Assembly (NCBI RefSeq): GCF_000215705.1
Contig: NC_015677.1
Span: forward strand, 1,934,001-1,998,000
Direction: 5' to 3'
Source: Ramlibacter tataouinensis TTB310
Lineage (GTDB): Bacteria > Pseudomonadota > Gammaproteobacteria > Burkholderiales > Burkholderiaceae_C
Length of the DNA stretch: 64,000 nt
Shown here: positions 1 through 64,000 of the stretch, piece by piece
Numbering within the stretch: position 1 is the stretch's first letter
Layout of the letters: each line of letters starts with the position of its first letter
Program-made: the position numbers and the translations under genes
The notes under the pieces: generated by a model
The model's input: the letters and a program-made list of their open reading frames with translations, nothing else
What the model was told of the DNA's origin: nothing
The model's database searches: none

Positions 1-1593
<1,593 letters not shown>

Positions 1594-1594
<1 letters not shown>

Positions 1595-1932
1595 TGGCCG
1601 TCATCAAGATCCTGCCGCACCCCGAGTACTGCCCGCAGGGCGCGCGAGTCGAGGCGGCCGCCGGCACGTCCATCTGCGAGGCCCTGCTGGACAACGACAT
1701 CAGGATCGAGCATGCCTGCGACATGAGCTGCGCCTGCACCACCTGCCACGTCATCGTGCGCGAGGGCTTCAACTCGCTGGGCGAGATGGACGAGAGCGAG
1801 GAGGACCTGCTGGACCGCGCCTGGGGCCTGGAGCCGAACTCCCGCCTGTCCTGCCAGGCCATCGTCGCGCAGCAGGACCTGACGGTGGAGATCCCGCGCT
1901 ACTCCATCAACCACGCCAAGGAAAACCACTGA
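1594..1932 (+). CDS. fdx: ISC-type [2Fe-2S] ferredoxin
   Basis: Small electron carrier (112 aa) of the ISC cluster-assembly pathway. Cluster ligands are visible as Cys42, Cys48 and Cys51 in the C-x5-C-x2-C arrangement (HACDMSCACTTCHV), plus Cys87 near the C terminus, as in adrenodoxin-type ferredoxins. The start is GTG, overlapping the hscA stop (TAGTG), which fixes the start and implies coupled translation. The hscA-fdx order is the normal end of the isc operon in proteobacteria. The next gene is convergent, 18 nt away, so the operon probably ends here. No clear intrinsic terminator is visible in the gap. Confidence 0.96.
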
Positions 1933-1950
1933 GCGCGGCTGCGCCGGCAT

Positions 1951-2814
1951 TCAGCCGCCGTACCGTCTGCCCGCTTCCAGCAGCTCGGGCGTGCCTATCA
2001 CCGCATTGAGGCCCTCGAAATCCAGCATGTGGCCGCGCAGGCCGGCGGTCGAGCCCTCGCGCAGCAGCGTCGCGTAGTAGGTCTGCAGGCCGTGCGCCAC
2101 GGCCCGCGCCGTTCCGCCGGGGAAGATGACGATGCGAAAGCCCAGCGCGCCCAGGTCGTCCACCCCCAGCACCGGCGACTTGCCGCCCTCGACCATGTTG
2201 GCCAGCAACGGCACGCGCCCGGCGAAGCGGGCGCAGGCGGTGCGCATCTGGTCGGTGCTGCGCAAGGCCTCGATGAACAAGGCGTCCACGCCGCAGGCCA
2301 GGTAGCGCTCGGCCCGCTCCAGCGCCGCGTCCACCCCCTCGACCGCGACCGCGTCGGTGCGCGCCAGGATCAGCGTGTCGCTGCTGCGCCGGGCGTCGAG
2401 GGCGGCGCGCAGCTTGCCGCACATCTCGTCCACGGGGATCACGGTCTTGCCGTCCAGATGGCCGCAGCGCTTGGGGAAGCCCTGGTCCTCCAGCTGGATC
2501 ATGGCGGCGCCGGCGCGCTCGAAGTCACGCACCGTGCGCTGGGTGTTGAGCGCGTTGCCGAAGCCGGTGTCGGCGTCCACGATCACGGGCAGCGCGACCC
2601 GGTCGCAGATGGCCCCCAGGGTCTGCGCGACCTCCGTGGCGGTGGTCAGGCCGACGTCGGAGCGCCCCAGCCGGGTGTAGGCGATGGAGGCGCCCGACAG
2701 GTACAGCGCGCGGAAACCGGCTTGTTCGGCCAGCAGCGCGGTCAACGCGTCGTACACGCCGGGAGCGAGCAGGGGGCCGGGCGCGGCCAGCAGGGTCTTG
2801 AGGGAAGGGGTCAT
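1951..2814 (-). CDS. Isocitrate lyase/PEP mutase family C-C lyase (PrpB or dimethylmalate-lyase type)
   Basis: A 287-aa TIM-barrel enzyme of the isocitrate lyase superfamily. It has the Mg-binding DADTGFG stretch (80-86), QLED (107-110) and the signature KRCGHL (115-120), whose cysteine is the catalytic acid/base in true lyases of the family. Relatives cleave 2-methylisocitrate, 2,3-dimethylmalate or oxaloacetate, giving pyruvate plus an acid. It is the last gene of the minus-strand catabolic block and so a plausible final carbon-releasing step. Its aconitase-like and MmgE/PrpD-like operon partners make a hydroxy-di- or tricarboxylate the likely substrate. The exact substrate cannot be read from sequence, so I give no gene symbol. 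Confidence 0.85.
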   Translation of the reverse strand: MTPSLKTLLAAPGPLLAPGVYDALTALLAEQAGFRALYLSGASIAYTRLGRSDVGLTTATEVAQTLGAICDRVALPVIVDADTGFGNALNTQRTVRDFERAGAAMIQLEDQGFPKRCGHLDGKTVIPVDEMCGKLRAALDARRSSDTLILARTDAVAVEGVDAALERAERYLACGVDALFIEALRSTDQMRTACARFAGRVPLLANMVEGGKSPVLGVDDLGALGFRIVIFPGGTARAVAHGLQTYYATLLREGSTAGLRGHMLDFEGLNAVIGTPELLEAGRRYGG

Positions 2815-2823
2815 GGCGGAAAA

Positions 2824-4161
2824 TCAGGTGCGCAGCTGCGCTGAAAGGGTCCGGGCCGCGATCCAGCCGCCGGCCACGGCACTCAGCAAGCCGTTGCCCG
2901 ACAGGTAGCCCCAGACCGCGTTGCCGCTGACGCCACGTGCGGCGCCGCCCGCGGCCAGCAGATTGGGAAACACACTGCCGTCCGGCCGCCGCACGCGGCA
3001 GCCCGCGTCGATGTCCAGACCGCCTTGGGTGTGGAACAGCGCGCCGGTCACCCGGACGGCGTGGAACGGCGGGCCCAGGCGCTCCAGTTCGGGGGCCAGT
3101 CCGCCGGCGGTGCAGCCGATGATGGCGGCCAGGGCCTGGCGGTCGGCGGCCGTGCGCAGCGCGCCGGCGGCTTCGGCCTCGCGAAAGTCGGGGAACTCCC
3201 GGGCCAGGGCGAGTTGCCGGTCGCCGAACACGTTCCAGGCCGTGCCGCCGGGCTGGCGCAGCACCTCGACCGCGGCTTCGGAGTAGCCGCGGGTCTCGTC
3301 GTGGAAGCGGCGGCCGTGCGCATTCAGCTGCACGCCGCCCTGCATCATCACGGCCCAGGTCATCAGCGCCCCCTGGGGCACCACCCAGGAGCCATGGCCC
3401 TGGTAGCCGCCCAGGTCGGCCAGCCCGGCGCCGATGTCCCGGCCCCAGAGAAGAGCGCTGCCGTCATTGCCGGCATGGCCGGCGAAGATCGCGTCGCGCA
3501 TGGACGGCAGCAGTTCGCCCACCAGCGCCGGGTTGCCGCCGAAGCCGTTGCAGCACAGCAGCAGGGCTTCGCAGGCCACCTGTTCGCGACGGCCGTCCGG
3601 GCGCTCAAAACCCACTCCCAAGACCCGGTCGCCGGCGTCCAGCCACAGCTCGGTCACCAGCGAGGAGGTGATCAGGTCGCAGCCCGCCGCCTGCGCGGCC
3701 CGCTGCAGCGCCGCCATCAACGCGGCGCCGGTGCGCTGCGGCAGGGTGTGCATGCGGTGCACGCTGTGTCCCGGATAGAGGAAGCCGTCCAGCACCTCGA
3801 AGGCCAGCCCGTGCGCCGCCAGCGACTCGATCGCGGCGGCGCTGGCCTCGGCGTAGGCGCGCACCAGGTGCGGCGCGGCCGTGCCGTCGGTCTTGGCCAG
3901 GACGTCCTGGGCGAATCGCGCGGGGCTGTCGGCGATGCCCTGGGCCCGCTGCATCCGCGTCCCGGCCGCCGGGATGAAGCCGGAGGACAGGGCGGTCGAA
4001 CCGCCGGGCGCGGCGTCGCGCTCCAGCAGCAGGCAGTCGATGCCCGCGTCGCGCAGCGCCAGGGCCGCGGTCAGGCCGCCGGCGCCGGCGCCGACGATCG
4101 CCACCGGCACCTGCACCGGGGCGGCCAGCCGGTCGGCGCGGACGACGCGGGGCGCAGCCAT
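2824..4161 (-). CDS. FAD-dependent oxidoreductase, fumarate reductase/3-ketosteroid dehydrogenase family
   Basis: A 445-aa flavoprotein with an N-terminal dinucleotide-binding motif GAGAGG (24-29), followed by LLLERDAAPGGSTALSSG, the pattern of the FAD_binding_2 family (fumarate reductase, tricarballylate dehydrogenase TcuA, KstD). A C-terminal FAD contact block (LLAAGGAARGVSGNAVWGYLSGNGLL) is intact. It has no signal peptide or membrane segment, so it is predicted cytosolic. Family members oxidise or reduce a C-C bond next to a carboxylate or carbonyl. It lies 9 nt upstream of the lyase and 4 nt after the amidohydrolase in the same operon. It could make or reduce an unsaturated acid for the hydratase pair. 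The substrate is unknown. Confidence 0.85.
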   Translation of the reverse strand: MAAPRVVRADRLAAPVQVPVAIVGAGAGGLTAALALRDAGIDCLLLERDAAPGGSTALSSGFIPAAGTRMQRAQGIADSPARFAQDVLAKTDGTAAPHLVRAYAEASAAAIESLAAHGLAFEVLDGFLYPGHSVHRMHTLPQRTGAALMAALQRAAQAAGCDLITSSLVTELWLDAGDRVLGVGFERPDGRREQVACEALLLCCNGFGGNPALVGELLPSMRDAIFAGHAGNDGSALLWGRDIGAGLADLGGYQGHGSWVVPQGALMTWAVMMQGGVQLNAHGRRFHDETRGYSEAAVEVLRQPGGTAWNVFGDRQLALAREFPDFREAEAAGALRTAADRQALAAIIGCTAGGLAPELERLGPPFHAVRVTGALFHTQGGLDIDAGCRVRRPDGSVFPNLLAAGGAARGVSGNAVWGYLSGNGLLSAVAGGWIAARTLSAQLRT

Positions 4162-4165
4162 GGCT

Positions 4166-5641
4166 TCAGGCCGTGGGACGGAACAGGTACTGGCCGCGCG
4201 GCTTGCCGATCACGCCCCGGTCATGGGCGTAGATCTGCTCGCCGCGCAGGTAGGTGGCCTCGACCCGCGCCGACAGCTCCAGCCCCTCGAACGGCGTGTA
4301 GCCCTGCGTCGAAGGGGAGTCCTTGGCCTGGATGGTCCAGCTGCGCGCCGGGTCCACCAGCGCGATGTCGGCGTCGAAGCCTTCGGTGATGTCGCCCTTG
4401 CGGTTGAGGCCGAAGCGCTGGGCCGGCGCCCAGCTGGTGACCCGGGCCATGTGGTTGTAGCCCATGCCGCGCCGCGTGCCTTCGCTCACCAGCGCCGGCA
4501 ACAGGTACTCGGTGCCGCCGAAGCCGCTCTTGGCCATCCAGATGTTGCCGAAGTAGCGCCGCGGGACCTTGGTCTCGTGGCGGCAGCAGGCGTGGTCGGA
4601 CACGACCCAGTCAAGCTCTCCCGCCAGCAGCGCGTCCCACAGGAACTCCACGTCTTCGCGCGGGCGGATCGGCGGGTTGACCTTGGCCAGCTCGGCGGCC
4701 TTGGCGTTGATGTCCAGCATCAGGTGGCCGATGGTCACCTCGCGCCGGAAGTCGATGTGCGGGAACACCTCGGCCATCATCAGCGCCGCCTGCACTGCCT
4801 TGCGCGAGCTCAGGTGCAGCAGGTTGATGGTGGGAAGCGCCGTCTCGTGCGCCAGGTAGCTGGCGATGAAGACCGCCAGGCCTTCGGAGTGCTGGGGGCG
4901 CGAGGCGCTGTAGGCAGCCAGGCCCTGCAGCGACTTGTCCTTCTCCACCAGCCGGGTGTAGGCCGTCATGATCTCGGCCGTCTCGCAGTGCAGCGACAGC
5001 GAGATCTGCCGCGCCCGCTCGGGGAACTGTTCGCGAGCCTTCTGGATGCCGCGCATGATGAATTCGAAATGCGCGTAGTCGTAGCGCTCGTCCTCGCCGA
5101 TCATCAGGAACTCGCGCTGGGAATTGCTGGCCCCGTGCAGGCCGTGCGAGCCGTAGAACATGAAGATCTTGAAGCTGGACACGCCGTGCTTGTCGATCAG
5201 CATCGGGATCTCGTCGATGTGCGTGCGGTCCATGGGCGCCAGGTGGAAGCCGTAGTCGACGTGGAAGCGGCCCTCGCTGGTCTTGAGCACCTCGGGATAG
5301 AAATCCCGGTACGGGCCGCCCTTGTTCAGGTAGTACTGCCCGGTGCGGAAGTAGTTCAGGCTGGAGGTCACGCCGCCCATGGCCGCGGCCTTGGATTCGC
5401 TTACCGCGTCCTCGTCCAGCGGCGAGTAGATGCCGCTGTGCATGTGTGCGTCCACCACGCCGGGAAAAGCCAGCTGGCCGCGGCCGTCGTGCACCTGGCG
5501 CGCCAGCGCCGGGTCGATGCCGGGCGCGACCTTGGCGAAACGGCCCTCGGCGACGGCGATGTCGGCCTCGTGCACCACGTTGCCTTGGGGCCGCACCACG
5601 CGGACATTCTTGATCAGCAGGTCGTAGGGAGGTCGGCTCAC
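4166..5641 (-). CDS. Dihydropyrimidinase/hydantoinase-like cyclic amidohydrolase
   Basis: A 491-aa amidohydrolase-superfamily protein with the full binuclear metal set in the expected order: HxH at His66/His68 (DAHMHSG), the presumed carboxylated Lys158 (SSFKIFMFYG), His218 (LHCE), His276 (LLHLSS) and Asp349 (SDHACC). Such enzymes open cyclic amides or imides (hydantoins, dihydropyrimidines, lactams). It overlaps the following small hydratase subunit by 4 nt (ATGA), so it belongs to the same operon. No carbamoylase, beta-ureidopropionase or dihydropyrimidine dehydrogenase gene is nearby, which argues against ordinary pyrimidine or hydantoin breakdown. Allantoinase or dihydroorotase activity is less likely from length and context. 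Confidence 0.87.
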   Translation of the reverse strand: MSRPPYDLLIKNVRVVRPQGNVVHEADIAVAEGRFAKVAPGIDPALARQVHDGRGQLAFPGVVDAHMHSGIYSPLDEDAVSESKAAAMGGVTSSLNYFRTGQYYLNKGGPYRDFYPEVLKTSEGRFHVDYGFHLAPMDRTHIDEIPMLIDKHGVSSFKIFMFYGSHGLHGASNSQREFLMIGEDERYDYAHFEFIMRGIQKAREQFPERARQISLSLHCETAEIMTAYTRLVEKDKSLQGLAAYSASRPQHSEGLAVFIASYLAHETALPTINLLHLSSRKAVQAALMMAEVFPHIDFRREVTIGHLMLDINAKAAELAKVNPPIRPREDVEFLWDALLAGELDWVVSDHACCRHETKVPRRYFGNIWMAKSGFGGTEYLLPALVSEGTRRGMGYNHMARVTSWAPAQRFGLNRKGDITEGFDADIALVDPARSWTIQAKDSPSTQGYTPFEGLELSARVEATYLRGEQIYAHDRGVIGKPRGQYLFRPTA

Positions 5642-6153
5642 GGGGTGCTCCTGGCTGGGTAACGTTGTTTGAGTTGGGGCAGCAGGCCCCCTGCCTCGAC
5701 CATGTCGAGCAGGAAACCGGGGATGGGGTCGGTGGGCAGCGTCCGGCCGGCGCCGGTGACGATGCGGCCGGCACGCGCGTCGATCGCCACCTGCTCGCCC
5801 TCGGCCAGCTCGTGGGCGCGCGCGCAGGTCAGCAGCAGCAGCCCGAGATTGAACGCGTTGCGGAAGAACAGGCCCGAGTACGAGGGGGCGATGACGGCGG
5901 CCACCCCCAGGTGGCGCAGGGCGGCCGCGGCCTGCTCGCGCGAGGAGCCGATGCCGAAGTTGGGACCGGCCGCCAGCACGTCGCCGGGCCGCACCTGCGC
6001 GGCGAATTCCGGCCGTACCGATTCCAGGCAGTGCTGCGCGATCACCTCCACGCCGTGCTGCATCCAGGCGCCGGGCGCCAGCGCGTCGGTGTCGATGTCG
6101 GCCCCCACGCGCCAGACGCGGTGGGAGGCCTTCGCAACCACCGGGCGCTTCAT
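5638..6153 (-). CDS. Aconitase-family small (swivel) subunit, LeuD/DmdB-like
   Basis: A 171-aa swivel-domain protein that pairs with the large subunit encoded immediately upstream, overlapping it by 4 nt. The active-site loop reads FGIGSSREQA (66-75). Isopropylmalate dehydratases usually have GSSREHA, so the His-to-Gln change at 74 is a small departure. DTDALAP (21-27) is the conserved N-terminal substrate loop. Together with the large subunit it should interconvert a hydroxy-acid with its unsaturated form in the cytosol. The location inside a catabolic operon, away from leuA/leuB, argues against leucine biosynthesis. Confidence 0.85.
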   Translation of the reverse strand: MKRPVVAKASHRVWRVGADIDTDALAPGAWMQHGVEVIAQHCLESVRPEFAAQVRPGDVLAAGPNFGIGSSREQAAAALRHLGVAAVIAPSYSGLFFRNAFNLGLLLLTCARAHELAEGEQVAIDARAGRIVTGAGRTLPTDPIPGFLLDMVEAGGLLPQLKQRYPARSTP

Positions 6154-7412
6154 GCCAGCACCTCGCGCGGGTCCGCGATGCGCCCGGCCGCCGCGGAGGC
6201 GGCCACGGTGTAGGCCGAGGCCAGGAAGACGCGGGTGCTGGGCGGGCCCATGCGCCCCTTGAAGTTGCGCGCGGTGCTGGAGATCACGGTCTCGCCCTCG
6301 GCCAGGCTGTCGCCGTAGCCGGCGCAGACGCCGCAGGCGCTGGGCAGCAGCTGGGCGCCGGCGTCCAGCAGCACCTGCAGCGTGCCTTCGCGCTCGGCGG
6401 CGGCGCGGTCGGCCAAGCTGGCCGGCGCCACCATCAGCCGCACGCCCGGCGCCACCCGGCGGCGCCGCAGCACATGGGCGGCGAAGCGCAGATCGTCCAG
6501 CTTGGCGCCGGTGCAGGCGCCGATGTAGGCGGCGTCTATGCGGGTGCCGGCCAGCTCGCCCACGCCATGCCCGTTGGCCGGGCTGTAGGGCGCGGCGACC
6601 TGCGGCGCCAGCGCGCCCGCGTCGAAGACGTGCTCCTCGTCGGCGCTGCCGTCATCGCTGAACCAGGGGGCGATGTCCACCCCGGGCGCGCCGTGCGCCG
6701 CCAGCCAGTCGCGCGTGACCTCGTCGGGCGCGACCAGCCCCACCTGCGCGCCCAGCTCGGCGCTCATGTTGGACAGCGTCATGCGCTCGTTCATGCCCAG
6801 GGCCCGCACCGCCCCGCCCGCGTATTCCACGGCCTGGTAGGCGCCGCCGTTCATGCCGAAGCGGGCGATCAGCGCCAGCATCATGTCCTTGGCCGTGACG
6901 CCGGCCGCCAGCCGGCCTTCCCAGCGCATGCGGATGGTGCGCGGCGCCTGCACCCAGATCTGCCCGGTGGCCACCACGCCCAGCATCTCGGTGGCGCCGA
7001 TGCCGAACATGTAGGCGCCGAAGGCGCCGCCGGTGGGCGAGTGCGAATCGCCGCCCACGCAGAACATGCCGGGCCGGATGTGCCCGTGCTGCGGCACCAC
7101 CACGTGGCAGATGCCCATGGAATCGTAGACATGGGGCAGGGCCTGATCGCGCGCCCAGTCCCGCGCGATGCGCACGATGCGCCGCGCGTCCTCGCTGCGT
7201 TCGGGCACGTAGTGGTCCATGACCAGCACGACCTTGGACTTGTCCCAGATCGCCGCGCCCAACTCCTCGAGCATGGGCTGCAGCCGCCGCGGGCCCGAGG
7301 AGTCGTGGAACATCGCCAGGTCTACGCCGCAGGTGACGATCTCGCCGGGGCGCACGTGCTCGCGCCCGGCTGCCCGGGCGACCAGCTTGCAGGCCAGGGT
7401 GGCGGCAGCCAT
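6150..7412 (-). CDS. Aconitase-family large subunit with [4Fe-4S] ligands, LeuC/DmdA-like
   Basis: A 420-aa subunit; the open frame runs further upstream, but homology starts at MAAATLACKL, 2 nt after the stop of the Bug gene. It carries the three cluster cysteines: Cys300 (GACTGAKLDD) and Cys360/Cys363 (SACGVCAGY). It also has the GDSHSPTGGAFG (121-132) and NMSAELGA blocks. The usual CTN after the first ligand is CTG here, and the usual NMSIEAGA is NMSAELGA, which places it outside standard LeuC. Relatives include homoaconitase, archaeal-type isopropylmalate isomerase and dimethylmaleate hydratase. It is predicted to hydrate or dehydrate an intermediate of the operon's pathway. Confidence 0.86.
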   Translation of the reverse strand: MAAATLACKLVARAAGREHVRPGEIVTCGVDLAMFHDSSGPRRLQPMLEELGAAIWDKSKVVLVMDHYVPERSEDARRIVRIARDWARDQALPHVYDSMGICHVVVPQHGHIRPGMFCVGGDSHSPTGGAFGAYMFGIGATEMLGVVATGQIWVQAPRTIRMRWEGRLAAGVTAKDMMLALIARFGMNGGAYQAVEYAGGAVRALGMNERMTLSNMSAELGAQVGLVAPDEVTRDWLAAHGAPGVDIAPWFSDDGSADEEHVFDAGALAPQVAAPYSPANGHGVGELAGTRIDAAYIGACTGAKLDDLRFAAHVLRRRRVAPGVRLMVAPASLADRAAAEREGTLQVLLDAGAQLLPSACGVCAGYGDSLAEGETVISSTARNFKGRMGPPSTRVFLASAYTVAASAAAGRIADPREVLA

Positions 7413-7414
7413 GC

Positions 7415-8395
7415 TCAGTCCAGTCTCGCCCCGGATGCCTTGACGGCACGGCCCCAGCGCTCGATCTCGGCCTGCAGGAAGCGCCGGAATTCCTCGGGCC
7501 CGCCGGCCACGATGGTCGAGCCGCCCTCGGCCATGCGCTGGCGCACGTCGGGCTGGGTCAAGGCCCAGACCAGGTCGTCGGCCAGCCGGGCGGCCAGCGC
7601 CGGCGGCAATCCCTTGGGCGCGAAAAAGCCGGCCCAGGGCGCCGCCACGTAGCCGGGCAGCCCCTGCTCGGCCACGGTGGGCACCTCGGGCGCGGCGGGC
7701 GTGCGCTCGGCCGTGGTCACGGCCAGCAGCCGCAGCTTGCCGGCCCGCGCCAGGGGCAGGGCCGCCGGCAGGCCGGTCAGCCCGGCGTCGATCTGGCGGC
7801 CGACCAGGTCGTTGAGCATGGACGCGCCGCCGCGGTAGGGGATGTGCGTCATGAAGACGCGCGCGTCCGCCTTGATCAGCTCCATGCCGAGGTGCGACGC
7901 CGTGCCATTGCCGTCCGAGCCGTAGCTCAGCTGCCCTGGCCGGCTGCGCGCCAGGGCGATCAGCTCGCGCAGGTCGCGCGCGGGCACGCCGGGGTGCACC
8001 GCGACTGCGTTGGGGAACAGGGTGGCCTGCGTCAGCGCCTCGAAATCGCGCAAGGGGTGGTAGGGCAGGCTCGGGTAGAGCGACAGGTTGATGGCGTGCG
8101 AGCCGGTGACGCCCAGCACCAGGGTGTGGCCGTCCGGTGCCGCCCGGGCCACCAGGGCCGAACCCACGTTGCCGCCCGCGCCGGGCTTGTTGTCCACCAC
8201 CACCGGCCGGTCCCAGCGCTCGGCCAGCTTCTCGGCCACCAGCCGCGCCGTCAGGTCGGTGGGGCCGCCGGGTCCGAACGGCACCACGAGGGTCACGGTG
8301 CGCGCGGGGAATGCGCCCTGCGCGCCCGCGCCCAGCGGCGGCAGCGCCGCACCCGTCAGGGCGCCCATCCACTTCAGCAGGCTTCGTCTTTGCAT
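7415..8395 (-). CDS. Bug/TctC family periplasmic solute-binding protein
   Basis: About 326 aa. Starts with MQRRSLLKWMGALTGAAL, a Tat-like or Sec signal (twin arginine then hydrophobic core) ending near GAGAQG. The mature protein has the Bug-family pattern (VTLVVPFGPGGPTDLTARLVAEKL, then NKPGAGGNVGS and the PYRGG block). Bug proteins bind carboxylates, amides or aromatic acids and normally deliver to TctAB-type tripartite carriers. No tctA or tctB lies nearby, so this is an orphan receptor, as is common in Burkholderiales. I chose the ATG 1 nt after the preceding stop over an in-frame TTG 12 nt upstream. It may help sense or capture the operon's substrate. Confidence 0.88.
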   Translation of the reverse strand: MQRRSLLKWMGALTGAALPPLGAGAQGAFPARTVTLVVPFGPGGPTDLTARLVAEKLAERWDRPVVVDNKPGAGGNVGSALVARAAPDGHTLVLGVTGSHAINLSLYPSLPYHPLRDFEALTQATLFPNAVAVHPGVPARDLRELIALARSRPGQLSYGSDGNGTASHLGMELIKADARVFMTHIPYRGGASMLNDLVGRQIDAGLTGLPAALPLARAGKLRLLAVTTAERTPAAPEVPTVAEQGLPGYVAAPWAGFFAPKGLPPALAARLADDLVWALTQPDVRQRMAEGGSTIVAGGPEEFRRFLQAEIERWGRAVKASGARLD

Positions 8396-8396
8396 C

Positions 8397-9719
8397 TCAT
8401 GCTCCAAGGTCGGGAAGAAGGGCGGGTGCCTGCGCGTCCTGCGAGCGCAAGCGATGCGCCCAGCGCGCCATCGCCGCGTCGCCGCCGGTGAACTGCCGGA
8501 ACTTGGCCATCACGGCCGCCTCGTCGGGCTGCAAGCCGCCGTCGCCCGCCACCGGGCCCTGCTCGACCTGCCAGGTCCGGTCGCCCCGGCGCACCCGCAG
8601 GTGCGCGCCGCGCGTGGCGCCGGGGAAGGCCTGGGCATCGGCCACAACCTCGACGCGCTGTTCCAGGGCCCGCACCGCCTCGTCCATGAAACGCGGCGCC
8701 CGGAATTCCGCCGGCGAGAGGTCGCCGTGCACCCAGGCCGCGGCCACGCCATGGCTCAGGCTGAACTGCGCCGCCAGCGGCGTACGCGGGGCCCGGTTGG
8801 CGCAGTACTGCAGTGCCTCCGGGTAGACGGTCAGGCGAACCTCGTCCGGCAGCGCCGACCCGGCCTGCGCCCGCAGCCGCAGCGCCGCCTGCGCGCCGTA
8901 ATGCACATGCCGCACGGCCGCGAACGGTTTCCAGTAGCTCTGCAGGATCAGCCACTCGCCCGGCGCGGGCCAGCCGCCGGCCTGGGTCGGATCGAGCGCC
9001 AAAGCCGCGAAATCGTCGATGCACCCCTGCGGCGTCGCCAGCCCGGCCAGCGCCGCCTGGCCGGCCTGCAGGCCGAGCCAGGCGCTGTGGCCCAGGTACA
9101 GGTTGCGCACGTTGGCGCCTTCCCGCACCGGCCGGTACAGGCTGAAGGGCAGCTGCGCGGCGCAGGTCTCCAGCGCCCGGGCGGCGCAGGCCCAGTCGCC
9201 GCCGCGCAGGTGCACCAGGGCGGCGGCCGCGCCGAAGGCGCTCCACACCCCGTCCACGTGCATGCCCGGCCGGATGCGCAGGCGTGCCCCCAGCCGCGCA
9301 GCCACCTCGTAGCCCACGGCGGTGGCCTGCCACAGCGCCTGCCAGGCGGGCCGCAGCGAGGCGACCTGCGTCCACAGCGCGGCCACCACCGGCACGCCCG
9401 GCCGGCCATGGGCCAGCGCCAGGCCCTCGCAGGCCTCGTCCCAGCAGGCTGCCAGGGCGAAGCCGGTGGCCGCCGCCGAGGCTGCCAGGCGGGTCGGGCA
9501 GCCGGGCAGCGGCACGGCCCCGGCGTCGCCCTGGGCCTGCAAGGCGATCCAGCGCGCCGGCTCCTCGGCCTGCAGCCCGGCCCAGGCGCAGGCGGCCGTG
9601 TCCAGCCACAGCCGCCGGGCGCGCTCCACTACCGGCGGCGGCAGCTCGCGCGCGGCCGGCCACAGCCAGTCGCCCAGCGCCTGCAAGGCCTGGGTGACGG
9701 GGAGCGCGGGCCCGCTCAT
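8397..9719 (-). CDS. MmgE/PrpD family protein
   Basis: A 440-aa cytosolic protein of the MmgE/PrpD fold (helical N-terminal domain, then an alpha/beta lid). Family members include 2-methylcitrate dehydratase, cis-aconitate decarboxylase and iminodisuccinate epimerase. Family-like stretches are the N-terminal RARRLWLDTAACAWAGL, the central DGVWSAFGAAAA, the SYWKPFAAVRHVH block (the usual KxYP/CxRHxH region) and EVRLTVYPEAL. It follows livF by 4 nt and precedes the Bug gene by 1 nt. With the aconitase-like pair and the ICL-like lyase it mimics the dehydratase-hydratase-lyase set of the methylcitrate cycle. The actual reaction is not predictable. Confidence 0.82.
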   Translation of the reverse strand: MSGPALPVTQALQALGDWLWPAARELPPPVVERARRLWLDTAACAWAGLQAEEPARWIALQAQGDAGAVPLPGCPTRLAASAAATGFALAACWDEACEGLALAHGRPGVPVVAALWTQVASLRPAWQALWQATAVGYEVAARLGARLRIRPGMHVDGVWSAFGAAAALVHLRGGDWACAARALETCAAQLPFSLYRPVREGANVRNLYLGHSAWLGLQAGQAALAGLATPQGCIDDFAALALDPTQAGGWPAPGEWLILQSYWKPFAAVRHVHYGAQAALRLRAQAGSALPDEVRLTVYPEALQYCANRAPRTPLAAQFSLSHGVAAAWVHGDLSPAEFRAPRFMDEAVRALEQRVEVVADAQAFPGATRGAHLRVRRGDRTWQVEQGPVAGDGGLQPDEAAVMAKFRQFTGGDAAMARWAHRLRSQDAQAPALLPDLGA

Positions 9720-9723
9720 CCCC

Positions 9724-10434
9724 TCACACTCCCAGGTAGGCCTGGCGCAGCCGGTCGCTGGCCAGCAGCTGCGCGCTGCTGCCCGAGAAATCGACGGCGC
9801 CGTTTTCCAGCACGTAGGCGCGCTGGGCGATCTCCAGCGACTGCCCCACGTTCTGTTCCACCAGCAGGATGGCCAGACCCTGCGCGTGCAGGCGGCCGAT
9901 CAGGCCGAACAGCTCCTCCACCAGCAGGGGCGACAGGCCCAGGGACGGTTCGTCCAGGATCAGCAGGCGCGGCTCGCCCATCAGCCCGCGGCCGATCGCC
10001 AGCATCTGCTGCTCGCCGCCGCTCATGGTGCCGGCCAGCTGCCGCGTGCGCTCCTGCAGGCGCGGGAAGATGCCGAACACCCGTTCCAGGTTGTCGGCCC
10101 GGCGCGCTCTCGCCCGGGCGAACGAGCCCAGCTCCAGGTTCTCCAGCACCGACAGGTTGGGAAAGATGCGGCGGCCCTCGGGCACCTGGATCAGTCCGGC
10201 CTCGACGATGGCGCGGCAGGACCGGCCGGTGATGTCCTGGCCGTCGAACAGGATGCGCCCGCCGCGCGCGCGCACCAGGCCGCTGACCGTGTGGTTGAAG
10301 GTGGATTTGCCGGCGCCGTTGCTGCCCAGCAGGGCCACGATCTCGCCCGGCCCGACTTCGATGTCGACGCCGCGCAGCACCTCCACGGCTCCGTAGCCGC
10401 TGCGCAGGCCGCGCACGGACAGCAGCGGCGTCAT
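9724..10434 (-). CDS. livF: Branched-chain amino acid-type ABC transporter ATPase LivF
   Basis: A 236-aa ATPase of a Liv/Hpa-type (HAAT) importer. Walker A is GSNGAGKS, the signature motif is MSGGEQQML and Walker B is LLILDEPSLGL. The start is the ATG that overlaps the livG stop by 4 nt; an open extension upstream is out-of-frame shadow of livG. The segment after Walker A reads STFNHTVSGL rather than the common TTLLRTISGL, a variant of some Liv-type subfamilies. It works with LivG, the two permeases and the binding protein encoded upstream. In a catabolic operon this type often imports aromatic acids, amides or urea-like compounds rather than leucine. Confidence 0.93.
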   Translation of the reverse strand: MTPLLSVRGLRSGYGAVEVLRGVDIEVGPGEIVALLGSNGAGKSTFNHTVSGLVRARGGRILFDGQDITGRSCRAIVEAGLIQVPEGRRIFPNLSVLENLELGSFARARARRADNLERVFGIFPRLQERTRQLAGTMSGGEQQMLAIGRGLMGEPRLLILDEPSLGLSPLLVEELFGLIGRLHAQGLAILLVEQNVGQSLEIAQRAYVLENGAVDFSGSSAQLLASDRLRQAYLGV

Positions 10435-11192
10435 GGGGTGGCCTCCGCCGCCTGGCCGGCCAGCCGCCGCGCCGTGCCGTGGCCGAGGTAGGCCTCGATG
10501 ACGCGTTGGTCCCGCGTCACCGCCCGGGGCGGTCCCTCGGCGATCAGCTGCCCCTGGGCCAGCACCCACACATGCTGGGCCAGGTTCATCACCGCCTGCA
10601 TCACGTGCTCGATCATCAGCACGGTGACGCCGCCGGCCGCGATGTCGCGCACCACCGGCACCATCTCGGCCACTTCCTGCGGGTTCAGTCCGGCCAGCAC
10701 CTCGTCCAGCAGCAGCAGGCGAGGGCGGGTCGCCAGCGCCCGGGCCAGCTCCAGGCGCTTGCGGCCGGCCACGGTCAGGTCGCCCGCCGGCTTGTCCAGT
10801 TGCGGCGCCAGCCCGACGCGCCGGGCCACCAGCGCGGCCTGCTCCAGCGCCTCGGCCCGCGCCGCGCAGTGCAGGTGGGCGCCGACGGCGATGTTCTCGC
10901 GCACGGTCTGGGCCGCGAAGGGCTGCACGATCTGGAAGGTGCGGGTCATGCCGCGCCGCGCGTTCAGGTGCGGCGGCTGGCCCGTGATGTCGCGGCCGTC
11001 GAACACGATGCGGCCCGCGTCCGGCCGCAAAAAGCCCGACATCAGGGCGAACAGCGTGGTCTTGCCGGCGCCATTGGGCCCGATCAGGGCCCCCAGGCTG
11101 CCGGCCGGCAGCTGCAGCGAGACATCCTGCACCGCGGCCAGCCCGCCGAAGGACTTGGACACGTTCGCCAGGCGCAGCAGCGGCTCAGCCAC
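10431..11192 (-). CDS. livG: Branched-chain amino acid-type ABC transporter ATPase LivG
   Basis: A 253-aa ATPase, partner of LivF. Walker A is GPNGAGKT and Walker B is LLLLDEVLAGL. The signature region is LTVAGRKRLELARAL instead of an LSGGQ-like or LPYGQ-like sequence, a pattern seen in a branch of the LivG family. The C-terminal LivG extension (VIEAYLGHG) is present. The gene overlaps the livM end by 8 nt and the livF start by 4 nt, so translation of the transporter genes is coupled. The solute is unknown and is inferred to be the operon's growth substrate. Confidence 0.93.
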   Translation of the reverse strand: MAEPLLRLANVSKSFGGLAAVQDVSLQLPAGSLGALIGPNGAGKTTLFALMSGFLRPDAGRIVFDGRDITGQPPHLNARRGMTRTFQIVQPFAAQTVRENIAVGAHLHCAARAEALEQAALVARRVGLAPQLDKPAGDLTVAGRKRLELARALATRPRLLLLDEVLAGLNPQEVAEMVPVVRDIAAGGVTVLMIEHVMQAVMNLAQHVWVLAQGQLIAEGPPRAVTRDQRVIEAYLGHGTARRLAGQAAEATP

Positions 11193-12162
11193 GCCGGCGT
11201 TCCCACAAGGCCCGCGCCGACTGGCCCAGGCCCATCACGCCGCGCGGCGCGAACATGACGATCAGGATCAGCACGGCGCCGTAGATCACCATGTTGATGC
11301 CCGGCAGCTGGCCGAACAGGTTGCGCGTGAGGTCGGCCAGCAGGTGCAGCGCGAGGGCGCCCAGCACCGGCCCCCACAAGGTGCCCAGCCCGCCCACGAT
11401 GGCCGCGACCAGGGCCTCCACCGAGGTGTGCGGCCCGTAGGCGATGGCCGGGTCGATGTACTGGAACACCTGCACGTAGAAGGCGCCGGCGGCGCCCATG
11501 AAGCCCGCGGACAGCCCGATGGCGCCCAGCTTGACGCGCAGCGGGTCGACGCCGACCGCCCGGGCCGCATCCTCGTTGTCGCGCACCGCCTGCAGCCGCG
11601 CGCCGAAGCGCGAGTGCCGCAGCCAGCAGGTGGCCAGCAGCGCCAGCACCACCAGGCCCAGCATCAGCAGCACGTAGCCGCCCCGGCCGGCGAACTGCAG
11701 GTGGGCCGCGCCGGTGCGCAGCGGCACCATCAGCCCGACGCCGCCGCCGGTGAAGTCGACCGACAGGGCCAGGATGCGGGCCACCTCGGCAAAGGCCAGG
11801 GTCACCAGCGCGAAGTACGAGCCTTTGAGGCCCCAGCGGAACGACAGCGCGCCCACGCCCAGGCCCGCCGCCGCCGCGGCCAGCACGGCCAGCGGCAGGG
11901 CCAGCCAGGGGTTCAGGCCGGCGCCGAGCTGGGCGATCGCCTGCACGTAGGCGCCGGTGCCGAAGAACAGCGCATGGCCGAACGAGAACTGCCCGCCGTA
12001 GCCGCCCAGCAGGTTCCAGGCCTGCGCCATCAGGCAGGCATAGAGCGCCATCATGGTGAAGTTCAGCACCACGCCGGAGCGCGCGAACACGCCCACCAGC
12101 GCCACGGCCGCCGTGAAGGCGGCGATGTGCAGCAGGTCGCGCCGCAGGCTGGGCATCTTCAT
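11185..12162 (-). CDS. livM: Branched-chain amino acid-type ABC transporter permease LivM
   Basis: About 325 aa with 8-10 hydrophobic segments, inner membrane. Typical LivM elements are GYGGQFSFGHALFFGTGAY in the N-terminal half, RAVRDNEDAARAVGVDP-like sequence (here LQAVRDNEDAARAVGVDP) as the ATPase-coupling EAA loop, and GGLGTLWGPVLGA. I start it at MKMPSLRRD, whose ATG overlaps the livH stop by 4 nt; the longer open frame upstream only shadows livH. It forms the permease heterodimer with LivH. Confidence 0.93.
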   Translation of the reverse strand: MKMPSLRRDLLHIAAFTAAVALVGVFARSGVVLNFTMMALYACLMAQAWNLLGGYGGQFSFGHALFFGTGAYVQAIAQLGAGLNPWLALPLAVLAAAAAGLGVGALSFRWGLKGSYFALVTLAFAEVARILALSVDFTGGGVGLMVPLRTGAAHLQFAGRGGYVLLMLGLVVLALLATCWLRHSRFGARLQAVRDNEDAARAVGVDPLRVKLGAIGLSAGFMGAAGAFYVQVFQYIDPAIAYGPHTSVEALVAAIVGGLGTLWGPVLGALALHLLADLTRNLFGQLPGINMVIYGAVLILIVMFAPRGVMGLGQSARALWERRRG

Positions 12163-13031
12163 GCGCGCGCTCCGAACAGGCCCTGCGGGCGCAGCAGCAG
12201 CACGGCGATGAAGATCAGGAAGATCCCGATCTGCCCCAGCGACTCGCCCAGCCACAGCCCGCCCAGCGACTCGACGACGCCGACCAGCAACCCGCCCAGC
12301 AGGGCGCCGGCGAAGCTGCCCATGCCGCCCAGCACCACGATGGTGAAGGCCACCAGCACGAAACCGTTGCCCACCTGCGGGTTGACGTAATAGGCGGGCA
12401 GCAGGAAGCAGGCCGCCGCGCCCAGGCAGGCCAGGCCGATGCCGAAGCTCATGGCATACACATGGTCCACGTCGATGCCCACCAGCCGCGCGCCCTGCTT
12501 CTCCCTGGCCACGGCCCGGATGGCCCGCCCCAGGTCGGTGCGCCTGACCGTCCACAGCAGGACCGCGCAGGCCGCCAGGGCGCCGCCGAACGCCACCAGC
12601 TTGGGCAGGGCCAGCGTGGCCGGGCCGATGGCGACCGTGGCCAGGGTGTAGGGCGTCTCGATGGTGCGCGTGTCCGACTTGAAGGCCAGCAGCGCGAGGT
12701 TCTCCAGCACGATGGCCAGGCCCAGCGTCACCAGCAGGATGTTCTCGTCCTTGCCGTGGCTGGCGCGGTTGATCACCACGCGCTGCAGCCCATAACCCAG
12801 CACGAACATCGCCGCCACCATGGGCGGCAGCGCCAGGTAGGGGTCCAGCCCCAGACGCTGCTTCAGGAAATAGACCCCGTACAACGCCATCATCAGGGCC
12901 GCGCCATGCGCGAAGTTGATGATGTGCAGCACCCCGTAGATCAGGGTCAGGCCGAGCGCCACCAGCGCGTAGACCGCGCCGGTGGTCAGCCCGTTCAGGA
13001 TGGAGGGGAACAGGACCTCGAAGGCGAACAT
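12159..13031 (-). CDS. livH: Branched-chain amino acid-type ABC transporter permease LivH
   Basis: A 290-aa inner-membrane protein with about eight hydrophobic segments. It begins with SILNGLTTGAVYALVALGLTLIYGVLHIINFAHGA, the usual LivH N terminus, and carries AIRAVAREKQGARLVGID as the coupling loop and VVLGGMGSFAGALLGGLLVGVVES later. It lies 16 nt after the binding-protein gene and overlaps livM by 4 nt. It pairs with LivM. Substrate specificity comes from the binding protein and cannot be read here. Confidence 0.93.
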   Translation of the reverse strand: MFAFEVLFPSILNGLTTGAVYALVALGLTLIYGVLHIINFAHGAALMMALYGVYFLKQRLGLDPYLALPPMVAAMFVLGYGLQRVVINRASHGKDENILLVTLGLAIVLENLALLAFKSDTRTIETPYTLATVAIGPATLALPKLVAFGGALAACAVLLWTVRRTDLGRAIRAVAREKQGARLVGIDVDHVYAMSFGIGLACLGAAACFLLPAYYVNPQVGNGFVLVAFTIVVLGGMGSFAGALLGGLLVGVVESLGGLWLGESLGQIGIFLIFIAVLLLRPQGLFGARA

Positions 13032-13047
13032 CGCGGCGGCGTGTGCT

Positions 13048-14262
13048 TCAGGCCTTGAGCGGGAAGACGGGTTCGGCCTCGCGGTATTCGCGCGGAATGA
13101 TGACGCGGATGTCGTCCTTGATCACCTGCGTCATCAGCGGCTGCGCGCCGGTGTTCTGGCCGTTGACGAAGCGGGTCGGGCCGTAGGGCATCAGGTGGTC
13201 GGAAAAGGTGCTGCTCTCCAGCGCGGCCAGGATGGCGGCGCGGTCGGCGGACCTGGCCCGCTCGATCGCATCGGCCAGCAGCTGCATCGCCGTGTAGGTC
13301 ATGAACAGCTCGTAGCTGAAGAACAGGCCCTTGGCCTCGGCCCGCTTCCTCAGCGCTGCGCTGCGCCTGTCCTTGGGGTTGAACCAGTGGTTGCAGTCGA
13401 TGATGCCGTTGGCGGCCTGCGGGAACTCCTTGATGAACTTGTAGCTGGAGGCGGCGCCGCCCAGCACCGAGTAGACGGCCTTGGGCGTCACCTTCTGCTG
13501 CTGCATGGTGCGCACCAGCAGGGCGTACTCGTTGTAGTAGTTGGCCGGGATCACGATGTCGGGGTTGACCGCCTTCATCCGCAGCACGATGTTGTTGAAG
13601 TCGCGCGTCGGGTTGGCGTGCTTGACCACCTCCTTGATCTCGTAGCCATAGCCCGGCAGCTCGCGCGAGAGCAGCTGCGCCGTCCCGGTGCCGAACAGCG
13701 ACTCCTCGTGCACGATCATCACGCTGCGCGCGGGCTTGCCGGCCGAGGTGTTGAGCACCTGCAGGTTGGCCATGGCGATCTCGGCGCACTTGCGGTAGCC
13801 GGGCCCGAAACGGAAGGTGTTCTTCAGGCCGCGCTCGACGATCTGGTCGGCCACGCCGACGTCCACCACGTGGGGCAGGTTGTACTTGGCGGCCGCCTGG
13901 GTGGTGGCCAGGCAGATGGCGGAGGCGAAGGCGCCGACCACCGCGCTCACGCCCGCCTCGTTCATCTTCTCGATCTCGGCCGTGCCGGCCGCCGGCGTGG
14001 ACTGCGCGTCGCCCAGCAGCGCCTCGATGCGCGCGCCGCCCAGGGATTTGATGCCGCCGGCCTGGTTGATGTCCTCGATGGCCATCAGCGCGCCCTCGCG
14101 GCATTGCTGGCCGGAGTAGGCCAGCGCGCCCGTCACGGGATGCAGCACCCCCACCTTGACGGTGCGCGGCTGCGCGCCGCTCACCAGCGGCAGGGCCAGT
14201 GCGGAGGCTGCGGCGCCAGCCTGGACGATGAACCGGCGGCGATTGTTGTGCGGTGTGCTCAC
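13048..14262 (-). CDS. Liv-type ABC transporter periplasmic substrate-binding protein
   Basis: A 404-aa binding protein of the Peripla_BP_6 family. The N terminus MSTPHNNRRRFIVQAGAAAS has a Tat-like RRRFI motif and a hydrophobic stretch, with cleavage likely after SGAQ. The mature protein starts VKVGVLHPVTGALAYSG, the characteristic first strand, with LINQAGGIKSLGG-type sequence following (here DINQAGGIKSLGGARIE). This subgroup (with NYYNEYALLVRTMQQQ) is often annotated for amides, urea or aromatic acids. It sits 19 nt after gntR and leads the transporter genes, where high expression would be expected. Confidence 0.9.
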   Translation of the reverse strand: MSTPHNNRRRFIVQAGAAASALALPLVSGAQPRTVKVGVLHPVTGALAYSGQQCREGALMAIEDINQAGGIKSLGGARIEALLGDAQSTPAAGTAEIEKMNEAGVSAVVGAFASAICLATTQAAAKYNLPHVVDVGVADQIVERGLKNTFRFGPGYRKCAEIAMANLQVLNTSAGKPARSVMIVHEESLFGTGTAQLLSRELPGYGYEIKEVVKHANPTRDFNNIVLRMKAVNPDIVIPANYYNEYALLVRTMQQQKVTPKAVYSVLGGAASSYKFIKEFPQAANGIIDCNHWFNPKDRRSAALRKRAEAKGLFFSYELFMTYTAMQLLADAIERARSADRAAILAALESSTFSDHLMPYGPTRFVNGQNTGAQPLMTQVIKDDIRVIIPREYREAEPVFPLKA

Positions 14263-14281
14263 GGTGTGCTCCTGTGGGTCG

Positions 14282-15085
14282 TCAGTGGAACTGGGCAGCG
14301 AAGTCGCGGCTGACCCAGACCTTGGCGTCTATCTCGCCGACGCGGGACAGCTGCATCTGGTACTCGTAGCGGTCGGGCCGGTACAGGCCGTGCAGCCATT
14401 GCACTGGCCGGCCGTCCTCGTCATGGATCAGCCGGCGCACCGCCAGCAGGGCGGAGCCCACGGCCAGGCCCAGCTGCGCGGCCACCTGCGCGTCGGCCAG
14501 CCGGGCCGAAAGGGTCTGGTGCGCGCCGCCGACGCGCACGCCAGCCTCCTCCAGCAGCACCAGGATGGGCTTCCTCGCGAGCTCGCGCTTGCCGAAGCCC
14601 TGCGCCAGCGCCGCCGGCACCCAGGTGGTGATGTGGGACAGCGGACCTTCGCGCGTGGAACGCACGCGCACCGCCTTCTGCACCGGCTCGCCCGGCTGCA
14701 GGCGCAGCGCCTGCGCCACCTCCGTGGCGGCGGCCACCTCGCCGACCTCCAGCACGCGCACGGTGGTGTTCAGGCTGGTGCTGACCAGGTTCTCGAGCAG
14801 GCCGGTCAGGCGCGTGGTCTTGGCACCCGCGGCGCCGGCGCGCGCGGCGGGCGAGGCGCCATGAGCCGCCGACAGCGCACGGGTGCCGCGACCACGCTCG
14901 CGGGCGATCAGGCCCTCGCCGGCCAGCTCCTGCAGGGCGCGCCGCACGGTCACGCGCGCCACGCCGAACTGCCGCATCAGCTCCAGCTCGCCGGGCAGTC
15001 CCTGCGCGAACCGTCCCTCCTGCAGCTGTTCGCGCAACACCAGGTAGATCTGGTGGTACTTGGGCAGGGGCAGGGCGGCCGTCAT
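14282..15085 (-). CDS. GntR family (HutC/UTRA) transcriptional regulator
   Basis: A 267-aa repressor-type regulator. The N-terminal winged helix (residues ~5-75: PKYHQIYLVLREQL, LPGELELMRQFGVARVTVRRAL, GEGLIARERGRGTRA) is followed by a UTRA ligand-binding domain ending QMQLSRVGEIDAKVW. It is the first gene of the minus-strand catabolic block and probably binds the repeats between itself and dnaQ, controlling itself and the operon. The UTRA domain should bind a substrate or intermediate as inducer. I use the ATG giving MTAALPLPKYHQ; an upstream in-frame ATG would place the operator repeats inside the coding region. Confidence 0.88.
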   Translation of the reverse strand: MTAALPLPKYHQIYLVLREQLQEGRFAQGLPGELELMRQFGVARVTVRRALQELAGEGLIARERGRGTRALSAAHGASPAARAGAAGAKTTRLTGLLENLVSTSLNTTVRVLEVGEVAAATEVAQALRLQPGEPVQKAVRVRSTREGPLSHITTWVPAALAQGFGKRELARKPILVLLEEAGVRVGGAHQTLSARLADAQVAAQLGLAVGSALLAVRRLIHDEDGRPVQWLHGLYRPDRYEYQMQLSRVGEIDAKVWVSRDFAAQFH

Positions 15086-15108
15086 GGGCGCATGGTCGGC
15101 CGGCCCAT

Positions 15109-15153
15109 TTGTCCTGTCAATGGGACAATTCATCGGGACAAACCATGGGACAA
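15109..15153 (-). promoter_or_regulatory. Candidate GntR operator cluster
   Basis: Three direct copies of GGGACAA (15122-15128, 15135-15141, 15147-15153) plus one inverted copy TTGTCC (15109-15114) lie in the 104-nt gap between divergent gntR and dnaQ. Copies are spaced 12-13 nt, close to one helical turn. The inverted pair TTGTCC-N8-GGACAA forms a dyad. Position and dyad symmetry suggest binding by the adjacent GntR regulator. This is inferred, not shown. Confidence 0.5.
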
Positions 15154-15175
15154 CCGGAGCGCCGCAGGCCTCTTG

Positions 15176-15181
15176 CATAAT
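15176..15181 (+). promoter_or_regulatory. Possible -10 element (CATAAT) for dnaQ
   Basis: CATAAT differs from TATAAT at one base and ends 8 nt before the dnaQ ATG, so a transcript from it would have almost no leader. No convincing -35 hexamer is visible at 17 nt upstream. Weak call from sequence alone. Confidence 0.25.
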
Positions 15182-15189
15182 CGCCCGCC

Positions 15190-15921
15190 ATGCGCCAGAT
15201 CGTCCTCGACACCGAAACCACCGGCCTGTCCGCCGAAGGCGGCGACCGCATCATCGAGATCGGCTGCGTGGAGCTGGTCGGGCGCAAGCTCACCGGCAAC
15301 AACCGCCACTGGTACCTGAACCCCGAGCGCGACAGCCACGAGGACGCGCTCAAGGTGCACGGCATCAGCAACGAGTTCCTGCGCGACAAGCCCAAGTTCG
15401 CGGCCATCGCCGACGAGCTGCTGGACTACCTGGCCGGCGCCGAGATCATCATCCACAACGCGGCCTTCGACGTGGGCTTCCTGAACAAGGAGCTGGAACT
15501 GCTGGGCCGGCGCGCATTCAAGACCTACGTGGGCAGCGTGACGGACACGCTGGCGATGGCCAAGGAGATGTACCCCGGCAAGCGCAACAGCCTGGACGCG
15601 CTGTGCGACCGCCTGGGCGTGGACAACTCGGGCCGCACGCTGCACGGCGCGCTGCTGGATGCCGAGCTGCTGGCCGACGTCTACATCAACCTCACGCGCG
15701 GCCAGGACGCGCTGCTGATCGACGTGGGCGACGACCACGCCGTGCAGGGCGTCGCCGTCAAGGTGGACCTGTCGGCCTTCACGCTGCCGGTGCTGCTGGC
15801 CAGCGAGCAGGAAGCGGCCGCGCACGACGAGGTGCTCAAGCAGCTGGACAAGGCCAGCGGCGGCAAGACCCTGTGGCGCCAGCAAACGCCCGGCCAGAAC
15901 CCTCCCGTGCCTGTGGCATAA
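15190..15921 (+). CDS. dnaQ: DNA polymerase III subunit epsilon (3'-5' proofreading exonuclease)
   Basis: A 243-aa DEDDh exonuclease. Exo I is DTETTGL (7-13), Exo II is HNAAFDVGFLN, and the Exo III region is HGALLDAELLA, so all acidic residues and the catalytic histidine are present. The C-terminal tail (about 65 residues, ending PVPVA) would bind the polymerase alpha subunit. Length matches the E. coli protein (243 aa). It removes mismatched 3' ends during replication. It is divergent from the gntR-headed operon and followed by a tRNA gene. Confidence 0.95.
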   Translation: MRQIVLDTETTGLSAEGGDRIIEIGCVELVGRKLTGNNRHWYLNPERDSHEDALKVHGISNEFLRDKPKFAAIADELLDYLAGAEIIIHNAAFDVGFLNKELELLGRRAFKTYVGSVTDTLAMAKEMYPGKRNSLDALCDRLGVDNSGRTLHGALLDAELLADVYINLTRGQDALLIDVGDDHAVQGVAVKVDLSAFTLPVLLASEQEAAAHDEVLKQLDKASGGKTLWRQQTPGQNPPVPVA

Positions 15922-15933
15922 TCGTGAGCTTTC

Positions 15934-15952
15934 CGGATGGGCTCCCCATCCG
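15934..15952 (+). other. Short perfect hairpin between dnaQ and tRNA-Val
   Basis: CGGATGGG-CTC-CCCATCCG gives an 8-bp stem with a 3-nt loop, 12 nt after the dnaQ stop and 6 nt before the tRNA 5' end. There is no T tract. It could end dnaQ mRNA or shape the tRNA precursor for processing; neither is shown. Confidence 0.4.
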
Positions 15953-15958
15953 CGAAAC

Positions 15959-16033
15959 GGGTGATTAGCTCAGCGGTAGAGCACTGCCTTCACACGGCAG
16001 GGGTCGCAGGTTCAAACCCTGCATCACCCACCA
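15959..16033 (+). tRNA. tRNA-Val (anticodon CAC)
   Basis: Full cloverleaf of 75 nt with CCA encoded. The acceptor GGGTGAT pairs with ATCACCC, the D arm contains AGCTCAGCGGTAGAGC, the anticodon stem is CTGCC/GGCAG with loop TTCACAC (anticodon CAC, reading GUG), and the T arm contains GGTTCAAACCC-like sequence. Followed by an intrinsic terminator. Confidence 0.97.
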
Positions 16034-16049
16034 TCGAATTCAAGGGCTG

Positions 16050-16072
16050 ACGCCACCTGCGGGTGGCGTTTT
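16050..16072 (+). terminator. Rho-independent terminator after tRNA-Val
   Basis: ACGCCACC-TGCG-GGTGGCGT forms an 8-bp GC-rich stem with a tetraloop, followed by TTTC and further T-rich sequence. It lies 16 nt after the tRNA 3' end and before the convergent epimerase gene. Confidence 0.85.
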
Positions 16073-16093
16073 CATTTCTCTGGTACGGAGAAG

Positions 16094-17086
16094 CTACGGG
16101 GTGGCTGCGTGCGCCGGTGCTACTGCCGACAGGCAGCCCAACCCGCGCAGCGTAGCCGCCACGGCCTCGTCAAGCGCAGTGTGCGGCTCGTGGCCCAGGG
16201 TGGCGACCAGCTTGCGGTTGTCCATGCGCACCTCCTGCCGCCACAGGTAGCGCAGTTCGAGCAGCTCGCGCAGCGTCACGACGAAGGGCGAGGCGATGCG
16301 CACCAGCCACCACGGAAAGGCACGCAGCGCGGGCACGGTGCCGTCATGCCACTCGACGACGCGAGCGATGGCCTTGGCCATGCCCTGGCCGTCCTCGTCC
16401 CAGTGCCCGGCCATGTGGAAGCTGGCAAACGGCTCCAGCTCGTCACGTTTTGCCAGGAGTTCGACCATCGTCCGTGCGACGTCCGGCAGGTAGGACCATT
16501 GATGGCCCACGCCGGCGTCGGCCAGCATGTTCACCTGGCGCACCGGTTGCCCTGGCTTCACCATGCCCTGCGAGAACCAGCTGTTGCCTGGCTTGGGGCC
16601 GAAGAAGTCGCCGGCGCGCACCACGATGACGCGGCAGCCGGATTCGCTGCCCTGCCGCAGACGCCGTTCCAGCTCGACGCGGATGGCGCCCTTGCGCGTG
16701 GCCGGGTTCTGCGGCGAATCCTCCCTGAGCAGGGGAAAGGCGTCGGGTCCATAGTTGTAGACGGTGCCAGGCAGCACGATGGTCGCGCCCTGCTGGCGCG
16801 CGGCTGCGATGGTGTTGTCCAGCATCGGAAGCACCAGCTCGCTCCAGCGTCGGTAGCCGGGGGGATTCACAGCGTGGACGATGACCGAGCAGCCGCGCGC
16901 CGCGGCGGCGACATCCTGCGCATCGAGTGCGTCGCCCTGCAACCAGGTGATCTCGGGGCAATCCGCCGCCGCCGCTGCGGCGCGGCGCCGCAACGCGCGC
17001 ACTTGCCAGCCCGCCTCCTTCAGCTGGCGGGCTACTTCACCGCCGATGCCGCCAGTGGCGCCGAGCACCAGGACCGTCTTTTCCAT
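16094..17086 (-). CDS. NAD-dependent epimerase/dehydratase family protein
   Basis: A 330-aa extended-SDR-type protein with the Rossmann motif GATGGIGG (residues ~9-16) and QGDALD for the ribose contact. The family Tyr appears in YNYGPDAFPL. The end resembles NAD(P)-binding oxidoreductases of the NmrA/YcnB kind rather than sugar epimerases, so the substrate is open. I start at the second ATG (MEKTVLVLG) because GGAG lies 6 nt before it, whereas an ATG 6 nt upstream would abut that site. It is divergent from a LysR regulator that probably controls it. Confidence 0.8.
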   Translation of the reverse strand: MEKTVLVLGATGGIGGEVARQLKEAGWQVRALRRRAAAAAADCPEITWLQGDALDAQDVAAAARGCSVIVHAVNPPGYRRWSELVLPMLDNTIAAARQQGATIVLPGTVYNYGPDAFPLLREDSPQNPATRKGAIRVELERRLRQGSESGCRVIVVRAGDFFGPKPGNSWFSQGMVKPGQPVRQVNMLADAGVGHQWSYLPDVARTMVELLAKRDELEPFASFHMAGHWDEDGQGMAKAIARVVEWHDGTVPALRAFPWWLVRIASPFVVTLRELLELRYLWRQEVRMDNRKLVATLGHEPHTALDEAVAATLRGLGCLSAVAPAHAATP

Positions 17087-17168
17087 TCTCATCTCCAGCT
17101 TGGGTTGGGATGCCGGGAATTCTGGAAGCGGGTGGCCTAAAAAGAAATTACCGAGGATCGCCGAGCAA

Positions 17169-17186
17169 CCATACAATTTTGTATGG
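17169..17186. promoter_or_regulatory. Perfect palindrome over the LysR start codon
   Basis: CCATACAATTTTGTATGG has two 8-bp arms around a TT centre and includes the ATG of the lysR-type gene. It contains TACAAT, one mismatch from the -10 consensus, placed so that transcription would start at or next to the ATG. Likely a site for autoregulation and for control of the divergent epimerase gene. Confidence 0.55.
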
Positions 17187-18073
17187 CAAGCGAGATCGGC
17201 TGGGAACTCTACCGCACCTTCCTCGGAGCGCTGCAGGCGGGCTCGTTGTCCGGCGCCGCACGTGCCTTGGACCTGACCCAGCCGACCGTGGGCCGCCACA
17301 TCGACGCGCTGGAAAAGGCGCTGGGCGTGACGCTGTTCACCCGCTCGCAGGCCGGTCTTTCGCCCACGGACGCGGCGATCGGCCTGCGCAGTTATGCCGA
17401 GGCGATGCGCAGCCAGGCCGAAGCGCTGGTACGCGCAGCCGAAAGCCAGGGTGCGGCCGCCAAGGGGACGGTGCGTGTCACCGCCAGCGAAGTGATCGGC
17501 GTCGAGGTGCTGCCCCCCATCCTGGCGCGCCTGCGGCAGGAGCATCCGCTGTTGAAGGTGGAGCTGGTTCTGGCCAACCAGATGCAGGACCTGCTTCGGC
17601 GCGAAGCCGACATCGCGGTGCGCATGACCCGCCCGACACAGGACGTCCTGGTCGCGCGACGGCTGGGTAACGTCGAGCTCGGCCTGTTCGCGCACAGGCG
17701 CTACCTGCGCGCGCGGGGCACGCCGGCAAGCGTCGCCGAGCTCGCCGGCCATTCGCTGATCGGCTACGACCGCGAGACGCCCTTCCTTCGGGCGGCCCGG
17801 AAAGGTTTTCCCTTCTGGCACCGATCGGCGTTCGCGCTGCGGGCGGACAGCGATGTCGCGCAGCTGGCCTGCATCCGGGCGGGCGTCGGCATCGGCGTGT
17901 GCCAGGTCAAGCTGGCGATGCGGCAGCCGGACCTGGTGCGTGTGCTTGCACAGGAGTTCAGCATGCCGCTGGATACCTGGGTGACGATGCATGAGGACCT
18001 GCGCGCCACGCGTGCGTGTCAGGTCGTGTTCGACGCGCTGGTCAGCGGGCTGGGGGAGTACCTGGCCCCGTAG
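17183..18073 (+). CDS. LysR family transcriptional regulator
   Basis: A 296-aa LTTR. The N-terminal winged helix runs about residues 5-65 (FLGALQAGSLSGAARALDLTQPTVGRHIDALEKALGVTLF), followed by a two-lobed effector domain with VRVTASEVIGVEVLPPIL and the HRSAFALRADS block. It is divergent from the NAD-dependent epimerase gene, the usual arrangement for an LTTR and its target. The start codon sits in a perfect palindrome and has no Shine-Dalgarno, so the mRNA may be leaderless. The effector is unknown. Confidence 0.92.
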   Translation: MASEIGWELYRTFLGALQAGSLSGAARALDLTQPTVGRHIDALEKALGVTLFTRSQAGLSPTDAAIGLRSYAEAMRSQAEALVRAAESQGAAAKGTVRVTASEVIGVEVLPPILARLRQEHPLLKVELVLANQMQDLLRREADIAVRMTRPTQDVLVARRLGNVELGLFAHRRYLRARGTPASVAELAGHSLIGYDRETPFLRAARKGFPFWHRSAFALRADSDVAQLACIRAGVGIGVCQVKLAMRQPDLVRVLAQEFSMPLDTWVTMHEDLRATRACQVVFDALVSGLGEYLAP

Positions 18074-18151
18074 CCGGGCTCCTGCTCATGTGCGCGCCAC
18101 GCAGCCTGCCGGGCGCCCCGTTCCGAGGCGCGCTGCGCCACAATCCTGCCC

Positions 18152-19003
18152 ATGACTGAACAAGTCCGTTTCCTCGCGGGCACGACGGCGCTGGTGCTCG
18201 ATTCGCCGCACAGCGGCACCGCCTATCCCGCCGATTTCCGCCATGCCTGCGCGCTGTCCGAGCTGCGGCGCGCCGAAGACACGCACGTGGACAAGCTCTA
18301 CGATTTCGCGCCGGCGCTGGGCGTAGCCTGGATCGAGGCGCTGTTCCCGCGCAGTTATCTCGACGCCAACCGCCATCCGGCGGAGATCGACCAGAGCCTG
18401 CTCGATGCGCCCTGGCCCGGCGAGATCGCGACCGACCCCGGGCTGCTCGCCAAGGTGCGCCTGGGCAAGGGCCTGGTGTGGCGGTGCACCGACGACGGCC
18501 TGCCGATCTACGACCGCAAGCTCCCGGTGGGCGAGGTGCAGGCCCGCATCGAGCACTGCTGGAACCCCTACCACGCATCGGTGGCGCAAGCCATAGACCA
18601 GGCCCATGCGAAGCACGGCTTCAGCATCCACATCAACTGCCATTCCATGCCGGCGATCGCCGGCAGCCACGCCACCGACTTCCCCGGCGCCGCCCATGCC
18701 GACTTCGTGGTGGGCGACCGCGACGGCAGCACCGCCGCGCCCGCGCTGTCGCAGCGGGTGTGCGACCACCTGCGCGGCCTGGGCTACAGCGTGGACTACA
18801 ACCATCCCTACAAGGGCGTGGAGCTGGTGCGGCGCCATGGCCAGCCGGCGCGGCACCGCCACAGCATCCAGCTGGAGGTCAACCGCAAGCTCTACATGGA
18901 TGAGCAAACCCTGCAGCCGCACGGCGGCTTCGGCCGGCTGCGGGACGACCTGCAGTCGCTGGTCCGCCGCTTGCTCGAGACCGATCCGCGCAAGCTCGCC
19001 TGA
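18152..19003 (+). CDS. N-formylglutamate amidohydrolase family protein
   Basis: A 283-aa zinc amidohydrolase of the HutG/FGase family. Conserved stretches include VLDSPHSGTAYP near the N terminus, EDTHVDKLYDFAP, FPRSYLDANRHPAEID, and INCHSMPAI plus HPYKGVELVRRHG toward the C terminus, which carry the metal and substrate histidines. It hydrolyses N-formylglutamate to formate and glutamate in histidine breakdown in known members. No hut genes are nearby, so another N-formyl amino acid is possible. Its TGA overlaps the ATG of the next gene, so it is co-translated with an L-2-hydroxyglutarate oxidase-like enzyme. Confidence 0.88.
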   Translation: MTEQVRFLAGTTALVLDSPHSGTAYPADFRHACALSELRRAEDTHVDKLYDFAPALGVAWIEALFPRSYLDANRHPAEIDQSLLDAPWPGEIATDPGLLAKVRLGKGLVWRCTDDGLPIYDRKLPVGEVQARIEHCWNPYHASVAQAIDQAHAKHGFSIHINCHSMPAIAGSHATDFPGAAHADFVVGDRDGSTAAPALSQRVCDHLRGLGYSVDYNHPYKGVELVRRHGQPARHRHSIQLEVNRKLYMDEQTLQPHGGFGRLRDDLQSLVRRLLETDPRKLA

Positions 19004-20121
19004 TGGAACGGGTGGATGCTGTGGTCGTCGGCGCCGGCGTGGTCGGCCTGGCGGTGGCGCGTGCGCTGGCGCAGGCCGGGCACGAGACCATCGTGCTGGA
19101 AGCCGGCCCCGGCATCGGCCAGGGCGTGAGCTCGCGCAATAGCGAGGTGATCCACGCCGGCCTGTACTACACGCCGGGTTCGCTCAAGGCGCGGCTGTGC
19201 GTGCGCGGCAAGGAGCTGCTCTACGCGATGTGCGCCAGCCACGGCATCGGCCACCGCCGCTGCGGCAAGCTCACGGTCGCCAATAGCGAGGAGGAGGTGC
19301 GGGCGCTCCACGGCTTGCAGGACCGCGCGGCGGCCAATGGCGTCCCGGTCGAGTGGCTGGAAGCGCGGCAGGCGGTGGCGATGGAGCCGGCGCTGCGCTG
19401 CATCGCCGCGCTGCATTCGCCCAGCACCGGCATCGTGGACAGCCACGGCTTCATGCTGGCCTTGCAAGGGGACCTGGAGCGCGCCGGCGGCATGGTGGCT
19501 TTCCATGCCACCGTGGACTCGGCGCAGCTGGCCGCCGGCGAGGGCGGCCTGCACGTGCTGAACCTGGCCGACGGCACCGAGCTGGCCACGCCGGTGCTGG
19601 TGAACGCGGCGTCGCTGCACGCCTGCGCGCTGGCGCGGCGCTTCGACGGGCTGGACCCCCGGTTCGTCCCGCGCGAGTGGTTCGCCAAGGGCAACTACTA
19701 CTCGCTCGGTGGCAGGGCGCCCTTCAGCCGTCTGATCTACCCGGCGCCGGCCGACGCCCACCTGGGCACGCACCTGACGCTGGACCTGGGCGGCCAGGCC
19801 AAGTTCGGCCCGGACATCGAGTGGCTGGACATCCGCGCGCCCGAGGAGATCGACTGGCGGGTGGACCCGCGGCGCGCCGATGCGTTCTACGCCGAGGTGC
19901 GGCGCTACTGGCCAGGACTGCCGGGCGGCAGCCTGCAGCCCAGCTACAGCGGCGTGCGGCCCAAGATCCACGGGCCGCACGAGAAGGCGCCGGACTTCCG
20001 CATCGACGGCCCGGCCCTGCATGGCATCGGCGGTCTGGTCAACCTGTTCGGTATCGAGTCGCCGGGCCTGACCAGCTCGCTGGCCATCGCCGAGCAGGTG
20101 GTGGGCGCCATCGGCCGCTGA
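19003..20121 (+). CDS. FAD-dependent L-2-hydroxyglutarate dehydrogenase/oxidase-like protein
   Basis: A 372-aa DAO-superfamily flavoprotein. VDAVVVGAGVVGLAVARAL is the FAD-binding motif and SSRNSEVIHAGLYYTPGSLKARLCVRG is the hallmark of the L2HGDH/LhgO group. The C-terminal GVRPKIHG and GIESPGLTSSLAIAE blocks also match. Such enzymes oxidise L-2-hydroxyglutarate to 2-oxoglutarate, removing a toxic side product of metabolism. The ATG overlaps the stop of the N-formylglutamate amidohydrolase gene. Both products would feed C5 acids toward 2-oxoglutarate, though that shared role is inferred. It ends directly against the convergent pyrD. Confidence 0.85.
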   Translation: MERVDAVVVGAGVVGLAVARALAQAGHETIVLEAGPGIGQGVSSRNSEVIHAGLYYTPGSLKARLCVRGKELLYAMCASHGIGHRRCGKLTVANSEEEVRALHGLQDRAAANGVPVEWLEARQAVAMEPALRCIAALHSPSTGIVDSHGFMLALQGDLERAGGMVAFHATVDSAQLAAGEGGLHVLNLADGTELATPVLVNAASLHACALARRFDGLDPRFVPREWFAKGNYYSLGGRAPFSRLIYPAPADAHLGTHLTLDLGGQAKFGPDIEWLDIRAPEEIDWRVDPRRADAFYAEVRRYWPGLPGGSLQPSYSGVRPKIHGPHEKAPDFRIDGPALHGIGGLVNLFGIESPGLTSSLAIAEQVVGAIGR

Positions 20122-21186
20122 TCACCGGCGGCGGCCGTGCGCCCGCAGGGCGTACGCGGCCTCGCCCGCCAGGGCCGGGCCGCGGTAGATCAGCCCGGTG
20201 TAGACCTGCACCAGGTCGGCCCCGGCCTCGATCTTGGAGACCGCATCCGGTCCGCTCATCACGCCGCCCACGCCGACGATGGGAAAGCGCGGGCCCAGCG
20301 CGGCACGCAGCTGCCGGATCACGCGGTTGCTGGCCTCCAGCACCGGCGCGCCGCTCAGGCCGCCGGCTTCCTGCGCGTGCGGCAGGCCTTGCACCGCGTC
20401 ACGGCTCAGGGTGGTGTTGGTGGCGATCACGCCGTCCATGCCGTGGCGCTGGAGGGTGGCGGCGATCACCCGGACCTGCGCCTCGTCCAGGTCGGGCGCG
20501 ATCTTCACGAACAGCGGCACGCGGCGGCCGTGCCGCTGCTCCAGCTCGGCGCGCCGCCGCGCCAGCGCCGCCAGCAGCGCATCGAGGGCCTCGTCGCTCT
20601 GCAGCGCCCGCAGGTTCTGGGTGTTGGGGCTGGAGATGTTGACCGTCACGTAGTCCGCGTGCGGGTACACGCCTTCCAGGCCCGTCAGGTAGTCGCGCGT
20701 GGCGTCCTCGATGGGGGTGGCGGCGTTCTTGCCGATGTTCAGGCCCAGCACGATGCCGCCGTCATGCAGGCTGCGCCGACGCACGGCCGAACGCTGCACG
20801 TTGGCCACGAAGGCCTCCAGGCCCTCGTTGTTGAAGCCCAGCCGGTTGACCAGGGCCTGGGCCTGCGGCAGCCGGAACATGCGCGGCTTGGCATTGCCCG
20901 GCTGGGCCAGAGGCGTGACGGTGCCGACCTCGACGAAGCCGAAGCCCATGCCGGCAAAGGCGTCGATGCAGCGTGCGTTCTTGTCCAGTCCGGCGGCCAA
21001 CCCGACGCGGTTGGGGAAGCGCAGCCCGGCCAGCTCGACGGGGTCGTCGACGCGCCGGCTGCGCCACGCCCATTGCAGGGGCGTTCCTTGCAGCCGCGCC
21101 AGCGAGGCCAGGGTCAGGTCATGGGCGCGCTCGGCGTCCAGGTGGAACAGGAAGGGGCGGGCCAGCGGGTAAGGCAGCAGCGGCAT
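20122..21186 (-). CDS. pyrD: Dihydroorotate dehydrogenase (quinone), class 2
   Basis: A 354-aa membrane-associated flavoenzyme for the fourth step of UMP synthesis, passing electrons to quinone. The N-terminal helix [25 protein letters not shown] is the class 2 quinone tunnel. FMN and substrate elements are [38 protein letters not shown] with the class 2 catalytic serine, and [11 protein letters not shown]. Its start lies 37 nt from the rpiA start in a divergent pair, and the stop codons of pyrD and the previous gene are adjacent (TGATCA). Confidence 0.95.
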
Positions 21187-21223
21187 GGATAATCCGTCGT
21201 TTTGCTCAGCCGGGGATTGTCGC

Positions 21224-21895
21224 GTGACGCAGGATGAATTGAAGGCGCTGGTCGGCCAGGCGGCGCTGCAGTACGTGGTGCCCGGCGAGGTCGTGGGCGT
21301 GGGCACCGGATCCACCGTCAACAAGTTCATCGAAGCCCTGGCCACCGTCAAGGACCGCCTGCCGGGCGCGGTCTCCAGTTCGGAGGCGTCGACGCAGCGG
21401 CTGCGGGCGCTGGGCATCCGGGTGTTCGACGCCAATGAGGTCGGCGAGCTGTCGGTCTACATCGATGGGGCCGACGAGATCGACGGCCGCGGCCACATGG
21501 TCAAGGGCGGCGGCGCCGCGCTCACGCGCGAAAAGATCGTGGCGGCGCAGTCCCGGCGCTTTGTCTGCATCGCCGACGAATCCAAGCGCGTCGAGGTGCT
21601 GGGCCGCTTCCCGGTGCCGGTGGAGGTGATCCCCATGGCCAGCGCACGCATCACGCGCCAGTTCGCGGCGATCGGCGGCACCGCGCGCGCGCGGCTGAAG
21701 GACGGCGCGCCGCTGCTCACCGACAACGGCCAGCACCTCCTGGACGTCAGCGGCCTGGCCATCGCCGACCCGATGGCGTTCGAGACCGAGGTAAACCAGT
21801 GGCCCGGGGTGGTGACCGTCGGTGTCTTCGCCCACCAGAAAGCCGCCGTGTGCCTGCTGGGCACGAGCGGCGGCGTGCGGACGCTGACCTTCTAG
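21224..21895 (+). CDS. rpiA: Ribose-5-phosphate isomerase A
   Basis: A 223-aa enzyme interconverting ribose 5-phosphate and ribulose 5-phosphate. The start is the GTG giving [11 protein letters not shown], which aligns with the E. coli N terminus MTQDELKKAVG; an in-frame ATG 39 nt upstream would overlap the divergent pyrD start. Motifs: [13 protein letters not shown] (phosphate loop), DGADEID (catalytic Asp) and [12 protein letters not shown] (catalytic Lys and Glu). [11 protein letters not shown] precedes the C terminus. Complete and typical length. Confidence 0.96.
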
Positions 21896-21901
21896 CGGGC
21901 G

Positions 21902-22555
21902 CTAGAACTGGATGCCCGCCGGGTTGGACGGGCTGGAGCCGGAGGAGGGCGCGGGCACGGTGGCGCGCTGGTTGGCCGTGTTGGAGGCGGGCGCCGCGGT
22001 CGTCGGCGCCGCAGGGCGCTGCACCGCCACCAGGGGCGTGGCCGCCGGCGGCCGGTACGAGGCGGGCAGCACCGAATTTTTCGGGTACCCCGCCGCGTCC
22101 AGGAACTGCGTCCACTCCGAATCGGAATAGCCCTTGAGCTGCTGGCCGCCGATGGTCAGCAGCGGCAGCGAGCTCTCGCCGGCCAGCCGCTCGAGCGCCT
22201 GCGCATCCTCGGCGGTGGTGACGGTCTTTTCGGTGAAGGGGATACCGCGGCTGGTGAGCATGGCTCGGCCCGAGCCGCAGGGCACGCAGTTCGTACCGGT
22301 GTACAAGGTGACGGGGTACTTGCCGGCTACCTGGCGCAGCTCGAAGGGAAGGCCGGCGGTGCCGGACCCGCCCGATCCGCCGGAGGCCGCCGGCGCCGCC
22401 TTGGCGTTGGGTTCCTGGGGCGGCTTGTCGGAGAAGGTGACGCGGCCGTCGGGTCCGACGATGCGCCAGACCTGTTGGCCTTGCGCCACGATCGGCGTCG
22501 CGGCAGCCATCAACGCGGCCAGGCCGGCCGCCAGCACGGGACGGGTGCGGGACAT
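21902..22555 (-). CDS. Secreted DUF4124-glutaredoxin domain protein
   Basis: A 217-aa protein with a Sec signal (MSRTRPVLAAGLAALMAAATPIVAQG), then a short DUF4124 domain (VWRIVGPDGRVTFSDKPP), a Gly/Ser linker, and a glutaredoxin-like domain with CVPC (NCVPCGSGRAML) and SSLPLLTIGG holding the cis-Pro. A Thr/Ala/Pro tail follows. It likely acts as a periplasmic thiol-disulfide protein, but the substrate is unknown. ATG was chosen over a TTG two codons upstream because AGGAGG is 8 nt before it. Convergent with rpiA (6-nt gap). Confidence 0.78.
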   Translation of the reverse strand: MSRTRPVLAAGLAALMAAATPIVAQGQQVWRIVGPDGRVTFSDKPPQEPNAKAAPAASGGSGGSGTAGLPFELRQVAGKYPVTLYTGTNCVPCGSGRAMLTSRGIPFTEKTVTTAEDAQALERLAGESSLPLLTIGGQQLKGYSDSEWTQFLDAAGYPKNSVLPASYRPPAATPLVAVQRPAAPTTAAPASNTANQRATVPAPSSGSSPSNPAGIQF

Positions 22556-22580
22556 CTTCAACTCCTCCTAAGGTGACTCC

Positions 22581-24611
22581 TCAGGCCATGCCCTGGTGCC
22601 GCAACAGCGCGTCCAGCTTGGGTTCGCGGCCGCGGAAGGCCTTGAACGACTCCATCGCCGGCCGGCTGCCGCCGGCCTCCAGGATGGCCTCGCGGTATTT
22701 TCGCCCGGTTTCCACGCTGGGACTACCCTCGGGATCGGCCGTCTCCTCGAACGCCGCATACGCGTCGGCCGACAGCACCTCGGCCCACTTGTAGCTGTAG
22801 TACCCCGCCGCGTAGCCGCCGGCGAAGATGTGGCTGAAGGTGTGCGCGGTGCGGCTGAAGGCCGGCGGCTGGATCACGGCCACCTCGTCGCGCACCCGCT
22901 TGAGCAGCGGCATGAAGTCCTGCGCCGGCTCGTGCTCGGTGTGCAGCAGCATGTCGAACAGCGCGAACTCGATCTGCCGCAGCGTCTGCAGGCCGCTCTG
23001 GAAATTGCGGGCGGCCAGCATCTTGTCGAACAGCTCGCGCGGCAGCGGCTCGCCGGTGTCCACATGAGCCGTCATGTGGCGCAGCACGCTCCACTCCCAG
23101 CAGAAGTTCTCCATGAACTGGCTGGGCAGCTCCACCGCGTCCCATTCCACGCCGCTGATGCCCGAGACGTCGCGCTCGTTCACTTGCGTCAGCATGTGGT
23201 GCAGGCCGTGGCCGAACTCGTGGAACAGGGTGGTGACGTCGTCGTGCGTCAGCAGCGGCGGCTTGCCCTCCACGCCGTCGGCGAAGTTGCACACCAGGTG
23301 CGCCACCGGCGTCTGCAGCTGCCCGTTGTCGGGCCGCAGCCAGCGGGCGCGCACGTCGTCCATCCAGGCGCCGCCGCGCTTGCCGCTGCGGGCGGCCGGG
23401 TCCAGGTAGAACTGGCCCACCAAACGGCCGTTGCGCTCGATCCGGTAGAACTCCACGCCCGGCACCCACACCGGCGCCTGGTCGCGGCGGATCGCCACCT
23501 CGAACAGGGTCTCGACGATCTTGAACAGCCCGCCCAGCACCTTGGGCGCGGTGAAGTAGGGCTTGACCTCCTGCTCGCTGAAGGCGTAGCGCTCCTCCTT
23601 GAGTTTCTCGCCGATGTACGACCAGTCCCAGGGCTGCGGGTCGGCGATGCCCAGCTTTTCGGCGGCGAAGGCGCGCATGTCGGCCACGTCCTTCTCGGCA
23701 TAGGGCCGGGCGCGGCGGGCCAGGTCGCGCAGGAAATCGATCACCTGCTGCGGCGAATCGGCCATCTTGGGCACGACCGAGACCTCGCCGAAGTTGCGGT
23801 AGCCCAGCAGCCGCGCTTCCTCTTGGCGCAGGGCCAGGATCTCGCGGACCAGCTCGCTGTTGTCGAACTTGCGGAACTCCTGCGGCGCCTGGTCGCTGGC
23901 GCGCGTGACGTAGGCGCGGTACAGCTGCTCGCGCAGCGCGCTGCTGTGCGCGAACTGCATCACCGGCAGGTAGCTGGGCATCTTGAGCGTGAGCTTGTAG
24001 CCCTCCTTGCCGTCGGCCTGGGCAGCGGCGCGGGCGGCCTGCACCACGTCCTCGGGCACGCCGGCCAGCTCGTCCTGCCGGGCGTAGTAGGCGAAGGCGT
24101 CGGTGGCGTCCAGCGCGTTCTCGCTGAACTTCTGGCTCAGCTCGGCCTGGCGCTCCTGGATCTTGGCGAAACGCTCCTTGGCCGCGCCGGTCAGCTCGGC
24201 GCCGCCCAGCACGAAGTTGCGGATCGCGTTCTCGCGCGCCCGGCGCTGCTCAGGGTTGAGCGTGGCCGGGTCGATGGCCTTGTACTTGGCGTACAGGCGC
24301 TCATCGCTGCCCAGGCGGGTCCAGAACTCGGTCACGCGGGGCAGGGCGGCGTTGTAGGCGGCGCGCAGCTCGGGCGTGTCAGCCACGCTGTTGAGATGGC
24401 TGACCGCGCCCCAGGCGCGGCCCAGCTTCTCGGTGGCCACGTCCAGCGTGCCGGCCAGGTCTTTCCAGGTTGCCGGGAAGCCGGGCTGGGCAACGGCCTC
24501 CAGGGCCGCCTCGCTCTGGGCCAGCAGCTCGTCCATGGCCGGCGCCACGTGCTCCGGCTTGATACGGTCGAACAGGGGGAGGTCGCTGAAATCGAGAAGG
24601 GGATTGCTCAT
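22581..24611 (-). CDS. prlC: Oligopeptidase A (M3 family metallopeptidase)
   Basis: A 676-aa zinc peptidase that degrades short peptides in the cytosol, including cleaved signal peptides. The zinc site is FHEFGHGLHHML, with the third ligand in the downstream ISGVEWDAVELPSQFMENF region. The N-terminal NPLLDFSDLPLFDRIKPEHV is typical of PrlC/OpdA. GGYAAGYYSYKWAEVLSADAY is the C-terminal signature. The length matches E. coli PrlC (680 aa). It is 68 nt downstream of folD, in the same orientation. Confidence 0.95.
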   Translation of the reverse strand: MSNPLLDFSDLPLFDRIKPEHVAPAMDELLAQSEAALEAVAQPGFPATWKDLAGTLDVATEKLGRAWGAVSHLNSVADTPELRAAYNAALPRVTEFWTRLGSDERLYAKYKAIDPATLNPEQRRARENAIRNFVLGGAELTGAAKERFAKIQERQAELSQKFSENALDATDAFAYYARQDELAGVPEDVVQAARAAAQADGKEGYKLTLKMPSYLPVMQFAHSSALREQLYRAYVTRASDQAPQEFRKFDNSELVREILALRQEEARLLGYRNFGEVSVVPKMADSPQQVIDFLRDLARRARPYAEKDVADMRAFAAEKLGIADPQPWDWSYIGEKLKEERYAFSEQEVKPYFTAPKVLGGLFKIVETLFEVAIRRDQAPVWVPGVEFYRIERNGRLVGQFYLDPAARSGKRGGAWMDDVRARWLRPDNGQLQTPVAHLVCNFADGVEGKPPLLTHDDVTTLFHEFGHGLHHMLTQVNERDVSGISGVEWDAVELPSQFMENFCWEWSVLRHMTAHVDTGEPLPRELFDKMLAARNFQSGLQTLRQIEFALFDMLLHTEHEPAQDFMPLLKRVRDEVAVIQPPAFSRTAHTFSHIFAGGYAAGYYSYKWAEVLSADAYAAFEETADPEGSPSVETGRKYREAILEAGGSRPAMESFKAFRGREPKLDALLRHQGMA

Positions 24612-24679
24612 CCCGCCGATTTTGCGTCAGGGGCGCCTTCCTCAAGCCCGGCGCGGGATTGATTTGCCCGATGGGCGCC

Positions 24680-25531
24680 TTAGCCGGCGGCGCGCTCGGC
24701 GGCTTCCAGCGTGTTGACCAGCAGCATGGCGCGCGTCATGGGACCCACGCCGCCCGGCACCGGCGTGATCCAGCCGGCGACCTGCCGCACGCCCTCGAAG
24801 TCCACGTCGCCGCACAGCTTGCCGGCCTCGTCGCGGTTCATGCCCACGTCGAGAACCACGGCGCCCGGCTTGACCATGCCCGCGGTCAGCACGTTGCGCT
24901 TGCCGACCGCGGCCACCACCACGTCGGCCTGGCGCGTCATCGCACCCAGGTCGGCCGTGGCGCTGTGGCAGATGGTGACGGTGGCGTTCTTCTGCAGCAG
25001 CATCAGCGCCATCGGCTTGCCCACGATGTTGCTGCGGCCGATGACCACCGCGTGCCTGCCGCGCAGCTCGTAGCCGATGCTCTCCAGCATCTTCATGCAG
25101 CCGTAGGGCGTGCACGGCCAGAAGCCGGGCTGGCCGGTGACCAGTGCGCCGGCGCTGGCGACGTGGAAACCGTCCACGTCCTTGGCGGGCGAGATGGTCT
25201 CGATGACCTTGCTCGCATCCATGTGCCCGGGCAATGGCAGCTGCACCAGGATGCCGTGCACCTTCGGGTCGGCGTTGAGCGCCCGGATGCGGTCCAGCAG
25301 CTGCGCCTCGGCCAGAGTGGCGGGGTAGCGCTCCAGCGTGGCGCCCAGGCCGGTCTCGGTGCTGTCGTTGACCTTGTGCCGGGTGTAGACCTGGCTGGCC
25401 GGATCGTCGCCCACCAGGACGATGGTCAGCTGCGGCTGGATGCCGCGCGCCTTGAGCGCCTCGGTGCGGTGCGCCACCTCGGCGCGGATCTGCCTGGCAA
25501 GCGCGTTGCCGTCGATGAGCTGGGCTGTCAA
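24680..25531 (-). CDS. folD: Bifunctional methylene-tetrahydrofolate dehydrogenase/cyclohydrolase
   Basis: A 283-aa enzyme converting 5,10-methylene-THF to 10-formyl-THF with NADP. Conserved elements are [22 protein letters not shown] (catalytic Tyr and Lys), [45 protein letters not shown] (NADP loop) and the C-terminal [11 protein letters not shown]. Complete. It lies 7 nt downstream of a FixJ-type regulator gene on the same strand, so some read-through is likely. Confidence 0.96.
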
Positions 25532-25538
25532 GGGGAGT

Positions 25539-26165
25539 TCAGGGTTTGCCGGCGTTCTGCCCGAGCGCGATCTTGAGCAGGTCGGCCACCGTGTTGGCGT
25601 TGAGCTTTTCCATGATGTTGGCGCGGTGCGCCTCCACCGTCTTGATGCTGATGCCCAGGTCGTCGGCGATCTGCTTGTTCAGCCGGCCGGCGACGATGCG
25701 CTCGAGCACCTGCGCCTCCCGGCTGGTCAGCTTGGCCAGCAGCGCGTCGCGGCTGGCCGCGCTCTGGTACTCGGCGAACGAGCCGCGGGCGTGCTCGAGC
25801 ATGCGTTCGACCAGGTTCACCAGCTCGTCCTCCTTGAACGGCTTCTGGATGAAATCCATGGCGCCCTTCTTCATGGTGTTCACCGCCATGGGCACGTCGC
25901 CATGGCCGGTGATGAAGACGATGGGCAGGGGCGACTTGCGCTCGAGCAGCTTGTCCTGCAACTCCAGGCCGGTCATGCCGGCCATGCGGATGTCGACGAT
26001 CAGGCAGGCGACCTCGCGCGGGTCGTAGCGGGCCACGAAGGACTCGGCCGAGTCGAAGCAGCGCACGCGGTAGTCCTTGCCCTCGAGCAGCCACTGCACC
26101 GAGTCGCGGACGGCCTCGTCGTCGTCCACCACGTACACCGTGCCCTTCTTGGGAATAAGGCTCAT
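25539..26165 (-). CDS. FixJ-type response regulator
   Basis: A 208-aa two-domain regulator: receiver (acidic pocket Asp14-16, phosphoacceptor Asp58 in LIVDIRM, and K in FIQKPF) and a C-terminal LuxR-type HTH ([40 protein letters not shown]). The receiver motif [17 protein letters not shown] is that of the FixJ/TodT branch. The ATG overlaps the histidine kinase stop (ATGA), so the two are translated together. Target genes are unknown; nearby aceE is a candidate but unproven. Confidence 0.93.
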
Positions 26166-28699
26166 GCGGTCACCCCGGCATCCTTGCCTGCTATGTTATT
26201 GGTAGCGCCGGACACAGGAATCCAGAAGGAGAACAGGCACCCGGCAACTTCCGTGCCATTGTAGATGTTCTCGGCCAGCATCCGGCCCTGGTGCGACTCG
26301 ACGATGCTGCGGCACAGGCTCAGGCCAATGCCCATGCCCTCGGCCTTGGTGGAGAAGAAGGCCTCGTAGAGCCGGGCCATGACCTCGGGCGCCAGGCCCT
26401 GGCCCGAATCGCGCACCGAGAACTCCACCACCGGCTGCCCCTCCACCGACTTGGGCACCACGCGCAGCTCCACGCTGCGGCGGGCCGTGGGCCGCTGCGC
26501 GAGCTCGATCGACTCGGCCGCGTTCTTCAGCAGGTTGACCAGCACCTGCTCGATCAGGATCGGGTCCACCATCAGCTGGGGCAGTCGCGCGGCCACGTAG
26601 TGCGACAGGCGCACGTTGCGCCGGCGCAGCTCGATCTCGGCCAGCTCCACCGCTTCGGTGACCATCTGGGTCACGTCGGCCAGCTGGCGGTTGGGCTCGC
26701 TGCGCTTCACGAAGGTGCGGATGCGCTGGATGATCTGGCCGGCCCGCTGGGCCTGGCGCGCGGTCTTGTCCAGCGCGGCCAGCAGGTCCTGCTCCTGGAT
26801 CTGCTTGCCCTTGATGCGCGAGACCATGCCGTTGCAGTAGTTGTTGATGGCCGTCAGCGGCTGGTTCAGCTCGTGCGCCACGCTGGAGGCCATCTCGCCC
26901 ATGGTGATCAGCCGGCTGGCGGTCTGGGCCCGCTCGGCCTGGGCGGCCGCCTGTTCCTCGGCCAGGCGCCGGGCCGTGATGTCGGTGGTGATCACCATCT
27001 GCGCCAGGCGGCCGTCCACCCAGTTCAGGTAGCGCGAGCGCACCTCCAGCCACTTGCCCAGCTCGTGCACGAAGATCTCGGCATTGCCCGCCTGCACCGC
27101 CTCCAGCTGGCCTGTGGGCAGGCCGACGAAGGAATCGACCTCGTCCAGTGATTCGTCGGTGCGCGGCTGGTCCGGCACACCGGCCTGCGCCACCATCTGC
27201 AGGTGGCCGGCGGTGTTGGTGCCGAACCATTGGCGGTACAGCTTGTTGGCGAACAGCAGTTCCTCGCTGCCCAGGGGCGCCACCGACACCGAGGCGTCCA
27301 GCGCCTCCAGCACGGTGGTGAAGCGCTCGTGCGAGGCCTGCAGCTGCTCGCGGATGCGGTTGGGCTCGGTGATGTCGGTCATGGAGGTCATCCAGCCGGT
27401 CTGCCGTCCCTTGGCATCCACCAGGGGCGACATGTAAAGCCGCGCGTCGAAGCGGCTGCCGTCCTTGCGCTTGACCCGCACCTGGAAGCCGCCCGGCCGG
27501 GTGCGGCCCTGCAGCTCGTCCTCCAGGCGGTCGGCCAGCAGCTCGCGGTCCTCCTCCGGCCAGTAGGGGAAGGGCGGGGTGCGGCCGACCAGCTCGGCCT
27601 CGCTCCAGCCGGTCATCTGGCAGAAGGCGGCGTTGACGTAGGTGATGCGCCCCTGCATGTCCAGCGCGCGCATGCCGGTGAGCATGGAGTTTTCCATGGC
27701 CCGGCGGAAGTTGGTCTCGGCCACCAGCGCGCGCTGCGCCTGCAGCCGCCGGCGCGTGTGGCGCCAGTTGCCGATCAGCATCCAGGCTGTCATGGCGCTG
27801 AGCGTGCCCACCAGCCAGAACAGGCCGCTGCCGATCACGCCCAGCGAGGTGCGGTAGGCCTGGGCCCGGATCACCAGGCCATTGCCCACGGGCGAGACCG
27901 GCACCTCGTACTCGTTGGCCTGGGGCGCGGTCCAGGGCAGCCAGCTGGCGATCGGGCTGCGCACCGGCACCGTGCTGCCCGCGAGCAGCCGGCCCTTGCC
28001 GTCCAGCAGCGCCACCGCGTACTTGGCCGACACCTCGGAAGGCACGCCGTAGCGCAGCAGGCTGTCGATGGAGTACTCGCCCAGGATCACGCCGCCGAAG
28101 CGGCCCTGGTCGGTCAGCGGCACATGCAGCTGCAGCAGCCCGGCGCTGTCGGTTTCCGCCCCGGGCTGCGAGTACACCGGCTGCAGCAGGTCGCGCGCCA
28201 GGCCATACATGGACTCCGTTTCCCCCGGCCGCAGCACCTCGCCGGGGATGTGCTGCTGGTTGACCGCCACGCTGGGCGCGGCGTAGCTGGCCTTGACGCG
28301 GCGCCGCTCGTCGATCCAGGACAGCGCCTGCAGCTCCGGGTACTGGATCACCATGGACTCCGCCCGGCCCATGAACTCCTCCTCGTCCACCTCCTTGTTG
28401 GAGATGTCGCGCGCGATGCGCATCAGCTGCTCCTGGCGCTCCAGCAGGCGCAGCCGCACCCGCTGCTGCGCGTACTCGACATCGCGCTTGACCGCCTCCT
28501 GCTCGCGCTCCATCTCCTCCAGCCGCAGGTAGCCGAAGGCGGAAACGATGGCCGCCAGGAACAGCAGCACGGCGGCCAGCGGCGCCAGCATCGCGAAGCG
28601 GTCCTGGCGTCCGGGCGTCTGGCGTCGCCACCAGCGCCGCAGCCACGGGGCGGGCGGCACGGTGTCATGCAACTCCGAGGGGATGACCGAATCCTGCAT
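26162..28699 (-). CDS. Membrane-bound PAS sensor histidine kinase
   Basis: An 845-aa kinase paired with the FixJ-type regulator. Layout: short cytoplasmic head, TM1 about 35-58, a periplasmic or extracytoplasmic domain (~60-285), TM2 about 288-311, PAS1 about 330-445 (with TYVNAAFCQMTGWSEAELVG), PAS2 about 460-580, then HisKA with phospho-acceptor His609 (ASSVAHELNQPLTAINNY) and a HATPase domain (NLLKNAAESIE, MGIGLSLCRSIVE). The signal is unknown. I start at MQDSVIPSELHD; the open frame continues upstream without support. It is divergent from aceE, with a 179-nt gap. Confidence 0.9.
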   Translation of the reverse strand: MQDSVIPSELHDTVPPAPWLRRWWRRQTPGRQDRFAMLAPLAAVLLFLAAIVSAFGYLRLEEMEREQEAVKRDVEYAQQRVRLRLLERQEQLMRIARDISNKEVDEEEFMGRAESMVIQYPELQALSWIDERRRVKASYAAPSVAVNQQHIPGEVLRPGETESMYGLARDLLQPVYSQPGAETDSAGLLQLHVPLTDQGRFGGVILGEYSIDSLLRYGVPSEVSAKYAVALLDGKGRLLAGSTVPVRSPIASWLPWTAPQANEYEVPVSPVGNGLVIRAQAYRTSLGVIGSGLFWLVGTLSAMTAWMLIGNWRHTRRRLQAQRALVAETNFRRAMENSMLTGMRALDMQGRITYVNAAFCQMTGWSEAELVGRTPPFPYWPEEDRELLADRLEDELQGRTRPGGFQVRVKRKDGSRFDARLYMSPLVDAKGRQTGWMTSMTDITEPNRIREQLQASHERFTTVLEALDASVSVAPLGSEELLFANKLYRQWFGTNTAGHLQMVAQAGVPDQPRTDESLDEVDSFVGLPTGQLEAVQAGNAEIFVHELGKWLEVRSRYLNWVDGRLAQMVITTDITARRLAEEQAAAQAERAQTASRLITMGEMASSVAHELNQPLTAINNYCNGMVSRIKGKQIQEQDLLAALDKTARQAQRAGQIIQRIRTFVKRSEPNRQLADVTQMVTEAVELAEIELRRRNVRLSHYVAARLPQLMVDPILIEQVLVNLLKNAAESIELAQRPTARRSVELRVVPKSVEGQPVVEFSVRDSGQGLAPEVMARLYEAFFSTKAEGMGIGLSLCRSIVESHQGRMLAENIYNGTEVAGCLFSFWIPVSGATNNIAGKDAGVTA

Positions 28700-28730
28700 A
28701 CGGGTGCAAGTGTAGGTGTCTGCCCGCGCT

Positions 28731-28748
28731 GCTCCCACGCGTGGGAGC
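28731..28748. promoter_or_regulatory. 18-bp perfect palindrome upstream of aceE
   Basis: GCTCCCACGCGTGGGAGC is fully self-complementary and lies in the gap between the divergent sensor kinase and the pyruvate dehydrogenase operon. Downstream of it is an AT-richer stretch (GAATTTCATATTC, with arms GAAT/ATTC) that may hold the aceE promoter. It is a candidate regulator site; the protein is unknown. Confidence 0.45.
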
Positions 28749-28878
28749 CTCGTCCATTGGAATTTCATATTCTGGAACGATGGCGCACTATTTGAAACAG
28801 CCAAAAAACTGTGCCACACTCGCGCCCGGGTGCGGCCAGGCCGTACTAAATTCACTCGCATCCCCCAGGAGACAAGCC

Positions 28879-31584
28879 ATGTCAGCCCAGCCCGAGTATG
28901 TGTTCGGCGCGGCCGCCAATGACGCGGACGCCCAGGAAACCCGTGAATGGATCGACGCCCTGTCGGCCGTCATCGCCACCGAGGGCCGCCAGCGCGGCCA
29001 CTATCTGCTGGAGCAGCTGCTCGAGCAAGCGCGGCAGGAAGGCATCGACCTGCCGTTCTCGGCCACCACCGGCTACGTCAACACCATCGAGCCGCAGGAC
29101 GAGGAGCGCTGTCCCGGCAACCTGGAGATCGAGGAACGGCTGCGCGCCTACATGCGCTGGAACGCCATGGCCATGGTGGTCAAGGCCAACCGCCTGCACC
29201 CGGCCGACGGCGGCGACCTGGGCGGCCACATCAGTTCCTTCGCCTCGCTGGCCAACATGTTCGGGGCCGGCTTCAACCACTTCTGGCATGCCGAGAGCCC
29301 GGACCACGGCGGCGACTGCCTCTACATCCAGGGCCACAGCGCGCCCGGCATCTACGCTCGTGCGTTCCTGGAGGGCCGCATCACCGAGGAGCAGCTGCTG
29401 AACTTCCGTCAGGAGGTGGACGGCAAGGGCATCTCCAGCTATCCGCATCCCAAGCTGATGCCCGAGTTCTGGCAGTTCCCGACCGTGTCCATGGGCCTGG
29501 GGCCGCTGATGGCGATCTACCAGGCGCGCTTCCTGAAGTACCTGCACGCCCGCGGCATCGCCGACACCAGCAAGCGCAAGGTCTGGGTGTTCTGCGGCGA
29601 CGGCGAGATGGACGAGGTGGAGTCGCTGGGCGCCATCGGCGTGGCCGCCCGCGAGAAGCTGGACAACCTGATCTTCGTCGTCAATTGCAACCTGCAGCGC
29701 CTGGACGGCCCGGTGCGCGGCAACGGCAAGATCATCCAGGAACTGGAAGGCGAGTTCCGCGGCGCCGGCTGGAACGTGATCAAGCTGATCTGGGGCAGCT
29801 ACTGGGACCCGCTGCTGGCGCGCGACAAGGAGGGCGTGCTGCGCCAGATCATGATGCAGACGCTGGATGGCGACTACCAGGCCATGAAGGCCAACGACGG
29901 TGCCTTCGTGCGCAAGCATTTCTTCGGCCAGCACCCCAAGGCGCTGGAGATGGTGGCCAAGATGAGCGACGAGGACATCTGGCGCCTCAACCGCGGCGGT
30001 CACGACCCGCAGAAGGTCTATGCGGCCTACCACAAGGCGGTGAACCACAAGGGCCAGCCCACGGTGCTGCTGATCAAGACCGTCAAGGGCTTCGGCATGG
30101 GCAAGGCGGGCGAGGGCAAGAACATCGCCCACCAGGCCAAGAAGCTGACCGACGAGGACATCCGCGCCTTCCGCGACCGCTTCAACATCCCGATCCCCGA
30201 CGAGAAGCTGCCGGAGATCCCGTTCTACAAGCCCGAGGAGCACACGCCCGAGATGCAGTACCTGCACGAGCGGCGCCGCGCCCTGGGCGGCTACCTGCCC
30301 AAGCGGCGCGTCAAGGCCGACGAGCAGCTCAAGGTGCCGGCGCTTGACGCCTTCAAGGCGGTGCTGGAGCCCACGGCGGAAGGCCGCGAGATCAGCACCA
30401 CCCAGGCCTACGTGCGCTTCCTCACCGCGCTGCTGCGCGACAAGGAGCTCGGGCCGCGGGCCGTGCCCATCCTCGTGGACGAGGCCCGCACCTTCGGCAT
30501 GGAAGGCCTGTTCCGCCAGATTGGCATCTACAACCCCGAAGGCCAGAAGTACACGCCGCAGGACCGCGACCAGGTCTCCTACTACAAGGAAGACCAGAAG
30601 GGCCAGATCCTGCAGGAGGGCATCAACGAGGCCGGCGGCATGGCCAGCTGGATCGCGGCGGCCACGTCGTACTCGACGAACAACCGCATCATGGTGCCGT
30701 TCTACATCTACTACTCGATGTTCGGCCTGCAGCGGGTGGGCGACCTGTGCTGGGCGGCAGGCGACATGCAGGCGCGCGGTTTCCTGCTGGGCGGCACCTC
30801 CGGGCGCACCACCCTCAACGGCGAGGGCCTGCAGCACGAGGATGGCCACAGCCAGATCCTGGCGCAGACCATCCCGAACTGCGTGAGCTACGACCCGACC
30901 TTCGCGCACGAGGTCGCCGTGATCATGCAGGACGGCCTGCGGCGCATGGTGGAAAAGCAGGAGAACGTCTTCTACTACATCACCCTGCTGAACGAGAACT
31001 ACCCCATGCCCGGCCTGCAGCCCGGCACGGAGCAGCAGATCATCAAGGGCATGTACCTGTTCAAGCAGGGCGGCAAGGCCAAGGCCAGCGTCAACCTGCT
31101 GGGCTGCGGCACCATCCTGCGCGAATCCATTGCCGCCCAGGAGCTGCTGGAGAAGGACTGGGACGTGGCGGCCAACGTCTGGAGCTGTCCCAGCTTCAAC
31201 GAGCTGGCGCGCGACGGCCTGGACGCCGATCGCTGGAACCTGCTGCATCCGACCGAGACGCCGCGCGTGCCCTTCGTCACGCAGCAGCTGGACAAGCACG
31301 CCGGCCCGGTGGTCGCCTCCACCGACTACATGAAGGCCTACGCCGAGCAGATCCGCCCCTTCGTCCCCAAGGGCCGCGCCTACAAGGTGCTGGGCACCGA
31401 CGGCTTCGGGCGCAGCGACTTCCGCGGCAAGCTGCGCGAGCACTTCGAAGTCAACCGCCACTACATCGTGGTGGCCGCGCTCAAGGCGCTGAGCGAGGAG
31501 GGCACGGTGCCCGCGGCCAAGGTCGCCGAGGCGATCCGGAAGTACGGGATCAAGGCTGACAAGGTCAATCCGCTCTACGCCTGA
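28879..31584 (+). CDS. aceE: Pyruvate dehydrogenase E1 component (homodimeric type)
   Basis: A 901-aa thiamine-diphosphate enzyme that decarboxylates pyruvate and acetylates the E2 lipoyl groups. The ThDP motif is GDGEMDEVESLG ... NCN (VFCGDGEMDE, FVVNCNLQRLDG). HSAPGIYARAFLEGR and the RWNAMAMVVKAN block are typical of AceE. The start at MSAQPEYVF follows AGGAGA by 6 nt; the frame is open further upstream but unsupported. First gene of the pdh operon, 57 nt before aceF. Confidence 0.97.
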   Translation: MSAQPEYVFGAAANDADAQETREWIDALSAVIATEGRQRGHYLLEQLLEQARQEGIDLPFSATTGYVNTIEPQDEERCPGNLEIEERLRAYMRWNAMAMVVKANRLHPADGGDLGGHISSFASLANMFGAGFNHFWHAESPDHGGDCLYIQGHSAPGIYARAFLEGRITEEQLLNFRQEVDGKGISSYPHPKLMPEFWQFPTVSMGLGPLMAIYQARFLKYLHARGIADTSKRKVWVFCGDGEMDEVESLGAIGVAAREKLDNLIFVVNCNLQRLDGPVRGNGKIIQELEGEFRGAGWNVIKLIWGSYWDPLLARDKEGVLRQIMMQTLDGDYQAMKANDGAFVRKHFFGQHPKALEMVAKMSDEDIWRLNRGGHDPQKVYAAYHKAVNHKGQPTVLLIKTVKGFGMGKAGEGKNIAHQAKKLTDEDIRAFRDRFNIPIPDEKLPEIPFYKPEEHTPEMQYLHERRRALGGYLPKRRVKADEQLKVPALDAFKAVLEPTAEGREISTTQAYVRFLTALLRDKELGPRAVPILVDEARTFGMEGLFRQIGIYNPEGQKYTPQDRDQVSYYKEDQKGQILQEGINEAGGMASWIAAATSYSTNNRIMVPFYIYYSMFGLQRVGDLCWAAGDMQARGFLLGGTSGRTTLNGEGLQHEDGHSQILAQTIPNCVSYDPTFAHEVAVIMQDGLRRMVEKQENVFYYITLLNENYPMPGLQPGTEQQIIKGMYLFKQGGKAKASVNLLGCGTILRESIAAQELLEKDWDVAANVWSCPSFNELARDGLDADRWNLLHPTETPRVPFVTQQLDKHAGPVVASTDYMKAYAEQIRPFVPKGRAYKVLGTDGFGRSDFRGKLREHFEVNRHYIVVAALKALSEEGTVPAAKVAEAIRKYGIKADKVNPLYA

Positions 31585-31641
31585 TCATTGCGGCGCCAGC
31601 CGCAACAAGAAAGAACACAAGAACACAGGAGAACAAGAAAC

Positions 31642-33345
31642 ATGGCGTTGATCGAAGTGAAGGTCCCCGACATCGGGGACTTCGACGAGGTCGCGGTCAT
31701 CGAACTGCTGGTCAAGCCCGGCGACAGCGTCAAGCCCGAGCAGTCGCTCGTCACCGTCGAGTCCGACAAGGCCTCGATGGAGATCCCCTCGTCGGCCGCC
31801 GGCGTGGTCAAGGAGCTCAAGGTCAAGCTCGGCGACAAGGTGGCCGAGGGCAGCGTGCTGCTGATGCTGGAAAGCGAGGGCGCCGGTGTCTCTTCGCCTC
31901 CCGCCCCGGGGGATGGCAGGGTGGGGGCGCCAGCGGCGGCCAGCACGCCAGCCGCTGCGCCTTCAAGCGCTGCAGCGCCTCCACCCCAACCCTCCCCCGG
32001 TGGGGGAGGGAGCGTCGAAGTACGGGTGCCGGACATCGGCGACTTCAAGGATGTCGCGGTCATCGAGCTGCTGGTCAAGCCCGGCGACAGCGTCAAGCCC
32101 GAACAGTCGCTGATCACCGTCGAATCGGACAAGGCGTCGATGGAAATCCCGTCGAGCGCCGGCGGCGTGCTCAGGGACCTGAAGGTCAAGCTGGGGGACA
32201 AGGTCAACATCGGCGACCTGATCGCGGTGCTGGAGGGGACGGGCGCCGCGGCCCCGAGCCCCTCACCCCAATCCGCTTCCCCGCGGGCAGAGGGGGCCAG
32301 TCCCGCGCTGGCCGCCGCCCCGGTCGGCTCCTACGGCACGCCCGCCGCCACCCCGGCCGAGCGGGCCCTGCCCACCGCCTCGCTGCCGCCGCACGAACCC
32401 AGCGCGCCCACGGGCAACCTGCCGCACGCTTCGCCTTCGGTGCGCAAGTTCGCCCGCGAGCTGGGCGTGCCGCTGGAGCAGGTCAAGGGCACGGGTCCCA
32501 AGGGCCGCATCACGCAGGAAGACGTCCAGGCTTTCACCAAGGCGGTGATGAAGGGCGAGGCGTCCACCAAGGCCGCGGCCGCCAAGGCGCCTGCCGGCGG
32601 TGGTGGCGAGGCCCTGGGCCTGCTGCCCTGGCCCAAGGTCGATTTCACCAAGTTCGGCCCGGTCGAACGCAAGGACCTCTCGCGCATCAAGAAGATCAGC
32701 GGCGCCAACCTGCACCGCAACTGGGTGATGATCCCCCACGTCACCAACCATGACGATGCCGACATCACCGAGCTGGAAGCCTTCCGCGTCCAGCTCAACA
32801 AGGAAAACGAGAAGTCGGGCGTCAAAGTCACGATGCTGGCCTTCCTGATCAAGGCCTGCGTGGCGGCGCTGAAGAAATTCCCCGAGTTCAACAGCTCGCT
32901 GGATGGCGAGCAGCTGGTCCTCAAGCAGTATTTCCACATCGCCTTCGCCGCCGACACGCCCAATGGATTGGTCGTGCCGGTGATCAAGGACGCCGACAAG
33001 AAGGGCATCTTCCAGATCAGCCAGGAAATGGGCGAACTGGCCAAGAAAGCCCGTGACGGCAAGCTCGGCCCGGCCGACATGCAGGGCGCCTGCTTCACCA
33101 TCTCCTCGCTGGGAGGCATAGGCGGGCGTTACTTCACGCCCATCATCAACGCACCGGAAGTCGCTATCCTTGGCGTTTGCAGAAGCCAGACCGAACCGGT
33201 CTGGGACGGCAAGCAGTTCCAGCCCCGCCTGATGCTGCCGCTGTCGCTGTCGTGGGACCATCGCGTGATCGATGGCGCCGCGGCCGCCCGTTTCAACGCC
33301 TACCTGGGGCAGATCCTGGCGGACTTCCGCCGTGTCCTGCTTTAG
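31642..33345 (+). CDS. aceF: Pyruvate dehydrogenase E2, dihydrolipoamide acetyltransferase
   Basis: A 567-aa core protein of the PDH complex. Two N-terminal lipoyl domains (each with VESDKASMEIPS, Lys being lipoylated) share a 35-nt identical DNA block, so they arose by duplication. A peripheral-subunit binding domain (SVRKFARELGVPLEQVKGTG) and catalytic domain (VMIPHVTNHDDADIT, SLSWDHRVIDGA with catalytic His) follow. The Ala/Pro linkers contain palindromic repeat elements read in frame (see findings). AGGAGA precedes the ATG. Followed 23 nt later by the proteasome-like gene. Confidence 0.97.
   Translation: MALIEVKVPDIGDFDEVAVIELLVKPGDSVKPEQSLVTVESDKASMEIPSSAAGVVKELKVKLGDKVAEGSVLLMLESEGAGVSSPPAPGDGRVGAPAAASTPAAAPSSAAAPPPQPSPGGGGSVEVRVPDIGDFKDVAVIELLVKPGDSVKPEQSLITVESDKASMEIPSSAGGVLRDLKVKLGDKVNIGDLIAVLEGTGAAAPSPSPQSASPRAEGASPALAAAPVGSYGTPAATPAERALPTASLPPHEPSAPTGNLPHASPSVRKFARELGVPLEQVKGTGPKGRITQEDVQAFTKAVMKGEASTKAAAAKAPAGGGGEALGLLPWPKVDFTKFGPVERKDLSRIKKISGANLHRNWVMIPHVTNHDDADITELEAFRVQLNKENEKSGVKVTMLAFLIKACVAALKKFPEFNSSLDGEQLVLKQYFHIAFAADTPNGLVVPVIKDADKKGIFQISQEMGELAKKARDGKLGPADMQGACFTISSLGGIGGRYFTPIINAPEVAILGVCRSQTEPVWDGKQFQPRLMLPLSLSWDHRVIDGAAAARFNAYLGQILADFRRVLL
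31897..31927 (+). repeat. GC-rich palindromic element, in frame in the first AceF linker
   Basis: CCTCCCGCCCCGGGGGATGG then CAGGGTGGGGGC. It resembles the right half of the intergenic element at 44659-44698 (GGGGAGAGGGCGGGGGTGAGGG). It encodes part of the Ala/Pro/Gly linker between lipoyl domains. Confidence 0.45.
31979..32011 (-). repeat. Second palindromic element in the first AceF linker, opposite orientation
   Basis: CCACCCCAACCCTCCCCC then GGTGGGGGAGGG, the inverted form of the element at 44659. Reads in frame as PPPQPSPGGGG before the second lipoyl domain. Confidence 0.5.
32258..32297 (-). repeat. Palindromic element in the second AceF linker
   Basis: CCCCTCACCCCAATCCGC then TTCCCCGCGGGCAGAGGGGG; same family as 44659 in inverse orientation, degenerated. 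Reads in frame as part of the linker after the second lipoyl domain. Confidence 0.45.
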
Positions 33346-33368
33346 AAGAAGAACAGCAACCCTTCCGT

Positions 33369-33971
33369 ATGACGACAGTTGTAGTGGTGAGAAAAGCCGG
33401 ACAGATCGCCATTGCCGCCGACACCCTGGTCACCTTTGGCGACACCCGGCTGGCCCACCGGTTCGAGGACAACACCAAGATTTTCAAGGTCGATACCGAC
33501 GCCGGCCCCAGCTACATCGGCATGGCCGGCACCGTGGCGCACTTCCCGGTGCTGCGCAAGGCACTGAGCTCCATGCCGCGCGAGATCCTTCAACTGGGCA
33601 GCAAGGACGAGGTGTTCGACACCTTCACCAAGCTGCATCCGTACCTCAAGGACAACTTCTTCCTGCAGACCAAGGAGGAGGACAGCGATCCCTACGAGTC
33701 CAGCCAGTTCAGCGTGGTGATCGCCAACGCCAGCGGCATCTACGGCCTGTACAGCTACCGCGAGGTGTTCGAGTTCAAGGAGTTCTGGGGCATAGGCTCG
33801 GGCCGCAGCTTCGCGCTGGGCGCCATGCATGCCCTGTACGGCAAGGCCAAGACCGCCCGCGAGGTCGCCGAGGCCGGCATCGCCGCCGGCTGCGAGTTCG
33901 ACCGCAACTCGGCGGCGCCCTGCGATGTGTTCACCCTCAAGGCCAAGGAGCCCGCCGATGGCGGTCGTTGA
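33369..33971 (+). CDS. Proteasome-like N-terminal-threonine hydrolase (BPH/HslV family)
   Basis: A 200-aa Ntn hydrolase. After Met removal it begins TTVVVVRKAGQIAIAAD, matching HslV's TTIVSVRRNG...IAGD with nucleophile Thr1 and Asp17. A lysine in DNTKIFKV is a plausible match for HslV Lys33, and GIGSGRSFALGA matches the HslV Ser-Gly loop. The helix AREVAEAGIAAGCEFDRNSA also fits. It is longer than HslV, has no partner HslU here, and best fits the betaproteobacterial proteasome homolog (BPH), a self-standing double-ring form. It lies inside the pdh operon and overlaps lpdA by 14 nt. Its substrate is unknown. Confidence 0.85.
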   Translation: MTTVVVVRKAGQIAIAADTLVTFGDTRLAHRFEDNTKIFKVDTDAGPSYIGMAGTVAHFPVLRKALSSMPREILQLGSKDEVFDTFTKLHPYLKDNFFLQTKEEDSDPYESSQFSVVIANASGIYGLYSYREVFEFKEFWGIGSGRSFALGAMHALYGKAKTAREVAEAGIAAGCEFDRNSAAPCDVFTLKAKEPADGGR

Positions 33972-35754
33972 AGTGCAGGTGCCCGACATCGGCGATTTCG
34001 CCGAGGTCGCGGTGATTGAACTGCTGGTCGCGCCCGGCGACCGCATCCAGGCCGAGCAGTCGCTGGTCACTGTGGAAAGCGACAAGGCCTCCATGGAGAT
34101 CCCCTCCAGCCACGCCGGGGTGGTGAAGGATCTCAAGGTCAAGCTGGGCGACAAGGTGTCCAAGGGCACCGTGCTGCTGACCTTGGAGGCGGACGGTGCT
34201 GCTTCCGCGCCCGCGCCCGCGCCGGCACCCGCTGCGGCGCAAAAGCCCACCGCTGCCCCTCCCGCGGCCGCACCGGCCGCCAGCTACGCCGGCGCCGCCG
34301 ACCTGGAATGCGACATGCTGGTCCTGGGCGCCGGTCCCGGGGGCTATTCGGCTGCTTTCCGCGCCGCCGACCTGGGCATGAAGGTGGTCCTGGTCGAACG
34401 CTACGCCACGCTGGGCGGCGTGTGCCTGAACGTGGGCTGCATCCCGTCCAAGGCGCTGCTGCACGTGGCGGCGGTGATGGACGAAGTCAGCCATTTCGAG
34501 TCGCTGGGCGTGAGCTTCGGCAAGCCAACGCTGGACCTTGCCAGGCTGCGGGCGCACAAGGCCAAGGTGGTGGGCAAGCTCACCGGCGGCCTGGGCGCGA
34601 TGGCCAAGATGCGCAAGGTCACCGTGGTCCGCGGCCTGGGCCAGTTCCTGGACCCGCACCACCTGGAGGTGGCCGAGACCAGCGGCGAGGGCCAGCAGGC
34701 CACGGGCAAGAAGCAGACCGTGCGCTTCAGGAACGCCATCATCGCGGCGGGCTCGCAGGCCGTGCGCCTGCCCTTCATGCCGCAGGACCCGCGGGTGGTG
34801 GATTCCACCGGCGCGCTGGGCCTGGCGGCCGTGCCCAAGCGCATGCTCATCCTGGGCGGCGGCATCATCGGGCTGGAGATGGGCACGGTGTATTCCACGC
34901 TGGGGGCGCGCCTGGACGTGGTCGAGATGCTCGACGGGCTGATGCAGGGCGCCGACCGCGACCTGGTGCGCGTGTGGCAGAAGATGAACGCGCCGCGCTT
35001 CGACAACATCATGCTCAAGACCAGGACCGTGGGGGCCGAGGCCACGAAGGACGGCATCCTGGTGCGCTTCGAGGGCGAGCAGGCACCCAAGGAGCCGCAG
35101 CTGTACGACCTGGTGCTGCAGGCCGTGGGCCGCAGCGCGAACGGCAAGAAGATAGGCGCCGAGAAGGCCGGCGTGGCGGTGAGCGACCGCGGTTTCATCC
35201 CGGTGGACGTGCAGATGCGTACCAACGTGCCGCACATCTTCGCCATCGGCGACATCGTGGGCCAGCCCATGCTGGCGCACAAGGCGGTGCACGAGGGGCA
35301 CGTGGCGGCAGAGGTCGCGGCCGGCGAGATGCTGGAAGACGACACGTTGCGTCGCGCGGTGTTCGACGCACGGGTGATCCCCAGCGTGGCCTATACCGAC
35401 CCCGAGGTCGCCTGGGTCGGCATCACCGAGGACCAGGCCAAGGCCCAGGGCATCGCCGTCAAGAAGGGCCATTTCCCGTGGACCGCCTCGGGCCGCGCCA
35501 TCGCCAACAACCGCGACGAGGGTTTCACCAAGCTGCTGTTCGACGCCCAGACGCATCGCATCCTGGGGGGCGGCATCGTGGGCACGCATGCGGGCGACAT
35601 GATCGGCGAGATCGCGCTGGCCATCGAGATGGGCGCGGACGAGGTGGACATCGGCAAGACCATCCACCCGCATCCCACGCTGGGCGAGAGCATCGGCATG
35701 GCCGCCGAGGTTGCCCATGGCACCTGCACGGACGTGCCGCCGCCGCGGCGCTGA
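33958..35754 (+). CDS. lpdA: Dihydrolipoamide dehydrogenase E3 of the PDH complex, with N-terminal lipoyl domain
   Basis: A 598-aa flavoenzyme that reoxidises the E2 lipoyl groups with NAD+. An N-terminal lipoyl domain (about residues 1-80, VESDKASMEIPSS) and an Ala/Pro linker precede the E3 body. The body has GAGPGGYSAAFRAADLG (FAD), the redox disulfide in [33 protein letters not shown] (NAD), and the C-terminal HPHPTLGES. Fused lipoyl domains on E3 are common in betaproteobacteria. Its ATG lies inside the end of the proteasome-like gene, so it is likely translationally coupled to it. Confidence 0.97.
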   Translation: MAVVEVQVPDIGDFAEVAVIELLVAPGDRIQAEQSLVTVESDKASMEIPSSHAGVVKDLKVKLGDKVSKGTVLLTLEADGAASAPAPAPAPAAAQKPTAAPPAAAPAASYAGAADLECDMLVLGAGPGGYSAAFRAADLGMKVVLVERYATLGGVCLNVGCIPSKALLHVAAVMDEVSHFESLGVSFGKPTLDLARLRAHKAKVVGKLTGGLGAMAKMRKVTVVRGLGQFLDPHHLEVAETSGEGQQATGKKQTVRFRNAIIAAGSQAVRLPFMPQDPRVVDSTGALGLAAVPKRMLILGGGIIGLEMGTVYSTLGARLDVVEMLDGLMQGADRDLVRVWQKMNAPRFDNIMLKTRTVGAEATKDGILVRFEGEQAPKEPQLYDLVLQAVGRSANGKKIGAEKAGVAVSDRGFIPVDVQMRTNVPHIFAIGDIVGQPMLAHKAVHEGHVAAEVAAGEMLEDDTLRRAVFDARVIPSVAYTDPEVAWVGITEDQAKAQGIAVKKGHFPWTASGRAIANNRDEGFTKLLFDAQTHRILGGGIVGTHAGDMIGEIALAIEMGADEVDIGKTIHPHPTLGESIGMAAEVAHGTCTDVPPPRR

Positions 35755-35789
35755 ACAGCCTACAGCTGGACGAAACGCGCGCGCGCCGT

Positions 35790-36410
35790 TCAGGGGTTCA
35801 TGGTGACGCCGGGCGGCAACCCGGGCGCTGCCGCGGCGGCCGTCCTTGCAGGCTTGGCCCTCCGGGCGCGTAGCGGGCTGGCCGTCGGTGTCATGGCCAC
35901 CCGGCGGGCGCCATCGAAGCGGCTCTGCCAGTAGCTCATGCCCATGTCCTCCACCCGTACCCGGGCACCGGACCTGGGCGAATGGATGAACTTGTTGTCG
36001 CCGACGTAGATGCCGACGTGGCTGAAAGCCCGCCTCAGCGTGTTGAAGAACACCAGGTCGCCCGGCTGCAGGTCCCTGCGGTCGATGACCTGCGTGGCGG
36101 CGGCCTGCTCGTCGGCCCGGCGGGGCAGCACCAGTCCCAGGGTCTGCGCGTAGATGGCCTTCACGAAACCGCTGCAGTCGAAGCCCGTTTCGCCCGAGTT
36201 GCCTCCGCGCCGGTAGGGAACGCCCAGGAAACCCTGGGCCGTGGCCACCACGTCCGAAGGGCGATCTCCCCGGGCTGGATGGCCCGGGTGCTCCATCCGG
36301 TTCACCAGCCCCTTATCGGTCATGAAATCGGCCATGTCGTCCTCAGGGACGGCTGCCAGCGCCGGCAGGCCGGCCGTCGCCATGAGGAAGGTGCAAAGCC
36401 ATCGGGACAT
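35790..36410 (-). CDS. NlpC/P60 family cell-wall hydrolase
   Basis: A 206-aa exported papain-like peptidase with signal peptide MSRWLCTFLMATAGLPALAA. The catalytic triad fits Cys79 (GFDCSGFV), His131 (SHVGIYVG) and His143 (FIHSPRSG). Such enzymes cut D-gamma-Glu-diamino acid peptide bonds in peptidoglycan. A basic Ala-rich tail follows (RRAKPARTAAAAAPGLPP). No lipobox. Convergent with lpdA, 35 nt apart; divergent from the sugar dehydrogenase gene. Confidence 0.9.
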   Translation of the reverse strand: MSRWLCTFLMATAGLPALAAVPEDDMADFMTDKGLVNRMEHPGHPARGDRPSDVVATAQGFLGVPYRRGGNSGETGFDCSGFVKAIYAQTLGLVLPRRADEQAAATQVIDRRDLQPGDLVFFNTLRRAFSHVGIYVGDNKFIHSPRSGARVRVEDMGMSYWQSRFDGARRVAMTPTASPLRARRAKPARTAAAAAPGLPPGVTMNP

Positions 36411-36556
36411 GTGGCGAGGTTACGGACGAGGTTGGGTCAAGTCAACCAGGGCGGCCTGCGTAACCCATTGATTCAACAACGATGATGCGCCGCCGACACG
36501 CCCGCTGAGGATGCGGTTCTGCGCACAATGGACCGATCCACGTTCTGGAGAACACG

Positions 36557-37684
36557 ATGGCTTGGTGGACCCCCTTGTGGCAGCGCGCCGGCGCGACCCT
36601 GGCGTTGGGACTGGCGTTTTCCGCGGCGGCACAGGAGATGCGCACGCAGGCCGTGGCCACCGGCCTCGAACATCCCTGGGCCGTGGCCTTCCTGCCCGAC
36701 GGCCGGTTCCTGGTGACGGAACGGCCTGGCCGCGTGCGCGTGATCGAGCCCGACGGCACGCTGGGCGCCCCCCTGGGCGGCGTGCCCGAGGTGGTGGCAG
36801 GCGGGCAGGGCGGGCTGCTGGACCTGGTGCTGGATTCGGACTTCGCGCGCAACCGGACGGTGTATTTCTGCTTTTCCGAACCCGGCGGCGGGAGCAACAG
36901 CACCGCCTTGGCCAGCGCGCGCCTGAGCGACGACCGCTCGCGGCTGGAGAAAACGCGCGTCATCTTCAGCCAGAAACCCAAGGTCGCCAGCAACCTGCAC
37001 TTCGGCTGCCGCATCGCGCAGGCGCGCGATGGCACGCTGTTCCTGACGCTGGGCGATCGTTTCCACCGCATGCAGGACGCCCAGAAGCTGGACAACCACC
37101 ACGGCAAGGTGGTGCGGCTGAACAAGGATGGCTCGCCGGCCCAGGGCAATCCCTTCATCGGCCGCTCCGGCGCGCTGCCGGAAATCTGGAGCTATGGCCA
37201 CCGCAACCCGCAGGGCGCGGTGTTGGGGACGGACGGCAGGCTGTGGCTGCACGAGCACGGTCCCCAGGGCGGCGACGAGATCAACCTGCCGCAGGCCGGG
37301 CGCAACTACGGATGGCCGGTCATCACCCATGGCGAGAACTACGGCGGCGGCAAGCTGGGCGAGGGCACGGCCCGCGCAGGCATGGAGCAGCCGCTGCATT
37401 ACTGGGTGCCGTCGATTGCCCCTTCCGGCATGGCGGTGCTGACCAGCGACCGCTACGGGGAGGCTGCCCGGGGCGACCTGTTCCTCGGCTCACTCAAGTT
37501 CGGACACGTGGCCCGGCTGGAAGTCGAAGGCGGCAAGGTCGTGCGTGAGCACAAGCTGGCCGTTCCCGGCGAGCGCATCCGCGATGTCCGCCAGGGCCCG
37601 GACGGGCTGCTGTACCTGCTGACCGACAGCCCGCGCGGGCGACTGCTGCGACTGCCGGCCCAGCCGCTGGCGGGTGCGTCGTGA
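36557..37684 (+). CDS. PQQ-dependent aldose sugar dehydrogenase family (YliI-type)
   Basis: A 375-aa secreted six-bladed beta-propeller of the soluble glucose dehydrogenase family, with signal peptide to about AFSAAAQ. Family blocks: VATGLEHPWAVAFLPDGRFLVTER at the N terminus, GGQGGLLDLVLDSDF, LTLGDR, EIWSYGHRNPQG, HEHGPQGGDEIN and NYGWPVITHGENY. The His after YGHRN and the GPQGGDE region form the PQQ/Ca site. Acts in the periplasm on an aldose or related sugar with PQQ. Ends directly at the convergent response regulator gene. Confidence 0.93.
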   Translation: MAWWTPLWQRAGATLALGLAFSAAAQEMRTQAVATGLEHPWAVAFLPDGRFLVTERPGRVRVIEPDGTLGAPLGGVPEVVAGGQGGLLDLVLDSDFARNRTVYFCFSEPGGGSNSTALASARLSDDRSRLEKTRVIFSQKPKVASNLHFGCRIAQARDGTLFLTLGDRFHRMQDAQKLDNHHGKVVRLNKDGSPAQGNPFIGRSGALPEIWSYGHRNPQGAVLGTDGRLWLHEHGPQGGDEINLPQAGRNYGWPVITHGENYGGGKLGEGTARAGMEQPLHYWVPSIAPSGMAVLTSDRYGEAARGDLFLGSLKFGHVARLEVEGGKVVREHKLAVPGERIRDVRQGPDGLLYLLTDSPRGRLLRLPAQPLAGAS

Positions 37685-38332
37685 TCAGGGCTTGATCAGG
37701 CCCTTGCGCACGGCGTAGCGGGTGAGGCTGGCGATGTCGTTCAGCCGCAGCCGCTCCATGATGCGGGCGCGGTGCACGTCCACCGTCTTGGGCGACAGGC
37801 CCAGCTCGAAGGCGATCTCCTTGGAGGCGCGGCCCTGGGCGATCAGCCGCAGGATCTCGACCTGGCGGTGCGTCAGCTCGTCGTCCACCGTGGGTTCGGA
37901 AGGCTGAAGCAGCCGCTGGGCGATGGCCGGGCTGAAGTAGCTGCCGGTGGCCATGACGCTGCGCAGCGCCTGCTCCAGCTCGAACGGCGGGGCGTCCTTC
38001 ATCAGGTAGCCGCAGGCGCCGTTGGCGACCGCGCGCTTGACGAAGTCGACGGTGTCGTACATCGACAGCACCAGCAGCCGCACCTCCGGCTGCCTGGAGT
38101 GGATCTCGGCGATCGCCGCGATGCCGTCCATGCCGGGCATGGAGATGTCGGTCATCACGACGTCGGGCTTGAGGCTTTCGACCAGGGTGACCAGTTCCTG
38201 GCCATGCCGGGCCTCGGCGATGACCTGCACGCCGGCGATCATGGTCAGCAGGGCCTTGATGCCCGAGCGCACCAGGTCATGGTCGTCGGCCAGCACCACG
38301 CGGATGGAGGGAAGGGCGTCGTTGGTGTTCAT
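37685..38332 (-). CDS. NarL/UhpA family response regulator
   Basis: A 215-aa regulator: receiver (VVLADDHDLVRSGIKALL, phospho-Asp in VVMTDISMPGMDG, K in YLMKDAP) and a LuxR-type HTH (LTHRQVEILRLIAQGRASKEIAFELGLSPKTVDVHRARIMERL). It is partnered with the kinase gene 19 nt upstream. I use the ATG MNTNDALPS; the frame stays open upstream without support. A TAAGG-N5-CCTTA dyad in the shared upstream region (39510-39524) is a candidate binding site. Confidence 0.93.
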   Translation of the reverse strand: MNTNDALPSIRVVLADDHDLVRSGIKALLTMIAGVQVIAEARHGQELVTLVESLKPDVVMTDISMPGMDGIAAIAEIHSRQPEVRLLVLSMYDTVDFVKRAVANGACGYLMKDAPPFELEQALRSVMATGSYFSPAIAQRLLQPSEPTVDDELTHRQVEILRLIAQGRASKEIAFELGLSPKTVDVHRARIMERLRLNDIASLTRYAVRKGLIKP

Positions 38333-38351
38333 GGTTGAACTGCTCGCTTTC

Positions 38352-39434
38352 CTAGAGCACGGCCCGGATGGCAACACCGGCCCCCGGACACGTGCGGATG
38401 TGGAGCCGGCCGCCGGCCAGCTCGGTCCTTTCGATCATGCCGTACAGCCCGACATTGTGTTCGCTGGGCTGTCCTGTCAGCAGTGCTGCCTTGTCGAAAC
38501 CCACACCGTCGTCCAGCACCAGCAACCCGATGCGGCCCTGCGGCAGGAAGCGCAGCCGCACCCATACCTGCGACGCATTGGCGTGGCGCACGATGTTGTT
38601 CAGCGCCTCCTGCACCAGCCGCACGGCCACGGAAGCCGTTTCGCCCAGCACCTGCGGCTCCTGGCCGCGTGCCGTGACCGCGAAAGCCAGCCCCGCGGGC
38701 TCGGCGAAGCGCTGCACCGCCGTCTGCACGGTAGCGACCAGGCCCAGCAGGTCCAGCTGCGGTGGACGCAACGAGAAGGACAGGGTCTTGAGCTGCTCGA
38801 CCGCGCCCTGCGCCATGTCCATGGCGGTATCGGCATGCCGGCGGGCATCGCCGGCTTCGGCGGCACGTTGGGCGGCATGCAGGTGGATGACAACGCCGGT
38901 GAGGGTCTGCCCCAGCTGGTCGTGCAGCTCGCGCGAGATCAGGGTCCGCTCGCGTTCCTGCGCCACCACCAAGCGGGCCGAGAGCTTCTTCAGGCGCCGG
39001 TAAGCCGCTTCCAGCTCCCGGCCGAGCCGCTCCTGCTCCTGCACGCGGTGCCGCTCGGCCATCACCCGGTCGATGATCTGGGGCAGGGTGCCCAGCTTGT
39101 CCTTGGTGACGTAGTCCTTGGCACCGCAGCGCAGCACGTGCACCGCCGCCTCCTCGCCGATCGCTCGCGTCACCACCAGCAAGGGCGTGTGGCACCGCCG
39201 CGCCACCAGGATCTGCAGCGCCGCATAGGGCGAGAAGCGCGGCATGTTGAAGTCGCACAGGATCGCGTCGAAGTCGCGCTGCAGGGCTTCGACGAAGGCT
39301 CCCGGGTCATCGACGCGGTGCAGCTCGTAGCGCCGCTCGGGATCGGAGCGCTCCAGCGCCAGTTCCATCAGCTCGACGTCGTCCGGGTTGTCCTCCACGC
39401 ACAGCAGGCGGATCAGGTCGTGGTCGGGAGGCAT
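38352..39434 (-). CDS. Receiver-histidine kinase protein (REC-HisKA_3-HATPase)
   Basis: A 360-aa soluble protein with a receiver domain first (CVEDNPDDVELMELAL; Asp in AILCDFNMPRFSPYAAL), then a coiled linker, HisKA_3 (ERTLISRELHDQLGQTLTGV, NarX/DesK-type His) and a HATPase domain (VRLVQEALNNIVRHANASQV, VGLYGMIERTELAGG). It has no transmembrane segment or obvious sensor. The receiver order suggests it is controlled by another phosphorelay input, while it phosphorylates the NarL-type regulator just downstream. Confidence 0.9.
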   Translation of the reverse strand: MPPDHDLIRLLCVEDNPDDVELMELALERSDPERRYELHRVDDPGAFVEALQRDFDAILCDFNMPRFSPYAALQILVARRCHTPLLVVTRAIGEEAAVHVLRCGAKDYVTKDKLGTLPQIIDRVMAERHRVQEQERLGRELEAAYRRLKKLSARLVVAQERERTLISRELHDQLGQTLTGVVIHLHAAQRAAEAGDARRHADTAMDMAQGAVEQLKTLSFSLRPPQLDLLGLVATVQTAVQRFAEPAGLAFAVTARGQEPQVLGETASVAVRLVQEALNNIVRHANASQVWVRLRFLPQGRIGLLVLDDGVGFDKAALLTGQPSEHNVGLYGMIERTELAGGRLHIRTCPGAGVAIRAVL

Positions 39435-39509
39435 GTCGGAGCGAACAGCGGGTGCTGGGAGTGTAACGGCCGGTGTCCAGTAGCCCGAGCCGCTGCGTTC
39501 GGGGGCGCC

Positions 39510-39524
39510 TAAGGCTTTTCCTTA
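39510..39524. promoter_or_regulatory. Candidate response-regulator dyad (TAAGG-N5-CCTTA)
   Basis: TAAGGCTTTTCCTTA has 5-bp arms around CTTTT and lies in the divergent region between the receiver-kinase gene and the degenerate GGDEF gene. Similar TAAGG/CCTTA dyads flank NarL-family systems in related bacteria as far as I recall; binding by the neighbouring regulator is inferred. Confidence 0.35.
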
Positions 39525-39615
39525 ATCCCAGGCTCGGCAACCACTTAGTTTCCGAATGTAAAGCTGTGGCCTGATCACCCCATACCAAAGAAACCGGCTT
39601 TCAGTGAGGACACCC

Positions 39616-40371
39616 ATGATGCAGGACTTCGCACCGACCTCGGTCCAGGACCCCCTGGGCCGCTGGACCGGCACACCGCCGCAAACGGCGGCGGGCCGCA
39701 GTCCGTGGGTGCTGCGGCTGGCACGGTGGCTGCGCGCATCCTCGGCCCGGCGGGACGAGGTGAAGGCGGCCCATGTCGATCCCTGCACCGGATTGCTCAA
39801 CCGCGCCGGCCTGCTGACCCTGGGCGACCGGCTGCTGGGGGATTGCCGGCGCCGCGGGCGGCCGTTCGCCGTCGCGGTGTTCGACTGCCATGACCTGCTG
39901 GAAGTCAACGAGCTGTATGGCCGCCGCGTGAGCCACCAGCTGATGGAGCGGCTGGCGGCGAGGATGGACCGGCTGGCGGGCGTGCGTGGTCTGGCGGCAC
40001 GCACCGGACCGGCGCAGTTCGCGGTGGCGCTGCCCGGCCTGGACCGCGAGGGCGCCCTGCAGGCGATCCGGCGCGTGCTGGGCGAATCGCCATGCATCGA
40101 GCTCGAGCAGCGCGGGGACGAGATCGTCCTGGTGCCCGACTTCATGGTGGACATCGCCGGTTCCGAGGCCGGCACGGCCGAACGGCTGTACCGCAAGCTG
40201 TGCGCCGAACTCGCGCGCATGCAGGAATTCCAGCAGCGTCGCTGCAGCTACATGCGGCGCCAGCGCGAGCGGCATTCGAGGCCCATGGACATCTCATCGG
40301 CCGCCAACGACACCGAGTTCGGCTCCAGCCGGCCCGCCGCGGACACCATACCCATGGTGGCTGCGCGCTGA
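39616..40371 (+). CDS. Degenerate GGDEF domain protein
   Basis: A 251-aa cytosolic protein. The diguanylate-cyclase fold is recognisable (HVDPCTGLLNRAGLLTLGDRLL, RRRGRPFAVAVFDCHDLLEVNELYGRRVSHQLMERLA), but the active-site GGDEF is replaced by TGPAQF (ARTGPAQFAVALPG). It should therefore be unable to make c-di-GMP, and could act as a binding or regulatory protein. An N-terminal head of about 55 residues has no known domain. GAGGA lies 5 nt before the chosen ATG. Divergent from the two-component genes. Confidence 0.8.
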   Translation: MMQDFAPTSVQDPLGRWTGTPPQTAAGRSPWVLRLARWLRASSARRDEVKAAHVDPCTGLLNRAGLLTLGDRLLGDCRRRGRPFAVAVFDCHDLLEVNELYGRRVSHQLMERLAARMDRLAGVRGLAARTGPAQFAVALPGLDREGALQAIRRVLGESPCIELEQRGDEIVLVPDFMVDIAGSEAGTAERLYRKLCAELARMQEFQQRRCSYMRRQRERHSRPMDISSAANDTEFGSSRPAADTIPMVAAR

Positions 40372-40392
40372 GCGCAGCCGGTCCAGCCGGGT

Positions 40393-42045
40393 CTACCGCC
40401 CCGGAGCCGGGGAACCGCCGGGCGCGGGCAGGTCCACCATCACCGGCTGCCCCGGCGCACTGCAGCCCATGTCGCAGCAGCGGCCCGGCTGCCGGTTGCG
40501 CGTGACGGCGCGCTGCGGGTCGTGGGGCGCGGCCGCGGGGCTGCCGTCGGCGGCAACGCCGCGCTCGAGCAGGCGCTCCACCAGCTCCACCTTGGAACCC
40601 ACCGGGTAGTGGCGCCAGATCTCCTGCTTCATCGCGGCCGGTGAGCCGCCGCCGTGCAAGCTGATCACGCTGTACCAGCCGCCCTGGTAGCCGGCCGTCA
40701 GGTCCTCGATGAAGCGCGCCGTCTGGATGCGCTGCTCGTAAGGCACATGGGGGTTGGCGCGCAGCACGTCAGACAGCCGCGCCGCCGTCTCGGGATTGTG
40801 GTCCTCGTCCGGGCCGGGCAGGGTGACGATCAGCCCGCCGCTGACGTAGTGCGCGATGCGGTGCATGTCGTAGATCTGGGTGGCCATCAGCAGCTTGCCG
40901 ATGTTGGCGAACACCGGGTCGGGCATGAAGGTCCTGCTGTGCTCGTCGGCCTTGCCGTACACGCTGGCGGCCACGCCGCAGGCGAAGAAGCCCTCGGTGA
41001 TCTTGATCAGCTCCACCATCTGCTCGCGCAGGTGCGTCTCGCGGCCCGGGTCGAATCCGTTGGCCTCGCACATCAGCGCGCCGGCGCCGATCAGCAGGTC
41101 GCCGAAGCCGGCGCGCGCGGCGATGCAGGTCTGACGGTGGTGCGTCGCGTAACTGTAGGTGAGGTGGCCGGAGTGCTCCCATTCGCCGGCATAGAACACG
41201 TCGTCCCAGGGCACGAACACCCGGTCGAAGATGCACACGCCGGTGCTCTGGCCGTACTTGCGCGAGAACAGCGCGTCGCCGTGCTCCAGCTTGTCGCCCG
41301 GGCGTCCGGCCGGCCGGGCCACGATGGTCAGGCCGGGCGCGTCGATGGGCACGGCGCAGCACACCGCGAAGTCGGCGTCCTCCCGGCCCATGTTCCGGCA
41401 GGGCATGACCAGCAGCTCGTGCATGTAGGGCGCGCCGGTGACGATGGCCTTGGTGCCGGAGATCACGATGCCGCGCACGCCGTCCCGCACCGCGTCGCGT
41501 TCGACGACGTGCACGTAGCTGTCGGCGTTGGCCTGCTGGTGCGGCCGCAGGCTGCGGTCGCCCTTGGCGTCCGTCATGGCGATGCCCAGGGTGAGGTCCT
41601 GGTCCTGCACGCGGTGCAGGTAGTTGAGGAACCGTGCCGTGTGCTCCGTGCTGCCCCGGGCATCGTCGATGCGCGCGGCCACCTGGCCGATCGCGTTGAG
41701 CGCGTCGTGCGTCAGGTAGCGCTGGGCACAGCCGGTCTCCTGGCACACCAGCCGCACCGCTTCCAGCTTGTTGAGCAGGTCGCCCGCGCTGGTGTTGATG
41801 TGCGCCAGCCGGTTCACGCGCCTGCCGCTGGTGTGCTGCACCGCGGTCATCAGCGGCGCGTACTCGGGTTTGTGCGCGTAGTCGTAGGTCAGGGCGATGG
41901 CGTTGATGCCGGGGCGCAGCGCCGGGTCGTCCGCCACGCTGTCCACCCGCCGGCCGTCCACGAACACCGTGGGCCGGTAGCGGCGCAGCGACTCGCGGTA
42001 GTCGTCGCCGGTCATCAGCAGGGCGGTGGGTGCAGGCGCGTTCAT
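40393..42045 (-). CDS. 4-hydroxyphenylacetate 3-hydroxylase family flavoprotein (AbfD-like, lacking two Fe-S ligands)
   Basis: A 550-aa acyl-CoA-dehydrogenase-fold protein of the HpaB/AbfD family (RFLNYLHRVQDQDLTLGIAMTDAKGDRSL, SGTKAIVTGAPYMHELLVMPCRNM, HGGGSPAAMKQEI). Compared with 4-hydroxybutyryl-CoA dehydratase from memory, Cys106 and the His of HHRQT remain, but the second Cys is Tyr110 and the last is Ala, so a [4Fe-4S] cluster is unlikely. It may be a flavin monooxygenase; no HpaC-type reductase is adjacent. A Cys/Pro-rich tail of about 50 residues follows the domain. Divergent from an isochorismatase-like gene. Confidence 0.82.
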   Translation of the reverse strand: MNAPAPTALLMTGDDYRESLRRYRPTVFVDGRRVDSVADDPALRPGINAIALTYDYAHKPEYAPLMTAVQHTSGRRVNRLAHINTSAGDLLNKLEAVRLVCQETGCAQRYLTHDALNAIGQVAARIDDARGSTEHTARFLNYLHRVQDQDLTLGIAMTDAKGDRSLRPHQQANADSYVHVVERDAVRDGVRGIVISGTKAIVTGAPYMHELLVMPCRNMGREDADFAVCCAVPIDAPGLTIVARPAGRPGDKLEHGDALFSRKYGQSTGVCIFDRVFVPWDDVFYAGEWEHSGHLTYSYATHHRQTCIAARAGFGDLLIGAGALMCEANGFDPGRETHLREQMVELIKITEGFFACGVAASVYGKADEHSRTFMPDPVFANIGKLLMATQIYDMHRIAHYVSGGLIVTLPGPDEDHNPETAARLSDVLRANPHVPYEQRIQTARFIEDLTAGYQGGWYSVISLHGGGSPAAMKQEIWRHYPVGSKVELVERLLERGVAADGSPAAAPHDPQRAVTRNRQPGRCCDMGCSAPGQPVMVDLPAPGGSPAPGR

Positions 42046-42083
42046 GAGGGAAATCCTTTGCTGGTGTTTGTCAGGTGCGGGTC

Positions 42084-42101
42084 ATTCCAGCACGCTGGAA
42101 T
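42084..42101. promoter_or_regulatory. Palindrome in the HpaB-like/isochorismatase divergent promoter
   Basis: ATTCCAGCACGCTGGAAT has two perfect 8-bp arms around AC. AATAAT (42099-42104) overlaps it and could be the -10 for the downstream isochorismatase-like gene. A bound regulator would repress both divergent genes; none is encoded next to them. Confidence 0.5.
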
Positions 42102-42133
42102 AATGGGCTGCAAGCTCCACAACCCGAATACCC

Positions 42134-42736
42134 ATGCTGCTCGACGCCGACGACTCGCAACTGGTGCTGGTGGACTACCAGGCGCGGCTGATGCCGGTCA
42201 TCCACGAGGGGCCGGCCGTGCTGGCCAATGCCTTGCGGCTGGCTCAGCTGGCGCGGCTGTTCGGCGTGCCGGCGTTCGGCACCGAGCAGAATCCCTCACG
42301 GCTGGGCGAGAACCCCGCCGAGCTGCGGGCGTTGTGCCGCAAGACCCTGGCCAAGATGCATTTCAGCGCCTGCGCGGACGGCCTGGTGCCGCTGCTGCGG
42401 CCGCCGGCCAAGCCCGGCGGTGGCAATGCACGCAGCCTGCCGCGCCACCTGCAGAAACCCGCGGAACCCGCGCCGCAGCGCGGCACGGTGGTCATCGCCG
42501 GCTGCGAGGCCCATGTCTGCCTGCTGCAGACCGCGCTGGATCTGCTGGACGAGGAGTTCGAGGTCTGGGTGGTCACTGATGCCTGCAGCTCGCGCACCGA
42601 GCGCAGCCGCGACGCGGCCTTCGACCGCCTGGCCGGCGCCGGCTGCGAGCTGGTGACCACGGAAATGGTGGCCTTCGAGTGGCTGCGCACGGCCGAGCAT
42701 CCCCGGTTCAAGGACATGCTGGCCCTGATCAAGTAG
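42134..42736 (+). CDS. Isochorismatase family hydrolase
   Basis: A 200-aa cysteine hydrolase. The catalytic triad is visible as Asp in LVLVDYQARL, Lys in LAKMHFSA and Cys in AGCEAHVCLLQTALDLL. Family members hydrolyse amides, isochorismate or nicotinamide. The length and lack of a fused domain fit the YcaC/YecD type. Divergent from the HpaB-like flavoprotein and 26 nt before prpE. A joint role in aromatic or amide breakdown is inferred only from position. Confidence 0.88.
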   Translation: MLLDADDSQLVLVDYQARLMPVIHEGPAVLANALRLAQLARLFGVPAFGTEQNPSRLGENPAELRALCRKTLAKMHFSACADGLVPLLRPPAKPGGGNARSLPRHLQKPAEPAPQRGTVVIAGCEAHVCLLQTALDLLDEEFEVWVVTDACSSRTERSRDAAFDRLAGAGCELVTTEMVAFEWLRTAEHPRFKDMLALIK

Positions 42737-42762
42737 AAAAGCACGACAAGCCGGAGACAACG

Positions 42763-44655
42763 ATGAGCTATGCAGAGTTCTACCGCCGCTCCATCGAGCA
42801 GCCGGAGGCTTTCTGGGCCGAGCAGGCCCGCCTGATCGACTGGCAGTACCCGCCCGAGCGCATCTGCGACGACAGCCGGCCCCCTTTCACCCGCTGGTTC
42901 ATGGGTGGCACCACCAACCTGTGCCACAACGCGGTGGACCGGCACCTCAAGGAGCGTGGCGGCCAACCCGCGCTCATCCACGTCTCCACCGAAACCGGTA
43001 GCGAGACGGTCTACACCTTCGCGCAGCTGCACCGGGAAGTGCAGCGCACCGCCGCCATGCTGAAGGCGCTGGAGGTGGCCAAGGGCGACCGGGTGCTGAT
43101 CTACATGCCCATGATCCCGGAGGCGGTGTTCGCCATGCTGGCCTGCGCCCGCATCGGCGCCATCCACTCGGTGGTGTTCGGCGGCTTCGCTTCCGTTTCG
43201 CTGGCCTCGCGCATCGAGGACGCCACGCCCAAGGCCGTCGTCAGCGCCGATGCCGGCTCGCGCGGCGGCAAGGTGGTGCCCTACAAGCCGCTGCTGGACG
43301 AGGCGATCCGCCTGTCGCGCCACAAGCCTTCGGCCGTGCTGCTGGCCGACCGAGGCCTGGCCGCCATGGACATGGTGGCGGGACGCGACCATGCCTGGCG
43401 GGCCCTGGCCGAGGAACATGCGCAGGCCGAAGTGCCCTGCGAGTGGCTGCAGGCCACCGACATCAGCTACACCATCTACACCAGCGGCACCACCGGCCGG
43501 CCCAAGGGCGTGCAGCGTGACGTGGGCGGCTACGCCGTGTCCCTGGCCGCGAGCATGAAGCACATCTTCCAGGCCCGCGCCGGGGAAACCTATTTCTCCA
43601 CCAGCGACATCGGCTGGGTGGTGGGCCACAGCTACATCGTCTATGGCCCGCTGATCGCCGGCATGGCGACCCTCCTGTACGAGGGCCTGCCGGTCCGGCC
43701 CGATGCCGGCATCTGGTGGAGCCTGGTCGAGAAGTACCGGGTCACCGCCATGTTCAGCGCGCCCACGGCGGTGCGCGTGCTCAAGAAGCAGGACCCGGCC
43801 TATCTGAAGAAGCACGACCTGTCCAGCCTGCGGGCGCTGTTCCTGGCCGGCGAGCCGCTGGACGAGCCGACCGGCCGCTGGATTACCGAAGCCTTGGGCG
43901 TGCCCGTCATCGACAACTACTGGCAGACCGAGAGCGGCTGGCCCATCCTGACCATCGCCGGCGGGGTCGAACCCAAGGCCACCAAGTTCGGCAGCCCGGG
44001 CATCCCCATGTACGGCTACAAGGTCAAGATCCTGCACGAGTCCACCGGCCAGGAGCTGACCGGGCCGAACGAGAAGGGCGTGGTGGTGATCGAGGGGCCC
44101 ACGCCGCCGGGCTTCATGCAGACCGTCTGGGGCGACGACGAGCGCTTCGTCAACACCTACTGGAAGAGCGTGCCCGGCCGCATGGTCTACAGCACCTTCG
44201 ACTGGGGCATCCGCGACGAGGGCGGCTACTACTACATCCTGGGCCGCACCGACGACGTGATCAACGTCGCAGGTCACCGCCTGGGCACGCGGGAGATCGA
44301 GGAGAGCATCGCCAGCCACCCCAACGTGGCCGAGGTCGCCGTGGTGGGCGTGGCCGACGCGCTCAAGGGCCAGGTCGCGATGGCTTTCGTGGTGGCCAGG
44401 GACGCCGCGGCGCTGGACGACCCTGCCGCACGGCTCAGGCTCGAGGGCGAGATCATGAAGCGGGTGGACGAGCAGCTCGGCTCCGTCGCCCGGCCGGCGC
44501 GGGTGCGTTTCGTCACCCTGCTGCCCAAGACCCGCAGCGGCAAGCTGCTGCGCCGGGCCATCCAGGCGGTCTGCGAAGGCCGCGACCCGGGCGACCTGAC
44601 CACCATCGAGGATCCGACGGCGCTGCAGCAGATCAAGGACGTCGCCAGCCAATAA
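42763..44655 (+). CDS. prpE: Propionyl-CoA synthetase
   Basis: A 630-aa AMP-forming acyl-CoA synthetase of the PrpE branch. AMP motif YTSGTTGRPKGVQRDVGGY, A5-A8 motifs YWQTESGWPI and FGTREIEE-like GHRLGTREIEESI, and the C-terminal PKTRSGKLLRR with the catalytic, acetylation-regulated Lys. FGGFASVSLASRIEDATPK is typical of PrpE/Acs. Activates propionate (possibly acetate). The start at MSYAEFYRRS has GGAG 7 nt upstream. No prpBCD genes lie nearby in the window. Followed by a repeat and the sucA leader. Confidence 0.93.
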   Translation: MSYAEFYRRSIEQPEAFWAEQARLIDWQYPPERICDDSRPPFTRWFMGGTTNLCHNAVDRHLKERGGQPALIHVSTETGSETVYTFAQLHREVQRTAAMLKALEVAKGDRVLIYMPMIPEAVFAMLACARIGAIHSVVFGGFASVSLASRIEDATPKAVVSADAGSRGGKVVPYKPLLDEAIRLSRHKPSAVLLADRGLAAMDMVAGRDHAWRALAEEHAQAEVPCEWLQATDISYTIYTSGTTGRPKGVQRDVGGYAVSLAASMKHIFQARAGETYFSTSDIGWVVGHSYIVYGPLIAGMATLLYEGLPVRPDAGIWWSLVEKYRVTAMFSAPTAVRVLKKQDPAYLKKHDLSSLRALFLAGEPLDEPTGRWITEALGVPVIDNYWQTESGWPILTIAGGVEPKATKFGSPGIPMYGYKVKILHESTGQELTGPNEKGVVVIEGPTPPGFMQTVWGDDERFVNTYWKSVPGRMVYSTFDWGIRDEGGYYYILGRTDDVINVAGHRLGTREIEESIASHPNVAEVAVVGVADALKGQVAMAFVVARDAAALDDPAARLRLEGEIMKRVDEQLGSVARPARVRFVTLLPKTRSGKLLRRAIQAVCEGRDPGDLTTIEDPTALQQIKDVASQ

Positions 44656-44658
44656 GGA

Positions 44659-44698
44659 CTCCCTCTCCCCCTCGGGGGAGAGGGCGGGGGTGAGGGGG
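44659..44698 (+). repeat. Intergenic GC-rich palindromic element
   Basis: CTCCCTCTCCCC-CTC-GGGGGAGAGGG core palindrome followed by CGGGGGTGAGGGGG, directly after prpE. Elements of this shape (CCCTCTCCCC/GGGGAGAGGG with a trailing GGGGTGAGGG) recur between genes in many proteobacterial genomes, including Comamonadaceae. Related degenerate copies lie inside aceF. Confidence 0.7.
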
Positions 44699-44721
44699 TT
44701 CCTGAAGCCGCCGCGGGCCGT

Positions 44722-44769
44722 GTTGCGCAGGCGAGCGTGCCACGGAAGTGGCACAATCGCTTGCGCAAC
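44722..44769 (+). promoter_or_regulatory. 48-nt hairpin in the sucA upstream region
   Basis: A 13-bp outer stem (44722-44734 with 44757-44769, one G-U wobble), a 2x2 internal loop, a 7-bp stem GTGCCAC/GTGGCAC and a GGAA (GNRA) tetraloop. It lies 105 nt before the sucA start and could act as a leader RNA structure or as a DNA site. Confidence 0.6.
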
Positions 44770-44874
44770 CAAGGCCCTTCCAGCCACAGTCGCATCCGCC
44801 ATCCGGTCCAGCCGTGTCGCGGAAGGTTTCTTCAACCAGCTCATGCTCCCTGCAGGGGGGCGGAAAGTAGCGAA

Positions 44875-47745
44875 ATGAGCGAGACGAACTCCGTCTACAC
44901 GGCCTATCAGGCCAATTCGTACCTCTTCGGCGGCAACGCGCCCTACGTGGAGGAGATGTACGAGAACTACCTGACCAATCCCGGCAGCGTGCCGGACAAC
45001 TGGCGCGAGTACTTCGACGCGCTGCAGCACGTGCCGGCCGTCGACGGCAGCAATGCCAAGGACGTGCCCCACCTGCCGGTCGTCAACGCCTTCGCCGAGC
45101 GCGCCAAGCAGGGCGGCACCAAGGTGGTGGTGGCCTCCGGCGCCGATTCCGAGATGGGCCGCAAGCGCACCGCGGTGCAGCAGCTGATCGCCGCCTACCG
45201 CAACGTCGGTGCCCGATGGGCCGACCTGGACCCGCTCAAGCGCACCGAGCGCGAGAAGATCCCCGAGCTCGACCCCGCGTTCTACGGCTTCACCGATGCC
45301 GACCAGGAGACGGTGTTCAACACCAGCAACACCTTCTTCGGCCGCGACACCATGTCGCTGCGCGAGCTGATCAACGCACTGCGCGAAACCTACTGCGGCA
45401 CCATCGGCGCCGAGTACATGTACATCACCGACCAGGGCCGCAAGCGCTGGTGGCAGCAGAAGCTCGAGTCCATCCGCAGCAAGCCGCAGTTCAACGCCGA
45501 CAGGAAAAAGCACCTCCTGGACCGCCTGACGGCGGCCGAGGGCCTGGAGCGCTTCCTGCACACCAAGTACGTGGGCCAGAAGCGCTTCTCGCTGGAAGGC
45601 GGCGAGAGCTTCATCGCCGCCATGGACGAGCTGATCCAGCAGGCCGGCGCCAAGGGCGTGCAGGAGATCGTGATCGGCATGGCCCACCGCGGCCGCCTGA
45701 ACGTGCTGGTCAACACCCTGGGCAAGATGCCGCGCGACCTGTTCGCCGAGTTCGAGCACACGGCCAAGGAGGACCTGCCGGCCGGCGACGTGAAGTACCA
45801 CCAGGGCTTCTCGTCCGACGTCACCACCCCCGGCGGCCCGGTGCACCTGTCGCTGGCCTTCAACCCCTCGCACCTGGAGATCGTCAACCCGGTGGTGGAG
45901 GGCTCGGTGCGCGCCCGCATGGACCGCCGCGGCGACCCCAAGGGCCGCCAGGTGCTGCCGGTGCAGGTGCACGGCGACGCCGCCGTGGCCGGCCAGGGCG
46001 TGGTGATGGAGACGCTGGCGCTGGCCGAGACCCGGGGTTACTTCACCGGCGGCACGGTGCACCTCGTCATCAACAACCAGATCGGCTTCACCACCTCGGA
46101 CCCGCGCGACAGCCGCTCGACGCTGTACTGCACCGACGTGGTCAAGATGATCGAGGCGCCGGTGCTGCACGTGAACGGCGACGACCCCGAGGCGGTGGTG
46201 CTGGCCACCCAGCTGGCGCTGGAGTACCGCCAGGAGTTCGCCAAGGACGTGGTGGTCGACATCGTCTGCTTCCGCAAACTGGGCCACAACGAGCAGGACA
46301 CGCCCTCCCTGACCCAGCCGCTGATGTACAAGAAGATCGCGGCCCACCCGGGCACGCGCAAGCTGTACGCGGACAAGCTGGCGACCCAGGGGCTGGGCGA
46401 CTCGCTGGGCGACGACATGGTCAAGGCCTACCGCGCCGCCATGGACGCCGGACGGCACACGGTGGATCCGGTGCTGACCAACTTCAAGAGCAAGTATGCG
46501 GTCGACTGGAGCCCCTATCTTGGCAAGAAGTGGACCGACGCCGCCGAGACCGCCATCCCCACGGCGGAATGGAAGCGGCTGGCCGAGCGCATCACCACCG
46601 TGCCGGAGAATTTCACCGTGCACCCGCTGGTCAAGAAGGTGCTGGAAGACCGCGCCGCCATGGGCCGCGGCGACGTCAACGTCGACTGGGGCATGGGCGA
46701 GCACATGGCGTACGCCTCGCTGGTGGCCAGCGGCTACCCGGTGCGGCTGTCGGGCGAGGACGTGGGCCGGGGGACCTTCACCCACCGGCACGCCGTGCTG
46801 CACGACCAGAACCGCGAGCGCTGGGACGTCGGCACCTACATCCCGCTGCAGAACGTGGCCGACAGCCAGGCGCCCTTCGTCTGCATCGACTCCATCCTGT
46901 CGGAGGAGGCCGTGCTGGGCTTCGAGTACGGCTACGCGTCCAATGATCCCAATACGCTGGTGATCTGGGAGGCCCAGTTCGGCGATTTCGCCAACGGCGC
47001 GCAGGTGGTGATCGACCAGTTCATCGCCTCCGGCGAGGTGAAGTGGGGCCGCGTCAACGGCATCACGCTGATGCTGCCGCACGGCTACGAGGGCCAGGGC
47101 CCCGAGCACAGCTCGGCCCGCCTGGAGCGCTTCATGCAGCTGTCGGCCGACACCAACATGCAGGTGGTCCAGCCCACCACGGCCAGCCAGATCTTCCACG
47201 TGCTGCGCCGCCAGATGATCCGCCCGCTGCGCAAGCCGCTGGTGATCATGACGCCCAAGTCGCTGCTGCGGAACAAGGACGCGACCTCGCCGCTGTCCGA
47301 ATTCACCAAGGGCGGCTTCCAGACCGTGATCCCCGAGAACCAGGAGCTCAAGGCCGACAAGGTCAAGCGCGTCATCGTGTGCTCGGGCAAGGTGTACTAC
47401 GACCTGGCCAAGAAGCGCGAGGAGAAGGGCGCCGACGACACCGCCATCCTGCGCGTGGAGCAGCTCTACCCGTTCCCGCACAAGGTCTTCGCCTCGGAAC
47501 TGAGGAAGTACCCCAACGCCACCGACATCGTGTGGTGCCAGGACGAGCCGCAGAACCAGGGTGCCTGGTTCTTCGTGCAGCACTACATCCACGAGAACAT
47601 GCTCGAGGGCCAGAAGCTGGGTTATGCCGGCCGCGCGGCCTCGGCCTCGCCGGCGGTGGGCTACTCGCACCTGCACCAGGAGCAGCAGAAGGCGCTGGTC
47701 GACGCCGCCTTCTCCAAGCTCAAGGGCTTCGTGCTGACGAAATAA
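44875..47745 (+). CDS. sucA: 2-oxoglutarate dehydrogenase E1 component
   Basis: A 956-aa ThDP enzyme of the TCA cycle, decarboxylating 2-oxoglutarate. The N-terminal E1-specific head ([25 protein letters not shown]) is typical of Suc[15 protein letters not shown] ([11 protein letters not shown]), the [11 protein letters not shown] and [15 protein letters not shown] blocks mark the ThDP site, and [20 protein letters not shown] is the downstream conserved region. The start is the ATG of MSETNSVY; the frame is open upstream in the leader without support. First gene of sucA-sucB-lpd-zapE. Confidence 0.97.
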
Positions 47746-47755
47746 CGACGGATTC

Positions 47756-47783
47756 GACAAGCCGGGCTCCGCCCGGCCTTGTC
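47756..47783 (+). promoter_or_regulatory. Intercistronic hairpin between sucA and sucB
   Basis: GACAAGCCGGGC-TCC-GCCCGGCCTTGTC: 12 bp with a single bulged C and a 3-nt loop. A short CTTGAACAAG hairpin and ATTTTT follow at 47795-47800. It may give partial termination or 3' protection of the sucA segment. Confidence 0.55.
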
Positions 47784-47810
47784 CTTGAACAAGAATTTTT
47801 AGGAATAAGA

Positions 47811-49094
47811 ATGGCTATCGTTGACGTGAAAGTGCCGCAGCTGTCGGAGTCGGTGGCGGAAGCAACCCTGCTGCAGTGGAAGAAGAAGCCCGGCGAGGCC
47901 GTGGCCCAGGACGAGATCCTGATCGAGATCGAGACCGACAAGGTGGTGCTCGAGGTGCCGGCCCCCAGCGCCGGCGTGCTGGCCGAGGTGGCCGTGGCCA
48001 ATGGCGGGACCGTGACGGCCGACCAGGTCATCGCCAGGATCGACAGCGAGGGCAGGGCCGGTGCCACCGCACCCGCGGCCGCGCCGGCCGCTGCGGCCGC
48101 GGGCAAGCCCGACGCCGCAACCCCCAGCGCTGTGGCCTCCCAGCCAGCGGCCGTGGCGGGCGCCAAGGCCGGCGTGGCCATGCCCGCGGCGGCCAAGCTG
48201 ATGGCCGACAACAACCTGCCCGCCGGCTCGGTGGCCGGCAGCGGCCGCGATGGCCGCGTGACCAAGGGTGACGTGCTGGGCGCGGTGGCCGGCGGCACTC
48301 CCAAACTGGCGGTCGTGCCGGCGCAACCGGCGCGGCCGGCGGCGCCGTCGCTGCCGCAGGTGGCGGCACCCGTCGCGGCGCCCGACCTGGGCGAGCGTCC
48401 CGAGCAGCGGGTGCCCATGAGCCGGCTGCGCGCCCGCGTCGCCGAGCGCCTGCTGCAGTCGCAGTCCACCAATGCCATCCTGACCACCTTCAACGAGGTC
48501 AACATGGCGCCGGTGATGGAGATGCGCAAGCGTTTCCAGGAGAAGTTCGAGAAGGAGCACGGCGTCAAGATCGGCTTCATGAGCTTCTTCGTGAAGGCCG
48601 CGGTGCACGCGCTCAAGAAGTACCCGGTGATCAACGCCAGCGTGGACGGCAACGACATCGTCTACCACGGCTACTTCGACATCGGCATCGCCGTCGGCTC
48701 GCCGCGCGGCCTGGTGGTGCCCATCCTGCGCAATGCCGACCAGATGTCGTTCGCCGACATCGAGAAGAAGATCGCCGAGTTCGGGCAGAAGGCCAAGGAC
48801 GGCAAGCTGGGCATCGAGGAGATGACCGGCGGCACCTTCTCCATCTCCAACGGCGGCGTGTTCGGCTCCATGCTGTCCACCCCCATCATCAACCCGCCGC
48901 AATCGGCCATCCTGGGCGTGCACGCGACCAAAGAGCGCCCGGTGGTGGAGAACGGCCAGATCGTCATCCGCCCGATCAACTACCTGGCCATGAGCTACGA
49001 CCACCGCATCATCGACGGCCGCGAGGCCGTACTGGGCCTGGTGGCGATGAAGGAAGCGCTGGAAGACCCGGCCCGTCTCCTCTTCGACATCTAA
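47811..49094 (+). CDS. sucB: 2-oxoglutarate dehydrogenase E2, dihydrolipoamide succinyltransferase
   Basis: A 427-aa core protein of the OGDH complex. Single lipoyl domain ([22 protein letters not shown], lipoyl Lys in [13 protein letters not shown]), a subunit-binding domain ([29 protein letters not shown]), and the catalytic domain with [26 protein letters not shown], and [13 protein letters not shown] (catalytic His). The linker is Ala/Pro-rich without the palindromic elements seen in aceF. AGGAATAAGA precedes the ATG. Lies 9 nt before lpd. Confidence 0.97.
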
Positions 49095-49103
49095 GGAGCG
49101 GCC

Positions 49104-50534
49104 ATGGCGAAGAACTTTGACGTCATCGTCATTGGCGGCGGGCCGGGCGGCTACATCGCCGCCATCCGCGCGGCGCAGCTGGGATTCAACACGGCCTGCG
49201 TCGACGAGTGGAAGGGCCCCAAGGGCGGACCGGCCCCGGGGGGCACCTGCACCAACGTGGGCTGCATCCCGTCCAAGGCGCTGCTGCAGTCCTCGGAGAA
49301 CTTCGAGGAGGCCGGCAAGCACTTCGGCGACCACGGCATCCAGATCGGCGGCCTGTCCATCGACGTGGCCAGGATGCTGGGCCGCAAGGACACCGTCGTG
49401 AAGCAGAACAACGACGGCATCCTGTACCTGTTCAAGAAGAACAAGGTCAGCTTCTTCCACGGCCGTGGGTCGTTCGTCAAGGCCGGCGCCGAAGGCTACG
49501 AGATCAAGGTCGCGGGTGCCGCCGAGGAAACGCTGTCGGCCAGGCAGGTGATCGTCGCCACCGGTTCCAATGCCCGCGCGCTGCCGGGCGCGCCTTTCGA
49601 CGAAGCCAACATCCTGTCCAACGACGGGGCGCTGCGCATCCCCCAGGTGCCCAGGACGCTGGGCGTGATCGGCTCGGGCGTGATCGGCCTGGAGATGGGT
49701 TCGGTGTGGCGCCGCCTGGGCGCCGACGTGACCATCCTGGAAGGCCTGCCCACCTTCCTGGGCGCGGTGGACGAGCAGATTGCCAAGGAAGCGCACAAGC
49801 TGTTCACCAAGCAGGGTCTGAAGATCGAGCTGGGCGTCAAGGTCGGCGAGGTGAAGAACAACGGTGCCCAGGGCGTGTCCATCGCCTACACCGGCGCCAA
49901 GGGCGAGGCCCTGAACCTGCAGGTCGACAAGCTCATCGTCTCCATCGGCCGCGTGCCCAACACCATCGGCCTCAACCCCGAGGCGGTGGGACTGAAGCTG
50001 GACGAGCGCGGCGCCATCGTCGTGGACGACGAGTGCCGCACCAACCTGCCCGGCGTCTGGGCCATCGGCGACGTGGTGCGCGGCCCCATGCTGGCGCACA
50101 AGGCCGAGGAGGAAGGCGTGGCCGTGGCCGAGCGCATCGCCGGCCAGCACGGCCACGTCAACTTCAACACCATTCCCTGGGTCATCTACACCAGCCCGGA
50201 GATCGCCTGGGTGGGCCAGACCGAGCAGCAGCTAAAGGCCGCGGGCCGCAAGTACCGCGCCGGCACGTTCCCGTTCATGGCCAACGGGCGCGCGCGGGCG
50301 CTGGGCGACACCTCCGGCATGGTCAAGTTCCTGGCCGACGAGGCGACCGACGAGATCCTGGGCGTGCACATGGTCGGCCCCATGGCCAGCGAGCTGATCT
50401 CCGAGGCCGTGGTCGCGATGGAATTCAAGGCGTCCAGCGAGGACATCGCCCGCATCTGCCACGCGCACCCGTCGCTGTCGGAAGCGACCAAGGAGGCGGC
50501 GCTGGCGGTGGACAAGCGCACGCTCAATTTCTGA
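49104..50534 (+). CDS. lpd: Dihydrolipoamide dehydrogenase E3 of the OGDH complex
   Basis: A 476-aa flavoenzyme without a fused lipoyl domain, unlike the E3 of the PDH operon. FAD motif [17 protein letters not shown], redox disulfide in [19 protein letters not shown] motif [17 protein letters not shown], and [15 protein letters not shown] at the C terminus with the catalytic His-Glu pair. Standard length. A good GGAG site 8 nt upstream. Each of the two 2-oxoacid dehydrogenase complexes thus has its own E3. zapE begins 2 nt after the stop. Confidence 0.97.
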
Positions 50535-50536
50535 AC

Positions 50537-51637
50537 GTGACCTCGGTCCGCGAGGCCTATGACGCAGAGCTGAAGGCGCGGGGTTACGCCAGCGACCCCG
50601 CGCAGCTGCGTGCCGTCGAGGCGCTGGACCGTTGCGCTTTGGAGTGGGCGCAGTTCAAGGAGCAGCGCTCCAACGTCATCAAGAAGCTGATAAACCGGCC
50701 CGCCATCCCGCGCGGCGCCTACCTCTGGGGCGGCGTGGGGCGCGGCAAGAGCTTCCTGATGGACTGCTTCTTCAACGCGGTGCCGCTCGCGCGCAAGACG
50801 CGGCTGCATTTCCACGAGTTCATGCGCGAGGTGCACCGCGAGCTGGCCGAGCTCCAGGGCACCGTCAACCCGCTGGACCGGCTGGGTGAGCGCATTGCGC
50901 GGCGCTACCGGCTGATCTGCTTCGACGAGTTCCACGTCGCCGACATCACGGACGCGATGATCCTGCACCGGCTGCTGCAGGCGCTGTTCGACAACGGCGT
51001 GGGCTTCGTCACGACCTCCAACTTCAGGCCCGACGATCTGTATCCCAACGGGCTGCACCGTGACCGCATCCTGCCGGCCATCGAGCTGCTCAAGGAGAAG
51101 ATGGACGTGGTGAACGTGGACAACGGCACGGACTACCGGCGCCGCACGCTGGAGCACGTCAGGCTCTACCACACGCCGCTGGGCCCGCAGGCCGACGCCG
51201 AGATGGACCGCGCCTTCACCGAGCTGGCCGAGACGCACGACGAGGACCCGGTGCTGCACATCGAGCAGCGCGAGATCCGGGCGCGGCGCAAGGCCGGCGG
51301 CGTGGTCTGGTTCGACTTCAGGACCCTGTGCGGCGGGCCGCGCTCGCAGAACGACTACCTGGAGATCGCCACCCAGTTCCACACGGTGCTGCTGTCGGGG
51401 GTGCCGCACATGCCGGTGCGCATGGCCTCGGAAGCGCGGCGCTTCACCTGGCTGGTCGACGTGCTGTACGACCGGCGGGTGAAATTCATCATGTCGGCAG
51501 AGGTGCCGCCGGAGGGCCTGTACACCGAAGGACCGCTGGCCCATGAGTTCCCGCGCACCGTCTCGCGCCTCAACGAGATGCAGTCGGCCGAGTTCCTTGC
51601 GCAGGAGCACCGCATGGTCGACACTCGCCTGACATGA
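50537..51637 (+). CDS. zapE: Cell division ATPase ZapE (AFG1-like)
   Basis: A 366-aa AFG1/ZapE AAA-type ATPase. Walker A is GGVGRGKSF and Walker B is LICFDEFHVAD, with TTSNFRPDDLYPNGLHRDRILPAI as the sensor region. It destabilises FtsZ filaments under stress in E. coli. I start at GTG (MTSVREAYDAEL), directly after lpd; the open frame upstream is shadow of lpd. It shares the OGDH operon and overlaps the next gene by 4 nt. Confidence 0.93.
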   Translation: MTSVREAYDAELKARGYASDPAQLRAVEALDRCALEWAQFKEQRSNVIKKLINRPAIPRGAYLWGGVGRGKSFLMDCFFNAVPLARKTRLHFHEFMREVHRELAELQGTVNPLDRLGERIARRYRLICFDEFHVADITDAMILHRLLQALFDNGVGFVTTSNFRPDDLYPNGLHRDRILPAIELLKEKMDVVNVDNGTDYRRRTLEHVRLYHTPLGPQADAEMDRAFTELAETHDEDPVLHIEQREIRARRKAGGVVWFDFRTLCGGPRSQNDYLEIATQFHTVLLSGVPHMPVRMASEARRFTWLVDVLYDRRVKFIMSAEVPPEGLYTEGPLAHEFPRTVSRLNEMQSAEFLAQEHRMVDTRLT

Positions 51638-52236
51638 ACACCCGTTGGACGTGGCCCTTGCTGCTGGCGCTGGGCAGCGGGGCGGCGCAGGCCCAGACTC
51701 AGACCCAGGCACCTGACGCCCTGGACGCCGAACTCGCCCGCATCTCGGCCGAGCGGCGCCAGGCCGAGGCCCGGTTCGCGGCCGAGGAAAAGGCCTGTTA
51801 CGCGCGCTTCGCGGTGAACGACTGCATCGCCGAGGCCCGCGCGCGGCAGCGTGCCGCGGCGGCCGACCTGCGCCGGCAGGAGAATTCGCTGGCCGAGGAA
51901 CAGCGCCGGCGCCGCGGCGCCGAGCGGAGGGAGGAGCTGCGCGAGCGGGCGGACGAGCGCGACCGGGAACTGGCGCAGCGCCGCGCCGGCGCGGCGATGC
52001 AGCAGGAAAGCCGCGATCAGGACGGCACGCGCAAGGGGACGCAAGGCGCCCCGCGCGCGGACAGCACGCCGCGGCGGGCCGAACGATTGCCGTCGGAGCG
52101 TCCGGCCGTGGACGAGGCGGGCAACCGGCGCGCCCACGAGGAACGCGTGCGCGAGGCGCTCCAGCGCAAGGAGCGGGTGCAGGAAAGGGCGGCGCAGCGC
52201 GCCAAGCGCGCGCAGCCGCTGCCCGTGCCGCCCTGA
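51634..52236 (+). CDS. Hypothetical exported coiled-coil protein
   Basis: A 200-aa protein with signal peptide MNTRWTWPLLLALGSGAAQA. The mature part is charged and mostly helical: ARISAERRQAEARFAAEEKACYARFAVNDCIAEARARQRAA, with two cysteines (YxRF-type CYARF...NDC) that could form a disulfide, then Arg/Glu-rich repeats. Its pattern ACYxRFAVNDCxxxxRxxxR occurs in a family of uncharacterised betaproteobacterial periplasmic proteins. The ATG overlaps the zapE stop (ATGA), so it is co-translated. No function assigned. Confidence 0.75.
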   Translation: MNTRWTWPLLLALGSGAAQAQTQTQAPDALDAELARISAERRQAEARFAAEEKACYARFAVNDCIAEARARQRAAAADLRRQENSLAEEQRRRRGAERREELRERADERDRELAQRRAGAAMQQESRDQDGTRKGTQGAPRADSTPRRAERLPSERPAVDEAGNRRAHEERVREALQRKERVQERAAQRAKRAQPLPVPP

Positions 52237-52256
52237 GCCGGGCGGGCCGGCCTGGC

Positions 52257-53018
52257 CTACGAGGCCAGCGGTTCGAGCTTGACCACCACCAGCGACAGGT
52301 TGTCGCCGCCGCCGCGCGCGCGCGAACGCGCCTTGTCGATCAGGAACTCGGTGGCCTCGCGCGGCGACAGCGAGGCCAGCACCGATCCCAGCTCGTTCGG
52401 GCTGAAGTAGTGCCAGACGCCGTCGCTGCAGGCCATCAGCACGTCGCCGGGCTTGAGCTGCGGGATGAAGTGCAGATCGGCCGGCGGGTCCTCGTCGGCG
52501 CCCAGGCAGCCCATCAGGATGTTGGACTGCGGGTGCACGTTGGCCTCTTCCTCGGTGATCTCGCCCCGGTTCACCAGCGTCTGCACATAGGAGTGGTCCA
52601 GGGTGCGCTTGACCAGCTGGCTGCCGTGAAAGTGGTAGATGCGCGAGTCGCCGGCGTGCACCCAGTGGCAGTCGCCGGCCGGGTTGATGACGAACGCCGC
52701 CACCGTGCTGTGCGGTTCCTGCTCCGAGGAGATGGCGGTGAGCTTGATCACCAGATGGGCTTCCTGCACCACCTGCTTGAGCATGTCGGCAGCGTCGTCG
52801 TGGTCGGGCGAGTAGCGCTCGAACAGCTGCCTGGCGGTGAGCATGACCTGGTCGGAGGCCTTGCGTCCGCCGCTGCGCCCGCCCATGCCGTCGGCCACCA
52901 CCGCCAGCAGGCAACCGGCCGCGCGCGGGTGGCTGATCAGGCTGATCTGATCCTGCTGGTACTCGCGGTCGCCCTTGTGGATGCCGGTCGAAGCGGTGAG
53001 TCGATAACCTTTGGCCAT
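52257..53018 (-). CDS. PP2C-type serine/threonine phosphatase
   Basis: A 253-aa metal-dependent protein phosphatase. Metal-binding motifs: GDREYQQDQ near the N terminus, VVADGMGGRSGG, VHAGDSRIYHFHG, ACSDGVWHYF and GGGDNLSLVVVKL at the end. It resembles Stp1/PrpC-type enzymes and PP2C proteins linked to type VI or signalling systems, but no kinase lies nearby. The start at MAKGYRLTAS; the frame is open upstream without support. Convergent with the hypothetical exported gene. Confidence 0.92.
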   Translation of the reverse strand: MAKGYRLTASTGIHKGDREYQQDQISLISHPRAAGCLLAVVADGMGGRSGGRKASDQVMLTARQLFERYSPDHDDAADMLKQVVQEAHLVIKLTAISSEQEPHSTVAAFVINPAGDCHWVHAGDSRIYHFHGSQLVKRTLDHSYVQTLVNRGEITEEEANVHPQSNILMGCLGADEDPPADLHFIPQLKPGDVLMACSDGVWHYFSPNELGSVLASLSPREATEFLIDKARSRARGGGDNLSLVVVKLEPLAS

Positions 53019-53122
53019 GCGATTGGGCAATGCGCCACGCCGGGTGGCCGGGGCGCCATTGTGCTGTCGGGCAGGTATTATCAAGCGAACGGCGGTGCTG
53101 CCCGCCTGCTGCTGCGCGCGCC

Positions 53123-53326
53123 TTGGACACCAACCTGCATTCGCCCGAACGACGGCTCATCGAGCTGCGCATGGAGCATGCCGATCTCGACGCGCTGATC
53201 GACGGCGCGGCGCGCCAGGTGCCCGCCGACGAGCTGATGATGCGCCGGCTCAAGAAGCGCCGCCTCGCGCTGCGCGACCAGATCGCCCGCCTGGAGCGGG
53301 TGCTCGACCCCAAAGAACCGGCGTGA
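53123..53326 (+). CDS. YdcH-like DUF465 protein
   Basis: A 67-aa protein: TNLHSPERRLIELRMEHADLDALIDGAARQVPADELMMRRLKKRRLALRDQIARLE. The last part (LKKRRLALRDQIARLE) is the DUF465/YdcH helical signature. Function unknown. The only suitable start in frame near homology is TTG; upstream frame is open but unlike the family. Divergent from the PP2C gene; followed by the palindromic repeat and dinG. Confidence 0.72.
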   Translation: MDTNLHSPERRLIELRMEHADLDALIDGAARQVPADELMMRRLKKRRLALRDQIARLERVLDPKEPA

Positions 53327-53331
53327 GCGAT

Positions 53332-53384
53332 GAGGCCCCCACGCTTCCCCACTGCGTGTGGGTCGCTGCCCCCCGAGGGGGCCG
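53332..53384. repeat. Comamonadaceae-type intergenic palindromic element
   Basis: GCCCCCACGCTTCCCCACTG then CGTGTGGGTCGCTGCCCCCC then GAGGGGGCCGC. GCCCCC and GGGGGC form the outer arms, with CCCACTGCGTGTGGG as an inner stem. The tail TTGGGACGGCCCGGCGG after it is part of the same element family. Such elements are scattered between genes in Acidovorax/Variovorax-type genomes as I know them. Confidence 0.65.
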
Positions 53385-53419
53385 CAATCGTCTTGGGACG
53401 GCCCGGCGGCGATTGATCC

Positions 53420-55444
53420 GTGCGCTTGCCCGACCTCACTCGTGAAGCTTTCGCTCCCGGCGCGGCATTGTCGCGCGCGGCCGAGCACTTCCGTCCGCGG
53501 GAGGGCCAGACCGAGATGGCGCTGGCGGTAGCCCGCACCATCGAGCAGGGCGGCGCACTGGTGGTGGAGGCCGGCACCGGCGTCGGCAAGACCTTCTCCT
53601 ACCTGGTGCCCGCGCTGCTGTCGGGCGAGCGGGTGCTGCTGTCCACCGCCACCAAGACGCTGCAGGACCAGCTGTACGGACGCGACCTGCCGCGTCTGGC
53701 CCAGGCCCTGGGCCTGCCGGTGAAGACCGCGTTGCTCAAGGGCCGCGCCAGCTACCTGTGCCTGCACCGCATGGAGCTCGCCCGCCGCGACCTCACGCTG
53801 CCGGACCGCACCTCGGTGCGGGCCCTGGCCAAGGTCGAGGAATGGTCCCAGGTCACCCGCACCGGCGACCTGGCGGAACTGCCCGGGCTGGACGAGCGCT
53901 CGCCCATCATCCCGCTGGTGACCTCCACCCGCGACAACTGCCTGGGCGCCCAGTGCCCGCGCTTTCGCGCCTGCCACGTCAACACCGCGCGGCGGGAGGC
54001 CTTGGGCGCCGACATCGTGGTGGTGAACCACCACCTGTTCTTCGCCGACCTGGCGGTGCGCGAGTCCGGCATGGCCGAGCTGTTGCCGACCGTCCGGGTG
54101 GGCATCTTCGACGAGGCGCATCAGCTCAACGAGACCGGCGTGCAGTTCCTGGGAGCCCAGCTCACCACCGGCCAGGTGCTGGACCTGGCGCGCGACCTGC
54201 TGGCGGCTGGCTTGCAGCTGGCGCGGGGCCTGGTGGACTGGCAGCAGCTGGCGGCCATCCTGGAGCGGGCGGCGCGCGACCTGCGGCTGGTCGTGGGCCG
54301 CGGCATGGCGACGCGCCTGCGCTGGACTGCGGCCGGACCGGAGGCGGTCAGCCCCGACGCCTGGCCGCAGTCGCTCGAGGCCTTGCAGGCCGCCTGCGGC
54401 CAGGCCCAGGACGGCCTGGCGACGGTCAGCGAGATCGCGCCCGATTTCGTGCGCCTGCACGAGCGTGCCGAAGCCCTGGCCCAGCGCGCCGCACGCTTCG
54501 TCCAGCCCTGCGAGCCCGGTTCCGTGCGCTGGATCGACGTGGGGCAGCAGCTGCGGCTGGTGGAGTCGCCGCTGGACATCGCCCAGGCGGTGCACACCCG
54601 CCTGCTCAAGCAGGACGGGGAGGGCGAGGCCAGCCACCGGGCCTGGATCTTCACCTCGGCCACGCTGGGCGACGACGAGCGCCTGTCCTGGTTCACCGAA
54701 CCCTGCGGGCTGGGCGCGGCCGAGATCCTGAGGGTCGGCAGCCCTTTCGATTACGCCCGTCAGGCCGCGTTGTACGTGCCGCAAGGCCTGCCCAGGCCGG
54801 GCGAGCCGGCGCACAGCGCCGCCGTGGCGGCGATCGCGGCCGAGGGGGCGAGCCGGCTGGGCGGCCGCACCATGGTGCTGACCACCACGCTGCGCGCCTT
54901 GCGCGCCATCGGCGAGGCGCTGCAGCAGCGCTTCGGTGAGAGCGGCGAAGTCGAGGTGCTGGTGCAGGGCCAATGGCCCAAGCGCCGGCTGATCGAGCGC
55001 TTCCGCGAAGGCGCGCAGGGTGGCGGCCCCGGCTGCGTGCTGGTGGCTTCGGCCTCGTTCTGGGAGGGCGTCGACATCCCGGGCGATGCCCTGCAGCTGG
55101 TGGTGATCGACAAGCTGCCGTTCCCGCCACCCGGCGACCCGCTGGTGGAGGCGCGGGCGCAGCGGCTGCAGGCGCAGGGGCGCAGCCCCTTCAACGACTA
55201 CTACGTGCCCGAGGCCGCCGTGGCGCTCAAGCAGGGCGCCGGCCGCCTGATCCGCCAGGAGACCGACCGCGGCGTGCTGGTGGTGTGCGACAGCCGGCTG
55301 GCCAGCATGGGCTACGGGCGCCGGCTGCTGCAGGCCCTGCCGCCGATGCGCCGGCTCACGTCGGCCGAGGGGTTCGAGGAGGCGCTGGACGAGCTGGCCG
55401 GGCTCACCAGAGCTTCCACCACGGACCCTGGCCTGCTCGGCTGA
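53420..55444 (+). CDS. ATP-dependent DNA helicase, DinG/YoaA (XPD-like) family
   Basis: A 674-aa superfamily 2 helicase. Walker A is VEAGTGVGKTFSYL, Walker B is the DEAH box GIFDEAHQLN. The four Fe-S cluster cysteines are SYLCLHR, NCLGAQC and FRAC. Motif VI is GAGRLIRQETDRGVL. Unlike many DinG proteins there is no exonuclease domain. YoaA is an equally good name. Unwinds damaged or structured DNA 5'-3'. Start is GTG (MRLPDLTREA) directly after the palindromic repeat. The last 41 nt overlap convergent bamD. Confidence 0.92.
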   Translation: MRLPDLTREAFAPGAALSRAAEHFRPREGQTEMALAVARTIEQGGALVVEAGTGVGKTFSYLVPALLSGERVLLSTATKTLQDQLYGRDLPRLAQALGLPVKTALLKGRASYLCLHRMELARRDLTLPDRTSVRALAKVEEWSQVTRTGDLAELPGLDERSPIIPLVTSTRDNCLGAQCPRFRACHVNTARREALGADIVVVNHHLFFADLAVRESGMAELLPTVRVGIFDEAHQLNETGVQFLGAQLTTGQVLDLARDLLAAGLQLARGLVDWQQLAAILERAARDLRLVVGRGMATRLRWTAAGPEAVSPDAWPQSLEALQAACGQAQDGLATVSEIAPDFVRLHERAEALAQRAARFVQPCEPGSVRWIDVGQQLRLVESPLDIAQAVHTRLLKQDGEGEASHRAWIFTSATLGDDERLSWFTEPCGLGAAEILRVGSPFDYARQAALYVPQGLPRPGEPAHSAAVAAIAAEGASRLGGRTMVLTTTLRALRAIGEALQQRFGESGEVEVLVQGQWPKRRLIERFREGAQGGGPGCVLVASASFWEGVDIPGDALQLVVIDKLPFPPPGDPLVEARAQRLQAQGRSPFNDYYVPEAAVALKQGAGRLIRQETDRGVLVVCDSRLASMGYGRRLLQALPPMRRLTSAEGFEEALDELAGLTRASTTDPGLLG

Positions 55445-56216
55445 CCTCCTCGCCGCGCAGGTAGGCGCTGCCCGGATAGGTCTTCTCCAGCACGCGCCGC
55501 GTGTCGGCGGCCAGCTGGGTCATGCCCAGGGCCCGGTACGAGCGCTGCAGGATGGCCAGGGCCTCTTCCAGCGCCGGCACGTCCTGGTACTCGGCCAGCG
55601 CGGACTGCGTACGGTTGATCGCCGCCACGTAGGCCCCCCGCCGGTAGTAGTAGCGCGCCACATGCACCTCGTACTGGGCGAGGGAGTTGACGATGTAGGT
55701 CATGCGCGCGCGGGCATCGGGCGTGTAGCGCGAGTCCGGGAAGCGCGTGGCCAGCTCCTTGAACGCCTCGAACGACTCCTTGGCCGCCTTCTGGTCGCGC
55801 TCGGACAGGTCCTGCCGCGAGATGAAGGAGAACAGGCCCAGGTTGTCGTTGAAGTTGACCAGGCCCTTGAGGTAGAGGGCGTAGTCGATGGCGGGGCTGG
55901 CCGGGTGCAGTTTCATGAAGCGGTCCAGCGTCGCCAGGGCCTGGGCCTGCTCGCCCGCCTTGTGGTGGGCATGGGCCTTTTCCAGCTGGGCCTGCTGCGC
56001 CAGCGGCGTGCCAGCGGCGCGGCCCTCGAGCCGCTCGAACAGCGGGATGGCCTTGTCGTAGGAACCGGCGCTGACCTCGTCGCGCGCCTCGCTGTAGATG
56101 CGGTTGGGGCTCCAGTTGGCGGTTGGGTCGTCCGGCGTGGACGAGCAGCCGGCCAGCACGGCCAGGCCCAGGATCGGCATCACGCGGGCCACCGCCGATA
56201 ATTTCGCTCGCAACAT
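55404..56216 (-). CDS. bamD: Outer membrane assembly lipoprotein BamD
   Basis: A 270-aa lipoprotein of the BAM complex. Lipobox LAVLAGC with the Cys as new N terminus, then TPR-like repeats (YSEARDEVSAGSYDKAIPLFERLEGR, AQLEKAHAHHKAGEQAQALATLDRFMKLHP, YLKGLVNF). Assembles beta-barrel proteins with BamA. AAGGAAG precedes the ATG by 8 nt. It overlaps the helicase gene end-to-end by 41 nt and is divergent from rluD with only 12 nt between starts. Confidence 0.93.
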   Translation of the reverse strand: MLRAKLSAVARVMPILGLAVLAGCSSTPDDPTANWSPNRIYSEARDEVSAGSYDKAIPLFERLEGRAAGTPLAQQAQLEKAHAHHKAGEQAQALATLDRFMKLHPASPAIDYALYLKGLVNFNDNLGLFSFISRQDLSERDQKAAKESFEAFKELATRFPDSRYTPDARARMTYIVNSLAQYEVHVARYYYRRGAYVAAINRTQSALAEYQDVPALEEALAILQRSYRALGMTQLAADTRRVLEKTYPGSAYLRGEEVSRAGQGPWWKLW

Positions 56217-56228
56217 GACGCGACTTCC

Positions 56229-57281
56229 TTGATACAGGGTTCCAAGTTTATATCGGCCGGGCAGGGGCCCGAGGCGGCGGAACGCCTGCCCGACGAGGGT
56301 GCGGCCGAGGTTACCGGCGAGGCCGAGCTGCGCGCCTTCACCATCGCCGCGGCCTTGCATGGTGAGCGGCTGGACCGGGCGTTGGCCGAGCTGGTGCCCG
56401 AGTTCTCGCGCAGCTACCTGCAGCAGCTGGTGGATGCCGGCGCGGTGCGGCTCAACGGTGCGGTGGCATCGCGTCCCGCGCACCGCGTCCGCGCCGGCGA
56501 CACGGGCCAGATCGAGCTGCGGCCCACGCCCCAGAGCCAAGCGTTCCGGCCCGAGCCCATGGCCCTGGACGTCGTGTTCGAAGACCCGCACCTGCTGGTG
56601 CTGGACAAGCCGGCCGGCCTGGTGGTGCATCCGGCCCCGGGGCACTGGAGCGGTACCCTGCTCAACGGCCTGCTGGCGCGCGACGCCAAGGCCCTGGCGC
56701 TGCCGCGCGCAGGCATCGTGCACCGGCTGGACAAGGACACCAGCGGCCTGATGGTGGTGGCCCGCGAGCGCCAGACCATGGACGCGCTGGTGCGGCTGAT
56801 TGCGGCACGCGAGGTCTCGCGCCAGTACCTCGCCCTGGCCCATCGACCCTGGGCCGGCGCTCCCGTGCGCGAGGTGGACGCGGCCATCGGCCGCGATCCG
56901 ACCAACCGTCTGCGCATGGCGGTGGTCGACCTGGACAGGCAGGGCGGCAAGCCGGCCTCGACCCGCATCGAGCTGCTGCAGGATGCGTCCGAGGGCTGCT
57001 GGGTTCAGGCCACGCTGCGCACCGGCCGCACGCACCAGATCCGGGTGCACATGGCCCACCTGGGGCATCCGCTGGTGGCCGACGAACTGTACGGCGGTGC
57101 GCCGGCCGCGGGCCTGCGCCGCCAGGCGCTGCATGCGTTCCGACTGGCGTTCAGGCACCCGGTCACGGGCCAGGCGCTGGAGTTCCAGTCGCCGCTGCCG
57201 CGGGACCTGCAGGACGCCTTGGCGGCCTGGGGCCTGCGTTACAATCGCGGCGACCGGCCCACCAGCCATCTCCCCGGCTAG
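56229..57281 (+). CDS. rluD: 23S rRNA pseudouridine synthase RluD
   Basis: A 350-aa RluA-family enzyme for pseudouridines 1911/1915/1917. N-terminal S4 domain (RLDRALAELVPEFSRSYLQQLVDAGAVRLNG), catalytic HRLDKDTSGLMVVA with Asp, GRTHQIRVHMAHLGHPLVADELYGG at the end. Start is TTG, the first possible codon; no good Shine-Dalgarno. The first 30 residues have no counterpart in E. coli RluD, so the true start is uncertain. Divergent from bamD with GATAAT (56197-56202) as a possible -10. Confidence 0.9.
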   Translation: MIQGSKFISAGQGPEAAERLPDEGAAEVTGEAELRAFTIAAALHGERLDRALAELVPEFSRSYLQQLVDAGAVRLNGAVASRPAHRVRAGDTGQIELRPTPQSQAFRPEPMALDVVFEDPHLLVLDKPAGLVVHPAPGHWSGTLLNGLLARDAKALALPRAGIVHRLDKDTSGLMVVARERQTMDALVRLIAAREVSRQYLALAHRPWAGAPVREVDAAIGRDPTNRLRMAVVDLDRQGGKPASTRIELLQDASEGCWVQATLRTGRTHQIRVHMAHLGHPLVADELYGGAPAAGLRRQALHAFRLAFRHPVTGQALEFQSPLPRDLQDALAAWGLRYNRGDRPTSHLPG

Positions 57282-57383
57282 GTACGCGGCGCTGCATGCC
57301 AGCCATGCCCGCGGCAACCCGACGCCTACCGGCCTGAACCACTGGCGCACCGCCCCGGCGGTCCGAACCCTTCGACACGACAC

Positions 57384-58063
<680 letters not shown>

Positions 58064-58067
<4 letters not shown>

Positions 58068-59461
58068 ACGACGCTATGCCCGAGGGCGCTCCACGCGACG
58101 CCGGCGAATCCGAGTCCCAGGAACCTGGGCCCGATGCCCCGCATGACGCCGCGCCGTTGATGCGTCCGGCGGCGGCTGCGCCGGTGGAGGAGGCCCAGGC
58201 CCAGGATGGCGGCGAAGACGAGGACGATGGTTCCGAAGCCGATGAGGACGAGGACGAGCCGTCCGTCCGTCCGCGCAGCCCCGCGCCGGCGGTGCTGCCT
58301 GCCATCCGCTTCGAGGACGTGGTGTCGGGCCAGTTCGATGCCGACGAGGACAGCCCCGAGGTAGGACCGCCCAAGCGCGTGCTGGCGCCGCAGGCCGAGA
58401 CCCCCAAGCTGCACAAGGTACTGGCCCAGGCCGGCCTGGGATCGCGGCTGGAGATGGAGCAGCTCATCATGGAAGGGCGCATCTCGGTCAACAACGAGCC
58501 CGCCCACATCGGCCAGCGCATCCAGTTCGGCGACCAGATCAAGGTCAACGGCAAGCCGATCCGCTTCCGCATCGCGCCGCCGCCGGCCCGCGTGATCGCC
58601 TACCACAAGCCGGTGGGCGAGGTGGTCACGCACGACGACCCGCAGAACCGCCCGACCGTGTTCCGCCGGCTGCCCAAGCTGCAGCAGGGCAAGTGGCAGT
58701 CGGTAGGCCGGCTGGACCTCAACACCGAAGGCCTGCTGCTGTTCACCAGCTCGGGCGAACTGGCCAACAAGCTGATGCACCCGCGCTTCGGCCTGGAGCG
58801 CGAGTACGCGGTGCGGGTGCTGGGAGCGCTGAGCAAGGACGAGAAGCAGCGCCTGCTCGACGGCGTCGAGCTGGACGACGGCCGGGCCCAGTTCGGCTCC
58901 ATCGAGGACGGCGGCGGCGAGGGCGCCAACGCCTGGTACCGGGTCACCATTTCCGAGGGCCGCAACCGCGAGGTGCGCCGCCTGTTCGAAGCCGTCGGCC
59001 ACGCGGTCAGCCGCCTGATCCGCATCCGTTACGGCGCCATGGTGCTGCCGCGCGGACTCAAGCGCGGCGCCTGGCTGGAACTGGACGAACGCGACATCCG
59101 CGCGCTGGCCCAGGTGGCGGGGGCCGACACCGTCCGCGGCGGCGCCGACACGGGCGAGGGCCGGGGCGGGCGCAACCGCCGCCGTGGCAATACCGGCAAC
59201 GGGCCGCGCGGCGGGCCCGAAGGCGGCCGTGGCGGCCCGCCTGGCAACAAGAAGGCCGGCGGCGGCCAGCAGCAGCGGCGCAAGGAGCGCGGCGACCGGC
59301 AGGGCGACGGCGGCGGGGCGGCCCAGCCGGATCCGATGAAAACTTCGTTCGGCTACATCGGCGCCGACAGCTTCACCCGCCAGCGCCAGCAGGCCGGGCC
59401 CGGGCAGCGCCGCAGCGGCGGCGGCAACGGCGGCCAGCGGCGCAATCGCGGCGGCCGCTGA
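58064..59461 (+). CDS. rluB: 23S rRNA pseudouridine synthase RluB-family (RsuA branch)
   Basis: A 465-aa protein with long disordered ends. Residues 1-110 are acidic; the S4 domain ([36 protein letters not shown]) and RsuA-type catalytic domain ([51 protein letters not shown]) follow. The last 120 residues are Gly/Arg/Gln-rich (RGG-like). RluB makes pseudouridine 2605. The core is typical; the RGG-like tail could bind RNA. Long tails on this enzyme occur in related genera. Confidence 0.92.
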
Positions 59462-59487
59462 GGCAGCGCCCACCACGGCCCGGCGGT

Positions 59488-59493
59488 TAAAAT
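59488..59493 (+). promoter_or_regulatory. Possible -10 element of ndk (TAAAAT)
   Basis: TAAAAT differs from TATAAT by one base, 85 nt before the ndk ATG. No convincing -35 seen. The leader contains CCGGCC/GGCCGG (59520-59540) that can fold into a small hairpin. Confidence 0.35.
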
Positions 59494-59578
59494 CCCGGGC
59501 TTTGCCGAACTTTTGCACGCCGGCCAGGCCTAACGGCCGGGGCAGCAATTCTCATAACTCAAGCCCAGGAAGAACCAC

Positions 59579-60004
59579 ATGGCTATCGAACGCACCCTCT
59601 CCATCATCAAGCCCGACGCCGTGGCCAAGAACGTGATCGGCCAGATCTACGCGCGCTTCGAGGCCGCCGGCCTGAAGGTCGCCGCCGCCAAGATGGCCCA
59701 CCTGTCGCGCGGGGAGGCCGAGCAGTTCTACGCCGTGCACAAGGCGCGTCCTTTCTTCAAGGACCTGGTCGAGTTCATGATCTCCGGCCCAGTGATGATC
59801 CAGGTGCTGGAAGGCGAGAACGCCATCCTGAAGAACCGCGAGCTGATGGGCGCGACCGATCCCAAGAAGGCGGAGAAGGGCACCATCCGTGCCGACTTCG
59901 CCGACAGCATCGATGCCAACGCCGTGCACGGTTCCGACGCGCCCGAGACGGCCAAGGGGGAAGTGGCCTTCTTCTTCCCCGCCATGAACATCTATTCCCG
60001 CTGA
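59579..60004 (+). CDS. ndk: Nucleoside diphosphate kinase
   Basis: A 141-aa enzyme that equalises NTP pools. It has [33 protein letters not shown] and the active-site His in [29 protein letters not shown] precedes the ATG. A small 6-bp hairpin (CCCGCT/AGCGGG) covers its stop codon. Followed 19 nt later by rlmN. Confidence 0.98.
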
Positions 60005-60023
60005 AGCGGGGATCTCCCATGCG

Positions 60024-61181
60024 ATGACGACGGCCAACCTGCTCGATTTCGATCTCGACGGGCTGGCCGCGTTCTGCGAAACCCTGGGCGAGAAGCGCTT
60101 CCGCGCCACCCAGCTGTTCCGCTGGATCCACCAGCGCGGCTGCGCCGAGTTCGACCAGATGAGCGACCTGGCCAAGTCGCTGCGCGAGAAGCTCAAGTAC
60201 GCGGCCCGGGTCCAGGGCCTGGCCATCATCACCCAGCACGAGTCGGCCGACGGCACCATCAAGTGGCTGTTCGACGTCGGCCAGGGTAACGCCGTCGAGG
60301 CAGTGTTCATCCCCGAGGACGACCGCGGCACCCTGTGCGTGTCCTCGCAGGCCGGCTGCGCCGTCGGCTGCCGCTTCTGCTCCACCGGCCACCAGGGCTT
60401 TGCGCGCAACCTCAGCACGGGCGAGATCGTGGCGCAGCTGTGGTTCGCCGAGCATTACCTGCGCCGGCACCTGGGTACCTCGGAGCGGGTCATCTCCAAC
60501 GTGGTGATGATGGGCATGGGCGAGCCGCTGCAGAACTACTCGGCCCTGGTGCCGGCGCTGCGCACCATGCTGGACGACCATGGCTACGGCCTGTCGCGCC
60601 GGCGTGTCACGGTGTCCACCTCGGGCGTGGTGCCCATGATCGACCGGCTGGGCCAGGACTGCCCGGTGGCGCTGGCCGTGTCCCTGCATGCCCCCAATGA
60701 CGAGCTGCGCGACCACCTGGTGCCGCTCAATCGCAAGTACCCGCTTGCCGAGCTGCTGGATGCCTGCAACCGCTACCTTGAGCATGCGCCGCGCGACTTC
60801 ATCACCTTCGAGTACTGCATGCTGGACGGCGTCAACGACCAGCCCGAGCACGCCCAGCAGCTGATCGAGCTGGTGCGCGGCCACGCCGGCCGCGGAGTCT
60901 CATGCAAGCTGAACCTCATCCCGTTCAACCCCTTCCCGCAGTCGGGTCTGACGCGCTCGCCCAACAAGGCGGTGTCGGCATTCGCTGAAAAGCTCATCAA
61001 TGCTGGTATCGTCACCACCGTGCGCAAGACCCGGGGGGACGACATCGACGCGGCCTGCGGCCAGCTGGCCGGCGACGTGCGTGACCGCACCCGCGTGGGC
61101 GAGCGCATCGCCCAGCAGCGCACGGTGATGTTGAAACAGGTGCCGGCGGTCCAGGCTGCCGGGAAGGAGATGGAACGATGA
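60024..61181 (+). CDS. rlmN: 23S rRNA/tRNA adenine C2-methyltransferase RlmN
   Basis: A 385-aa radical SAM enzyme that methylates A2503 of 23S rRNA and A37 of some tRNAs. The cluster motif is [13 protein letters not shown] (C-x3-C-x2-C), and the second active-site cysteine is in [15 protein letters not shown] at the end. [15 protein letters not shown] and [15 protein letters not shown] are family blocks. The start is the second ATG in ATGCGATG, which fits the family N terminus [14 protein letters not shown]. Overlaps pilW by 4 nt. Confidence 0.97.
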
Positions 61182-62002
61182 GGAGCAGCGGGCTTGCGCG
61201 CAGGGGACATGGCGCCGCGGCATGGGTGCCCCTGGTGGCGGCCGCTTGGGTCGCACTGGCCGGATGTGCCGGCACAGGGATGCAGCCCGGCGCGCGCAAG
61301 GACATGGTGACCGAGTCCGACGAGCCCGAGGCACGCAAGCGTGCCCGCATCCGCATGGAGCTGGCGCTCGGCTACTTCGAGCAGGGGCAGACCAGCGTGG
61401 CGCTGGACGAGATCAAGCAGGTCATCGCCAGCGACCCCAACTTTCCGCAGGCCTACAACCTGCGCGGGCTGATCTACATGCGCCTGAACGACATGGGCCA
61501 GGCCGAGGACAGCTTCCGCCGCGCCCTGTCCGTGGACCCGCGCAGCGGCGACACGCTGCACAACTACGGCTGGCTGCAATGCCAGCAGCGCCGTTACGAC
61601 GAGTCCGTGCGCTCGTTCGAGCAGGCGCTGGCCAACCCGACCTACGGCGCCCGCGCCAAGACGCTGATGGCCCAGGGCCTGTGCCAGGCACGTGCGGGCC
61701 GGGCCGTCGATGCCGAGCGCAGCCTGGCGCGCTCGTACGAGCTGGACGCCGCCAACCCGGTCACGGGCTACAACCTGGCGCGCCTGCTGTACCAGCGCGG
61801 CGAGCTCAAGCGCTCGCAGTTCTACATCCGCCGCCTGAACAACAGCGAACTGTCCAATTCCGAGTCGCTGTGGCTGGGTATCCGGGTCGAGCGCCGCCTG
61901 GGCGACCGCGTCGCCATGACCCAATTGGCCGAGCAGTTGCGCCGCCGCCATCCGCAGTCGCGCGAGCTGACGGCCTACAACCGGGGAGCCTTCGATGAGT
62001 GA
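61178..62002 (+). CDS. pilW: Type IV pilus biogenesis/stability lipoprotein PilW (PilF)
   Basis: A 274-aa TPR lipoprotein that supports PilQ secretin assembly. Signal [30 protein letters not shown] with lipobox Cys, then TPR repeats such as [63 protein letters not shown]. The ATG overlaps rlmN (ATGA) and rodZ overlaps its end by 8 nt. The rlmN-pilW-rodZ-ispG order is the usual one in proteobacteria. Confidence 0.95.
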
Positions 62003-62933
62003 GGTAGCCGCCATGGAAGCCGTCAGCGCCGGCACCCTGCTGCGCCGCGCGCGCGAGGCCGCCGGCCTGCATGTGGCCGCGCTCGCGGTGTCGCTCAAGG
62101 TGCCGGTGCGCAAGCTCGAGGCGCTGGAAGAGGACCGCTTCGACCTGCTGCCGGAGCCGGTGTTCGCCCGCGCACTGGCCTGCAGCGTCTGCCGCGCGCT
62201 CAAGATCGACCCCCAGCCGGTGCTCGACCGCCTGCCGCAATCGTCCGCGCCCTGGCTGGTGCAGGACAACCCTGGTCTCAATGCGCCGTTCCGCGCCCCG
62301 GGCGATCCGCCGGGGCCGGCCTGGTGGGAGCAGCTGACCAATCCGGTGTTCCTCAGCGTGGCGGCCTTGCTGCTGGGCGCGCTGATCCTGCTGCTGCTGC
62401 CGGTGCCACAGCGTGAACAGGCGGCGCCCGCGCCGGGCCCGCTGGCCGCCGCGCCCGTGAAGCCGCCCGCCGCGGCACAACCTGCGGTGCAGACCGTATC
62501 CGTGGTGGCACAGGGCGAAGCGCCCCAGGCCGACAGGCCGGCTGCCGCCAGCAACGCGCAGCCAAGCGTGCCGGCCGCGGCCGTCATGCCGGCCATCGAC
62601 AAGGTGGCCGCGCCGGCCGCCGCGGTACCGGTCGCGGTCGTGCCGGCTGTCACGGCAGCGGCACTGCCCGCCTCTGTCCCGGCCAAGCCGGTGGGCGGCC
62701 TGGTCGCCTTCCGCGCCGCCGCCCCGTCCTGGATCCAGGTCGTCGATGCCAATGGCAGCGTCAGGCTGAACCGCCTGCTGGCCGGGGGCGAGAGCGCCGG
62801 CATCTCCTCGGGCGCGCTGCCGCTGGCGGTCACCGTGGGCAGCGCCTCCACCATCGAAGTGCTGGTGCGCGGCAAGCCCTTCGATGTGGCGCGTCTGGCG
62901 CAAGAGGGCGTGGCCCGTTTCGAGGTCAAGTAA
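61995..62933 (+). CDS. rodZ: Cytoskeleton protein RodZ
   Basis: A 312-aa membrane protein that ties MreB to the cell-wall machinery. N-terminal HTH (GTLLRRAREAAGLHVAALAVSLKVPVRKLEALEEDRFDLLPEPVFARALACSVCRAL), a single membrane segment about 117-137 (FLSVAALLLGALILLLLPV), an Ala/Pro linker to about 230, and a C-terminal periplasmic DUF4115 domain (APSWIQVVDANGSVRLNRLLAGGESAGI). The arrangement matches RodZ. Overlaps pilW by 8 nt. Confidence 0.93.
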   Translation: MSEVAAMEAVSAGTLLRRAREAAGLHVAALAVSLKVPVRKLEALEEDRFDLLPEPVFARALACSVCRALKIDPQPVLDRLPQSSAPWLVQDNPGLNAPFRAPGDPPGPAWWEQLTNPVFLSVAALLLGALILLLLPVPQREQAAPAPGPLAAAPVKPPAAAQPAVQTVSVVAQGEAPQADRPAAASNAQPSVPAAAVMPAIDKVAAPAAAVPVAVVPAVTAAALPASVPAKPVGGLVAFRAAAPSWIQVVDANGSVRLNRLLAGGESAGISSGALPLAVTVGSASTIEVLVRGKPFDVARLAQEGVARFEVK

Positions 62934-62951
62934 GACGTGACTGGTCCCTGT

Positions 62952-64000
62952 ATGCCGGTGGAGCCGGCCGCCCCCCAACCCCGCCGTTCGCGCCAGGCGC
63001 GCACCGTGTGGGGTTCGCGCGTGGTGACGGTGGGCGGGGACGCGCCGGTGCGGGTGCAGTCCATGACCAACACCGACACCCAGGACGCGATAGGCACCGC
63101 CATCCAGGTCAAGGAGCTCGCCATCGCCGGCTCGGAGATGGTGCGCATCACCGTCAACACGCCCGAGGCGGCCCAGGCCGTTCCCTACATCCGCGAGCAG
63201 CTGGACCGCATGGGCATCGACGTGCCCCTGATCGGCGACTTCCACTACAACGGCCACCGGCTGCTGACCGAGTTCCCGGCCTGCGCCCAGGCGCTGTCCA
63301 AGTACCGCATCAACCCCGGCAACGTGGGCAAGGGCGACAAGCACGACAAGCAGTTCGGCCAGATGATCGACGCGGCGCTGCGCTGGGACAAGCCGGTGCG
63401 CATCGGCGTCAACTGGGGCAGCCTGGACCAGGAGCTGCTGGCCGGCCTGATGGACGAGAACAGCCGCCGCGCCATGCCCTGGGACGCCAGGTCGGTGATG
63501 TACGAGGCGCTGATCACCTCGGCCATCGACTCCGCGAAGCTGGCCGAGTCCATGGGCATGGACGGCAGCCAGATCATCCTGTCGTGCAAGGTCAGCGGCG
63601 TGCAGGACCTGGTCTCGGTCTACCGCGAGCTGGCGCGCCGCTGCGACTACCCGCTGCACCTGGGCCTGACCGAGGCCGGCATGGGCACCAAGGGCACGGT
63701 GGCCTCCAGCGTGGCGCTGGGCATCCTGCTGCAGGAGGGCATCGGCGACACCATCCGGGTCTCGCTCACGCCGCAGCCGGGCGAATCGCGCACGCAGGAG
63801 GTGGTCATCGCCTCCGAGATCCTGCAGGCCCTGGGCCTGCGCAGCTTCGTGCCCAGCGTCACGGCCTGCCCGGGCTGCGGCCGCACCACCAGCACCACCT
63901 TCCAGGAGCTGGCCAAGCAGATCGACGACCACCTGCGCAGCCAGATGCCGGTCTGGCGCGCCAAGTACCCGGGCGTCGAGAAGATGAAGGTGGCCGTGAT
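62952..64000 (+). CDS. ispG: (E)-4-hydroxy-3-methylbut-2-enyl-diphosphate synthase IspG (3' truncated by window edge)
   Basis: First ~350 residues of a Fe-S enzyme of the MEP isoprenoid pathway. N-terminal TIM barrel: [102 protein letters not shown]. The first cluster cysteines are seen in [12 protein letters not shown] start at the [13 protein letters not shown]; a GTG five codons upstream, 3 nt after rodZ, is possible. The remaining C-terminal part is outside the window. Confidence 0.96.

Follow-up and report, generated by a model that had tools for sequence, protein, structure and literature searches.

A minus-strand operon of thirteen genes in Ramlibacter tataouinensis TTB310 combines an importer, a hydantoinase-type amidohydrolase, a LeuCD-type hydratase, and a C–C lyase, and, as the original prediction held, these functions form one unit, which is kept together at close loci. 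We propose that this self-contained, substrate-induced operon may serve the catabolism of an imported cyclic amide, most likely a succinimide or maleimide with an alkyl or carboxyalkyl substituent (the imide derived from a branched C4 diacid), a reading drawn from gene families and active sites to which we give close to an even chance. The broader outline predicted at the start still serves best as a general reading: the ring is opened to give a branched di- or tricarboxylate, which is then cleaved to pyruvate and an acid.

Operon Layout and Regulation

The window, that is, the whole 64,000-nt stretch analyzed, lies on NC_015677.1 of the 4.07-Mb TTB310 genome; coordinates are window positions. 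Thirteen intact ORFs occupy 1951–15085, preceded by a palindrome:

15109..15128, no strand assigned: operator TTGTCC-N8-GGACAA, conserved palindrome 5′ of the regulator
14282..15085, minus: GntR/UTRA regulator, 267 aa (UTRA, 5.9e-33; GntR, 3.7e-15)
13048..14262, minus: Liv-type substrate-binding protein, 404 aa (Peripla_BP_6, 3.1e-46)
12159..13031, minus: LivH permease (BPD_transp_2, 2.9e-35)
11185..12162, minus: LivM permease (BPD_transp_2, 4.6e-40)
10431..11192, minus: LivG ATPase (ABC_tran and BCA_ABC_TP_C)
9724..10434, minus: LivF ATPase (ABC_tran, 5e-29)
8397..9719, minus: MmgE/PrpD-family protein, facultative member (MmgE_PrpD domains)
7415..8395, minus: Bug/TctC-type binding protein, variable member (TctC, 1.1e-68)
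6150..7412, minus: LeuC-like large subunit, [4Fe-4S] hydratase (Aconitase, 1.7e-87)
5638..6153, minus: LeuD/DmdB-like small subunit (TIGR02087, 157.3 bits, above the cut-off of 108.95)
4166..5641, minus: cyclic amidohydrolase, 491 aa, hydantoinase-type active site (metal ligands and Foldseek)
2824..4161, minus: FAD_binding_2 dehydrogenase (2.8e-48)
1951..2814, minus: ICL/PrpB-superfamily C–C lyase (PEP_mutase, 2.4e-45)

The original prediction described thirteen close-packed minus-strand genes with gaps of at most 19 nt and ATGA overlaps, headed by a GntR/UTRA regulator and including a complete Liv-type ABC importer and a Bug receptor. The ORFs, their order, strand, and spacings all agree with this description, the regulator gene comes first, and domain searches bear out the family assignments of all thirteen genes, with every regulator, importer, and receptor domain matched. 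With refined starts, and with LeuC beginning at the 7412 ATG (an alternative start lies three bases downstream), the spacings from regulator to lyase are 19, 16, −4, −8, −4, +4, +1, +2, −4, −4, +4, and +9 nt, which gives four 4-nt overlaps and a full range of −8 to +19 nt. A simple scan returned no promoter-like site, and its two terminator-like sites are no excess over the shuffle mean of 3.0. This layout suggests that the thirteen genes are transcribed together.

The palindrome core TGTCC-N8-GGACA is present in 19 of 33 upstream regions, the window included, where the best palindrome across 20 shuffles reached 3. Its position at 15109–15128 favors 15085 as the regulator start over 15178, where the longer ORF begins. 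The genome holds exactly one exact copy of the operator, and a genome-wide scan for a wider regulon found eight one-mismatch sites versus six for the reversed control. The regulator itself scores below the PhnF cut-off (121.7 vs 156.8 bits).

Conservation of the Gene Set

We compared 62 close loci, in which the amidohydrolase is at least 77% identical, scoring gene presence by tblastn on the same strand within 12 kb and counting loci with enough flank. LeuC is retained at 50/52, LeuD at 55/58, the FAD enzyme at 49/55, PrpB at 40/46, LivF at 43/47, the Liv-type binding protein at 34/37, and the regulator at 30/35, a retention that puts the gene set beyond chance. The inherited unit consists of the regulator, the Liv importer, LeuC-LeuD, the amidohydrolase, the FAD enzyme, and the PrpB-type lyase. 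The search for the thirteen-gene set across Burkholderiales thus recovered a recurring core, patchily distributed (the amidohydrolase occurs in 12 of 299 family genomes), but not two of its members as constant ones: Bug is variable among close loci and falls outside the constant set, and PrpD was detected at only 3 of the 62 (L014, L032, L034), where it lies between LeuC and LeuD, unlike its position in the window. Among the 45 close loci having 5 kb upstream, PrpD is present in one and absent from 44. It is a facultative insert outside the conserved unit, and its only solved relative found is IDS-epimerase (5e-7).

The core also occurs at two loci with 63–65% amidohydrolase identity (L099, L101); neither regulator nor PrpD was found in either, nor PrpB in L101. 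At 10 of 18 distant loci, LeuCD-type genes are neighbors of the amidohydrolase, versus about 3% expected (P ∼ 2e-11, with one genome as background and shared ancestry ignored). They were not found at the other 8 of the 18, so coupling of the amidohydrolase to a LeuCD route is not obligatory. Pseudoxanthomonas (L086) carries a small form, GntR-LeuC-LeuD-amidohydrolase-PrpB, and L087 has an HMGL-like gene and a CoA-transferase beside the amidohydrolase, with PrpB not found. The amidohydrolase homologue on a Rhodococcus plasmid has a 37% FAD homologue, a CoA-transferase, and a RipC/CitE-like lyase nearby, and again PrpB was not found. The RipC-like match (154.6 bits, cut-off 375) and the RipB-like match (148.5 bits, cut-off 340) are both far below threshold. 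On the L100 contig (L113), where PrpB was likewise not found, CitE-, MaoC-, CoA-transferase-, and HMGL-type genes are at least 10 kb away. A homologue on a Streptomyces plasmid (L091) has ABC-transporter-like genes nearby; LeuCD was not found there. Phage records gave no match at 1e-40.

An additional amide hydrolase lies close to the amidohydrolase at 9 or more of 86 loci: an amidase (L084, L090, L100), a CN_hydrolase (L088, L100), or a cyclase (L072, L073, L074, L078, L090, L102). At close loci, probes for amidase, cyclase, and isochorismatase gave few matches (an amidase at L084; an isochorismatase-like gene on the opposite strand at L038), and the thirteen genes include no dedicated half-amidase. 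The PLP enzymes adjoining the amidohydrolase in some soil MAGs were rejected as housekeeping, the one tested (L073) passing the cysteine synthase cut-off.

Active Sites of the Enzymes

The amidohydrolase was predicted to have intact metal ligands, and all six of the binuclear set of hydantoinase/dihydropyrimidinase type (four His, Lys, Asp) are there: H66, H68, K158, H218, H276, and D349, which together with Y163 are invariant in 29 of 29 aligned sequences. K158 is predicted to be the carboxylated metal lysine. Five residues past it stands a tyrosine (K158-x4-Y163), as in the hydantoinases 1k1d and 1gkp; this Lys-x4-Tyr was not found in the aligned allantoinases. Foldseek ranks allantoinase first and D-hydantoinase next, and the best curated match is allantoinase at 213 bits, below its cut-off of 357.85, while the D-hydantoinase profile gives 178.1 bits, below the curated equivalog cut-off of 393.25. 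The predicted model has pLDDT <50 at 161–182, 184–189, 219–235, 237–252, 321–325, and 352–374.

LeuC clears the subfamily cut-offs of PRK00402 and of the homoaconitate hydratase family TIGR01343 (hacA_fam; 392.3 bits, cut-off 385.7) but fails the equivalog cut-offs for 3-isopropylmalate dehydratase (LEU2; 335.5 vs 610.65 bits) and methanogen homoaconitase (HacA_Meth; 341.5 vs 550 bits). Its cysteines are C300, C360, and C363 from the ATG at 7412, or 299, 359, and 362 from the alternative start. The LeuD recognition-loop residue, read in 63 sequences with one more unread, is K in 41, Q in 21, and R in 1; the same position is R in homoaconitase 2pkp, V in IPMI 3vba, and K in LeuD 3h5e. We dropped this loop as a marker of alkyl versus carboxyalkyl substrates because the majority K also occurs in the 3h5e chain.

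The closest solved relatives of the FAD enzyme are fumarate reductases, which use one catalytic and one carboxylate-binding arginine. Both are missing, the aligned residues being Y293 and Y419, each at least 97% conserved in 51 sequences. The lyase keeps the ICL-superfamily catalytic Cys in KRCGH (115–119; at least 97% conserved in 50 sequences) and falls below the methylisocitrate lyase PrpB equivalog cut-off (286.9 vs 354.4 bits). The Bug/TctC protein has Bug27 and a terephthalate-binding protein as its closest solved structures.

Proposed Pathway

From the gene content, its conservation as a unit, the active-site residues, and the operator, we infer a substrate and every reaction as follows. 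The ring would enter through the Liv-type importer, aided in TTB310 by Bug, and the UTRA regulator would leave its single operator upon binding substrate or product. Since both dicarboxylate-handling arginines are lost, the FAD enzyme probably acts on the neutral ring, desaturating it before opening. The amidohydrolase, acting as a hydantoinase-type enzyme, would then convert the ring to a substituted maleamate, whose second nitrogen might be lost by spontaneous anhydride-assisted hydrolysis or through a housekeeping amidase; the further amide hydrolases noted above are candidates for this step at other loci. LeuCD would add water to the substituted maleate to give a substituted malate, and the PrpB-type lyase would cleave this, giving a carboxylic acid and a 2-oxo acid (pyruvate, for example). 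The imide scheme assigns no firm role to PrpD or Bug.

Hydantoinase and imidase are reported, in titles cited by PMC9863593, to hydrolyze cyclic imides; as far as those titles go, that metabolism shares the enzyme family and the proposed ring opening, whereas the window couples opening to hydration and C–C cleavage of a branched diacid. Among the matches listed in open-licence papers, none describes the gene set.

Itaconate degradation (RipABC/Ict-Ich-Ccl) takes a branched C5 diacid to pyruvate and a C2 unit. It resembles the present system in the below-cut-off RipB- and RipC-like genes near homologues of the window amidohydrolase, but the window encodes LeuCD together with a CoA-independent lyase. 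In Eubacterium barkeri, nicotinate fermentation uses amidohydrolase ring opening, a LeuCD-type dimethylmaleate hydratase, and an ICL-family dimethylmalate lyase, and the predicted parallel with it survives at the hydratase-lyase end. It does not extend to the rest: the thirteen genes include no mutase, as was foreseen, and no molybdenum hydroxylase, the FAD dehydrogenase and importer are built in, and the amidohydrolase best matches allantoinases and hydantoinases.

Alternative Substrates

The ring might instead be a different cyclic amide, for example a lactam or hydropyridone, opened in the manner of enamidase, with a methylated diacid reached by a non-imide route; we regard this as unlikely, though worth serious consideration. 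Enamidase belongs to the amidohydrolase superfamily, and the Rhodococcus plasmid encodes a caprolactamase-like HyuA (579.9 bits, cut-off 1000). The prediction that no ring oxygenase is present is true of the operon but not of its surroundings in three relatives (L028, L036, L041), where a flavin monooxygenase one gene from the amidohydrolase suggests that some relatives begin with a ring that must be hydroxylated. Enamidase products, however, require reduction and the missing mutase, and the closest solved relatives of the amidohydrolase are allantoinase and hydantoinases.

The superfamily also includes lactonases, and the amidohydrolase acting on an ester ring, with a substrate lacking nitrogen, would be a long shot given the hydantoinase-type Lys-x4-Tyr and the neighboring amide hydrolase genes.

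We consider it decidedly improbable that the operon opens citrazinate or a different imide of aconitate, with LeuCD as a private aconitase and the lyase as an isocitrate-lyase analogue. The same kinds of enzyme would be needed, and LeuC does exceed the hacA_fam cut-off; yet aconitate goes straight into the TCA cycle, which makes a private LeuCD and lyase redundant, the genome holds six other aconitase-family places, and no pyridine-ring hydroxylase was found among the thirteen genes.

The original prediction also saw methylcitrate logic here, a tricarboxylate being processed in turn by PrpD (dehydratase), LeuCD (hydratase), and PrpB (lyase). All three families are in the operon, PrpD has no other match in the genome, and the methylcitrate cycle (PrpB, PrpC, PrpD, AcnD) shares the PrpD and PrpB families. 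We reject the analogy because PrpD is facultative and, where it does occur, differently placed; in addition, no citrate-synthase-like gene was found among the thirteen and the lyase misses its cut-off, which leaves this reading very improbable.

Ordinary ureide use by an allantoinase, hydantoinase, or dihydropyrimidinase, as the top curated matches would have it, deserves the least credence, with both scores under their cut-offs, no carbamoylase or allantoate enzyme found among the thirteen genes, and no use for LeuCD and a C–C lyase.

A Possible Link to Tetrapyrrole Imides

A narrower version of the imide proposal, which we think improbable, is that bacteria use the operon to catabolize imides formed by chlorophyll and heme oxidation (hematinic acid, methyl-ethyl-maleimide, and their ring-saturated counterparts). 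In this scheme, a saturated ring would be desaturated by the FAD enzyme, after which the amidohydrolase would open the maleimide and LeuCD would hydrate the dialkylmaleate; the lyase could then yield pyruvate and glutarate, or 2-oxoglutarate and propionate, from the hematinic-acid product, and pyruvate and butyrate from the ethyl compound. Among the matches listed in open-licence papers, none describes bacterial catabolism of hematinic acid.

In L100, LeuD and the amidohydrolase are separated by a CpeT/CpcT-family gene, at most a hint of a bilin link. CpeT matches occur in 5 of 398 Burkholderiales genomes, the fifth (G327) weakly. Neither amidohydrolase nor LeuCD was found near CpeT in the long neighborhoods L109 and L110 (other genomes) and L114 (a second CpeT in the genome of L100); L109 and L110 have amidase-like matches near CpeT, and L111 is a 3.7-kb contig. 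GUN4 near a cyanobacterial homologue (L089) was set aside as evidence, being fused to a TIR domain.

Implications

Enzymes currently named piecemeal as allantoinase, isopropylmalate dehydratase, and methylisocitrate lyase are here one conserved, regulated catabolic unit. If the substrate is an imide, the operon would provide a dedicated route from cyclic imides to central metabolism. Were the tetrapyrrole version true, it would supply a missing bacterial end of tetrapyrrole turnover and bear on what becomes of pigment breakdown products in soils and lake sediments.

Operon Organization and Conservation

The original prediction described thirteen minus-strand genes as one unit, and all thirteen are intact on the single 4.07 Mb contig of this genome, of which the window covers 1934001–1998000, with intergenic spacings of −8 to +19 nt.

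15085 to 1951, minus strand: operon of 13 intact genes
Gene order from 15085: GntR/UTRA regulator, Liv-type binding protein, LivH, LivM, LivG, LivF, MmgE/PrpD, Bug (TctC-type binding protein), LeuC, LeuD, amidohydrolase, FAD_binding_2 enzyme, PrpB-like lyase
15109 to 15128: putative operator TTGTCC-N8-GGACAA, sole exact copy in the genome

HSP70-family and ferredoxin-family genes lie convergent downstream and an exonuclease gene divergent upstream. Elsewhere in the window, outside the operon, an N-formylglutamate amidohydrolase family gene (18152–19003, 3.1e-70) adjoins a LysR regulator, and a SucA RNA motif (RF01070, 44790–44872, plus strand, 70.2 bits) is the window's sole cis-regulatory hit in Rfam at gathering scores.

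The amidohydrolase is 90% identical to Ramlibacter sp. protein P0009 and 89% identical to that of Caenimonas sedimenti (L010). Its distribution is patchy, because few genomes carry it: 12/299 in the family (E 1e-120), 7/399 in the order (E 1e-100), and 2/398 in the phylum (E 1e-120), where the window's own genome is counted each time and the three draws have genomes in common. We compared loci around its homologues (L numbers); a scan of genome contigs retained the best 80 of 235 relatives. When the 13-gene set was searched at the 62 close loci (amidohydrolase ≥77% identical), counting only those with sufficient flank, the core partners recurred: LeuD at 55/58, LeuC at 50/52, LivF at 43/47, the binding protein at 34/37, the regulator at 30/35, the FAD gene at 49/55, and PrpB at 40/46. 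Among the misses, neither LeuC nor LeuD was found at L041 and L051, nor the FAD gene at L028 and L036, nor FAD gene or PrpB at L046, L058, and L066. L051 is also rearranged, with FAD gene and PrpB ahead of the importer genes and the amidohydrolase after LivF. At L023 (3239–6213), a thiolase, a CoA-transferase, and a small gene are inserted within the operon between LeuD and Bug. An FAD_binding_3 monooxygenase lies on the opposite strand, one gene from the amidohydrolase, at L028 (4701–5900), L036 (7793–9070), and L041 (1–1218); L028 and L036 also carry an arylmalonate-decarboxylase/Asp-Glu-racemase-like gene.

PrpD behaves differently. It occurs at one of the 45 close loci with 5 kb upstream and at three of all 62 (L014, L032, and L034; some of the 62 are too short to tell), and at those three it sits, along with Bug, between LeuC and LeuD. 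PrpD is therefore an optional addition to the operon, and the proposed analogy to the methylcitrate cycle is not supported.

Regulation

A TGTCC-N8-GGACA palindrome is present in 19 of 33 pre-regulator regions, window counted (220 bases before the regulator plus 40 into the gene), at −43 or −44 in six listed regions and, with a longer half-site, at −54 in L060. No palindrome got beyond 3 in any of 20 shuffles; because shuffling does not preserve relatedness, common ancestry accounts for part of the excess. Genome-wide, one-mismatch operator sites are about as frequent (8) as for the reversed control (6). The putative operator supports both a regulator start at 15085 and a single self-regulated unit. 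A simple scan found no sigma-70-like promoter; of two terminator-like sites, at a frequency not above shuffles, one lies just beyond the last gene (1945–1932).

Active Sites and Proposed Pathway

The amidohydrolase metal ligands, predicted to be intact, are all present: H66, H68, K158, H218, H276, and D349, together with Y163, are kept in 29 aligned sequences (≥63% identity). Its Lys-x4-Tyr agrees with 1k1d and 1gkp and is absent from the allantoinases 3e74, 8hfd, and 3hm7; the protein scores below the curated allantoinase and hydantoinase cut-offs. A structure search used the prediction with a mean pLDDT of 76.9 (the five models span 55.2–76.9) and ranked allantoinase first and D-hydantoinase sixth, with several active-site stretches at pLDDT <50. 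The lyase retains the catalytic KRCGH and LeuC its three cluster cysteines. In an alignment with fumarate reductases, the FAD enzyme retains both of their histidines; their catalytic and carboxylate-binding arginines correspond to Y293 and Y419, a replacement that suggests a neutral substrate.

Our leading, still tentative, candidate for the substrate is a cyclic imide of a branched C4 diacid. Gene content and conservation are observed, and the reactions are a proposal: the FAD enzyme would desaturate the imide, the ring would be opened, the second nitrogen lost, the product hydrated by LeuCD, and the hydrated acid cleaved by the lyase. The weak point is that the window holds no dedicated hydrolase for the second amide. 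Dialkylmaleamates hydrolyze themselves through the anhydride, and such spontaneous hydrolysis would explain the gap. At least 9 of 86 loci have an amidase, CN_hydrolase, or cyclase gene in the vicinity (L072, L073, L074, L078, L084, L088, L090, L100, and L102); amidase and cyclase probes covered all 86 (82 + 4), and CN_hydrolase was present in both loci where it was tested. Apart from the methylcitrate analogy, the general interpretation of import, ring opening, hydration, and cleavage gains partial support. The component families are known; among the matches listed, all open-licence papers, none describes their combination.

A narrower reading, in which the substrate is a tetrapyrrole-derived imide such as hematinic acid, is improbable. 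Yearly chlorophyll turnover is on the order of 10^12 kg, and senescent leaves and lake sediment are reported to contain hematinic acid and maleimides (PMC7318184); that study's own leaf samples yielded hematinic acid, but maleimides could not be detected in them. Both compounds fit the scheme and would yield central metabolites. None of the 13 genes points specifically to tetrapyrroles. A CpeT/CpcT-family protein (3.1e-27) between LeuD and amidohydrolase in one Burkholderiales genome (L100, 6861–8105) is only a hint of such a link.

Distant Relatives and Substituted Steps

Below 77% identity (18 distant loci), the close-form importer was not found (LivF 0/14, binding protein 0/10); L067 and L073 have a different Liv cassette, 32–43% identical, on the opposite strand. 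The amidohydrolase has a LeuC- or LeuD-type gene close by in 10/18 (L071, L072, L073, L074, L077, L079, L080, L083, L086, and L087), and none was found there in 8/18 (L067, L069, L076, L078, L081, L085, L088, and L089). About 3% would be expected by chance, judged from the window's genome alone, which has six other places with aconitase-family genes (P ∼ 2e-11, simple binomial, shared ancestry ignored). Pseudoxanthomonas L086 combines GntR (36%), LeuC, LeuD, amidohydrolase, and PrpB. L099 and L101 (63–65% identity), which came from the order survey, retain binding protein, LivHMGF, LeuCD, amidohydrolase, and FAD gene; neither regulator nor PrpD was found at either, and PrpB is present in L099 and absent from L101. 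In the cyanobacterium Westiellopsis, a TIR-GUN4 protein (L089, 12519–13553) is encoded close to the amidohydrolase homologue.

Other loci appear to substitute individual steps. L087 groups the amidohydrolase with HMGL-like, LeuC, LeuD, and family III CoA-transferase genes, and L077 and L079 have a CoA-transferase with another LeuCD subtype. On a Rhodococcus gordoniae plasmid (L090), a 37% identical FAD homologue directly precedes the amidohydrolase and a CoA-transferase follows; divergent genes encode a RipC/CitE-like lyase, a cyclase, and MmgE/PrpD, and more distant ones a RipB-like MaoC hydratase, an amidase, and a HyuAB pair, with the Rip-like matches under their cut-offs. The L100 contig carries amidase, LeuCD, and CN_hydrolase and, at least 10 kb further, CitE-, MaoC-, CoA-transferase-, and HMGL-type genes. 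This gene content suggests a recurring chemistry after ring opening, in which a branched unsaturated diacid would be hydrated and then cleaved, either CoA-free (PrpB type) or via a CoA ester.

The window's genome has two further LeuC-like genes adjoining PrpB-like genes (L092, 7757–10022; L093, 8080–10386), one of the two pairs next to a GntR regulator gene and Bug genes. The pairing of hydratase and lyase therefore looks like a recurrent module in R. tataouinensis, tied in this operon to ring opening.
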